The notes below the pieces were generated by a model. That model was not told the DNA's origin, made no database searches, and saw only the letters and a list, made by a program, of their open reading frames with translations. A stretch of DNA of 39,446 bases. Source: Chloroflexota bacterium. Lineage in GTDB: Bacteria > Chloroflexota > Anaerolineae > Anaerolineales > UBA4823. The DNA lies in NCBI GenBank assembly GCA_030611505.1, contig JAUWPO010000006.1:1-39446 (forward strand), read 5' to 3'. This document shows positions 1 to 39,446 of this stretch, piece after piece; the first letter of the stretch is position 1; each line of letters opens with the position of its first letter. The position numbers were made by a program, and so were the translations under genes.

Positions 1-204
1 GGAATGATCGGTCTTGATGTGAAAGCTCTACGAACACAGCCAGCAGAGGTTGCCACGAAGCACCTGCGCAACAGCTTACGAACCTTCCTCCGTTTGGTAG
101 AAGTCGTTCGATCGCTGGACCGTCAGAAAATCGAAATTCTGATCTCAACCCGCGATTATGAGGAATTAGACTGGCTGATCTTTACCAGTCTGGTGGGTGA
201 ATAG
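1..204 (+). CDS. C-terminal end of an unidentified protein (5' truncated by window edge)
   Basis: The reading frame is open from the first base and closes at TAG 202-204, so this is the tail of a gene that begins upstream; the ATG at 4 need not be a start. The visible 67 residues are mostly helical and mix charged and hydrophobic positions, with a run rich in Arg and Val (TFLRLVEVVRSLDR) and an acidic end (YEELDWLIF). I recognise no family. It precedes the catabolic cluster on the same strand, separated by a strong hairpin, so it may be the regulator or first enzyme of that cluster, but nothing visible supports either. Confidence 0.6.
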   Translation, partial: GMIGLDVKALRTQPAEVATKHLRNSLRTFLRLVEVVRSLDRQKIEILISTRDYEELDWLIFTSLVGE

Positions 205-238
205 AGAATTCTGTTTAAATATTAAATTTTAGTCGCAG

Positions 239-271
239 ACGGAGCTTCCGGATTATCCGGAAGCGCTCCGT
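239..271 (+). terminator. Strong two-part hairpin between the partial gene and the first catabolic gene
   Basis: Arms ACGGAG (239-244) and CTCCGT (266-271) enclose a second stem CTTCCGG (245-251) / CCGGAAG (257-263) with loop ATTAT and a 2-nt bulge (CG, 264-265): 13 pairs in total. No U-tract follows, only an A-rich stretch around 290-300. It is therefore either a weak terminator or attenuator, or an mRNA-stabilising or processing hairpin in the leader of the next gene. Confidence 0.45.
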
Positions 272-330
272 ATGAAGTTTGAAACGACAAAGAAAAAAAA
301 TTCAATTCGATCATATCAAGGAGGTTTTAA

Positions 331-1215
331 ATGCATCTATCAATGCACAACTGGATGAGGGCTGAGCCGATTGAAGTCACTGTGGCTCGCTTAGCAAAAT
401 ATGGTTATGAGAGTATCGAGATTAGCGGCGAACCTTACACCTACGATACGAAAGAAGTTCGCAAAATCCTCAATGAGCACGGCATCCGCTGCTGGGGCTC
501 TGTGACACTTATGCTGGAAGAACGCAACCTGGTAGCGAAGGATGAAGCTCAGCGAGCTGAGTCAGTCCAGTATGTCAAAGACTGCGTGACAATGGTCAAA
601 GAACTGGATGGTTATGAAATGACGATTGTACCGGCAACTGTTGGGAAGATTGCCGCCGATGGCACCCCTGAGGAAGAGTGGGAGTGGGCGGTTGACAGCA
701 TGAAGCAAATTTACGAATACGCGTTGAAAGAAGGTGTCAAGCTGGCGGTCGAACCGATCAACCGTTTTGAAACCTATTTCTGCTCACGCACAGCCCAGGC
801 CATAGCACTGGCGAAGGCGACCGGTCCAGAATGTGGTGTTTGTCTGGATGCGTTCCATCTAAATATCGAGGAAGTCGATCCATATGAATCTATCCTGTCA
901 GTGAAAGGCATGCTTGTCGATTTTCACGTTGCTGATACCAACCGCTTCGCCTGCGGTCAAGGTCACTGGGATTGGTTGAAATTAGTCGGAACGTTGAAGA
1001 CCATTGGTTATGATGGCGCATTGACTGTGGAATTTGTTGCTCCTGTTGACCGCACCCCGGCCAACCCGTATCCCGATGCGATTGAAACGAACCCAGTAGA
1101 TATTTCGCCTGAACAGAGGAAATTTATTGAGGAGCACGGTTCCAGCATGCTGACAGAAGAATTTTACAGTTGGCAGGTGAAGACATGTGCCGATACACTT
1201 CTACCGCTGATCTAA
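331..1215 (+). CDS. Sugar phosphate isomerase/epimerase-like TIM-barrel protein (AP-endonuclease-2 superfamily)
   Basis: A 294-residue protein of the xylose-isomerase-like TIM-barrel superfamily that includes D-tagatose/D-psicose 3-epimerases and inosose dehydratases. The four expected metal and substrate ligands are seen in order: Glu in AVEPINRFETYF, Asp/His in CLDAFHLN, His in DFHVADTNR and Glu in LTVEFV. The length is normal for the family. The start is fixed by a perfect AAGGAGG (319-325) upstream of the ATG. It is the first gene of a long co-directional cluster of sugar- or polyol-type enzymes, so it probably epimerises or isomerises a keto-sugar or sugar acid in that pathway. The exact substrate cannot be read from sequence, and a hydroxypyruvate-isomerase-like or dehydratase activity remains possible. 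Confidence 0.85.
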   Translation: MHLSMHNWMRAEPIEVTVARLAKYGYESIEISGEPYTYDTKEVRKILNEHGIRCWGSVTLMLEERNLVAKDEAQRAESVQYVKDCVTMVKELDGYEMTIVPATVGKIAADGTPEEEWEWAVDSMKQIYEYALKEGVKLAVEPINRFETYFCSRTAQAIALAKATGPECGVCLDAFHLNIEEVDPYESILSVKGMLVDFHVADTNRFACGQGHWDWLKLVGTLKTIGYDGALTVEFVAPVDRTPANPYPDAIETNPVDISPEQRKFIEEHGSSMLTEEFYSWQVKTCADTLLPLI

Positions 1216-1283
1216 CAGCAGACTAATAATACATATTGGGGCGGGGGATTCCCCGTTCCATACCAAAAATTAAACCTTCTCTT

Positions 1284-1310
1284 TTGACTTGTACCAGCAG
1301 TGGATATAAG
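1284..1310 (+). promoter_or_regulatory. Possible sigma-70-type promoter before the UPF0261 gene
   Basis: TTGACT (1284-1289) and TATAAG (1305-1310) are separated by 15 bp, shorter than the ideal 17, so this is weak. The 174-bp gap between the epimerase and UPF0261 genes is the longest inside the cluster. It also carries a short hairpin, CGGGG (1242-1246) / CCCCG (1251-1255), just after the epimerase stop. An internal promoter here is plausible. Confidence 0.3.
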
Positions 1311-1389
1311 AGCACGAGTGTTTCTTATCATGTCTGTTATCTGACCCCCGTTTGTGAAACCTGAAAAATCAAAGCCAGGAGGTTGTTAA

Positions 1390-2616
1390 ATGGGCAAAAA
1401 TGTAGTTGTCATAGGAACATTGGACACCAAAGGTCCCGAGATCGGTTATCTTCGTGATCAATTGATTGCGCTTGGACTAGATACGACTGTCATTGACTCC
1501 GGCATCCTGGGTGAACCAATTGACATTATGCCCGATATCACCCATGCTGAGGTTGCCGCATACGGCGATACGACCATCGAGGCACTGCAAAATGCAGGCA
1601 GCCGGGGCAAAGCCGTGGAAGGGATGCGGGCAGCTCTCAAGCTGCTTGTCCTCGAGCTCTACTCCAGTGGAAAACTGGATGCTATTGTCAGTATGGGGGG
1701 CGCTGAGGGGGCGGTCATGGGCGCTGCGACGATGATGCAGCTGCCAGTGGGTGTTCCAAAAGTATTGGTATCACCCATCGCATCTGGTAAACACTACTTT
1801 GATCCCCTAGTTGGGACAAGCGATATCATGGTCGTTCACTCCATCGTGGACATCCTGGGATTGAACCCCATCGCAACTACGGTTTTTGATAATGTCGCTG
1901 CGGCGATAAAAGGGTTGGTCGAATACGGGCACGAGCTTTCTGAACCCTCTCCAGATGATAAGTTTGTTGCTGTAACTATGCTTGGCAACACTACTAGAGC
2001 TGTTATGGTTCTTAAAGATCGACTAGCTGAGAGCGGATATGAAGCGGTGATCTTCCACTCAAATGGTGTGGGTGGACCTGCTATGGAACAGCTAGCGAAA
2101 GCTGGTCAGTTTGTAGGCGTGATCGACTTCACGACGAACGAAACCTATGACCCGATGACTGGTGGGATTCACGATGGCGGACCTGACCGCTTGAAGAGTG
2201 TTGGACTGCTGGGACTCCCTCAAGTTGTAGTGCCGGGGTGTATCGATTTTTGTGTGTTCCACGCAGGAGCGATTCCACCTGAACTCCAAGATCGACCAGT
2301 TTATGATCATAACCCTGAGTACACCCTTGTGCGCGCTTCAAAGGATGAAATGATCGCTTTGGGCCATCTTTTTGCTGAGCGACTCAATCCAGCCAATGGA
2401 CCTGTCATGATAGCCGTTCCGACCCAGGGATTGTCGATTCCGAATGTTCCCGGCGGTCCTTTCTGGAATCCCGAATCTGATGCAGCTTTCCTTGAAACTT
2501 TAAAGGAGAATATTAGGGAAGATATTCCTGTGTTATTGTTCGACGCTCATGTCAACGACCCTAATTTTGGAGAAACGGTTGCTGACTTGTTTATTAAAAT
2601 GATGATTAAGGAGTGA
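1390..2616 (+). CDS. Tm-1-like ATP-binding (UPF0261) family protein
   Basis: A 408-residue protein matching the Tm-1/UPF0261 family in length and layout. The N-terminal part begins with a Rossmann-like strand and turn (VVVIGTLDTKGPEIGYL), followed by the Ser/Gly-rich segment VSMGGAEGAVMGAATMMQLPVGVPK and the conserved block PIASGKHYFDPLVGTSDI. The C-terminal part has the HSNGVGGPAMEQL and GVIDFTTNE motifs of the fold related to PEP-utilising TIM barrels. The family includes the plant virus-resistance protein Tm-1, but bacterial members have no settled reaction; they usually sit in catabolic operons, as here. The start is set by AGGAGG (1378-1383) before the ATG. The stop lies 4 bp before the next start, with the next gene's SD overlapping this gene's end. 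Confidence 0.85.
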   Translation: MGKNVVVIGTLDTKGPEIGYLRDQLIALGLDTTVIDSGILGEPIDIMPDITHAEVAAYGDTTIEALQNAGSRGKAVEGMRAALKLLVLELYSSGKLDAIVSMGGAEGAVMGAATMMQLPVGVPKVLVSPIASGKHYFDPLVGTSDIMVVHSIVDILGLNPIATTVFDNVAAAIKGLVEYGHELSEPSPDDKFVAVTMLGNTTRAVMVLKDRLAESGYEAVIFHSNGVGGPAMEQLAKAGQFVGVIDFTTNETYDPMTGGIHDGGPDRLKSVGLLGLPQVVVPGCIDFCVFHAGAIPPELQDRPVYDHNPEYTLVRASKDEMIALGHLFAERLNPANGPVMIAVPTQGLSIPNVPGGPFWNPESDAAFLETLKENIREDIPVLLFDAHVNDPNFGETVADLFIKMMIKE

Positions 2617-2620
2617 AGAT

Positions 2621-3547
2621 ATGCTAACTGGAAATGATCGTGACTATAGGGATATCCCCCATATTACAGAAGGGGATGATGAGTTCCGGAGCAAGTTCCT
2701 TTCTTGGGAACTGGGCGACCTGACAATTGTTGATGTACGAAAATATCTCAAGGTTAAAGATACCATCTTGGTGCCGATGGCAAGTTTTGAGCAGCATGGA
2801 CCACATTTGCCAATTTTGACAGATACGGTCACAGCGATTGAGATTTCCTGCCGTGTATCTGAGATGATCGCAGTGCTGCACACTCCTCCAATCTGGATGG
2901 GCTATTCGCCGCAGCATATGCATAATCCGGGGATGGGCCGCGGTACGATAACCGTCCGCAGCAGCACACTACTCAACCTGGTCTATGATGTAGGTCGCAG
3001 TTTGATCCATCACGGGTTTAACCGTATTATCTTCATCAACGGTCATGGTTCTAACGTTAAGGTTATTGACCCTGTGCTGCGTAAGCTGCGCTATGATACC
3101 GGAGCGTTGATCAGCTTTGTCAAGCCCTACATGGAGAACTACGTAGGAATTCTGGATGGTTTGATGGAAAATCCCTGGGATGAGACACCGGGATGGCATG
3201 CCAGCGAACTCGAGACTTCTCAGGATCTTGCCTGGAATGAGAATTACGTCCGTATGGATCGGGCTGATTTCACAAAAGCTCATATACCCGAATTCTTGCC
3301 TAAAACTTTTGAGAAGAAGGATGGGTTGCCGGATGTAGAATTCGATGGATACAAGTACTTTACTTTCCCGATGGATCACCATGAATTCATCGAAAGCGGA
3401 GTGATCGGCAACCCGCTGCGATCCACAAAGGAAAAAGGAGAAGAGGCTTTCCGTCGCCTGTCTGAGCATGTCGCACGTGGTGTTCTGGAACTGACGACTG
3501 TACCAGTTGAGATTCACACACGCGAGTTTGTCGACCGTGTTCTTTGA
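2621..3547 (+). CDS. Creatininase-family metal-dependent amidohydrolase
   Basis: A 308-residue creatininase-family protein (creatinine amidohydrolase, FAPy deformylase ArfB, mycofactocin MftE). The binuclear metal site is visible: Glu and His in FEQHGPHLPILTD plus its final Asp, His in FINGHGSN, and the family HASELETS block with its Glu. Such enzymes open or hydrolyse cyclic or linear amides. It is about 50 residues longer than minimal members, mainly at the N-terminus and between the ETS block and the C-terminus. AGGAG at 2609-2613, inside the end of the upstream gene, provides the ribosome site, so expression is probably coupled. The context suggests hydrolysis of an amide or lactam-like intermediate in the same pathway; the substrate is unknown. 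Confidence 0.85.
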   Translation: MLTGNDRDYRDIPHITEGDDEFRSKFLSWELGDLTIVDVRKYLKVKDTILVPMASFEQHGPHLPILTDTVTAIEISCRVSEMIAVLHTPPIWMGYSPQHMHNPGMGRGTITVRSSTLLNLVYDVGRSLIHHGFNRIIFINGHGSNVKVIDPVLRKLRYDTGALISFVKPYMENYVGILDGLMENPWDETPGWHASELETSQDLAWNENYVRMDRADFTKAHIPEFLPKTFEKKDGLPDVEFDGYKYFTFPMDHHEFIESGVIGNPLRSTKEKGEEAFRRLSEHVARGVLELTTVPVEIHTREFVDRVL

Positions 3548-3549
3548 TA

Positions 3550-4575
3550 ATGAAAGTAATTCAAGCTGGGATCGGAAACATGGGGGAGGTCTGGATAGAC
3601 GCTGTCTTAGGGTCGACGGAGGTCGAATTCGCTGGCTTTGTGGAGATCAGCGACACAGTGATCCGCGCACAAATTGAGCGCTGTGATTTAGATCCAAGAT
3701 TGATCTTTAGATCTCTACCCGAGGCACTGGACACGGTGGAAGCCGATGCGGTACTACTTGTCACGCCGCCTGGGTTTCATAAAGAGATGTCCTTTGCTGC
3801 GCTGGAATCAGGCATTCCTGTTTTATGTGAAAAACCTCTGGGGGATAATTTGGAATCGGCTCGAGCTATTGTAGATAAATCTGATGAAACCGGTGTGCTG
3901 CACATGGTTGCCCAAAATTACCGTTATAAAGTCCCAGTTCAAACGGTTAAAATGGTGCTTGATTCTGGCGAAATGGGATGTGTTAGTTCAATTGAGGTGA
4001 TATTCTATAAAGGACCTCATTTGCTTGGTTTTCATCAAGAGCTGCCATATCCCCTGTTGGTCGATATGTCCATACACCACTTTGACTTAATGCGCTTTTT
4101 CTTGGGGAGCGAACCTGTGTCTTTATTTGCTAAGAGCTGGAACCCAACGTGGAGCTGGCACAAGGGGGAAGCATCTGCAAGTGCAATCCTGGAATTTGAA
4201 AACGATGTCCGCGCGACCTATACCGGTTCGTGGTGCTCTACTGGTTTGGAAACAACATGGATAGGGAATTGGCGGTTTGATTGCGAAAACGGCGTAATAT
4301 TATTACGGGATGATCAGGTATATATTCAACGCCGCACAAACGTGATTGAAGATAGCAGTGGTTATTATCATTATGCTGCCGAAGATGTAACTCAGGTTCC
4401 GCCTGCCAAGTTGGTACGTAAAGAACAGTCATATTTGCTGCACGAGTTTTATGAGGCGGTGACTCAGGGAAAGTCTCCTATTACAACCTGCCAGGACAAC
4501 ATTAAATCGTTTCGGATTGTTTCGGATTTGATTAGCTCTATAGAATCTCGCGAGGTTATTTACCCCGACAAATAA
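3550..4575 (+). CDS. Gfo/Idh/MocA-family NAD(P)-dependent oxidoreductase
   Basis: A 341-residue protein with an N-terminal Rossmann domain (MKVIQAGIGNMGEVW, GxGxxG-type), the mid-domain CEKPLG motif carrying the conserved lysine, and the C-terminal alpha/beta domain with the family DMSIHHFDLMRFFLG histidines. These enzymes oxidise or reduce sugars, inositols and related polyols with NAD(P). The ATG at 3550 lies 2 bp after the creatininase-family stop; an in-frame TTG at 3544 would add two residues and overlap that stop, but the ATG fits the usual N-terminus better. Tight spacing implies one transcript with the upstream genes. Substrate specificity cannot be read from the sequence. Confidence 0.88.
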   Translation: MKVIQAGIGNMGEVWIDAVLGSTEVEFAGFVEISDTVIRAQIERCDLDPRLIFRSLPEALDTVEADAVLLVTPPGFHKEMSFAALESGIPVLCEKPLGDNLESARAIVDKSDETGVLHMVAQNYRYKVPVQTVKMVLDSGEMGCVSSIEVIFYKGPHLLGFHQELPYPLLVDMSIHHFDLMRFFLGSEPVSLFAKSWNPTWSWHKGEASASAILEFENDVRATYTGSWCSTGLETTWIGNWRFDCENGVILLRDDQVYIQRRTNVIEDSSGYYHYAAEDVTQVPPAKLVRKEQSYLLHEFYEAVTQGKSPITTCQDNIKSFRIVSDLISSIESREVIYPDK

Positions 4576-4634
4576 TTATTATTTTTATAAGCGGAGATTA
4601 GATTCAAGATAAGTGCATTAGTTAAAGGATTATT

Positions 4635-5906
4635 TTGAATATTAATTTAGCCTACGGACGAAGTGGTCTTGCCATCACTCTACTTGAAAGACAAATTGAA
4701 GTGCTGGAACCGCAGTTCGTTAACGGATTGGCTGACGAACTTAGAGCAATCCAAGAAGCATTAAGGTCGCCCATCGGTACTGCACCGCTGGTCGAACTTG
4801 TTAAACCCGGTGATACAGTCGTTATTGTGCACACAGACATCACCCGCGCCACGCCCAATGACAGGATATTGCCGGTCATCCTGCATGAGCTGGAATCGGC
4901 TGGGATTTACCGGGGCGACATCTGTTTATTAAATGGTCTCGGAACACACCGTCCTCAAACACAAAACGAATTGCGCCTTATGCTCGGAGACCAAATCGTT
5001 GATAATTACCGTTGCATCCAACATGACTGCTTCGATGAAGCAAACCTCCTCTCACTGGACGGATCTCCACCTGGAAACTCGGTACGTATCAACCGGGCGT
5101 ATCTCGAAGCGGACGTGCGAATCTTGACCGGTTTCATCGAACCCCATTTCTTTGCTGGATTCAGTGGAGGTCCTAAAGCGATCGTACCATCGCTGGCTGG
5201 AGGGGAGTGCGTCTTTACTAACCACGGGTACGAGATGATTTCCCATCCCAATGCATCCTGGGGTATTACTGAAGGGAATCCTATCTGGGAAGAAATGCGT
5301 GATATTGCGCTCCGGACAAAGCCAACCTTTCTGGTCAACGTGGCGCTCAATGCCTCGCGCGAGATCAGCGGTGTATTCGCGGGCGAGATGCTGAAAGCCC
5401 ACGATCAAGGTTGTGCCTTCGTGAAGGAGACTGCAATGGTCAGGGTCGATGAACCATATGATATCGTGATTACGACCAACAGCGGTTATCCCCTCGACCA
5501 GAATCTTTACCAATCAGTAAAAGGTATGAGCGCTGCCTGCCAAATTGTCAGACAGGGCGGCGCAATTATCATTGCTGCGGCGTGTGAAGACGGTTTGCCC
5601 GATCATGGGTGTTACGCTGAATTGTTGCTCCAAGGAGGATCACCTCAAGGTGTTCTTGATATGGTCTCACAGCCCGGCTTTCGAGCCCAGGATCAATGGC
5701 AGGTTCAGATTCAAGCTCAAATTCAGCTTCACGCTCAGGTGTTAGTATACAGCGATGGTTTAACGGATGAACAAATCCGTGATGCGCTGCTTTTACCATG
5801 CGGGGATATTGAACAATCCGTAGAGAAACTGCGTGTTAATTACGGGTCGCAGGCGCGCATTTGTATACTTCCAGAAGGACCGCAGACGATACCTTATTTA
5901 AGATAA
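4635..5906 (+). CDS. LarA-like nickel-pincer 2-hydroxyacid racemase/epimerase
   Basis: A 423-residue protein of the lactate racemase (LarA, DUF2088) family. His105 (GTHR), His171 (EPHFFAGF), Lys181 (GGPKAI) and His197 (TNHGYE) each lie exactly three residues before the LarA catalytic and cofactor residues His108, His174, Lys184 and His200 known from Lactobacillus plantarum. The nickel-pincer nucleotide site therefore appears intact, with the cofactor-binding lysine at 181. It starts at TTG 4635, with AAAGGA (4624-4629) as ribosome site. Known LarA homologues racemise or epimerise various 2-hydroxy acids. The pincer cofactor needs LarB, LarC and LarE, which are not in this window and should be encoded elsewhere. 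Its role here may be to isomerise a sugar acid or the AOR product. Confidence 0.85.
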   Translation: MNINLAYGRSGLAITLLERQIEVLEPQFVNGLADELRAIQEALRSPIGTAPLVELVKPGDTVVIVHTDITRATPNDRILPVILHELESAGIYRGDICLLNGLGTHRPQTQNELRLMLGDQIVDNYRCIQHDCFDEANLLSLDGSPPGNSVRINRAYLEADVRILTGFIEPHFFAGFSGGPKAIVPSLAGGECVFTNHGYEMISHPNASWGITEGNPIWEEMRDIALRTKPTFLVNVALNASREISGVFAGEMLKAHDQGCAFVKETAMVRVDEPYDIVITTNSGYPLDQNLYQSVKGMSAACQIVRQGGAIIIAAACEDGLPDHGCYAELLLQGGSPQGVLDMVSQPGFRAQDQWQVQIQAQIQLHAQVLVYSDGLTDEQIRDALLLPCGDIEQSVEKLRVNYGSQARICILPEGPQTIPYLR

Positions 5907-5945
5907 CACTCAATTTGCCAGTTGGAGGTAGAAATAGGAGCCCTT

Positions 5946-6743
5946 ATGGATAGCAAGACCTACCGAATAAAAGAGTTCTTCAATCCAGCCGATCAGCGCA
6001 GCCTGATCGTAGATACCAGCGCATGTCTGTCGCTTGGACCGCTGCCGGGGCTCGAGAGTTTCAAGCAAGCCGTGAAACCTATTCTACATCTTGTTGACGG
6101 GGTTGTCACAAGCCCTGGGCAGGAACAGGTCCTATCAGGACGAACGCATCAAGACGCTGCCCTTCTTGTGAGAGCAGATTGGACAAATGCTCTGCGTGGG
6201 CCAGAATTTGTACTTCCTCCTGAAAAGGTCAAACATATAACCCTCATGAGCGCTTCCCAGGCGCTTGAAATCGGCGCCAGCGCGCTTGTCCTCTATTTCC
6301 TGCTTGGGCATGAAGAACAAATTGAAGCCGGATGCTTGAAATGGACGGTCCAGCTTGCGATTGAGGGCAGTCAGATAGGGCTGCCGCTCATCATTGATGT
6401 GCAACCTATCGGTGAAAGGGTTGTCCTTCAAAGTAAGGCGGTTGAACTGGGCGCATCTTATGGACTCGAAGGAGGCGCTGACGGTATTGCAGTTCCCTGG
6501 CCTGGGGTTGAATCCTTTAAAATAATAATAAAAATGAGTGCAGGAATGCCTATCTGGGTAAAACCAAGGACATTAGAAAATGTGCAAAATGAAATAGGGG
6601 AGGCGCTTCAACTGGGCGCGGCAGGGTTGTGGCTTAACGAAAAAGTGTTCGCACATCCAGATGCAGCCGGGAGGATCGAATCCCTCATTTCCCTTATCCA
6701 CCCTTCATTTGCCGTCAAAGAAGGACCACAGGAGAGCCTGTGA
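5946..6743 (+). CDS. Aldolase-fold protein lacking the Schiff-base lysine (pseudo-aldolase, DhnA/LacD type)
   Basis: A 265-residue homologue of the class I aldolase in the next gene; both share SPGQ, VRADW, the ALE-G-A strand and FLLG/FLG blocks at equivalent positions. The residues for Schiff-base chemistry are changed: where the active paralogue has GADALKIPYTG, this protein has GADGIAVPWPG, so Ala182 replaces the lysine and Trp the following Tyr, and the N-terminal DHG is DTS. It is probably catalytically inactive as a lysine aldolase and may be a structural or regulatory partner of the paralogue, or may have a different activity. The ATG at 5946 is preferred because of AGGAG at 5936-5940; a TTG at 5922 is the upstream alternative. 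It overlaps the next gene by one base (TGATG). Confidence 0.8.
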   Translation: MDSKTYRIKEFFNPADQRSLIVDTSACLSLGPLPGLESFKQAVKPILHLVDGVVTSPGQEQVLSGRTHQDAALLVRADWTNALRGPEFVLPPEKVKHITLMSASQALEIGASALVLYFLLGHEEQIEAGCLKWTVQLAIEGSQIGLPLIIDVQPIGERVVLQSKAVELGASYGLEGGADGIAVPWPGVESFKIIIKMSAGMPIWVKPRTLENVQNEIGEALQLGAAGLWLNEKVFAHPDAAGRIESLISLIHPSFAVKEGPQESL

Positions 6744-8035
6744 TGGGATCAGGATTACAGTCCAGAATGGACAGATTGTTCAACCGGCATGGGGACGGGC
6801 GCGCCGTGTGTGTGGCCGCTGATCACGGTTACATGAGCGACGTGACTACCAATGTGGTTAATTTGCGCACGATCCTTGATCAGGTTATTCGGGGCGGAGT
6901 GGATGGCGTTTTGCTCAGCCCAGGTCAGGCAGTGCGCCTCGCTCCTCAATTTCAAGGTCGTGATGGACCGGCGATGATTGTGCGAGCCGATTGGATGAAC
7001 ATGCCCCGTTTAGGCACCTCGAACGTCGCCAACGCTGTTCCCCAACGCCTGCTCGTCCACCAAAAGGTCATCACCGCCGCTCAGGCTTTGGAGTTAGGTG
7101 CAACTGCAATAACCATTTACCTTTTCTTGGGTTACAACGACAGCATCGAAGCTGCTGGTATCGATATCTGTGCATGCTTCGCAGCCGAGTGTCGTCAGGT
7201 TGGTTTGCCGTGTATCATGGAACCGCTCGCTTATGGCGGGCAGGTAACGGGCGCCAATATTGTTGAAATCCTGACCCTTGGCGCCCGTATGTGTGTTGAG
7301 CTTGGCGCAGATGCATTGAAAATTCCCTACACAGGCGATGTGAAATCATTCAGGCGATTGGTGGAAATGGCGGATGTGCCGGTGTTGGTGTTGGGAGGTG
7401 CCCGTTCTGAATATGAAAGGGATGCCTTAGAGCTCTTTAACGAGGGTTTGGAAGCCGGCGGGAGTGGTTGCCTGATGGGACGAAATGTCACAAAGTCACC
7501 CAACCCGGGGCGGATGATTGAGCAGCTTTGTGACATCGCTCATAACGGCTTGTCAGTTGATATTGCGTTGCGTACCGAAGAGTGGGATTTTATAAGGTTG
7601 AAAGCCCATCCAGCTAATTGCACTGGCTGCGATCTGTGTGTTACCGCATGTGTAGCCAGTCACGACAGGGGTTTATATGGTACACACCTCGCCAGGCTAT
7701 CTATCACCCCCGCGTCCCAATCCGGTATCCATAAAGTGATGTTCTGCACGCTATGCAAGAAATGCATTGATACCTGCCCTACTGATGCGCTGCGATGGCA
7801 TACGCAGACGGGCGCTGTGGAATTGCTGGTCGATAATTGCACCGCATGCGGAGACTGCGTGGATGTGTGTCCCACCGGCGTGATATTTCACAGCGCCAGC
7901 GGTATTCACACATCTACTGGAGAGTATTTGGACTGGTATCCGATAATATGCGATTTGTGCGCTGGCGAGCCGGAGTGTGCCCGTGTTTGTCCGACCGGTG
8001 CGATCTTCATCGCTGAGCGGGTGGAGTTGACATGA
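6743..8035 (+). CDS. Class I aldolase fused to a polyferredoxin domain
   Basis: A 430-residue fusion. Residues 1 to about 270 form a DhnA/archaeal-type class I aldolase: AADHGYM near the N-terminus, SPGQ, VRADW, the Schiff-base lysine Lys193 in GADALKIPYTGD, and the phosphate-binding VLVLGGAR and GSGCLMGRN loops. Residues 293 to 430 carry four cysteine motifs of [4Fe-4S] ferredoxin type (CTGCDLCVTAC, CTLCKKCIDTC, CTACGDCVDVC, and CDLC...ECARVCPTG), like the electron-transfer subunits that accompany AOR-family enzymes. No stop or frameshift separates the halves. The ATG at 6743 has CAGGAGA (6729-6735) upstream; a GTG at 6740 is possible. It overlaps the AOR gene by 4 bp, so this protein is very likely the electron acceptor of AOR and possibly the source of its aldehyde. 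Confidence 0.9.
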   Translation: MGSGLQSRMDRLFNRHGDGRAVCVAADHGYMSDVTTNVVNLRTILDQVIRGGVDGVLLSPGQAVRLAPQFQGRDGPAMIVRADWMNMPRLGTSNVANAVPQRLLVHQKVITAAQALELGATAITIYLFLGYNDSIEAAGIDICACFAAECRQVGLPCIMEPLAYGGQVTGANIVEILTLGARMCVELGADALKIPYTGDVKSFRRLVEMADVPVLVLGGARSEYERDALELFNEGLEAGGSGCLMGRNVTKSPNPGRMIEQLCDIAHNGLSVDIALRTEEWDFIRLKAHPANCTGCDLCVTACVASHDRGLYGTHLARLSITPASQSGIHKVMFCTLCKKCIDTCPTDALRWHTQTGAVELLVDNCTACGDCVDVCPTGVIFHSASGIHTSTGEYLDWYPIICDLCAGEPECARVCPTGAIFIAERVELT

Positions 8036-9852
8036 TGAAACTCCAGGATCGATCATATTGCGATCAGATTCTACGTGTGGATTTAACGAGCGGGAAGTTT
8101 GAAGTAACCCCGCTTCCAGGTGATGCCATGCCTTTAATTTTGGGTGGTAAAGGATTGGGCGCCTGGCTATTATTGAACGAACAATCCCCCGGCGTTGAAC
8201 CACTTTCACCCGACAACCGCATTATCTTCCACAACGGTCCTCTAACGGGCACCAGCGCGCCAACAGCAGGTCGTTTTGGATGCACGACTCGCAGCCCAGC
8301 CACAGGGACATACTGCGATTCGTACTGCGGCGGTTATTGGGGGAGTACCCTTAAGTATGCCGGTTACGACGCCCTCGTATTATCCGGTAAGGCGAACATG
8401 CCAGTGCTATTAGTGATTGATAACGAGCGGGTAGAACTCCGGGATGCCGCTCATCTGCTGGGTTTGAGCGTTACGAAGACAACTGAGACTCTGAGGGAGG
8501 AGTTCGGACTCGACTGGCAGTCGCTCGTCATCGGACCGCCAGGTGAAAAGCAGCGCAATATAGCAGGTATATTCAACGATACCCGTGCTCTCGCACGCGG
8601 TGGTGTGGGCGCTGTAATGGGGTCAAAGAACCTCAAAGCGATCGTCGCTCGTGGAACTGGGTATGTGCGTGTCTATGATCCGGAGGGGTATCAGCGCGCT
8701 TTGCAGCTTGCGTTCCGTGCAGTTCGCATGTCGAGTGAAACAACACTGCTCAGCCGCGAGGGCACAGCCAATATACTGGATATCATCAATGTAATGGGAG
8801 CACTTCCCACCCGCAATTTCCAGAGTGGTCAATTCGAATACGCCGCTTCACTGTCTGGTTCAGCGTTCGCCGAGAATCATTGGGTGAAAGATTACGCTTG
8901 CTTCGGCTGTCCCATCGCGTGCGGTAAATATACACGCCCGCTGGAAGATGGAAAATTCATAGAAGGTCCGGAATACGAGACCATCTTTGCATTTGGACCA
9001 AACTGTGCCATCGGCGAGCGACAGACGGTCATCCATTTAAACTGGTTGTGTGATGAGTATGGTTTGGATACGATCAGCGCGGGTGGCGTTGTAGGGTTTG
9101 TGATGGAGCTTTTTGAGCGCGGGATTCTCCGCGCTGCTGACCTCGATGGTATCGAACCGCGCTTCGGTGATTCCGGCGCGGCATTAGCACTGGTTGAAAA
9201 AATGGCAAAGGTCGAAGGATGCGGGAGTTGGTTGGCTCAAGGTGTGGCTGCCATCGCCGAACAGTATCCCGAAGCACAGGCATTTGCTATGCATGTCAAG
9301 GGGCTCGAAATGCCCGCCTATCATCCAAATGCAGCCAAGGGTACCGCCCTGGCGTACGCCGTATCAGAACGGGGAGCCTGTCATCTGAGGGGGGCACCGC
9401 TGGGTGAATTGTTCAGCGGTTCAGCAGATCCGCTTTCTATCGGTGGGAAGGCGCAGCTATTTCGCGATCACCAGGCTGACAAGGCGGTCTGGGACAGCGC
9501 TTGCCTGTGCTGCTTCCCTGGCTATGGGATGAAACTCAAAGAATTGTGGCAGCTTGTCACCGCCGCGACCGGGTTTGATTATCCCACCGTCGCTGACCTG
9601 GAGCTGGTTGGTGAGCGCATATCTACCCTTGCGCGTGTTTTCAACGTGCGTGCAGGCTTTGTGCGCCAGCACGATACCCTCCCAGCCCGTAATTTAGAAC
9701 AACCGCTGAAAGGTGGACCCGCTGATGGACACGTTGTTGAACTCACTCCGATGCTAGATGAATATTACACCATCATGGGATGGGATGATAATGGCATCCC
9801 TACCGGGGGATGTTTGAACAGGCTAAATCTCTCAGAAGCGCTTGATCTCTGA
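8032..9852 (+). CDS. Aldehyde ferredoxin oxidoreductase (tungsten/molybdenum bis-pterin family)
   Basis: A 606-residue AOR-family enzyme, the usual family length. It shows the N-terminal pterin-binding glycines (GGKGLGAWLL, TGRFGCTTRSPATG), GPPGEKQ, and the [4Fe-4S] ligands Cys290, Cys293 and Cys297 (ACFGCPIAC) with the fourth in the DSACLCC segment (491-494), matching the Pyrococcus AOR spacing; Asp488 fits the conserved Asp. AORs oxidise aldehydes to carboxylates and reduce ferredoxin in the cytoplasm of anaerobes. The ATG overlaps the upstream stop (ATGA), so synthesis is coupled to the aldolase-ferredoxin fusion, its probable redox partner. The aldehyde substrate is unknown; it may be the retro-aldol product of the neighbour. 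Confidence 0.93.
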   Translation: MMKLQDRSYCDQILRVDLTSGKFEVTPLPGDAMPLILGGKGLGAWLLLNEQSPGVEPLSPDNRIIFHNGPLTGTSAPTAGRFGCTTRSPATGTYCDSYCGGYWGSTLKYAGYDALVLSGKANMPVLLVIDNERVELRDAAHLLGLSVTKTTETLREEFGLDWQSLVIGPPGEKQRNIAGIFNDTRALARGGVGAVMGSKNLKAIVARGTGYVRVYDPEGYQRALQLAFRAVRMSSETTLLSREGTANILDIINVMGALPTRNFQSGQFEYAASLSGSAFAENHWVKDYACFGCPIACGKYTRPLEDGKFIEGPEYETIFAFGPNCAIGERQTVIHLNWLCDEYGLDTISAGGVVGFVMELFERGILRAADLDGIEPRFGDSGAALALVEKMAKVEGCGSWLAQGVAAIAEQYPEAQAFAMHVKGLEMPAYHPNAAKGTALAYAVSERGACHLRGAPLGELFSGSADPLSIGGKAQLFRDHQADKAVWDSACLCCFPGYGMKLKELWQLVTAATGFDYPTVADLELVGERISTLARVFNVRAGFVRQHDTLPARNLEQPLKGGPADGHVVELTPMLDEYYTIMGWDDNGIPTGGCLNRLNLSEALDL

Positions 9853-9855
9853 AAT

Positions 9856-10599
9856 ATGGCAGCCGACCAGACAATCTTCTTCTTAATGGCTGCGGTCGTG
9901 GCGTTCCTGATCGGTCTTTCTAAAGGCGGATTGGGCGGTATGCTGGGAGCGTTGGCAGTTCCGATGATGGCGCTCGTGATGCCCGCTCGCGAAGTGATTG
10001 GTCTGGTGCTGCCCCTTCTGATGTTTGCCGACATTTTTGCAGTAGCCCTGCACTGGAAGCGTTGGGACAGACGGCTGGTTTTGCTGCTAATTCCCGGTGC
10101 AGTTGTGGGCGTCACAATCGGAACCTTGTTCATCACAAACGCTCCTATAGGAGCCCTGCGCACATTCCTGGGCATAATTGTGCTCTCGTTTACGGTTTTT
10201 AAGCTGTTAGAGGACCGCATCCTCGCTGCCTTGAAATATGAAGGGCGCAGTTGGCATGGACTTTTAGCTGGTTCGGTCACGGGGTTCTCGTCTGCGCTGG
10301 CTCATACTGGTGGACCGCCAGTCAGCATATACCTTCTTCTGCAAGATGTTACCCCGCCTATCTTCATCGCCACCTCAGCTTTATTCTTCATGATCCTCAA
10401 CTGGATCAAAGTGCCCTATTACTGGTATGCCCAACTATTTGACTTTCAGAAATTAGCTCAACTCGTCTGGATTCTGCCGTTGATCCCTTTAGGCGTTTTG
10501 ACCGGCAGGTGGATGGGTGATCGAGTGAGCAAGAAGACCTTTGAACGAATTATCGTGAGTTTGTTGGGAATAGCCGGAATTCTATTGGTGCTCACTTAA
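9856..10599 (+). CDS. TauE/SafE (TSUP) family membrane anion exporter
   Basis: A 247-residue, almost entirely hydrophobic protein with about eight membrane segments and the TSUP hallmarks: N-terminal FLIGLSKGGLGGMLGALAVPMM and the internal repeat SGFSSALAHTGGPPVSIYLLLQD. TSUP members export sulfite, sulfolactate, sulfoacetate and other organic anions, and often close sulfonate-catabolic operons. The ATG lies 3 bp after the AOR stop, so it is probably the last gene of the catabolic transcript. This hints that an anionic (possibly sulfonated) product leaves the cell, but the cargo is not proven by sequence. Confidence 0.88.
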   Translation: MAADQTIFFLMAAVVAFLIGLSKGGLGGMLGALAVPMMALVMPAREVIGLVLPLLMFADIFAVALHWKRWDRRLVLLLIPGAVVGVTIGTLFITNAPIGALRTFLGIIVLSFTVFKLLEDRILAALKYEGRSWHGLLAGSVTGFSSALAHTGGPPVSIYLLLQDVTPPIFIATSALFFMILNWIKVPYYWYAQLFDFQKLAQLVWILPLIPLGVLTGRWMGDRVSKKTFERIIVSLLGIAGILLVLT

Positions 10600-10619
10600 A
10601 TAATTTATAATCTATCATT

Positions 10620-13496
10620 ATGGAACCGCACCAGAATATGAGAGAAAATCGGAACGACCGCCTGTTATTTCTTATCTTCACTGGAATTCTGACCGTCATT
10701 ACCTCCGTTGGACTCATTTTGCTTCTGCGGCGGTGGAGGCAGAAGACACAGAAGAAAGTAGGGGCAGATCAACTTTTTAAACCATCGCTGCCCACAGAAA
10801 TTAAGGGTTTAACCGAGCAAGAAGCAGCTGCTCGGAGGCAGGAAGGTACAAACAATCAAATAAGCCTCCATCCAAGCCGCACCCGGCGAGATATGTGGCG
10901 TGATAACACCTTTTCAATATTCAATCTCAGTCTGGTTGGAATAGCATTTGTTCAACTTCTTTTAGGTCAACCTCTGGATGCGTTAATCAGCTTGGGCGTG
11001 ATGATTTTGAATATAAGTGTGAACATCGCCCAGGAGCTTATCGCCCGCAGGCGGATGAAGGATATCCTGGAATCAAGGCGGGTTAAATCTACTGTGATCC
11101 GGGATGGTCGTGTGCGCAGTATTGATCCCGGAGAAATCGTCCCGGGTGATGCCAATGTCCTAGGTCCTGGAGACCAGATTTTTGTGGATGGAGAGATTGT
11201 CGCTGATGGAACAATTGTTGTCGACGAATCTTTTCTAAAAGGGGGAAAAACTCGCGAGGTAAAGCATTCAGGTGATTGGGTTTTTGCGGGTGAATTATGC
11301 ATTTCGGGTCACGCTGTCTGTGAAGTGGGGCAGGTAGGCGCGGATCGATTAATCATCTCACTCCTTAAAGAAATTCCACACACAAAAGAGGGTTTGACAC
11401 CCCTGGAAAAGATAATCAATCGAATTCTGAAAGTTTTACTGCTTGTAGTCGGAATTTTTACGTTGATATTATTGACTATTTATTTCCACTGGGATTTGGG
11501 TATACCTGAAGATGCTTTTATGAGCGCAGTTTCTGTGATCTTCAGTATCGCGCCTGCAGGCTTATTCTTCATGATCTTCTTGACGTACACTGCAGGAACG
11601 GCAGATATCGCCAGAATCGGCGCTTTAGTTCCCCGAGCGCGGTCTGTTGAGTCGCTGGCACAGGTTAACGAAATGTGTATTGCCAAAGCGGGTGCGACTT
11701 CCGTGGAGATGGAACCGGTAAAAATGCAAGATGAGAAAGACACGCTGGCTGAAACGCGCATCCGCCAGATTCTGGGCGACTTTGCTCGCAATACTTCGAC
11801 CCAAAACCTGGCGATCTCGGCTATAGCGAATGTTTTTGAAGGCACCGATCGCATTGTTGACGAGGAAGCGCCCTTCTTATCTGTCTATGGCTGGAGCGCA
11901 TTAGCCTTTAATGATGATGACCTGCGCGGCGTCTACGTGTTGGGGGTTCCTGAAATCTTGGAGCCGTATCTATCCACAGGAAAATTGTTGAAAGAAGGAG
12001 AATCCAAGCAGAGCGACCCGAATCAGTCTGTTTTGGGCAAACTAACTGGTCGGGTTGCGGGGGTATTCAAACGATCAGCAAAATCAACCCCCGAAAAGGA
12101 TGTTGAGCCAGAAAATGAAGGGTCAATTGTTTCTGAACCATCAGAAAAGGACCCAAAACAGCATGATGAGACCAGTGTATTAGAAGACAGCGCTTCCAAG
12201 CCCAGTTTATTTAAACGTACATGGGGACGAGTGGGGCGGGTTTTTACAAAAGAAAAGAATAACCAGGATGAAGAATCTAACCGGACTGAAGGAGAAAGCT
12301 TCCAGCGAACTTCCTTCTTATTTGCTTATCAACCAGAACTGTTCCCCCTCTATGACGATGATTTCGTCCCCCAATTGGATTCGAATCTTATTCCCCTTTG
12401 CCGGGTCTTATTTAGTGAGCAGGTAAATCTGGAGGTGGTGAAGACGATCCATAATTTCGTTACTACCGGGGTGGATGTAAAAATCTTTTCGACCGCTGCA
12501 ACCGAAAAATCCGTTGCTTTACTCCTGCAAGCAGGATTGTTGGAACTGGGTGAAGAATCTGTGGGGATTATTTCCGGGACCGAGTTAGGAGATCTAGAAC
12601 CCGCAACGTTCGCCCTTGCTGCTGAGAAAAACACTATCTTTAATCAAATCTCGCCCGAACAAGCCAGTCGGATTGTGGGGACCCTGCGTGAAAATGGCAA
12701 GTACACAGCTGTGCTTGGTGAAGGGGTCAGTGATGTTCCCGCTTTACGGCAGGCGAATCTGGCAATTGTAAAGCAGAACAGCAGCCAGGCCGCGCTCAAT
12801 GAATCTGACATTGTTCTGCTTGAGGATTCACCTGCTGTATTACATAAAGTACTGGAAAAAGGACAGCGTATACTGACTGGATTGTTGGATATCCTGAAGC
12901 TTTATTTAACGCAAGTCTTTTATTTGGCATTGCTGATCGTTTCAATCGTTCTTTTCTCCAGCGGCTTCCCATACAAATCGACCCAGGGTTCAGTGATTGC
13001 TGTACTGACGTTGACAATACCCTCACTTGCACTCACTCTTTGGGCTTCGCCAGGAATAAAACACAGCGATAATTTTGGCAGGATGCTGGCTCACTTCGTC
13101 CTGCCGGCAGCCGTTACGACAAGTGCCGCGGGGGTGGTTGTCTATGGCTATTTCTTAGAAATGTACGCTGATATTGCTTACGCGCAGCTTGCAGTCACGC
13201 ATACTTTAGTTGTTACCGGTTTGCTGCTGGTGGTCTTCGTACGACCGCCTATACCTCTTCTTGCAGGGGGATCGAAATACAGCGCTGACTGGAAGCCCAC
13301 TTTGCTAGTTTTTTTCTTGTTAATTGCTTTTTGGATACTGACTTCTATTCCACTCGCTGAACGCCTTCTTGATGTAACGAGACTTAATAGTTCCTATGAC
13401 TATTTATTCATCCTGCTGGTTGTTAGCATATGGGCAGTTTTCTTAAATATATTGTGGCGCTTGTGGCCCTTTATGTTAAAGAAGAAAACTATTTAA
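10620..13496 (+). CDS. P-type-ATPase-like membrane protein with destroyed catalytic motifs (pseudo-ATPase)
   Basis: A 958-residue protein with P-type cation ATPase architecture: TM segment at 15-37, a hairpin near 85-122, actuator domain about 125-240, TM pair about 270-335, a long cytoplasmic part to about 750, then several C-terminal TMs. The key motifs are altered: DKTGT is AKAGAT (355-360), so the phosphorylated Asp is Ala355; TGES of the actuator is KGGK (207-210); PEGL in M4 is PAGL (312-315); GDGxND is GEGVSD (700-705). Residues about 465-575 are a charged, low-complexity insert. It cannot form the aspartyl-phosphate intermediate and is probably a regulatory or structural membrane protein. 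The start at 10620 has no clear SD; an ATG at 10638 is an alternative. It lies 20 bp after the exporter and may share its transcript. Confidence 0.85.
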   Translation: MEPHQNMRENRNDRLLFLIFTGILTVITSVGLILLLRRWRQKTQKKVGADQLFKPSLPTEIKGLTEQEAAARRQEGTNNQISLHPSRTRRDMWRDNTFSIFNLSLVGIAFVQLLLGQPLDALISLGVMILNISVNIAQELIARRRMKDILESRRVKSTVIRDGRVRSIDPGEIVPGDANVLGPGDQIFVDGEIVADGTIVVDESFLKGGKTREVKHSGDWVFAGELCISGHAVCEVGQVGADRLIISLLKEIPHTKEGLTPLEKIINRILKVLLLVVGIFTLILLTIYFHWDLGIPEDAFMSAVSVIFSIAPAGLFFMIFLTYTAGTADIARIGALVPRARSVESLAQVNEMCIAKAGATSVEMEPVKMQDEKDTLAETRIRQILGDFARNTSTQNLAISAIANVFEGTDRIVDEEAPFLSVYGWSALAFNDDDLRGVYVLGVPEILEPYLSTGKLLKEGESKQSDPNQSVLGKLTGRVAGVFKRSAKSTPEKDVEPENEGSIVSEPSEKDPKQHDETSVLEDSASKPSLFKRTWGRVGRVFTKEKNNQDEESNRTEGESFQRTSFLFAYQPELFPLYDDDFVPQLDSNLIPLCRVLFSEQVNLEVVKTIHNFVTTGVDVKIFSTAATEKSVALLLQAGLLELGEESVGIISGTELGDLEPATFALAAEKNTIFNQISPEQASRIVGTLRENGKYTAVLGEGVSDVPALRQANLAIVKQNSSQAALNESDIVLLEDSPAVLHKVLEKGQRILTGLLDILKLYLTQVFYLALLIVSIVLFSSGFPYKSTQGSVIAVLTLTIPSLALTLWASPGIKHSDNFGRMLAHFVLPAAVTTSAAGVVVYGYFLEMYADIAYAQLAVTHTLVVTGLLLVVFVRPPIPLLAGGSKYSADWKPTLLVFFLLIAFWILTSIPLAERLLDVTRLNSSYDYLFILLVVSIWAVFLNILWRLWPFMLKKKTI

Positions 13497-13568
13497 ATAT
13501 TCTGCCCCTCTCTCGCCTGTTATCTGTCCATTCCGAGGTAGTCTGTGGTGCATTGCTCATGATATAGC

Positions 13569-13600
13569 AAAACTGGCGGGTTCTATACCGCCAGTTTTTT
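13569..13600. terminator. Bidirectional rho-independent terminator between convergent genes
   Basis: An 11-bp perfect stem, AAAACTGGCGG (13569-13579) and CCGCCAGTTTT (13588-13598), with an 8-nt loop. T-runs follow on the plus strand (13595-13600), and the A-run of the left arm serves the minus strand. It ends the P-type-ATPase-like gene from the left and the sulfur operon from the right. Confidence 0.92.
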
Positions 13601-13619
13601 GGGATTGGATAGTTGACGC

Positions 13620-14108
13620 TTAGACGAATATAACCTGACCGCCTTCAGACAGCTCCAGGAATTCCATAGCGCCTAATACCACAGCCCCATCCACAAGATC
13701 ATCCTGGGTTAACTTCATCATATCCATTGACATTTTGCAGCCGTAAACATGGGCGCCAGCATCAATGATCATTTCTACAAATTCACCAATCGGCGGGAAG
13801 TCAAGCTTGTCGATTTCACGACGCATCATCCAGGTGGCAGCCGCTGACATACCCGGTATTGCACCTAAAAATGTGGGTATATGAAACCAGGGATGCATAC
13901 TTGGATTGCCCACAGTCGCCACATTGAGGCTGTTCAGCTTGCTCTTTGTGATTATATCTAATCCCCAAAACGTGAAGAACATGTGAGCTTCAATTCCGCT
14001 CATGCGGGCTGCGTTGCCTAGAATGAGTCCCGGATAAGCCATATCTAATGAGCCTTTTGAAGAGATGATGCTCAATTTACGAGTGTCGTTTTGATCGTTG
14101 TCTGTCAT
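13620..14108 (-). CDS. DsrE2-like sulfur-relay protein (DsrE/DsrF/DrsH family)
   Basis: A 162-residue protein with the DsrE2 pattern: N-terminal strand LSIISSKGSLDMAYPGLILGNAA, the FFTFWGLDII block, GNPSMHP, and a single conserved cysteine, Cys124, in YGCKMSMDMM. Family members carry persulfide sulfur between partners such as rhodanese, TusA, DsrE and DsrC. Several hydrophobic stretches occur, but none is a clear membrane span. The start at 14108 is chosen because AGGAG precedes it by about 9 nt on the minus strand; a longer frame to 14201 would overlap the upstream dsrC-like gene. It is the last gene of the sulfur operon and ends just before the bidirectional terminator. Confidence 0.88.
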   Translation of the reverse strand: MTDNDQNDTRKLSIISSKGSLDMAYPGLILGNAARMSGIEAHMFFTFWGLDIITKSKLNSLNVATVGNPSMHPWFHIPTFLGAIPGMSAAATWMMRREIDKLDFPPIGEFVEMIIDAGAHVYGCKMSMDMMKLTQDDLVDGAVVLGAMEFLELSEGGQVIFV

Positions 14109-14139
14109 TGTTCTTTTCTCCTTTATTGAATGATTATGA

Positions 14140-14457
14140 TCATATGCAGCCAGTCGGTTTACCCAAACCGGCAATTCTTGACGCGTTTTTTGCTGGACCA
14201 CCTGGGAACAGTTGGTAAATTTCTTTAGTGTTTACATCAGTTCTTTTAGTGATCCTGCGAAGTGTTGGTGGTTCATCATTTTCTTCGAATTCTTTACGGG
14301 CAAAATTAATTACAACCCAATGACGGTCTGTTAATTGGATTCCCTGGTCGTCAGCGATCGCTTCTGCAATCTCGGGAGTCCACGCATTGGGATCCACCAT
14401 AAAACCATCATCGTCGAATTCAACTGTTTCTAGAATTATTTCTGTTTGAGTAGACAT
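14140..14457 (-). CDS. DsrC/TusE-family sulfur-carrier protein with one C-terminal cysteine
   Basis: A 105-residue DsrC/TusE family protein. It has the family helix-turn segments (GFMVDPNAWTPEIAEAIA, LTDRHWVVINFARKEF) and the flexible C-terminal arm ending in GKPTGCI, with the penultimate cysteine (CysA, Cys104). The second arm cysteine of dissimilatory DsrC, normally 11 residues earlier, is Ser93 here (KNASRIAGL). It is therefore a one-cysteine, TusE-like carrier that can hold a persulfide but cannot make the intramolecular trisulfide of true DsrC. SD-like AGGAG lies upstream on the minus strand (about 14464-14468). The neighbours (SQR-like, DUF1641, DsrE2-like) support delivery of sulfane sulfur from sulfide oxidation. 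Confidence 0.92.
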   Translation of the reverse strand: MSTQTEIILETVEFDDDGFMVDPNAWTPEIAEAIADDQGIQLTDRHWVVINFARKEFEENDEPPTLRRITKRTDVNTKEIYQLFPGGPAKNASRIAGLGKPTGCI

Positions 14458-14512
14458 GTTTTTCTCCTAATTAATTTGTTGTTTGTACAAATCCTTATTT
14501 ATTTTTTTGAAT

Positions 14513-15268
14513 TCAGTTCTCTGACACACTGGGTTGGTCGGCAAGGACTTTCACCATGTTGATCAATCTGGCCATTCCCTTTCGAACTTTCGGGTCCGAG
14601 AGATCTTTCATCAATGCCCACATTGAGACATCCTCATCGCTGATGTCTTGATCCTGAAATGCCTCAAGTGCGTTTTTTGTGAGAGACATGATCTCCGGTT
14701 GAGTTAGACTGCGAACTGTGGTTAATATCGCAATCACGTTATCACCGAGAGCTTGAACATCATCTTCGCTGAATTCTGTCACAATACGCTCAACAATTCG
14801 CCATCCCTGGCGGGCAAATGCGAAGTATCCTTCACGTTCCATAGAATCTAAGCTGATTACAGCCTGGTTGAATACCTGATCTGTGATACGTTTCGTCTCA
14901 TCGAATAAATCAACTGTTGATTCCAAACGATCCAGAAGTCCCACGAGCATATGTGTATCGCGCAAAAGACGCTTTACAAGAAAGAGTAGATCTTCGGATT
15001 GAAACTCTGTGCCAATTTCTGCCAATTCATCAATAGACAGTTTCACCATATGATTTGCGATGGGGATCAAATCGCGTTTGAGTTCATCCATCTCGTCCTG
15101 ATGTTGGCATAGGATTTCAAACTGTTGGGTAAGGTAATCAAGTTTAGCTATTACTGCATGAGAACCATTACCATTTACCTCAAGTTCTTCCAGGCGTTGG
15201 TTTTGCATCTCAACATGACTGGTCAGAAGATCAATTTTTTGATGTAGAAGAGCTAGTTCATCGTCCAT
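14513..15268 (-). CDS. DUF1641 domain protein
   Basis: A 251-residue, strongly helical, acidic protein. The first 60 residues are heptad-rich (LALLHQKIDLLTSHVEMQNQ), likely a coiled coil. The remainder has the DUF1641 features: repeated Asp/Leu-rich helices and a C-terminal segment with the D-P-[KE]-V-[RK]-K-G-M/L motif (SDPKVRKGMARLI). DUF1641 proteins have no assigned reaction but commonly neighbour sulfide:quinone oxidoreductases and formate dehydrogenases, as here. The gene starts 9 bp after the flavoprotein stop, so the two are co-transcribed. A scaffold or membrane-recruitment role for the flavoprotein is an inference. Confidence 0.82.
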   Translation of the reverse strand: MDDELALLHQKIDLLTSHVEMQNQRLEELEVNGNGSHAVIAKLDYLTQQFEILCQHQDEMDELKRDLIPIANHMVKLSIDELAEIGTEFQSEDLLFLVKRLLRDTHMLVGLLDRLESTVDLFDETKRITDQVFNQAVISLDSMEREGYFAFARQGWRIVERIVTEFSEDDVQALGDNVIAILTTVRSLTQPEIMSLTKNALEAFQDQDISDEDVSMWALMKDLSDPKVRKGMARLINMVKVLADQPSVSEN

Positions 15269-15277
15269 GTCCAGTTC

Positions 15278-16510
15278 CTATGCCCATTTGCCTGCCATGC
15301 TCATCTGCGATTCAAAAGGCATATCCTCGCCTTTGAGCATCATATTCCAGTAAATCCAGCGGAACATCATTTTCCCCCAGTGGTTAACGGCTGATTCCTT
15401 CAACAAGGAGAAAGGACCAAACCCTGGGAGCGGATATTTTCCGGGAAGTGGTTCTACATCGTAGTTGAAGTCGATCAAGATGCCTTTCTCAAATCCCGAT
15501 ACGATGAAGCAGTTTGCATGACCATCGAATTTAGGGAGGGGTTCCAACCCTTCCATGTGTCGCAGCATATTATCAACCAGAACGTCCAGCATGAAGTGAG
15601 CAACAGAACCGGCTTTGGAAGTAGGGGTGTTGCCGGCGTCTCCAATAATCCAGACGTTTTCCCATTTAGGAGATTGCAAGGTATGCTTGTCAGTGGGGAT
15701 AAAGTTGAGTTCATCCCCCATGTCGGATCGATCAATAACCTCAGCGCCCATATTTGTCGGGATCGTTACTAAGAGGTCATAGTCAATCTCGCGTTCGTCA
15801 TATGAGCGAATCGCCTGGTTTGTCGTGTCAACTTCCATAATGTTGAAATCAGATTCCAGGAGGATACCCTTTTCTTCGAGCAAATTTCCTAAAATCCCTG
15901 ATGCCCGTGGCTTCGTAAATGCACCAGCTAACGGAGTGGTAAATACGATTTCGACATCATCGCGCATGCTTCTTTCGTGGAAGAACCAGTCAGCGAGAAA
16001 GATGAATTCCAGGGGAGCAACCGGGCATTTGATCGGCATCTCTGTGATGTTGAGTACCATTCTTCCGCCTTTCCAGAACTTCAAGAAGCGGCTGAGAGCA
16101 ATTGCACCTTCCACCGTATAGAAATCGAAAATGTTCTTTCGCCATGCACCGTCCATGAGTCCTGGAGTCTCTTCGGGATGGATATGGCTTCCTGTCGCGA
16201 TGACCAGGTAGTCGTAATTAATGACTTTCTTTTCGTACCTTAATTGAACCCGGTTTTGATCTGGTTCGATGATCTCGATATCAGAAAAAAATACTTCTAC
16301 CTGCGGTGGGAGGAAATTGCGTTTTGGTTTGACTACGTCGCTGGGAGAATATATACCAAACGGGATAAATAGAAAGCCCGGTTGGTAATAATGCGATTCA
16401 TCCCGGTCGACGATGATTATTCGCCATTCCTGGAGGTCCAGCAAGTGAGCCATTTTAGTGGCAACCATCGTGCCACCAGTCCCGGCTCCTAGGATTAATA
16501 ATGTTTTCAC
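15278..16510 (-). CDS. Sulfide:quinone oxidoreductase-like FAD-dependent oxidoreductase
   Basis: A 410-residue flavoprotein. It has the N-terminal FAD-binding Rossmann motif (LLILGAGTGGTMVATKMA), the YDYLVIATGS strand before the NAD(P)-like domain, and the C-terminal FAD motif VWIIGDAGN. Only two cysteines occur, in IKCPVAPLE and HANCFIVSG; the first is at the position of a redox cysteine of SQR-type enzymes. SQRs oxidise sulfide to sulfane sulfur and reduce membrane quinone from the cytoplasmic face; the C-terminal Trp-rich part (RWIYWNMMLKG) could be amphipathic. GTG at 16510 is chosen because AAGGAGA lies just upstream on the minus strand; the open frame upstream overlaps arsR. With a single likely catalytic cysteine it may belong to a divergent SQR type. 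Confidence 0.85.
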   Translation of the reverse strand: MKTLLILGAGTGGTMVATKMAHLLDLQEWRIIIVDRDESHYYQPGFLFIPFGIYSPSDVVKPKRNFLPPQVEVFFSDIEIIEPDQNRVQLRYEKKVINYDYLVIATGSHIHPEETPGLMDGAWRKNIFDFYTVEGAIALSRFLKFWKGGRMVLNITEMPIKCPVAPLEFIFLADWFFHERSMRDDVEIVFTTPLAGAFTKPRASGILGNLLEEKGILLESDFNIMEVDTTNQAIRSYDEREIDYDLLVTIPTNMGAEVIDRSDMGDELNFIPTDKHTLQSPKWENVWIIGDAGNTPTSKAGSVAHFMLDVLVDNMLRHMEGLEPLPKFDGHANCFIVSGFEKGILIDFNYDVEPLPGKYPLPGFGPFSLLKESAVNHWGKMMFRWIYWNMMLKGEDMPFESQMSMAGKWA

Positions 16511-16538
16511 TAGTATCTCTCCTTCTAAATTGGTTAGG

Positions 16539-16910
16539 TTAGTTAGAAAATGACTCACTTGCGGAATTCGCAAGATCGGCCTGGCTTTTCAACTTGTCTG
16601 CTAATACTGCTCTAAGCAGATCTAGAGCCTGGATAATTCGTTGGTCTTGAAGCATATAAACGACCGATTTTCCAGCGCGGTTTGCAGAGACAATACCGCG
16701 CTCACGTAAAATTGTCAGATGACGAGAAGCCGCTGGTTGGCTGATATCGATCTCATTTGCGATCTGGCTTACATTGCGAGATTGTTCTGATAGGGCGTAT
16801 ATGATCAAGATTCGCCGTGGATCAGCTAATCCAGAGCAAATCTCGGCATGTAACCTGGTTACTTCTTGGGAAAGCTTTGGTGAGATCATTATATCGAACC
16901 TATCAACCAT
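16539..16910 (-). CDS. ArsR/SmtB-family transcriptional regulator
   Basis: A 123-residue winged-helix regulator. It has the ArsR recognition helix (ISQPAASRHLTILRERGIV) and wing (GKSVVYML). It heads the sulfur operon and probably represses it. There is only one cysteine (Cys25, in HAEICSGLADPRR), so it cannot use the two-cysteine polysulfide switch of SqrR/BigR and must sense its signal otherwise. The start at 16910 has no clear SD; an internal ATG at 16889 (ISPKLSQEV) is the alternative. Palindromes just upstream are candidate operators. Confidence 0.87.
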   Translation of the reverse strand: MVDRFDIMISPKLSQEVTRLHAEICSGLADPRRILIIYALSEQSRNVSQIANEIDISQPAASRHLTILRERGIVSANRAGKSVVYMLQDQRIIQALDLLRAVLADKLKSQADLANSASESFSN

Positions 16911-16923
16911 GCAATATTAGATA

Positions 16924-16947
16924 TATGTACATACATACATACGTATG
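16924..16947. promoter_or_regulatory. Candidate operator: two adjacent palindromes upstream of arsR
   Basis: TATGTACATA (16924-16933) and CATACGTATG (16938-16947) are perfect 10-bp palindromes, 4 bp apart, 13-37 bp upstream of the arsR start. They have the short AT-rich symmetry typical of ArsR-family sites and are well placed for autoregulation of the sulfur operon. Part of the signal is a CATA repeat (CATACATACATAC), so chance symmetry is not excluded. Confidence 0.5.
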
Positions 16948-16971
16948 ATTGTGAAAATAATAACATTTACA

Positions 16972-16997
16972 GACAATAATCACTATTGATTATTGTC
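16972..16997. promoter_or_regulatory. Perfect 10-bp inverted repeat in the divergent arsR/XRE intergenic region
   Basis: GACAATAATC (16972-16981) and GATTATTGTC (16988-16997) form a perfect inverted repeat with a 6-bp spacer, about 62 bp upstream of arsR. It has no T-run in either direction and lies between two divergent regulator genes, so an operator is more likely than a terminator. The rest of this 448-bp gap (16911-17358) shows only the XRE promoter near 17306. Confidence 0.5.
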
Positions 16998-17305
16998 ACA
17001 TAACGGTTGTGGAAAAGGTCATAAATCGGAGCAATAATATCGGAATGTAAGTGATAGATTTGCCAGCCCGTCATAAATAAAGGACAACTGAGTGCAGTCA
17101 TTATTTCGCGATATTCTAATGAGTTATTTTGTTATAGATTCTTCTCTTCAACCTTGCGGAGGTTGTTAACGAGCAGTTTTTCCCTGGAATCTATGAGAGT
17201 TAGGCGATTTGTATACAAGCATTGACGAACAAGCACTTCCGAAAAACCTTCTCAAGGGTTAGTGAGACCAGTAGAATTCTATTTAATAAATCCGATTATC
17301 ACGGG

Positions 17306-17311
17306 TATAAT
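17306..17311 (+). promoter_or_regulatory. -10 element (TATAAT) of the XRE regulator promoter
   Basis: A consensus TATAAT preceded by GGG, 47 bp upstream of the XRE start. The -35 region is only loosely matched (TTTAAT at 17282-17287, 18-bp spacer). Confidence 0.5.
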
Positions 17312-17358
17312 GTAGCAATAAATTATATAAACTTCAAATTAAAAAAAGGTGGTTGAAC

Positions 17359-17979
17359 ATGGAATCGTTCGAAAATGATATTACTATCGTTGATGTGGGT
17401 ACTCGTTTGCGACAATTGAGGCAGGAAAGAGGTAAATCTATGCGGGCTTTAGCTCGTGATAGCGGTCTATCCACGAATGCTCTCAGTATGATAGAACGTG
17501 GTCTCAGCTCGCCGTCAGTAAGTACACTATACAAGATCTCTGGTGGGTTGCACGTCCCGATAACAGCATTCTTTCGGGAAGAACCTGCTCAAAAAGATAT
17601 TGTATTTTGTAAGTTATCGGGGCGAACAAAGGTTAAATTTCCAAATGGTGTTTGGGAAGGCTTAGGAGGGGAGACGTTCACAGGTCATATTGAACCCATT
17701 CTGCTGACGCTAGAAGGTGAGGCGAGCAGTGGTCCCTTTGGAATGATTCACAGCGGTCACGAATTCGTTTTTTGCATAAGCGGTCAGATTGAATACGAGA
17801 TTGAAAACCATAAGTACATATTAGATGAAGGGGATAGTTTGATATTTGCGGCTGAACTACGGCATCGCTGGCGAAATATTGGGGAAACGACTACCACAGC
17901 AATTGTCGTTCTGGCAGGATTTGAGCCGAGAGAGCGTCCTAGTGAGTATCACATTACCTCGGGATTGAAGGGAGCCTAA
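17359..17979 (+). CDS. XRE-family regulator with C-terminal cupin sensor domain
   Basis: A 206-residue protein. Residues about 10-65 form an XRE helix-turn-helix ([21 protein letters not shown]-type, followed by [12 protein letters not shown]). Residues about 100-195 form a cupin fold with [22 protein letters not shown] and [19 protein letters not shown]. Such regulators bind a small ligand or metal in the cupin and control catabolic or stress genes. ATG at 17359 is preferred over TTG 17353 because the SD AGGTGGT (17347-17353) then has correct spacing. It is divergent from arsR and only 50 bp upstream of aspS, so aspS may be read from the same promoter. Confidence 0.88.
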
Positions 17980-18029
17980 CCTATCGTCAAGCGCCTCGAG
18001 CCGAGGGTGATTGTTTTTGGAGATATTAT

Positions 18030-19796
18030 ATGTATAGAACTCAATACTGTGGTGAATTACGCAGTACTCATATTGGACAAAGGGTGATGTTGGCTGGTTG
18101 GGTCCATCGCCGTCGCGACCATGGTGGTTTGACATTCATAGACCTGCGGGATCGTTATGGGATTGTCCAAATCGTGACAAACCCTGTTGGTTCTCCCCAG
18201 GCACACCAAATATTGGATCCTGTACGTTTAGAATGGGTTATCCAGGTAGAGGGAATTGTGCGTCCAAGGCTGGAAGGTAAGGAAAACCCAAATTTATCGA
18301 CAGGTGAAATTGAGGTAGAAGTATTAGAGGTAAAAATACTCAATCCGGCCAAACCAACACCGTTTTCTATCAACGGACAGGATGAGGCGGATGAACAAAC
18401 CCGTCTCCGCTATCGCTACCTCGATTTACGGCGAGCGCGAATGAGGAATAATCTGGAATTAAGGCATAAGGTTGTCAAATTTATACGCGATTATTTGAGT
18501 GAGCGCGATTTCCTCGAAATTGAGACCCCGATTTTATTTAAATCGACTCCGGAGGGAGCGCGTGACTATTTAGTCCCCTCGCGCCAGCATCCAGGTGATT
18601 TCTACGCCTTACCGCAGTCTCCTCAACAGTTGAAGCAGCTTCTTATGGTGGCGGGAACCGATCGTTATTTTCAGATTGCACGCTGTTTCCGTGACGAGGA
18701 CCAGCGTGGAGATCGACAGCCAGAATTCACACAATTAGACCTTGAAATGTCCTTTGTCGAGCGTGAAGATATTATGAAACTCACGGAGGATTTATTTACA
18801 GAACTGGTCGCAGAGGTCGTTCCGCATAAGCGATTATTAGCGAGTCCCTGGCCTAGATTGACCTATCAAGAAGCGCTGGAACGATTTGGCAAAGATAACC
18901 CGGATCTTCGTTTTGGCATGGAGCTAAAAGATATAACGGATATCGTGCCTGGTATCGGGCTCAAAATTTTTGAAACCGTCGTAACTGCAGGAGGATATGT
19001 ACGCTGTATCAATGCTCAAGGTTTAGGGGACTATAGCCGAAAACAGATTGATGAATTGAACGAATTTGTAATAGGACATGGAGCAAAGGGTCTTGCCTAT
19101 TTGGCAATAACCTCCGAAGGTGAGCAGCGCTCCTCTTTTGCTAAATATATCTCACCGGAAAATGTTGAAATCATCATGGCACGTCTGGAAGCAAACCCTG
19201 GAGATTTATTATTATTTGTTGCTGATCAGCCAGCCGTCGTGAATGAAGCATTGGGTTTTTTGAGGGTATCCCTGGCAGATAGGTTGGGATTAATTGATCC
19301 GGACGTGCTGGCATTTTGCTGGGTGATAGATTTTCCATTCGTTATCTGGAATTCGGAAGAACAAAGATGGGATCCCAGTCACCATTTATTTACCGCTCCT
19401 ATGCCCGAGGATATCCCGCTGGTCGAGATCGATCCTGGTAAAGCACGCGGTCAACAGTACGATATGGTTCTTAATGGTCATGAAGTCGGCGGAGGTTCGA
19501 TCCGTATATATGATCGTCAACTGCAGGAGAAGGTTTTCGAATTGATCGGTTTGGACCAGGAGACAGCGCACCATCGATTTGGTCATATGCTGGAAGCGTT
19601 TGAATATGGGACCCCTCCACATGGTGGAATAGCCCCTGGCATTGATCGTCTTTGCATGATCCTGGCGGATGAGCCCAATATTCGTGAAGTGATCGCATTT
19701 CCAAAGAACCAGCATGCGCGCGATGTGATGGCAGACGCACCTTCGCCGGTTGATCCATACCAGTTGATAGATCTGCATATCAAGCTTGATTTATAA
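18030..19796 (+). CDS. aspS: Aspartate--tRNA ligase
   Basis: A 588-residue bacterial-type AspRS, the standard length. It has the N-terminal OB anticodon domain (residues 1-105; [19 protein letters not shown]), class II motif 2 ([21 protein letters not shown]), the bacterial GAD insert (about 280-420), and motif 3 ([13 protein letters not shown]). It charges tRNA-Asp in the cytoplasm. The ATG at 18030 has GGAG about 9 nt upstream (TTTGGAGATATTAT). It is followed 16 bp later by asnS. Presence of a real AsnRS next door suggests, but does not prove, that this AspRS need not mischarge tRNA-Asn. Confidence 0.97.
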
Positions 19797-19812
19797 ATCT
19801 GGAGGAATATTG

Positions 19813-21156
19813 ATGCACCCAGCTATCAGAGTTGAACAGGTTGCTGAATATGAAAACCAGGAAGTAAGCATCAGAGGTTGGGTTTACAACCGAACGCACA
19901 AAGGCAAGTTAGTTTTTTTGCTCCTTCGCGATGGTTATGGATTTGTGCAGTGCGTGGCATTTAAAAACGATGTTGACGCCGAACTATTTAATCAACTCGT
20001 GCACATTCCCCAGGAATCATCGATCATCGTGACTGGAGTTATCCGGGCTGATAAGCGCGCTCCTGGTATCCCAGGCGGCTATGAACTTGGCATTACTCAA
20101 TTTCAGATCATACAGGCGGCAGCAGATGACTATCCAATGGCTCTTAAAGAGCATGGTGTCGATTTCGCGATGGATAACCGGCATTTCTGGATAAGGATGC
20201 CCAGCCAGTGGGCAATCCTCCGAATTCGCGCAATGGTCATAAGTGCAATCCGTGAGTGGTTTGACCAGAATGGGTTTATTAATCTTGATACACCAATCTT
20301 GACCCCGGCAGCTTGCGAAGGCACAACGACCCTTTTTGAAACCCCATATTTTGACGAAGGTGTTGCATTTTTAGCCCAAAGTGGGCAGCTTTATAACGAA
20401 GCGAATATATTCGCTTTCAGTAAGGTTTATGCTTTTGGACCTACTTTCCGGGCAGAGAAATCCAAAACTCGGCGCCATTTAACCGAATTTTGGATGTTCG
20501 AGCCTGAGATGGCATTCTGTGACCTGGATGAATTGATGGAAGTTGGGGAACAATCTATCACCTATATCGTCAAGCGGGTTTTAAATGAACGCGCACCGGA
20601 GTTAGCATCATTGGGTAGGGATACTTCGCAGCTCGATACTATTGAACCGCCGTTCCCAAGAATTTCATACGACGAAGCTGTCGAGATGATTGGGAAGATT
20701 CGCGACAGGACAGAGGATCCAGAACAAAAGGAGCTATTAAATTTTGAATGGGGAATGGATTTTGGCTCCCCCCACGAAACTGCATTGACCGAAGAGTTTA
20801 ATAAACCTGTGTTTGTGTATGGGTTTCCCACGCAGGTGAAAGCGTTTTATATGGAACCATGGCAGGGACGACCTGAGGTTTCCAAAAGCGTCGATTTACT
20901 AGCACCCGAGGGGTATGGGGAGATTATTGGCGGCAGCGAGCGAATTTCGGATCCAGAATTATTACTACAGCGGCTGCATGAACACAATTTACCCGAGGAT
21001 GCATTTAAGTGGTATCTTGAACTGCGGCGTTTTGGGAGTGTACCTCACAGTGGTTTTGGATTAGGAGTGGAGCGAACTGTGTCCTGGATTTGCGGAATCA
21101 ATCATATCCGTGAAACGATACCGTTCCCGCGCACGATTAAGAGGATGTATCCATAG
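19813..21156 (+). CDS. asnS: Asparagine--tRNA ligase
   Basis: A 447-residue class IIb synthetase. The short OB domain (SIRGWVYNRTHKGKLVFLLLRDG) and the absence of a GAD insert separate it from AspRS. Motif 2 is FRAEKSKTRRHLTEFWMFEPEM and motif 3 GFGLGVERTVSWICG. It charges tRNA-Asn directly. The ATG at 19813 is set by GGAGGA at 19801-19806, overlapping the gap after aspS; a longer frame to 19786 would overlap aspS and lacks an SD. AspRS-like ancestry and the tandem position suggest an old duplication or an operon. Confidence 0.96.
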   Translation: MHPAIRVEQVAEYENQEVSIRGWVYNRTHKGKLVFLLLRDGYGFVQCVAFKNDVDAELFNQLVHIPQESSIIVTGVIRADKRAPGIPGGYELGITQFQIIQAAADDYPMALKEHGVDFAMDNRHFWIRMPSQWAILRIRAMVISAIREWFDQNGFINLDTPILTPAACEGTTTLFETPYFDEGVAFLAQSGQLYNEANIFAFSKVYAFGPTFRAEKSKTRRHLTEFWMFEPEMAFCDLDELMEVGEQSITYIVKRVLNERAPELASLGRDTSQLDTIEPPFPRISYDEAVEMIGKIRDRTEDPEQKELLNFEWGMDFGSPHETALTEEFNKPVFVYGFPTQVKAFYMEPWQGRPEVSKSVDLLAPEGYGEIIGGSERISDPELLLQRLHEHNLPEDAFKWYLELRRFGSVPHSGFGLGVERTVSWICGINHIRETIPFPRTIKRMYP

Positions 21157-21253
21157 GTAGGATTTTAATATGAAGTGACAGAAGGTCTGAGAATATTGTT
21201 GTTCAATTAAGTCATGTTGGAGGCAAATCACCTACCCATTAGAATCGTTTTAT

Positions 21254-21261
21254 GGTATAAA
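21254..21261 (+). promoter_or_regulatory. -10 element (TATAAA, extended with TGG-like bases) of the 6S-like RNA
   Basis: GGTATAAA, with TATAAA at 21256-21261, seven bases before the first base of the structured RNA. The extended TATGG preceding it resembles the promoter of the serine hydrolase gene (TGGTATGAT). No good -35 is visible. Confidence 0.5.
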
Positions 21262-21267
21262 TAAATT

Positions 21268-21437
21268 GCCCTGCTGTGCGCGTGATGCCGCACCTCGGTT
21301 TTGAGCCAACACTCTTATACGGGGTTCCAATCTTCTTGGAAGGAAGCGATAGGCTACGGCCAAGGCTGAACTCTGGAGGCGGGACCCAACCTGCGAAGGC
21401 AGGTTCAAAACTTAGCTGCACACGGCATGGTGGGGTT
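21268..21437 (+). ncRNA. ssrS: Probable 6S RNA
   Basis: About 170 nt with no credible gene and strong RNA structure. The ends pair: GCTGTGCGC (about 21272-21280) with GCACACGGC (about 21418-21426), with one mismatch. The 3' half has a clean hairpin AACCTGC-GAAG-GCAGGTT (21388-21405). The overall plan of long closing stem, internal bubble (GAGCCAACAC ... GAACTCTGGAGG) and length fits 6S RNA, which binds sigma-70 RNA polymerase and mimics an open promoter. A -10 box precedes it and a strong terminator follows. Exact ends are estimates, and identity rests on pattern recognition only. Confidence 0.68.
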
Positions 21438-21470
21438 TTTCTGAAGCCCTCTAGGGCTTTGAAAATAAAT

Positions 21471-21513
21471 ATGGCGCCTTTAGAGTACATACTCCGGAGG
21501 CGTCATCTTTTTT
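21471..21513 (+). terminator. Rho-independent terminator after the 6S-like RNA
   Basis: ATGGCGCCT (21471-21479) pairs with AGGCGTCAT (21498-21506), 9 bp with one G-U, containing an inner GAGT/ACTC stem, followed by a T6 run (21508-21513). A shorter hairpin without a U-run, AAGCCC (21444-21449) / GGGCTT (21454-21459), precedes it. Confidence 0.9.
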
Positions 21514-21546
21514 CAAACTCTTGTTGCTTACATATTGATACAGAAA

Positions 21547-22386
21547 TTAAAATAATACTGATGCTAATTCGCCCCGGTATTGGCGTGTGATTGGATTGTT
21601 ATCCCCGAGCATTTCGAGTAAGGCGACCATGATCCGGCGCGCTTCACCATCATTGTAGTGCTTGTCTTCACGCAGGATATCCAGCAATCCGTCCATAGCA
21701 GCCTCAATATTGCCTCTCTTAATGAGCCGCAGTGAATTTAGAAACGCAGCGTCGATCGGGGCGCCGGTTGCTTCGATCCTTGCTCTTTCGGTATCAAGCT
21801 GCGACAATTTCTTTGCTAAAGGATGAAGTTTTTCTGCAGACCCAAATTCCTTACTGGTTGGAAAGTTGTTCAACAGATCTAATGCTTCAGATCCACGTCC
21901 TTGAAGTAGAAGGCATCTAGCTAATCCTAATAACGCTGCAGAATTCGTAGGTGAGATATCGAGAGCATGGCGGAAAGAGCTTTCAGCTTCAATAGGCTGC
22001 TGCATTTCCAATAGGCTCTGACCCTTTTCCAGGTTCAGATCGCTTTGATCCGGGGTAATTTCATGCAAGAACTCACGGATTTTCGATTCTGGCTGTACTC
22101 CGACAAATTCCGCGATCATTTTGCCTTCCTTAAAAGCCTTAACTATAGGAATGCTGCGAACGTTGTATCTAAGGGCTAGGTTTGGGTTTTCGTCAACGTT
22201 AACTTTCGCGAGGCGAAATCCACCTTGAGCTTCTTCTGCCAATCGTCCTAAGATTGGTCCTATCACCCGGCATGGACCACACCATTCAGCCCAGAAATCA
22301 ACAACCACAGGAATATTCTGTGAATAGGTAATTACGTGATATTCAAAGTCTGCTTCTGACACATCAATGATAAATTCTGATGTCAT
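21547..22386 (-). CDS. Thioredoxin-domain protein with C-terminal TPR region (CnoX/YbbN type)
   Basis: A 279-residue cytoplasmic protein. Residues 1-110 form a thioredoxin domain with active-site WCGPC (Cys36, Cys39) and the cis-proline in RSIPIVKAF. Residues about 115-279 are TPR-like helices (AESSFRHALDISPTNSAALLGLARCLLLQG) and a C-terminal YbbN-type domain (FLNSLRLIKRGNIEAAMDGLLDIL). The CnoX/YbbN family protects and refolds client proteins for chaperones; Escherichia coli YbbN lacks the redox CxxC, whereas this one keeps it and should be an active oxidoreductase. It is monocistronic on the minus strand, with SD AGGAG 11 nt before the ATG. Confidence 0.9.
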   Translation of the reverse strand: MTSEFIIDVSEADFEYHVITYSQNIPVVVDFWAEWCGPCRVIGPILGRLAEEAQGGFRLAKVNVDENPNLALRYNVRSIPIVKAFKEGKMIAEFVGVQPESKIREFLHEITPDQSDLNLEKGQSLLEMQQPIEAESSFRHALDISPTNSAALLGLARCLLLQGRGSEALDLLNNFPTSKEFGSAEKLHPLAKKLSQLDTERARIEATGAPIDAAFLNSLRLIKRGNIEAAMDGLLDILREDKHYNDGEARRIMVALLEMLGDNNPITRQYRGELASVLF

Positions 22387-22645
22387 AATGATTCAAACTC
22401 CTATCTAAAAACCTTCACTTTCCCACTTCACTTATCTAGAATCCCAATATTAACAGACACTTCTCAGCAATAGATTTTACCAGATTAACATTAAAATTTT
22501 GTATTACTTATAGCAATTTTCTGTATGCATATTGCGACAATATCAATTAATGAAGATTCCAGTATTTATTTCTCTCGCTGCTTGTATGTGGAATCCTGTG
22601 GCATTGAACTTGCAATAAAAAATATACTCATTAAATGTTATCCAA

Positions 22646-24028
22646 ATGAATAGTGATTCACGAATGAATATTTCGCCACGACAATTAAAAATCTCCCGAT
22701 TAGGTTTCCATTACTTTCCCGATACGGTTCACTATAGTGAACATGACCTACAGTTGTGGTTACCGGAGCTTCAAAAACTTGCTGCATCCTGGATAACTCT
22801 CCTCGCTCCTACAGAGCGTGCGATCCCGGAATACTTCATTAATGCCCTGATTGACGCTGAAATTGAACCCATCCTACATTTTATGATGCCCATAAATGGG
22901 CGCGCGAATGATGAATCGCTGCACTTGCTGCTGAGGAGCTATGCCCGTTGGGGTGTGCGCTACGTTGTTTTGGGTGATCGTCCAAATAACCGCTCATCAT
23001 GGACTACAAACTCATGGGCTCAATTAAAACTGGTAGAACGTTTCTTGGATATTTTCCTACCGCAGGCAAATTTAGCCCTCAATGAGGGTCTCCTTCCTGT
23101 ATTTCCGCCTTTAGAACCCGGTGGTGATTTTTGGGACACTGCTTTTTTACGAACCGCCTTACGCAGTATTAAACGCCGCGGTTTTGAGACCTTGTTGGAA
23201 CGTTTAGTATTAGGGGTCTATGCATTTGCAGTGAATAGACCGGTGAACTGGGGTTCTGGAGGTCCTGCTCGATGGCCTGGCGCCAAACCATATGACACGC
23301 CGCCTGGTGTCCAAGACCAGCTCGGTTTTCGCATTTTTGATTGGTATGAAACCATTTCCAAGGAGGAGATTGGCAGTTCGTTGCCTATACTGCTCCTACG
23401 TGCTGGAAGTAGACCGGGTGACTATCAGGATTTAACCTTGCCGCAGGTAGACGAAGTTGCACATGCTGATAAAAATTTAGAGATTGCTCGCCTTATTGCG
23501 AACGACTCGAATGTAGATGCATCTATAGATCCCATACCTGATGAGGTTCTCGCCTGCAATTTCTGGCTCCTTTCAGCGGCTAAAACGAGTGAATTTGTTT
23601 CTCATGCCTGGTTTCAACCAGACGGCGAGAAACTTCTTATTATTGAAAGGCTTTATAAGTGGTTGGCAAATTTTCGAGATAGAGAAGAAGCATGCGGTTT
23701 AAAAGAAACCAAGTCAGTTGAAGAACTGCGAACGAAATTGATGATGTCAGTTGATGTAGGGGGCGAAGGATCAAGCCTCATTGAGCATTACCTCTTACTA
23801 CCGCTTTACTCTTGGGGTGCTGCAGAATGGGATTTGGAACTCATCCAACCTTTGATACAAGAATTTCATCCAACTGTAGGTTTCTCCCTCTCTGAGGCTT
23901 GTCTCGCTTCGCGCGTCACTGTCGTTGGTAGCGAAGAGGTGATTTCTGAAGAGGCGCTTCAGATGCTGCGGGAAGCAGGTTGTACCGTGGATCGGTTGAG
24001 TACCAGTGGCACACTTTGTGCATCATAA
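22646..24028 (+). CDS. TIM-barrel glycosidase-like protein with CWB2-like C-terminal tail
   Basis: A 460-residue protein. Residues about 15-330 resemble a glycoside-hydrolase TIM barrel: strands such as GVRYVVLGDRPN, followed by SSW, and a loop WGSGGPARWPGAKPY. The usual catalytic NEP motif is replaced by DRPN (111-114), so the acid/base glutamate is missing. The last 35 residues (VTVVGSEEVISEEALQ then LREAGCTVDRLS) resemble one cell-wall-binding-repeat-2 (CWB2) unit. There is no signal peptide or TM, unusual for a wall protein. No SD precedes ATG 22646 or 22664. It is the first gene of the ftsZ-peptidase unit. The function is unknown; a carbohydrate-binding pseudo-enzyme is one possibility. 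Confidence 0.6.
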   Translation: MNSDSRMNISPRQLKISRLGFHYFPDTVHYSEHDLQLWLPELQKLAASWITLLAPTERAIPEYFINALIDAEIEPILHFMMPINGRANDESLHLLLRSYARWGVRYVVLGDRPNNRSSWTTNSWAQLKLVERFLDIFLPQANLALNEGLLPVFPPLEPGGDFWDTAFLRTALRSIKRRGFETLLERLVLGVYAFAVNRPVNWGSGGPARWPGAKPYDTPPGVQDQLGFRIFDWYETISKEEIGSSLPILLLRAGSRPGDYQDLTLPQVDEVAHADKNLEIARLIANDSNVDASIDPIPDEVLACNFWLLSAAKTSEFVSHAWFQPDGEKLLIIERLYKWLANFRDREEACGLKETKSVEELRTKLMMSVDVGGEGSSLIEHYLLLPLYSWGAAEWDLELIQPLIQEFHPTVGFSLSEACLASRVTVVGSEEVISEEALQMLREAGCTVDRLSTSGTLCAS

Positions 24029-24084
24029 AGATGGAATATGACATCATGAATACTTATACGAATTTCAATGTGGAAGGGGATCCA

Positions 24085-25260
24085 ATGAATCAATTGAATC
24101 AATCTCAGGTTATAGATGCCAAACAATCTACAGTTTCTACGATCATACAACCTGTGTTAAAGGTTATTGGATTGGGAGGCGGTGGCTGCAATGCCGTAGA
24201 GCGGATGATTACTCTAGGGATGAGCGGTATTCAATTCATTGCAGCCAATACCGACCACCAGGCATTGAACGATAATCCAGCAGACATTAAAATTCAACTT
24301 GGTCCGGAGACTACCAGAGGTTTAGGGGCGGGGGGTGATCCTGAAGTTGGACTGGCTGCCGCTGAAGAGAGTCGAAGTGAAATAGAGAGCGCTTTATCTG
24401 GCGCGGACATGGTCTTTTTAACTGCTGGAATGGGGGGAGGCACAGGCACTGGGTCAATTCCCGTTGCGGCTGAAATTGCTAGAGCTATTGGAGCGGTGAC
24501 AATCGCAATCGTAACAACTCCATTTACCTTTGAAATTGGACGCCGTCAGGATAATTCAAATGAAGGTTTGTCGAAATTACGCCAGCACACTCATACTTTA
24601 ATCACAATCCCAAATGACCGCTTGTTATATGTCGCTCCGCGAGACCTGCCTATCGAAGTCGCTTTTCAGCTTGCTGATGATGTTCTTCGTCAATCGGTGC
24701 AGGGGATTTCGGAATTGATCACCGAACCGGGGTTGATAAACGTCGATTTTGCTCACGTTCGCCGTCTAATCCAATCAGGAGGCGGTGCGTTGATGGCTAT
24801 TGGTCATGGGCATGGGGAAGAAAAAGCCTATCAGGCTATTGAGCAAGCACTGCATCATCCATTATTAGAGAGCATTTCCCTTGAAAACGCTGCTGGCATA
24901 ATTGTCAATTTCACAGGAGGGGATGACTTAACGCTCTTTGAAGTTCAAGATGCGCTAACCAGACTGCAGTCACAAACTGGTCAACAAACCGAAATTGTGA
25001 TGGGTGTGATTAACAATACAGAAATGAAGAATCGCGTCCAAGTTATTTTAGTGATTACGGGTTTGGGAGCTCCATCATTAGAGGAAACATTTTCGAAATA
25101 TGCTGTTTCGGAACCAGTGTCTGAACCTGAGGAAGCTGCGCCACAACAAGAACCCTCGCCAACATGGCAGCATACTCCATTTTCGTCATCGTCGACAAAC
25201 CTTGATATCCCTGCATTCCTTCGACGACGGTCAGGGAATGTCGGATTCGTAGATGGATAA
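24085..25260 (+). CDS. ftsZ: FtsZ-family GTPase with altered T7 loop
   Basis: A 391-residue tubulin-like GTPase. Conserved parts: [14 protein letters not shown] (usually NAVNRMI), FIAANTD, the GTPase signature [16 protein letters not shown], and the C-terminal peptide [13 protein letters not shown] that binds FtsA/SepF-type anchors. The linker (about 345-375) is acidic and Pro/Ser-rich. In the T7 loop, normally NxDFAD, the sequence is NVDFAHV: Asp221 is kept, but the second catalytic acid is His224. GTP hydrolysis may be slow, so filaments may be stable. ATG 24085 has a GGGGA-type SD; earlier in-frame starts (24031, 24046) are possible. It lies 56 bp after the TIM-barrel gene and heads the peptidase unit. 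It may be a second FtsZ rather than the division one. Confidence 0.93.
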
Positions 25261-25278
25261 GGATTGTAAAAGAATAGC

Positions 25279-25551
25279 GTGGAAAAAAATACAACCAAAT
25301 TAAACTCGATGGATAAGGAAATAGTTACATCAATTAATAACAAAGTTTATCGTCGTTTTCCGGAATTAAATGGAAAAGCGCCAAAAATCCGGTCACAAAA
25401 TTCCAGTGCGAAGAATGCACGTTCATTGCCTACATACCTTTTTGTCTATTCTGGAACAGTGATGATTTCTGGAAATAAAACTATGCCTCGGCTTGTCCGG
25501 GTTGTTGTGAATGAAAAGGGCAAAATTCTGAAGATTTCCACATCCCGCTAA
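25279..25551 (+). CDS. Small protein sharing a C-terminal motif with the downstream peptidase
   Basis: A 90-residue basic protein starting at GTG 25279 (alternative ATG 25309 gives 80 residues; neither has a good SD). The first 40 residues are polar, with many Lys, Asn and Ser; the second half is beta-rich (YLFVYSGTVMISG). Its last 18 residues, VRVVVNEKGKILKISTSR, match the end of the 943-residue peptidase, ARLTLNGEGKLVKLVVSR: same R, N, G-K, K and final S-R, with the rest mostly conservative, and both ending the protein. No known family. It lies 18 bp after ftsZ in the same unit. The shared tail suggests a common fold or binding partner; it could be a substrate, inhibitor or adaptor of the peptidase. 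Confidence 0.7.
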   Translation: MEKNTTKLNSMDKEIVTSINNKVYRRFPELNGKAPKIRSQNSSAKNARSLPTYLFVYSGTVMISGNKTMPRLVRVVVNEKGKILKISTSR

Positions 25552-25616
25552 CGTCTCGAATAATGGATTCGGGCAACGTTTTATTAATAAGACAATTGTA
25601 TTAACAGTTGAAGTCT

Positions 25617-25650
25617 ACAATTAATAACTTATTTACTCTTTATTAATTGT
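25617..25650. promoter_or_regulatory. AT-rich 11-bp inverted repeat upstream of the two-TM gene
   Basis: ACAATTAATAA (25617-25627) and TTATTAATTGT (25640-25650) form a perfect inverted repeat with a 12-bp spacer, 50 bp before the start of the two-TM gene. The 148-bp gap (25552-25699) also contains a small hairpin near 25555-25575 and a T-run (25678-25685). It could be an operator or a partial terminator that sets the ratio of ftsZ to the downstream peptidase genes. Confidence 0.45.
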
Positions 25651-25699
25651 TGAGAGTACAAAGAAGGTAAGTGGGATTTTTTTATTTCAGGAGGCTGTG

Positions 25700-26035
25700 G
25701 TGTCGACATTAACTCCTCTCACCCTCATTTTGATTATCGTGATTGCGTTGTTTTTGCTAGGCGTGGTCACTTTCATCGGGGGGATTCTAGTATTAGCTTT
25801 TCGAACCAATAACAAAGATATAAAAACATTGGCAACACAAACAACACGCTTAGCACAAAAGGGGATTGCCGAAGATGTGGCTGGTTTAGTCGGGAATGCT
25901 TCCGCTCTACTAGAAGCCACGAATGAAATGGTTCGCACGACAACAGGTGTGGGTATCTTTTTAACAATCTTGGGAATTCTCCTGATGGGCGCTGCCTGTT
26001 GGCTTGTCCTCCAGATCCTTAAGGCAGGTATATGA
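25700..26035 (+). CDS. Small two-TM membrane protein
   Basis: A 111-residue protein with TM1 about residues 5-35 (LILIIVIALFLLGVVTFIGG), a polar and partly amphipathic middle (TNNKDIKTLATQTTRLAQ... about 37-80), and TM2 about 82-107 (GIFLTILGILLMGAACWLV). No family is recognised. The start is GTG 25700, 5 nt after CAGGAGG; the preceding GTG 25697 is too close to the SD. Its stop overlaps the start of the giant TPR gene (ATGA), so the two are translationally coupled. The size and topology would fit a membrane anchor or small oligomeric channel for the neighbours. Confidence 0.8.
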   Translation: MSTLTPLTLILIIVIALFLLGVVTFIGGILVLAFRTNNKDIKTLATQTTRLAQKGIAEDVAGLVGNASALLEATNEMVRTTTGVGIFLTILGILLMGAACWLVLQILKAGI

Positions 26036-29000
26036 AACAAGCTTTCTTTTTAACAGAATCCAGAAAGCTGTTATCACAGAGATCCTGGCATTGGATCATC
26101 GTCTCATTGCGTCAGGATCCTGTAGTATTCAACAGCTTGATGAAATCTGACTTTGGGAGACTAGCTCTTGAAACCCTTTCAGCAGAGCCTGAGGATTGGT
26201 CTCCAGCTTCTTTAAGTTTGTTGGCATTGGAAAACCCTGCGACGTTGGCAGACCTGATAGCGCTTCCATTAGAGCCGCTGCCAAAGCGGTTGAGGAGTTT
26301 GGTTGCGCATACATATGAAGATTGGTTAAACAGTCCAGATATCACGATCACCTTGCAGAAAGCTGGTTTATTAGCACTATCTCTAAGAGAACGTTTGCGA
26401 TTAACAGGATCGTGGGATGGATTGGTAGAAGAATTGAGAGATCTGGTGGTATCTTCTCGAACAGTATTGGCTTGTCTATATGGAATGATCCCTGAACCAA
26501 GCGAACTTCTAAGAGCTCTTTTAGAACAAAATGGCAATCCGCCACAACCAGATCTTGCTCTCCACGCCTTTCTTTCCAATCCGTTACCTGCAGAACTGCA
26601 GGTAGAAGTTCTTAGATTTCTACTTATAAAACATAGTCTCTCAGTTCAAATGGCTGTGTTGTCTAGATTGTCTATTGAAAGACCGTGGCTTGCTTCTAAG
26701 CTTTCTGAGGACATACTGGAAGAATTAAACATTGAGGATTTGCTCGATATAGATGTGGCTAATATCAATCCAGATGAACAATATGCGAGTGATTTGTTCC
26801 TGGATGAGCAAGCGGAGCGTTTGACACGCCTTTTTCGCATAGCCAGAATCTATGAACATGCAGATCGTTCCAATAAGGCGATCCCGGTATTATCCGAATC
26901 GATCGATATCACCAACCGTTTGCAAGCTCGTCTAGAAGCCAATCTTGCCAAAGCTGTTTCTTCAAGATCATCAGATAATGGTCGCTCAGATAATGTGCTC
27001 GATAATTGGAAGCAGGCGACCCAATTAGCATCAAATATGCCCCAGTATGCAGCCGGTCTGGCAAACGCCCTGGTCGAATCGGGTCGTATAGATGATGCCA
27101 AGGCTTATTTGGAAGCCAGACAGGTCGATACATTGCTGCCGCTTCACTCCATTCTGCCATTAACTGCTGCAAGAGTGGCGCAGAAAATGGATGATCCTGC
27201 GGCAACCCATCAGGCGGCGCAACGGGCATTTGAACTATTGAGTGATGAATGCTCTCTGGATCAGAACGAGTTTTTATCGCTTGCTGAAATCCTGGCTCAG
27301 ACGGAACAAATCGAAGAAGCTGTAAAAGTTGCTCAAACTGGAGTAAGAAAATATGCGAATGATACACACCTGCTGTCTTTTTTAGCAGGCACTCAACTCC
27401 AATACAGTAAACAGCAGGATGCTCTCGAAAACGCATATCTGGCATTTGCAGTAGATATGGTTTCCTCGAATAAACCCGGTCCCGACAACTATGATCCTTC
27501 CATTCAACGGATATTGGTGAAATGCCTGGAAGAAAACGGTGATTGGCAGACAGCATTAGAAGAACGTGTTTTGCTCGTTGAGCAGCTTGAAACACCAGCA
27601 CCTTCTGATTATCATGACATTATGTATTGTGCTCTGCAAGCCGGACATCCTAAACAAGCCATTAATATCAGCAAGTTGGCTCTTGAGATGAATCCTGAAG
27701 ACGGTGAGGCGTACTCGCTTATTGGGAAAGCATACTTGGCATTGGAAGACATTCCAGCCGCGGTTGTTAACCTACGGATGGCGACCAGTTTAGAACCAGA
27801 ACTAGCTGATGCCTGGATTGAGCTTGCAGGTGCCTACAAACTTGATGGCAAGAATTCAAAATTTTTTGAGACATTAAATGCCGCCAGTCTTGCTGCACCG
27901 ATTGCGCCAGAAGTGCACTTCGCATTAGGCGAAGCCCACTTAGAACAGAACGAACTGACTCAGGCGTTGGACAGCTTACGTAAAGCTTCAGTACTCTTAG
28001 CACCAGCATCATCTAAAAGTCAGCTCGAGGGAGAGAATCACCCCGAAGTTGAATTAAAGGCATTTGAGGTCAATTTTGATCTTGCCACAAAAATATCGTA
28101 CCGTTTCGGTCAAACCCTGAAAGAACTAGGTTATCTAAAAGAAGCGCGGCAGGTTCTGGAGACCGCTTATCAAGCGGCAGTGAATTCCGAGATCAGTCTG
28201 AACAAAGGTACTGAAGAAGTGCTTCCTGGACGGCTAGACCCAGCGCTTGCTTACCTATATGCACAGATGTTGATTGTTATGGAAGAATTTGAACCGACCG
28301 TCGAAGCCTTGGAATACGTGGTGCGTTTTCAACCGGAGAGACCTGAACCTGCGATGGATTTAGCGCGCATATTGCTGCTCTTGGATCCTTCACCCGAGCA
28401 GGCAAGAAAGGCGCTTTCTATTCTGAAGTGCGCTTTTCATTTCAATGATGATGGGCTTATCGGGGACGAAAAGGTGATAGAAAAGACCACCCTCGGTCAG
28501 CGCGCTGAAGCCCAGGCTTTGTATGCGGAAGCCTTGGCTGTCGCCGGCGAGTTTATAAATGCAAAGAACGTATTTCGAACTGCGCTGGACACCCAGGTAA
28601 TTAATGAACCAGCCTGGCGATTGCGTTTATCAATTGGTCTCAGCCGGGTTGCTATGATTCTAGATGAGCCTGAGCTGGCTCTCGCATCCCTTCAAGAAGC
28701 GGTTAAGTTAGATAACGAAAACCCTGCTGTTTATCGATCTCTTTCAGATGCTTATCTGGCGACAGGTCTGATTGACGAATCATATCAGGCTGCCAAAACT
28801 GCACTTGAATTGGATTCTGATGAGCGCGAGAATTCAATCTGGTTTGCCGAACTTATGCTGGGACTATCTGAGCAACCAGGTGTGGGTAATCAAGAATATC
28901 GGGAACAGGCAATCGAGGCTTTGAAAACCGTTATCCGGTTTGAGCCCTCTCGTACCGATTTTGTAATTCGCCTCGCCGACCTACAAAGAAAGGTAGGAGA

Positions 29001-31809
29001 TAAGACAGGCGCCCTCGAATCATACAAAAAATTCGCTGAGCTTGATAATCTCGTTGGTAGTGCTTCCGAGCCGGACATCCTGTTAGCATCGCACTGTCTT
29101 ACTGATTTGGATGAACCACGTATTGCAATAGGTTTGCTCGAGCGCGTTATCGAACAGAGCAAATCGGACGAGAATGATGGCAGCGAATCCAGTCATTTAG
29201 ATCTGTCGGGATTTTACCTCGAATTGGCAAACATCTACCATTTAATCGGCGACTTTGGACAAGCTGTACTTACTATGGACAGAGCAATTGAAGCTTATCC
29301 TCAAAATCCTGAATTGTACATAAAAAAAATATGTTTGCTCAAGGAGATGCAAGACACAAGATCAGCCATCGAGAACACGGAACGTGCATTGAGCCTGTTC
29401 CCCGCGAATTCAATGCTCAATCAAACAGCGGCGATGCTTCATTATAACGAAGGTGAATTGTCAAAAGCTGTGCAATATTCGGAGATAGCAATTTCTGCAT
29501 TAGGTAAAAGTGATAACGTTAAGAACAATGATCTAGCACTGTTGCGTGCTGCTGAATTGGCTCGTGCTGCCCTCGAGCCTGAACGGTCATTGACTTATTT
29601 ATCAGATATCAATGGGGAGAAAGAACCAATTGGCGGACTTGCAGGAGCATGCTTGAAGGCGGAAGCAGCGTTGGATATTGGTGATGTCCAAGCGGCAGTC
29701 GAAGCATTACAGGAAGCACAAAATTTGAACCCCGGATATCCTCGGGTTATGGCTATTCAAGCCCGACTCTTAGGTGAGAAGCAAGGAATTTTAAAGGCAG
29801 TTAACCTGTTGTCGACCCTCAAACGTGAACTTGAAGAATTTGAGATCGATGGTGAATCCCAGGAAGACAACCTAACCCCCTTACATCCATATATGAATTA
29901 TCGTGCAGTCGGCGAAGCGTGCTTAGCGCTTGGTGATTGGGAGAACGCTGTGAAACTGTTGTCACACGTGGCGAACAGGGTTCCTCAAGAACCGATTTCA
30001 CATATGCAGTTAGCGCAGGCTTTGGTGCTGCGCGCTGAGACTCAAAAATTCAGTCAAATGATGCAAGTTAAAAACCATGCACCTGGATGTGCAGCCTTAG
30101 AAGATGAAGCGCGAGTATCTTTTGAAGAGGCTCTCAATGAAGTAGAAAAGCGGGTTGGAGAGCTTGTAAACAACGAAGGAGCTCAAGCGGCTCGCTCAGA
30201 AGGTGAGAAAGCCTTACAGACGGCAGCAATTTGGCGAGCACGAGGTCATGCTGTTTTCACTCCTAATATTGAAAATGCCCAGTACTTAGAGAGAACGTTG
30301 TTTAACAGCGATCCTGATCCAGAACTACTAGCAGCTTATTTTTTAGTTTTAAGGGACATTGGTGATCACTCTAAGACCAAAGAAATTACGAAAGGGAATT
30401 GGCGATTTCTTTCAAATGGCAGCAATATCGGCGAACACCCATTGGTACTCAGTTTGTTGGCGCTGCTTCAAGCTGAAGACAACCCTGAACGAGCTTTGGA
30501 AAATGCCATTCTTTCTGTGAAAAAAGTTGCTGATTTCAGAAATCTCCGTTTGCTCCAAACGCCGATGGCAAATTACCTGGTAGCTAAATTGGCTTTCCAA
30601 CATGAAGATTTCTCACTAGCGCTTGATGCTGTTCAGAGTGCTTTAGAAATTTGGCCTGATGAACCAGATTGGTGTGCATTGGCATCTGAGATATATCGAA
30701 GTCGTGATGAGAAGACAGGTTTGCCAAATTTGAGTGAAGCTGTGAAGTATTTAGAGAAAGCGGTCAAACTTGAACCTAAACAAATGACTCTTTACATGCA
30801 CCTTGGTCAAGTCTATCTTGAGAGCGGTGATAGCGTTCAAGCCATGCAGGTCCTGGAGCAAGCAACTCGTCTAAATCCTGAGCATTCAGAAGCATGGATC
30901 CAATTAGCTGAAGCTCAATTAGCAGCCGGTCGCTTAGATTTAGCGGTGGAAAGTACTAACCAGGCACTCGAAAATGCGGATAACCCCGTCAAACCGTTGC
31001 TTTTACTTGGGGAGATTGAGCTGCAGAGTGAAAATCCGATGGGGGCATATAAAATTGTACAAAGCTTATTAAGTACTGAGCCAGACCATCCCGATGCATT
31101 GCTTCTTCTGGCGCGCGTACTTGTATCTCTCGAGCGGTCCGAAGAAGCCATAGAGATATTAGAAGCAGCGATTCCCTCTATAAAGGATCCACTGCCCTTT
31201 CAACTTGAACTTATTCGACTAACAGGACGAGTACATGGACGGGAAGCTGCCCTGACTCTCTTACAAGGACTGTCCGAACAGTATCCAAACCAACCCAATG
31301 TATTGGCTTTTATGGCGAAGTTCCTCCTCGAACAGGAAGAATTTGACCAGGCGGTCATTGCTGCAAAACAGGCTTTGTTGTCCGTAAATGGAGAACTTTC
31401 CGCTATAGAAAAATCCGAGCTTCATTACTTGGTCGGTCGTCAATCACGGGATGCGGGGCAACTCGACCAGGCAGTGCACCATTTAAGCCTCGCCATTCAA
31501 CATGACCCGAACCAGATAGAATCTTATTTAGAATTAGGACAGGTATATCAGGACCGCAGACAGCACCAGGATGCCTTGAGTACCTTTCAGAAGGCTATCA
31601 ATCTGTCGACCGAGGATTACCGGTCTTATTATTTTGCAGGTTTAGCCTTGAAAGATGGGAAAGATTACGCCGGCGCCGAAAATATGTTAAGACGGGCTTC
31701 TCAATTAGCTCCAGATGAGCCTCATGTCCATCGCTTATTAAGCGCTGTTGCTGCGCTGGATCTCATTCACAACCATCAATTGGTTCCCAAAGAAATTCCG
31801 ATATCATGA
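26032..31809 (+). CDS. Giant TPR-repeat protein (1925 residues)
   Basis: A 1925-residue, acidic, soluble protein. Residues 1 to about 260 are leucine-rich and helical but not TPR (LLALENPATLADLIALPLEP). From about 270 onward there are many TPR units, clearest at about 558-680 (GEAYSLIGKAYLALEDIPAA...), 930-1000, 1585-1720 (LYMHLGQVYLESGDSVQAM...) and 1830-1915. There is no signal peptide, no TM and no catalytic motif. TPR solenoids of this size form large superhelical scaffolds. It starts at ATG 26032, overlapping the two-TM stop, and its stop TGA 31807-31809 overlaps the peptidase start (ATGA). It is a likely binding and control scaffold for the peptidase, comparable in plan to the helical arm of eukaryotic separase, though no homology is claimed. 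Confidence 0.92.
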   Translation: MKQAFFLTESRKLLSQRSWHWIIVSLRQDPVVFNSLMKSDFGRLALETLSAEPEDWSPASLSLLALENPATLADLIALPLEPLPKRLRSLVAHTYEDWLNSPDITITLQKAGLLALSLRERLRLTGSWDGLVEELRDLVVSSRTVLACLYGMIPEPSELLRALLEQNGNPPQPDLALHAFLSNPLPAELQVEVLRFLLIKHSLSVQMAVLSRLSIERPWLASKLSEDILEELNIEDLLDIDVANINPDEQYASDLFLDEQAERLTRLFRIARIYEHADRSNKAIPVLSESIDITNRLQARLEANLAKAVSSRSSDNGRSDNVLDNWKQATQLASNMPQYAAGLANALVESGRIDDAKAYLEARQVDTLLPLHSILPLTAARVAQKMDDPAATHQAAQRAFELLSDECSLDQNEFLSLAEILAQTEQIEEAVKVAQTGVRKYANDTHLLSFLAGTQLQYSKQQDALENAYLAFAVDMVSSNKPGPDNYDPSIQRILVKCLEENGDWQTALEERVLLVEQLETPAPSDYHDIMYCALQAGHPKQAINISKLALEMNPEDGEAYSLIGKAYLALEDIPAAVVNLRMATSLEPELADAWIELAGAYKLDGKNSKFFETLNAASLAAPIAPEVHFALGEAHLEQNELTQALDSLRKASVLLAPASSKSQLEGENHPEVELKAFEVNFDLATKISYRFGQTLKELGYLKEARQVLETAYQAAVNSEISLNKGTEEVLPGRLDPALAYLYAQMLIVMEEFEPTVEALEYVVRFQPERPEPAMDLARILLLLDPSPEQARKALSILKCAFHFNDDGLIGDEKVIEKTTLGQRAEAQALYAEALAVAGEFINAKNVFRTALDTQVINEPAWRLRLSIGLSRVAMILDEPELALASLQEAVKLDNENPAVYRSLSDAYLATGLIDESYQAAKTALELDSDERENSIWFAELMLGLSEQPGVGNQEYREQAIEALKTVIRFEPSRTDFVIRLADLQRKVGDKTGALESYKKFAELDNLVGSASEPDILLASHCLTDLDEPRIAIGLLERVIEQSKSDENDGSESSHLDLSGFYLELANIYHLIGDFGQAVLTMDRAIEAYPQNPELYIKKICLLKEMQDTRSAIENTERALSLFPANSMLNQTAAMLHYNEGELSKAVQYSEIAISALGKSDNVKNNDLALLRAAELARAALEPERSLTYLSDINGEKEPIGGLAGACLKAEAALDIGDVQAAVEALQEAQNLNPGYPRVMAIQARLLGEKQGILKAVNLLSTLKRELEEFEIDGESQEDNLTPLHPYMNYRAVGEACLALGDWENAVKLLSHVANRVPQEPISHMQLAQALVLRAETQKFSQMMQVKNHAPGCAALEDEARVSFEEALNEVEKRVGELVNNEGAQAARSEGEKALQTAAIWRARGHAVFTPNIENAQYLERTLFNSDPDPELLAAYFLVLRDIGDHSKTKEITKGNWRFLSNGSNIGEHPLVLSLLALLQAEDNPERALENAILSVKKVADFRNLRLLQTPMANYLVAKLAFQHEDFSLALDAVQSALEIWPDEPDWCALASEIYRSRDEKTGLPNLSEAVKYLEKAVKLEPKQMTLYMHLGQVYLESGDSVQAMQVLEQATRLNPEHSEAWIQLAEAQLAAGRLDLAVESTNQALENADNPVKPLLLLGEIELQSENPMGAYKIVQSLLSTEPDHPDALLLLARVLVSLERSEEAIEILEAAIPSIKDPLPFQLELIRLTGRVHGREAALTLLQGLSEQYPNQPNVLAFMAKFLLEQEEFDQAVIAAKQALLSVNGELSAIEKSELHYLVGRQSRDAGQLDQAVHHLSLAIQHDPNQIESYLELGQVYQDRRQHQDALSTFQKAINLSTEDYRSYYFAGLALKDGKDYAGAENMLRRASQLAPDEPHVHRLLSAVAALDLIHNHQLVPKEIPIS

Positions 31810-34637
31810 AAATAAGTCATAATCCACCTGCTTCTAATAATCACAAAATATCTCGTGAGCGCTATTTGAACATTGTGCGCGCATCTCTGACGGTTGGTCA
31901 GACAAGTTTTGCTCGCGATATGGTCTTAAATTGGTTGGCGAATTACCCAGGAGATTTGTATGCTGGATTGCTCTACGCCGAAGTGTTTATGGGTGAAAAC
32001 CGCTTCAGGCAGTCAATGCAGGTTTCACGTGGTTTGTTAAAGGTGGATCCTGAATTTCTTACTGCTGCGCAATTGCTTCAACGGACACAGGATTTGATTC
32101 TTAATTATCAGGAGTACTCGAAAAATGGAGGCTTCGACCACGAACCTGGTTTAGATATCTCAAGAATAAAGGCTGAAAGGGCGAACCTTTCAACCTGGGT
32201 TTACTCCATAAGTGGGGAGGTAGGCAAAGAAAGCGATCTATTACCCTGGGGGAGTCCATTGCGATCTGCACGTCAGGCGTTAAAACAAGGTGATCTTGAT
32301 CGAGCTGAGGAATTGATCCGCCAAGCTCTGAGTGTTGAACTAACACCGCTGCTAGCTGTGGTCACTCACCTGGAATACTTGCAAGCGAATGGCTCGATAC
32401 CGCTGCAGTCAAAGCTCGAGATTGCCCACGAATATCACCAACGCTGGTCGGATTGCCTGGTGTGTAAACTTTCGCTAGCTCACTGGCTGATGGAATTCGG
32501 GAAAGGAGACCGGGCAGTTGTCCTCCTACACGAAGCCGCGGCGCGCGATGTGAGCGGGCAAGTTCCAGCGCGCCTGTGGAATGGCTCTAATCCTTATCAT
32601 AAAATCTGGCCTCGGCATTTAGAGTTAGCTTTGGAAGCTCCAATCCCAGCGGAAGTTGCAGCTTATTTAGGTTGGAACCGGATTGAAGGTGGAACCATTC
32701 CTTCTGGGGATGTTGATTTGAATCCATTGATAAGTGAATTGTATGAAGATCTTATCGAAGCATCCAGTTCTGAACCGGAGTTGGAGGACTTCATCCCGGC
32801 TGCAGCAACGATCACAGCATCACGGTTAGATTCGCAATACTCCACTGATGAAGGAGAAAAAGACTCGCCCTCCGGGGATTCAAGCTCACTGTTAGAGTCC
32901 AAAATCAGTGCGGATGTGACTTACCAAGCCAGAGAAGAAATTGAACGTTTGGCAGTGAAGAGGAACCTACCAGGGGTGACTAAACTTGATGGTCGCTATC
33001 CGGTTTATGTGGTTATTTCTCTACGCTCCAGGTTGGTAGAAAAATATGGGGAGAAAAACACTGACATTCTAGAAGACGAGATGAAGCGTTTGGTGAAAGC
33101 CGTTCAAGCATATCCGCGCTGGGGGTCTCTGATGTTGTTTGCTGATGATCCTGTTTGCCTGGAGCCGTATAGTATCCAACCTGTTGAGACCGTTGATCCC
33201 TGGGCGATAAAATTGGCAATAGCGGACCTTGATACAGCACTTGCAAAGGTTGGTGAAATGATTGGCGCATTGCTGATTGTTGGTGGACCAGAAATAATTC
33301 CGTTTCATAATCTGCCCAATCCTGTGGATGACCTGGATATGGATGTCCCCTCTGACAACCCTTATGGGACCCGAGACGAGAATTACTTCATACCTGAGTG
33401 GCCTGTGGGTCGTCTCCCGGGTGGAACCGGACCTGATATAAGCTTGCTGTACGAGCAGTTAAAACGGATCGCGGATTGTCATTCCGGTCAATCCAAACGT
33501 GCCGCTGGTCGAAAGAATTGGTTGAGCAGGTTTACGAATTGGATAATTTCGAGTTTCAGTACGCAAAAGAAAAGCTATGGTTATACAGCAGCCATTTGGA
33601 AGCAAGCTTCATTAAAAGTATTTCGCCCAATTGGTGACTCAAAGGCAATGTTTGTATCCCCCCCTTATGGTTTTGATGGTGCGTGCGTGAACTCGTCCTC
33701 TGAACACAGAAAGAGCGGTCGTAACAAGCAGAAGCGGGTACGATTGCCGAAAAGTCGTTTAGGTTATTACAACCTGCACGGATTGGTTGATGCCGCTGAA
33801 TGGTACGGTCAGAGCGATCCAATAGATCATGCAGATGGTCCCGACTATCCCATAGCGCTCCGGCCTCAGGATTTTGGTGTAAATGGTCGTAAGAAAACCG
33901 CCAGGAGTCCACAGATTGTATTCAGCGAAGCTTGTTACGGCGTGCACATCATCGAAAAATCGTTGGAAGAGGCTATGGCTCTGAAATTCTTACAATCAGG
34001 CAGCAAAGTGATAGTTGGTTCAACCTGTATGTCATATGGTTCTATCGCCCCGCCGTTGATTGCCGCCGATTTATTGGGATTTCAATTTTGGAAATTCTTG
34101 CACGACGGTTTGCCTGCCGGTGAAGCGCTGAAACAGGCAAAAATATCTCTGGCGAGCGAAATGCACCATCGACAGGGTTACCTGGATGGTGAGGACCAGA
34201 AAACGTTGATCTCTTTCGTGTTATACGGAGACCCTCTGGATAAGCTATTTAATGGCTACAAAGGACCAAAATCCATCCAAAGGCAGATTGATCCTGATGA
34301 AATTAACATAGTATGCGATCGCTCACTTGAGACGGATGCCCCAAAACCGATTCCGGTCGAAGTATTAGGGAATGTTAAGCAGATACTCAAACAATACCTG
34401 CCCGGTATGGCGGATGCGCAGTTGACGTATTGCCAGGAACGAGGTCAATGCGGTGGGAATGGTCATAATTGTCCGACCAGTCAATTAGAGGTCAGAGCTC
34501 ATTCTCGGATGCATTCACCACGCAGCCTGATTACTATTAATAAAAATGTTACTCGGGAGAGTCGCAGCCATCCACAATACGCCCGCTTGACATTGAACGG
34601 GGAGGGGAAGTTGGTTAAGTTGGTTGTATCGCGGTGA
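31806..34637 (+). CDS. TPR plus caspase/gingipain-like (clan CD, C25/CHAT-type) cysteine peptidase
   Basis: A 943-residue protein. Residues 1-310 are TPR-like (GQTSFARDMVLNWLANYPGD). About 310-385 is a Ser/Glu-rich acidic linker. About 397-820 is a clan-CD peptidase: GGPEIIPF (493-500), DNPYGTRDENYF, VGRLPGG (534-540), catalytic His658 in YYNLHG, and catalytic Cys710 in FSEACYG, 52 residues apart as in C25/CHAT enzymes. The motif SCMSYGSIAP follows. About 830-943 is a Cys-containing tail ending ARLTLNGEGKLVKLVVSR, shared with the 90-residue protein. There is no signal peptide, so it should act in the cytoplasm, unlike secreted gingipains. It is coupled by ATGA to the giant TPR gene and followed by a terminator. 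Substrate unknown. Confidence 0.88.
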   Translation: MKISHNPPASNNHKISRERYLNIVRASLTVGQTSFARDMVLNWLANYPGDLYAGLLYAEVFMGENRFRQSMQVSRGLLKVDPEFLTAAQLLQRTQDLILNYQEYSKNGGFDHEPGLDISRIKAERANLSTWVYSISGEVGKESDLLPWGSPLRSARQALKQGDLDRAEELIRQALSVELTPLLAVVTHLEYLQANGSIPLQSKLEIAHEYHQRWSDCLVCKLSLAHWLMEFGKGDRAVVLLHEAAARDVSGQVPARLWNGSNPYHKIWPRHLELALEAPIPAEVAAYLGWNRIEGGTIPSGDVDLNPLISELYEDLIEASSSEPELEDFIPAAATITASRLDSQYSTDEGEKDSPSGDSSSLLESKISADVTYQAREEIERLAVKRNLPGVTKLDGRYPVYVVISLRSRLVEKYGEKNTDILEDEMKRLVKAVQAYPRWGSLMLFADDPVCLEPYSIQPVETVDPWAIKLAIADLDTALAKVGEMIGALLIVGGPEIIPFHNLPNPVDDLDMDVPSDNPYGTRDENYFIPEWPVGRLPGGTGPDISLLYEQLKRIADCHSGQSKRAAGRKNWLSRFTNWIISSFSTQKKSYGYTAAIWKQASLKVFRPIGDSKAMFVSPPYGFDGACVNSSSEHRKSGRNKQKRVRLPKSRLGYYNLHGLVDAAEWYGQSDPIDHADGPDYPIALRPQDFGVNGRKKTARSPQIVFSEACYGVHIIEKSLEEAMALKFLQSGSKVIVGSTCMSYGSIAPPLIAADLLGFQFWKFLHDGLPAGEALKQAKISLASEMHHRQGYLDGEDQKTLISFVLYGDPLDKLFNGYKGPKSIQRQIDPDEINIVCDRSLETDAPKPIPVEVLGNVKQILKQYLPGMADAQLTYCQERGQCGGNGHNCPTSQLEVRAHSRMHSPRSLITINKNVTRESRSHPQYARLTLNGEGKLVKLVVSR

Positions 34638-34685
34638 GAGATGTTACCGGGAATCTACCAACCCGGATTTTAGATGGTCTTCTGA

Positions 34686-34710
34686 ACGGGCGATTATCGC
34701 CCGTTTTTTT
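34686..34710 (+). terminator. Rho-independent terminator of the ftsZ-peptidase unit
   Basis: ACGGGCGA (34686-34693) / TCGCCCGT (34697-34704) with loop TTA, followed by a T7 run (34704-34710). It lies 49 bp after the peptidase stop and isolates the unit from the next gene. Confidence 0.92.
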
Positions 34711-34751
34711 ATTATTAATTGATTAGCGGGGGATTTCCTATCATTTAATCA

Positions 34752-34760
34752 TGGTATGAT
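34752..34760 (+). promoter_or_regulatory. Extended -10 promoter of the serine hydrolase gene
   Basis: TGGTATGAT (TATGAT 34755-34760 with the TG extension) lies 43 bp before the TTG start and after the terminator. No clear -35 is visible. Confidence 0.5.
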
Positions 34761-34802
34761 ATTTGGCTGGTTGTCAGAAACATCATCATTTTGGAGAGGG
34801 TG

Positions 34803-36287
34803 TTGAATAAAAGAGGTCCGTTTTCCACGCTGCGCTACTTATCCATACTCTTGATATTGGCTGCCATCATCCTAGCAGTGCTGCAGTTGGTGCGCTTCAG
34901 TCGTGTGCGTGCTTTTCTTCCGGCGGGATTGGTAGTCGCTGGCGTTCCTGTTGGTGGTTTAGACCGCTCACAAGCAGCGCAACGCTTGGGGGAAGCTTAT
35001 TCCGTACCGATAGAACTGTATTATAAGGATGCAGTTATTCATCTGCCTCCATCAGTTGTTGATTTCCAGTTAGAAGTGGATAGTATGCTGTCAGTAGCGG
35101 ACTTTGAACGCACCCAGGTGCAGTTCTGGCAAGATTTCTGGGAGTTCTTATGGGGACGCACAACATTCGCAACCCAAATTCCTTTGTCCGCAAAATTTTC
35201 TGAACCTCGTCTACGTGCGGTCCTGGAAGACATCTCGGAGCGCTACGATCAACCCTCCGAATCAGCGATGCCCGTCGCTGGCACAGTTGATTTTTTTCCT
35301 GGTAAACCGGGGACCGCATTGGATGTTGAAGGGTCAGTCCTGCTGATCGAAGCAGCACTCAACTCGCTCGCAAGCCGTACCATAAACCTGCCGATCAAAC
35401 GCCTGGAACCTGCGCGTCCTGCTTTCCAGAACCTTGAAGTGCTGCTCAAACAGACTCTGGATGTATCCGGTTATGATGGTCTGGCGGGGATATATTTACT
35501 TGACCTGCAGACCGCCAAGGATATTCACTTCGCATACCGCCAGGGTGAAGACATCCCAGTAAATCCAGATATCGCTTTCACTGCATCCAGCATTATAAAG
35601 ATACCGATCATGGTCTCGGCTTACAGCCGCATTGGAGAGAATCCAGATCCGGAGACCATGAAGCTCATGGAAGATATGGTCGACAAATCGGGCAACGAAG
35701 CTGCCGATTGGTTGATGGATCGTGTGATTGATGATACGACAGGACCGTTAATCGTTACCGATGAAATGCAGGCTCTTGGTTTATACAATACGTTCCTGGC
35801 TGGTTATTTCTCTTTAGGCTCACCCCTTCTAGTTGTCATTGACACACCCGCCAATACACGCCTGGACGTGAATACAGATCCGGACCCTTACAACCAGACC
35901 ACACCTTCCGATATTGGCATGCTTTTGGAAGACCTGTACCAGTGCTCCCAGACCGGCGGGAGCGCATTGAAAGCAGTCTTTCCAGTTCAGATCACACAGC
36001 AAGAGTGCCAGGACATGATCACTTTCCTGATCAAGAACCGCTTGCCTGTGCTGTTGACGGCTGGAGTGCCCGAGGGCACTCCCATTGCCCACAAGCACGG
36101 CTGGACGACTACTAATGGATTGATCCATACTATTGGAGATGCGGGTATCATTTACACTCCTGGTGGGAATTATGTATTGGTGGTTTTCCTGTACCACCCT
36201 GACCAATTAGTCTGGGAAACTGCTTCGGAATTAATTGCCGAGCTTTCACAGGCGGTTTACAATTTTTATAATCTTCCAGGAGAGTAG
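34803..36287 (+). CDS. Membrane-anchored class A beta-lactamase-fold serine hydrolase
   Basis: A 494-residue protein. One N-terminal TM or uncleaved signal (residues about 10-33; STLRYLSILLILAAIILAVL) puts it outside the cell. Residues about 35-215 form two repeats of the YoaR/PG-binding-4-like type (AGVPVGGLDRSQAAQRLGEAY). Residues about 220-494 are a beta-lactamase-fold serine hydrolase with SxxK (Ser263-Lys266, ASSIIKIP), SGN (296-298) in place of SDN, and KHG (431-433) in place of KTG. It could be a DD-peptidase-like or wall-remodelling enzyme rather than a drug-inactivating lactamase. The start is TTG 34803, with GGAG (34793-34796) at 6 nt; GTG 34800 is possible. Confidence 0.85.
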   Translation: MNKRGPFSTLRYLSILLILAAIILAVLQLVRFSRVRAFLPAGLVVAGVPVGGLDRSQAAQRLGEAYSVPIELYYKDAVIHLPPSVVDFQLEVDSMLSVADFERTQVQFWQDFWEFLWGRTTFATQIPLSAKFSEPRLRAVLEDISERYDQPSESAMPVAGTVDFFPGKPGTALDVEGSVLLIEAALNSLASRTINLPIKRLEPARPAFQNLEVLLKQTLDVSGYDGLAGIYLLDLQTAKDIHFAYRQGEDIPVNPDIAFTASSIIKIPIMVSAYSRIGENPDPETMKLMEDMVDKSGNEAADWLMDRVIDDTTGPLIVTDEMQALGLYNTFLAGYFSLGSPLLVVIDTPANTRLDVNTDPDPYNQTTPSDIGMLLEDLYQCSQTGGSALKAVFPVQITQQECQDMITFLIKNRLPVLLTAGVPEGTPIAHKHGWTTTNGLIHTIGDAGIIYTPGGNYVLVVFLYHPDQLVWETASELIAELSQAVYNFYNLPGE

Positions 36288-36378
36288 GAAGAAGGGAATG
36301 GATTGTTGTTTGCTGCTTGCCATTTGCCATTTGAAAATTAGAATTCGCTCTATGCCATTTGCTACATGCAATTTCTCT

Positions 36379-36406
36379 TTGTTATGATTGGCTGTTAGTG
36401 TATAAT
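36379..36406 (+). promoter_or_regulatory. Promoter of tRNA-Arg
   Basis: TTGTTA (36379-36384) and consensus TATAAT (36401-36406) with a 16-bp spacer, 13 bp before the tRNA. The preceding 36288-36378 holds three copies of GCCATTTG and nothing else recognisable. Confidence 0.65.
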
Positions 36407-36419
36407 TTGAACGTTAATC

Positions 36420-36495
<76 letters not shown>

Positions 36496-36503
36496 GGTTT
36501 TTT

Positions 36504-38069
36504 ATGCCTCTAATCCCGGTCAGCAAACTTTCATTGCGAGGACACTTAAGGAGAAATAAGTACAAGAAACTGTTTTTGCAATTATTTTCTATTGTAATTC
36601 TTTCTTTTTTGTTCTTTTTCAGTTTTCTTGTTGGCGGCAACTCGGTGGGGGCAATAGAAATTCTGGGACTCGATGCCGGTCATGAGTTGGGAGAATACAA
36701 GAATTATCTTCCCCTTGTCCTGTTGACCGGGATAAAGCCTAAGATCGAGCCATCAATTTTTGGTGCTGAGACCCATTCAGGTGACGAATATTACATTCAT
36801 AAGGCGGATGAAGCCAATTTATTTTGGTTGCGATATGGTGTTTTTGATTGGAATGAAATCGAACCTGAGCGTACCAACCCACCGACCTATCTTTGGGAGA
36901 GCGTAGATGAAGATGCCTTGTTAGAAGCATCACAACGAGGCTTGACGGTCATTGCAATTATTAAATACACGCCCGATTGGGCACAAAAAATTCCAGGAGT
37001 AGCTTGTGGACCAATTGCCGAGCATGCGTTGGATGAGTTTGCTGAATTTGTAGGAGCCTTAGTAGAACGGTATGGTGTCCAACCCTATAATATTAAATAT
37101 TGGGAAATTGGAAATGAGCCCGATGTAGATCCATCACTGGTACCACCGGATAGCGAATTTGGTTGTTGGGGAGATGTAAATGATGTTAGATTCTATGGGG
37201 GTCGCTATTACGCACAAATGTTGAAGCAAGTATATCCTGCTATAAAAGCTGTCAAACCAGAGGCTCAGGTATTACTTGGCGGCTTATTATTGGATTGCGA
37301 TCCCACGAAAGATGATGCATGTCTACCGGGAAACTTTTTTGAGGGCATACTTGCCAGTCGAGGCGCTTATTCTTTTGATATAGTTAGTTTCCATGCCTGG
37401 CCAAGCTACTACGGCACTATGTATTGGGAAGAACATGACCCAAAATGGGAAAAAAGAGGCGGCATTGTCTTAGGGAAGATAGACTTTTTGCGAGAAATTA
37501 TGCGCAAATATGAGGTTGATAAACCCATTATTCAAACCGAAGGGGCGTTAGGGTGTCCATCAGGATTGCCGCTGGATTACAATCCATTGCAAGTGGTGTT
37601 AGGGTTTCAAGGTGGAAAACTGCCAAATTACAATCCGTATTGTAATCCTCCTGTTGATGCATATTATGAAGCCCAGGCGGATTATGTCGTCTGGTTATAT
37701 GTTCGTAATTGGGCACAAGGATTGTTGGGAACGAGTTGGTATACGTTGGAGGGACCGAGTTGGTTTAACGCAGGATTATTTAATAAAGACAAGACTCCTC
37801 GACCAGCATATTATGCTCTAAAATTTTTGACAGAAGAATTAAGTTCTTCCGATTATGTTGGAGAGGTACCTGACCCCAACCTTCGTGTATATGAATTTAT
37901 TGCCTCAGAAAAGCGGATTTGGGTCTTATGGTCTCCAGACGAACACGAGTACCAAATAACAATTCCTGAGAATACACAGAATATATATGACAAGTATGGG
38001 GACACTATAAATGCACAGGGAGGACAAATCACTGTAAAGAGCCCAATTTATATCGAAATGACGAAATGA
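36504..38069 (+). CDS. GH39-like TIM-barrel glycoside hydrolase, N-terminal membrane anchor or signal
   Basis: A 521-residue protein. Residues about 20-48 are basic then hydrophobic (KKLFLQLFSIVILSFLFFFSF), a signal peptide or anchor. The TIM barrel (about 80-430) has the acid/base Glu205 in WEIGNEPD and the probable nucleophile Glu346 in IIQTEGALG, as in clan GH-A families such as GH39. A small C-terminal beta domain (LRVYEFIASEKRIWVLWSPDE) follows. It probably cleaves a plant or microbial glycan outside the cell; family and substrate are uncertain. The ATG at 36504, 9 bp after the tRNA, has no real SD, and the true start may lie further in. Its AT content looks higher than that of upstream genes, which may indicate transfer. 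Confidence 0.8.
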   Translation: MPLIPVSKLSLRGHLRRNKYKKLFLQLFSIVILSFLFFFSFLVGGNSVGAIEILGLDAGHELGEYKNYLPLVLLTGIKPKIEPSIFGAETHSGDEYYIHKADEANLFWLRYGVFDWNEIEPERTNPPTYLWESVDEDALLEASQRGLTVIAIIKYTPDWAQKIPGVACGPIAEHALDEFAEFVGALVERYGVQPYNIKYWEIGNEPDVDPSLVPPDSEFGCWGDVNDVRFYGGRYYAQMLKQVYPAIKAVKPEAQVLLGGLLLDCDPTKDDACLPGNFFEGILASRGAYSFDIVSFHAWPSYYGTMYWEEHDPKWEKRGGIVLGKIDFLREIMRKYEVDKPIIQTEGALGCPSGLPLDYNPLQVVLGFQGGKLPNYNPYCNPPVDAYYEAQADYVVWLYVRNWAQGLLGTSWYTLEGPSWFNAGLFNKDKTPRPAYYALKFLTEELSSSDYVGEVPDPNLRVYEFIASEKRIWVLWSPDEHEYQITIPENTQNIYDKYGDTINAQGGQITVKSPIYIEMTK

Positions 38070-38452
38070 ACCTCGTCAGGCTGATGTGCGGTATTTGCTT
38101 TGCAATCAGTTTGTGTTAATAACTTGTAGCTTCGGTGGATGTGGGTTAAAATTTCAGTACATTGATTCTCGACGAACAATCACCCGGTTTTTCATAATCC
38201 CTAGTGATTTAATGACCTGAGGAGTGTTAATTAACGTTATACAAACGAAAATATCTAGTGATAGACATAATTGCTGAATTGATGTCAGAAATTCGGATAT
38301 CTCTTTGGCGTTCAGAAAGTATTGGGGGATAGTATAAGAAATTAGAATAAATTCAACCTCATCTGTCTATGACAGAAGGGCGGAGCGTGGCTTTTTTCAA
38401 GACAAAAAAACACTCGATCCCTTCTTGTATATGTAACGACATGCTCCTGTTT
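38070..38452. other. AT-rich non-coding stretch
   Basis: I see no gene here. It contains a small hairpin TCTGTC-TAT-GACAGA (38362-38376) and T- and A-runs (38391-38408). No promoter or mobile-element end could be recognised. Confidence 0.5.
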
Positions 38453-38583
38453 GTCATTCTGAACGCGAGTTTATTCAGAACGGAGTGCATAGCCTGCGGA
38501 GTGAAGAATCCCTCTTTTCAGGTCGTGAATCGGACACTTCGTCATGGAGTTTATCCTGAGCCCGCGAAGGACACCTCAGTGGT
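38453..38583. repeat. Probable dispersed intergenic repeat
   Basis: It contains the phrases GTCATTCTGAACGCGAG and GGAGTTTATCCTGAGCCCG with CGAAGGACAC and GTGAAGAATCCCTC. These resemble the 'CATTCTGAGCGAAG...GAAGAATC' and 'CCTGAGCTTGTCGAAGG' intergenic repeats seen in many bacterial genomes, here degraded. TTCTGAA (38457-38463) and TTCAGAA (38474-38480) form an inverted repeat. The long plus-strand frame through it (78 codons) is not a gene. Confidence 0.45.
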
Positions 38584-38614
38584 ACAACCATTGAGATTAA
38601 ATTGACTAAATATT

Positions 38615-38637
38615 AGGACGGGTCAGTGTCCTTTTTT
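38615..38637 (+). terminator. Weak hairpin plus T-run
   Basis: AGGAC (38615-38619) / GTCCT (38628-38632) with an 8-nt loop and T6 (38632-38637). No plus-strand gene immediately upstream is convincing, so it may end the repeat or read-through from the glycosidase. Confidence 0.45.
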
Positions 38638-38698
38638 CTATTTTTGAGGATTGTTATTACCATTTGGGCAGCGAACAAGACTACCAGCAGCAGCCAAA

Positions 38699-38917
38699 TC
38701 AAGATTTCCCAAAGGGCATCGGACGTAGCAGCCAGTCCAATACAAAAAAAACGCCAGATAAGCTCAGAACGATTTGGTATTGGTAATCCGTAAGAATGGT
38801 GCGCATCTTTATACCATTAAGCGAAGCCTTCCAACTTGCATAGATAAGTGTCGCTAAAGCTGCGGCACAGCCTAAGATCCAAAGAATGTTAGCGGCTTGA
38901 TTAATCCAATTGATCAT
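38699..38917 (-). CDS. Small two-TM membrane protein
   Basis: A 72-residue protein. TM1 is about residues 8-28 (AANILWILGCAAALATLIYA) and TM2 about 46-64 (YQIVLSLSGVFFVLDWLL), with a short basic loop. AGG lies about 10 nt before the ATG (38917) on the minus strand. No family is recognised. It stands alone between the repeat and the insertion sequence. Confidence 0.5.
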   Translation of the reverse strand: MINWINQAANILWILGCAAALATLIYASWKASLNGIKMRTILTDYQYQIVLSLSGVFFVLDWLLRPMPFGKS

Positions 38918-39038
38918 ATTGTAATAACCTCATAAATCTGCGTTCCGAAGACTTAATCTCCAGTGATTTACATGCCAACTTTCTTGATATACAAGAATAA
39001 TATTATTATTCTAATTCAATTTGTCATTCGGTTATAAT

Positions 39039-39446
39039 GAGAGTGTTGAAAAACAAATATTTAATTGACCTCAGAACCGTTCTTTAATATAATAAGCCCA
39101 ACAAAGCATCTGGAGCGGAAAATGGGAAAAGAGCGATTTGTAGAGACAGGCAAGAATTCATTCTTTGGTGATTACATATACGATCAAATAGTACCCCAGG
39201 ATCACTTTCTGCGCAAACTAAAGCAGATTATCCCATGGGAGCGATTCACAAAGAGACTTATTGGACTGTACAAGGGTGGTGGTATGTATGGCCGCCCACC
39301 CTTTGAGCCCGCACTATTACTAAAAATGGAGATGGTAGCATATCTTTACAATCTTTCAGAGCGCCAGGTGGAGACATATGTTAACGACAATCTATCAGCC
39401 AAGTACTTTGTCGGACTGGCTGTAGATCAGAAAGCTCCCGATCATT
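39039..39446 (+). mobile_element. Left end of an IS5-type insertion sequence (continues beyond window)
   Basis: The transposase start at 39122 is preceded by GAGAGTGTTGAAAAAC (39039-39054), which resembles IS5-group terminal inverted repeats. The right end is outside the window, so neither the repeat nor a target duplication can be confirmed. Confidence 0.6.
39122..39446 (+). CDS. IS5-family transposase, N-terminal part (runs off the window)
   Basis: An open frame of 108 codons from ATG 39122 to the window end; SD GGAGCGGA (39112-39119) precedes it. The protein has the N-terminal IS5/InsH-type domain: YIYDQIVPQDHFLRKLKQII, GRPPFEPALLLKMEMVAYLY, NLSERQVETYVNDNLSAKYF, and FVGLAVDQKAPDH. This is the pattern before the DDE catalytic domain, which lies beyond the window. 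It appears intact so far. Confidence 0.9.
   Translation, partial: MGKERFVETGKNSFFGDYIYDQIVPQDHFLRKLKQIIPWERFTKRLIGLYKGGGMYGRPPFEPALLLKMEMVAYLYNLSERQVETYVNDNLSAKYFVGLAVDQKAPDH

Follow-up and report, generated by a model that had tools for sequence, protein, structure and literature searches.

A class I aldolase fused to an AorA/WorS-like iron-sulfur domain, encoded between a degenerate aldolase paralogue and a predicted tungsten aldehyde oxidoreductase in Anaerolineae

Introduction

The closest described systems to the locus reported here are tungsten oxidoreductases (WORs) and aldolases of the DhnA family. According to the 2026 classification, the large subunit WorL together with a four-cluster small subunit WorS, without WorN or WorABC, makes a class II WOR (PMC13328260). 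In the class II enzymes PfASOR/WOR5 and CbGOR, an AOR-family WorL with its own cluster is accompanied by an adjacent four-cluster small subunit. AorABC of Aromatoleum aromaticum (8c0z) is of class III; the first two clusters of its small subunit AorA connect to the tungsten subunit, and the C-terminal helix of AorA is needed for the formation of filaments (PMC10413684). On the aldolase side, MJ0400 ADH synthase, Thermoproteus tenax FBP aldolase (TtFBPA) and E. coli LsrF have one fold, in which the Schiff-base Lys, the general base Asp and the phosphate ligands are located (PMC2728841, PMC4162585); enzymes of the DhnA family assemble as decamers, each built of two pentamers (PMC2728841). Literature searches limited to open-licence papers found no aldolase-WOR fusion, and the main text of the 2026 classification, which covers 4,064 WorL sequences, makes no mention of an aldolase (PMC13328260).

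Architecture of the fusion gene

The window, namely the whole stretch of DNA that was analysed, is 39,446 nucleotides in length and makes up a complete contig (C120); the draft genome it belongs to has 2.3 Mb. Its genes between 331 and 13496 are all on the + strand, with intergenic gaps of at most 174 bp. The features discussed below are as follows.

331–4575, +: ketose-epimerase-like TIM barrel, UPF0261, creatininase family and Gfo/Idh/MocA dehydrogenase (Pfam/NCBIfam)
4635–5906, +: LarA, nickel-dependent lactate (2-hydroxyacid) racemase (NF033504)
5946–6743, +: AldB, degenerate DhnA-type aldolase paralogue, apparent pseudo-aldolase (NF005556, MJ0400, profile match)
6743–8035, +: aldolase-WorS fusion, 430 aa (single ORF; architecture repeated in 13 other loci)
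6743–7576, +: class I (DhnA/archaeal type) aldolase domain, residues 1–278 (PF01791, NF005556, AF2, Foldseek)
6821–6829, +: Asp27-His28-Gly29, predicted general base and phosphate-binding His (invariant)
7319–7321, +: Lys193 codon, predicted Schiff-base lysine (aligned with MJ0400 Lys184; invariant in all fusions)
7577–7618, +: inter-domain linker, residues 279–292 (equal length in 13/13 aligned fusions)
7619–8023, +: WorS/AorA-like domain with four [4Fe-4S] motifs, residues 293–427 (8c0z_C, 6x6u_B, Cys conservation)
8032–9852, +: predicted tungsten aldehyde oxidoreductase large subunit, AOR/WorL (PF02730 and PF01314; PfAOR 1aor)
9856–10599, +: TauE/SafE-family exporter, directly downstream of AOR (PF01925, 5.9e-31)

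The sequence-only reading of this DNA had proposed an in-frame fusion of an aldolase and an Fe-S protein, and the gene agrees with it: the frame is uninterrupted from the ATG at 6743 to the TGA at 8033–8035, and both halves have domain matches. The start of the fusion shares 1 bp with the gene before it (TGATG, 6741–6745), and its stop overlaps the AOR start by 4 bp (8032–8035), as that reading had also stated. The four Fe-S motifs that it had placed from Cys293 onwards were located at C293–303, C335–345, C366–376 and C403–416. They are of CxxCxxCxxxC type and contain 16 Cys, 15 of which are invariant in 13 homologues; the remaining one, C369, is replaced in L035 only.

The Fe-S domain and the tungsten enzyme

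In phmmer searches against the PDB, residues 286–422 of the fusion matched the AorA small subunit of the Aromatoleum AOR (8c0z_C, 7e-16 to 1.2e-15), with an alignment that covers all four clusters, and the fused domain also matched the WOR5 small subunit (6x6u_B, 4e-12 to 7.4e-12). With the fused domain as query, a methanogen polyferredoxin gave a lower whole-sequence E-value than AorA, because several weak repeats add up. On the PDB matches, the generic polyferredoxin carrier was dropped in favour of a WorS/AorA-type subunit. The C-terminal domain of the fusion is thus classified, by homology, as a relative of AorA/WorS, the small subunit of class II–IV WORs, so that the aldolase would be tied to the AOR's own subunit. 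The earlier proposal of a lyase tied to an electron carrier therefore holds for the covalent fusion, whereas the carrier is not a free polyferredoxin but an AOR small subunit; electron flow from AOR to the fused Fe-S domain, also proposed there, is expected from the AorA/WorS homology. With the fusion as query, no other WorS-like ferredoxin was found in the window's draft genome, which has five other AOR-family matches.

The AOR gene downstream codes for both AFOR domains (PF02730, 2.6e-71; PF01314, 1.8e-126) and matches PfAOR (1aor) with 2.5e-135. When aligned to 1aor, its [4Fe-4S] ligands Cys290, Cys293, Cys297 and Cys493 are invariant in eight homologues. As judged by PDB similarity, without a clade tree, the protein is nearest to PfAOR/AaAOR-type enzymes. 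Pfam searches detected no WorN/AorC, no WorABC and no flavin-NAD or bifurcation subunit in the gene string.

By its gene content, the window's enzyme corresponds to a class II WOR (WorLS), with tungstopterin and a ferredoxin acceptor as predicted features. Like PfASOR/WOR5 and CbGOR, it combines an AOR-family WorL that has its own cluster with an adjacent four-cluster small subunit, and WorN and WorABC were not seen. Different from them, its WorS carries a fused aldolase and is preceded by a pseudo-aldolase gene; compared to WOR5, the large subunit is more like PfAOR/AaAOR. In the comparison with AorABC, the fused domain aligns with AorA and the AOR with AorB, but there is no AorC/WorN gene and the N-terminus is occupied by the aldolase. 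The extra C-terminal helix that builds the AorA filament is also lacking: the fusion ends 14 residues past its last Cys, whereas AorA (192 aa) runs ∼26 residues beyond the aligned part. Nanowires formed by that route are therefore not expected, and a class III nanowire AOR was ruled out by the missing WorN and C-terminal helix.

The aldolase domain

The aldolase domain matches PF01791 over residues 22–250 (6e-23; 82.1 bits, cut-off 23.8) and NF005556 over residues 3–279 (2.7e-48). Its nearest solved structure is MJ0400 (6.5e-30). In the AF2 model of the fusion, built from a 13-sequence alignment, the barrel is confident, with aldolase pLDDT mostly above 80, and the WorS part is of low confidence. 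The best Foldseek matches of the barrel are 2qjg (TMt 0.83), LsrF and TtFBPA, which identify it as a (β/α)8 barrel. Neither the ADH synthase equivalog TIGR01949 (133.6, cut-off 299) nor the archaeal FBP aldolase model NF040816 (126.6, cut-off 430) was reached.

Like MJ0400, TtFBPA and LsrF, the domain has the Schiff-base Lys, the Asp base and the phosphate-binding His/Gly/Gly-Arg. Lys193, Asp27, His28, Gly218, Gly219, Gly246 and Arg247, the last four belonging to the GG and GRN phosphate loops, are invariant in the fusions; the roles of Asp27 and His28 are taken from MJ0400 Asp33 and LsrF Asp57/His (PMC4162585, PMC2728841). With these residues intact, the fused aldolase looks alive, in line with the sequence-only reading, which had called it active-looking from Lys193.

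Different from the three characterized enzymes, the proton-donor Tyr and a neighbouring Arg are replaced here, an RADWMNMPRLGTSN loop is inserted, and the barrel is fused to WorS with a dead-looking paralogue alongside. The RxDWxN core of the inserted loop is common to the fused aldolase, AldB and the stand-alone sister aldolases. The proton-donor Tyr of TtFBPA/MJ0400 is Leu/Ile162 in the fusions, so the cleavage chemistry is not certain; this Tyr is not universal in the family, since LsrF likewise has none. The Arg of TtFBPA, MJ0400 and the stand-alone sisters is Tyr164 in the fusions (Val in L035). Given the loss of this Arg in the alignment, the aldehyde released would probably be unphosphorylated.

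The degenerate paralogue AldB

The longest ORF of AldB begins with TTG at 5922, and the homologues begin at an ATG equivalent to 5946. AldB has no Pfam assignment; it matches NF005556 (5.5e-21) and MJ0400 (1e-13), and hhalign aligned it to the fused aldolase across the whole barrel with 99.9% probability. Its AF2 model has a mean pLDDT of 45. In all 13 AldB copies compared, Ala, Val, Ile or Ser takes the place of the Schiff-base Lys, Ser replaces the Asp of the DHG motif, and neither the GGxR nor the GRN phosphate loop is kept. The RxDWxN motif remains as in the fused aldolase, and two AldB copies have RAGWTN. AldB is under purifying selection (dN/dS 0.06–0.28 where dS is usable), the topology of its tree follows the tree of the fusions, and strong AldB matches occur in fusion-bearing genomes only. 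Judged from the substituted residues, AldB is apparently inactive in catalysis.

Conservation of the triplet across Anaerolineae

The earlier suggestion to look for the same fusion in AOR-linked clusters was borne out. A scan of 84,980 species genomes with short peptide patterns, which picks up close relatives only, found 13 further fusion loci (54–78% identity), all in Anaerolineae (Chloroflexota) MAGs of different studies; every fusion-bearing genome is a MAG. Domain order and linker length are identical in all 13 fusions that can be aligned across the linker, including the most divergent one, L035; in L033, the contig ends after the first Fe-S motif has begun. Sampling with an alignment profile found the fusion in three of 396 genomes of the class, the window's included, and the next best match after the fusions was an aldolase alone (1e-62). 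Among 400 sampled genomes of the phylum, the same type of profile detected no fusion besides the window's. The plasmid search gave aldolase-only matches and no fusion, and repeat and promoter scans showed nothing notable.

For pairs with usable dS, pairwise dN/dS is about 0.02–0.13 in the aldolase domain and about 0.05–0.20 in the Fe-S domain; the short linker is under weaker constraint than the domains. A frameshift or assembly artefact was ruled out by the 13 loci of independent MAGs with equal linker length. With 14 independent loci and low dN/dS, both chance and a frameshift artefact fail as explanation.

The fixed partnership with AOR that had been proposed is also seen: among the 14 fusion loci, AOR lies directly downstream in all 13 whose contig extends far enough. 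AldB lies directly upstream in 13 of the 14, the exception being L024, which has a run of N there. On this gene order, the conserved unit is the triplet of AldB, the aldolase-WorS fusion and AOR, of which AldB had gone unrecognized as an aldolase in the sequence-only reading. In L031, L032 and L034, the triplet occurs without recognizable sugar genes in the flanks examined, which makes it the minimal unit.

Several loci are irregular. At L048:8626–9066 (G056:C65), a 146-aa ORF combines part of AOR with the first residues of the fused aldolase, which are 57% identical; it is a decayed triplet remnant or a misassembly. The AOR gene after the L035 fusion (L035:10281–12208) spans two frames, owing to a frameshift or an assembly error. 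In L024 (8500–10284), the run of N obscures AldB and connects the fusion with an N-terminal fragment that is unrelated to it; 3 kb further upstream there is part of another AOR (L024:5306–6262).

Gene neighbourhood

LarA and TauE flank the triplet in five loci, namely the window, L023, L025, L026 and L027. The window's LarA reached 499.6 bits with NF033504, above the lactate-racemase cut-off of 460. L023 keeps three of the four upstream genes at 331–4575 with 82–85% identity and additionally has a GlcD-like 2-hydroxyacid oxidase upstream. In L028, L029 and L033, a class II aldolase and a kinase already adjoin the triplet, so the fused aldolase looks redundant there for the first cleavage. Since the pathway neighbours vary by locus and no sugar genes were recognized near the triplet in L031, L032 and L034, the substrate is not fixed by context.

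Other features of these regions were recorded. UPF0261 (Tm-1-like) occurs upstream of LarA in the window (1390–2616), together with the creatininase-family and ketose-epimerase-like genes (331–3547); in L027 (6231–8288), it follows TauE and is paired with a PEP-hydrolase-like gene (PF09370). In the window, the gene after TauE codes for a P-type ATPase. A − strand string at 13620–16910 contains a DsrE2-like gene, DUF1641, an FAD/NAD oxidoreductase (Pyr_redox_2) and an ArsR-type regulator; it resembles a sulfide/sulfane-sulfur operon and is near the TauE gene. Further along are two tandem class II (D/K/N) aminoacyl-tRNA synthetase genes with overlapping ends (18030–21156; 588 and 456 aa), a 460-aa ORF without Pfam match (22646–24028) that overlaps the start of FtsZ (23980–25260), and, at 26032–31809, a 1925-aa protein largely of TPR repeats, which is directly followed by a 943-aa protein with weak TPR matches.

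Unfused relatives and other AOR-aldolase pairings

The nearest stand-alone aldolases, L081–L084, are 37% identical, and no AOR reached the search threshold in their genomes. Most unfused relatives have a sugar kinase nearby: FGGY in L081, PfkB in L083, and kinases also near L110 and L111. In Rubrobacter L108 and L109 (two plasmids), the unfused aldolase adjoins FGGY kinases; in L111, a distant unfused relative, it adjoins a cupin-type PGI and a PfkB kinase. Sugar genes beside the stand-alone aldolase of L081 have counterparts beside the triplet: its class II aldolase is matched in L029 and L033 and its FGGY kinase in L029, with 59–71% identity, which indicates that the same sugar module goes with both the fused and the stand-alone aldolase. 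Among the matches listed for 38 aldolase-bearing genomes, AOR is located less than 3 kb away in one, at ∼7 kb in one and at ∼12 kb in three; by this rarity, AOR linkage as a general trait of DhnA aldolases was ruled out.

Two other pairings were found. In L036 (G059:C201), an aldolase, a Zn-ADH-like gene, a ferredoxin, an AOR and an FGGY kinase are separate genes. Like the fusion loci, L036 encodes a DhnA aldolase, a four-cluster ferredoxin and an AOR in a single cluster of co-directional genes, which includes an FGGY kinase; however, L036 is unfused and has no AldB, its AOR is 39% identical, and its aldolase sits on a different tree branch. The sequence-only reading had named separate genes in relatives as the finding that would speak against a fusion: all close relatives are fused, whereas the distant, AOR-linked L036 has its aldolase and ferredoxin apart. 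The second pairing is in the window's own genome (L112:468–5906, G000:C99), where the genes that come after a second AOR (43% identity), on the same strand, encode a PF00596 (fuculose/rhamnulose-type) aldolase, a cytidylyltransferase-like protein, an NAD epimerase and an FGGY kinase. This PF00596 aldolase is unrelated to the fused one. That AOR is here independently paired with an aldolase for sugar phosphates gives the strongest support to the view that aldol cleavage feeds AOR.

Proposed function and alternatives

With moderate confidence, we propose that the triplet is an aldolase-WOR complex, in which a ketose-1-phosphate would be cleaved into DHAP and an aldehyde, and the aldehyde oxidized with reduction of ferredoxin. 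AldB, the fusion and AOR would form one heteromeric enzyme, with AldB co-assembled with the live aldolase barrels. Lys193 would form a Schiff base with the phosphorylated ketose, and cleavage would yield DHAP and the aldehyde, which the neighbouring AOR would oxidize to a carboxylic acid; the two electrons would pass via AOR's own cluster and then the four fused clusters to soluble ferredoxin. Complex formation by AOR, the fusion (via WorS) and AldB as co-subunit is quite likely, and aldol cleavage feeding AOR is fairly probable; true channelling of the aldehyde is somewhat less likely than not. Since a LarA racemase is encoded next to the triplet, lactaldehyde heads the list of candidates, but its identity as the aldehyde is tentative and on the unlikely side; LarA, TauE and the GlcD-like oxidase of L023 fit a conversion of lactaldehyde to lactate. 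The decamers of two pentamers in the DhnA family offer an obvious place for AldB. A decamer-type core of live and dead barrels may be imagined, in which the WorS arm of each live subunit docks one AOR, the aldehyde is never released and the electrons leave through the polypeptide that made it; this arrangement is unlikely.

In a glycolytic role, the aldolase would cleave fructose-1,6-bisphosphate and the WOR would then use ferredoxin to oxidize glyceraldehyde-3-phosphate, with 3-phosphoglycerate as product; this is the function of CbGOR, a WorLS enzyme of class II (PMC13328260). The top structural match is the complex of ADH synthase with F1,6P (Foldseek), the distant L111 lies beside a cupin-type PGI and a PfkB kinase, and L031, L032 and L034 carry the triplet without a dedicated sugar operon. 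However, the Arg of TtFBPA, MJ0400 and the stand-alone sisters is exchanged in all fusions, the NF040816 score is far below its cut-off, and the AOR is nearest to PfAOR/AaAOR-type enzymes. Of five fusion genomes that were searched, four, among them the window's, also have a normal GAPDH, and the fifth is 80% complete. A sole route of GAP oxidation was thus ruled out, and a role of the GAPOR type would come on top of GAPDH without being essential. We consider the glycolytic role improbable.

The aldolase domain and AldB could instead serve as a non-cleaving oligomeric scaffold or aldehyde clamp for AOR, with the aldehyde supplied by another aldolase. AldB looks dead, the proton-donor Tyr is lost in the fusion, L028, L029 and L033 have a class II aldolase next to the triplet, and the decamers formed by DhnA-family barrels (PMC2728841) would suit such a role. 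Yet a scaffold has no need of Lys193, Asp27, His28 and both phosphate loops, which are invariant in 13 fusions with identities as low as 55%, and AldB in the same operon shows how relaxation looks. There is only a small chance, in our view, that the barrel merely holds the complex together.

A sulfosugar pathway, in which sulfofructose-1-phosphate gives DHAP and sulfolactaldehyde, the WOR makes sulfolactate and TauE exports it, is very improbable. SFP aldolases are known from class I as well as from class II (PMC12890257), five loci have TauE/SafE after AOR, and YihT is among the more distant Foldseek matches; the isomerase of L028 matches the sulfoquinovose isomerase model SftI alone. All these links are weak, however: the isomerase scored 75, far under the cut-off of 700, the TauE family is broad, the surroundings of the triplet showed neither a sulfoquinovosidase nor another sulfosugar marker, and action of LarA on sulfolactate would be new. 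In a reverse reaction, reduced ferredoxin would let the WOR turn a carboxylic acid into the aldehyde, which the aldolase would then trap by condensation with DHAP. Aldol condensation is thermodynamically favoured, and tethering would suit an aldehyde that is toxic and scarce. AORs are able to reduce acids (PMC9295118). However, acid reduction requires a very low potential, and kinases, isomerases and LacI regulators encoded near the triplet or near its relatives point to catabolism; we consider this direction highly unlikely.

Significance

Taken together, an aldolase in the small subunit of an AOR and a degenerate copy beside it suggest one machine that releases a reactive aldehyde and then oxidizes it on the spot. 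For most clades of tungsten oxidoreductases, the physiological substrate is not known. With aldol cleavage attached to the AOR's own subunit, the search for the substrate would be narrowed to aldehydes derived from ketose-1-phosphates, and the fused cleavage step makes a direct enzyme test possible. The triplet would also be a naturally occurring example of a lyase covalently joined to a redox enzyme, together with a conserved, apparently dead paralogue whose role in assembly is testable. If the decamer-core arrangement were true, the triplet would represent a previously undescribed class of tungsten complexes made of several enzymes, in which a pseudo-enzyme has a structural role.
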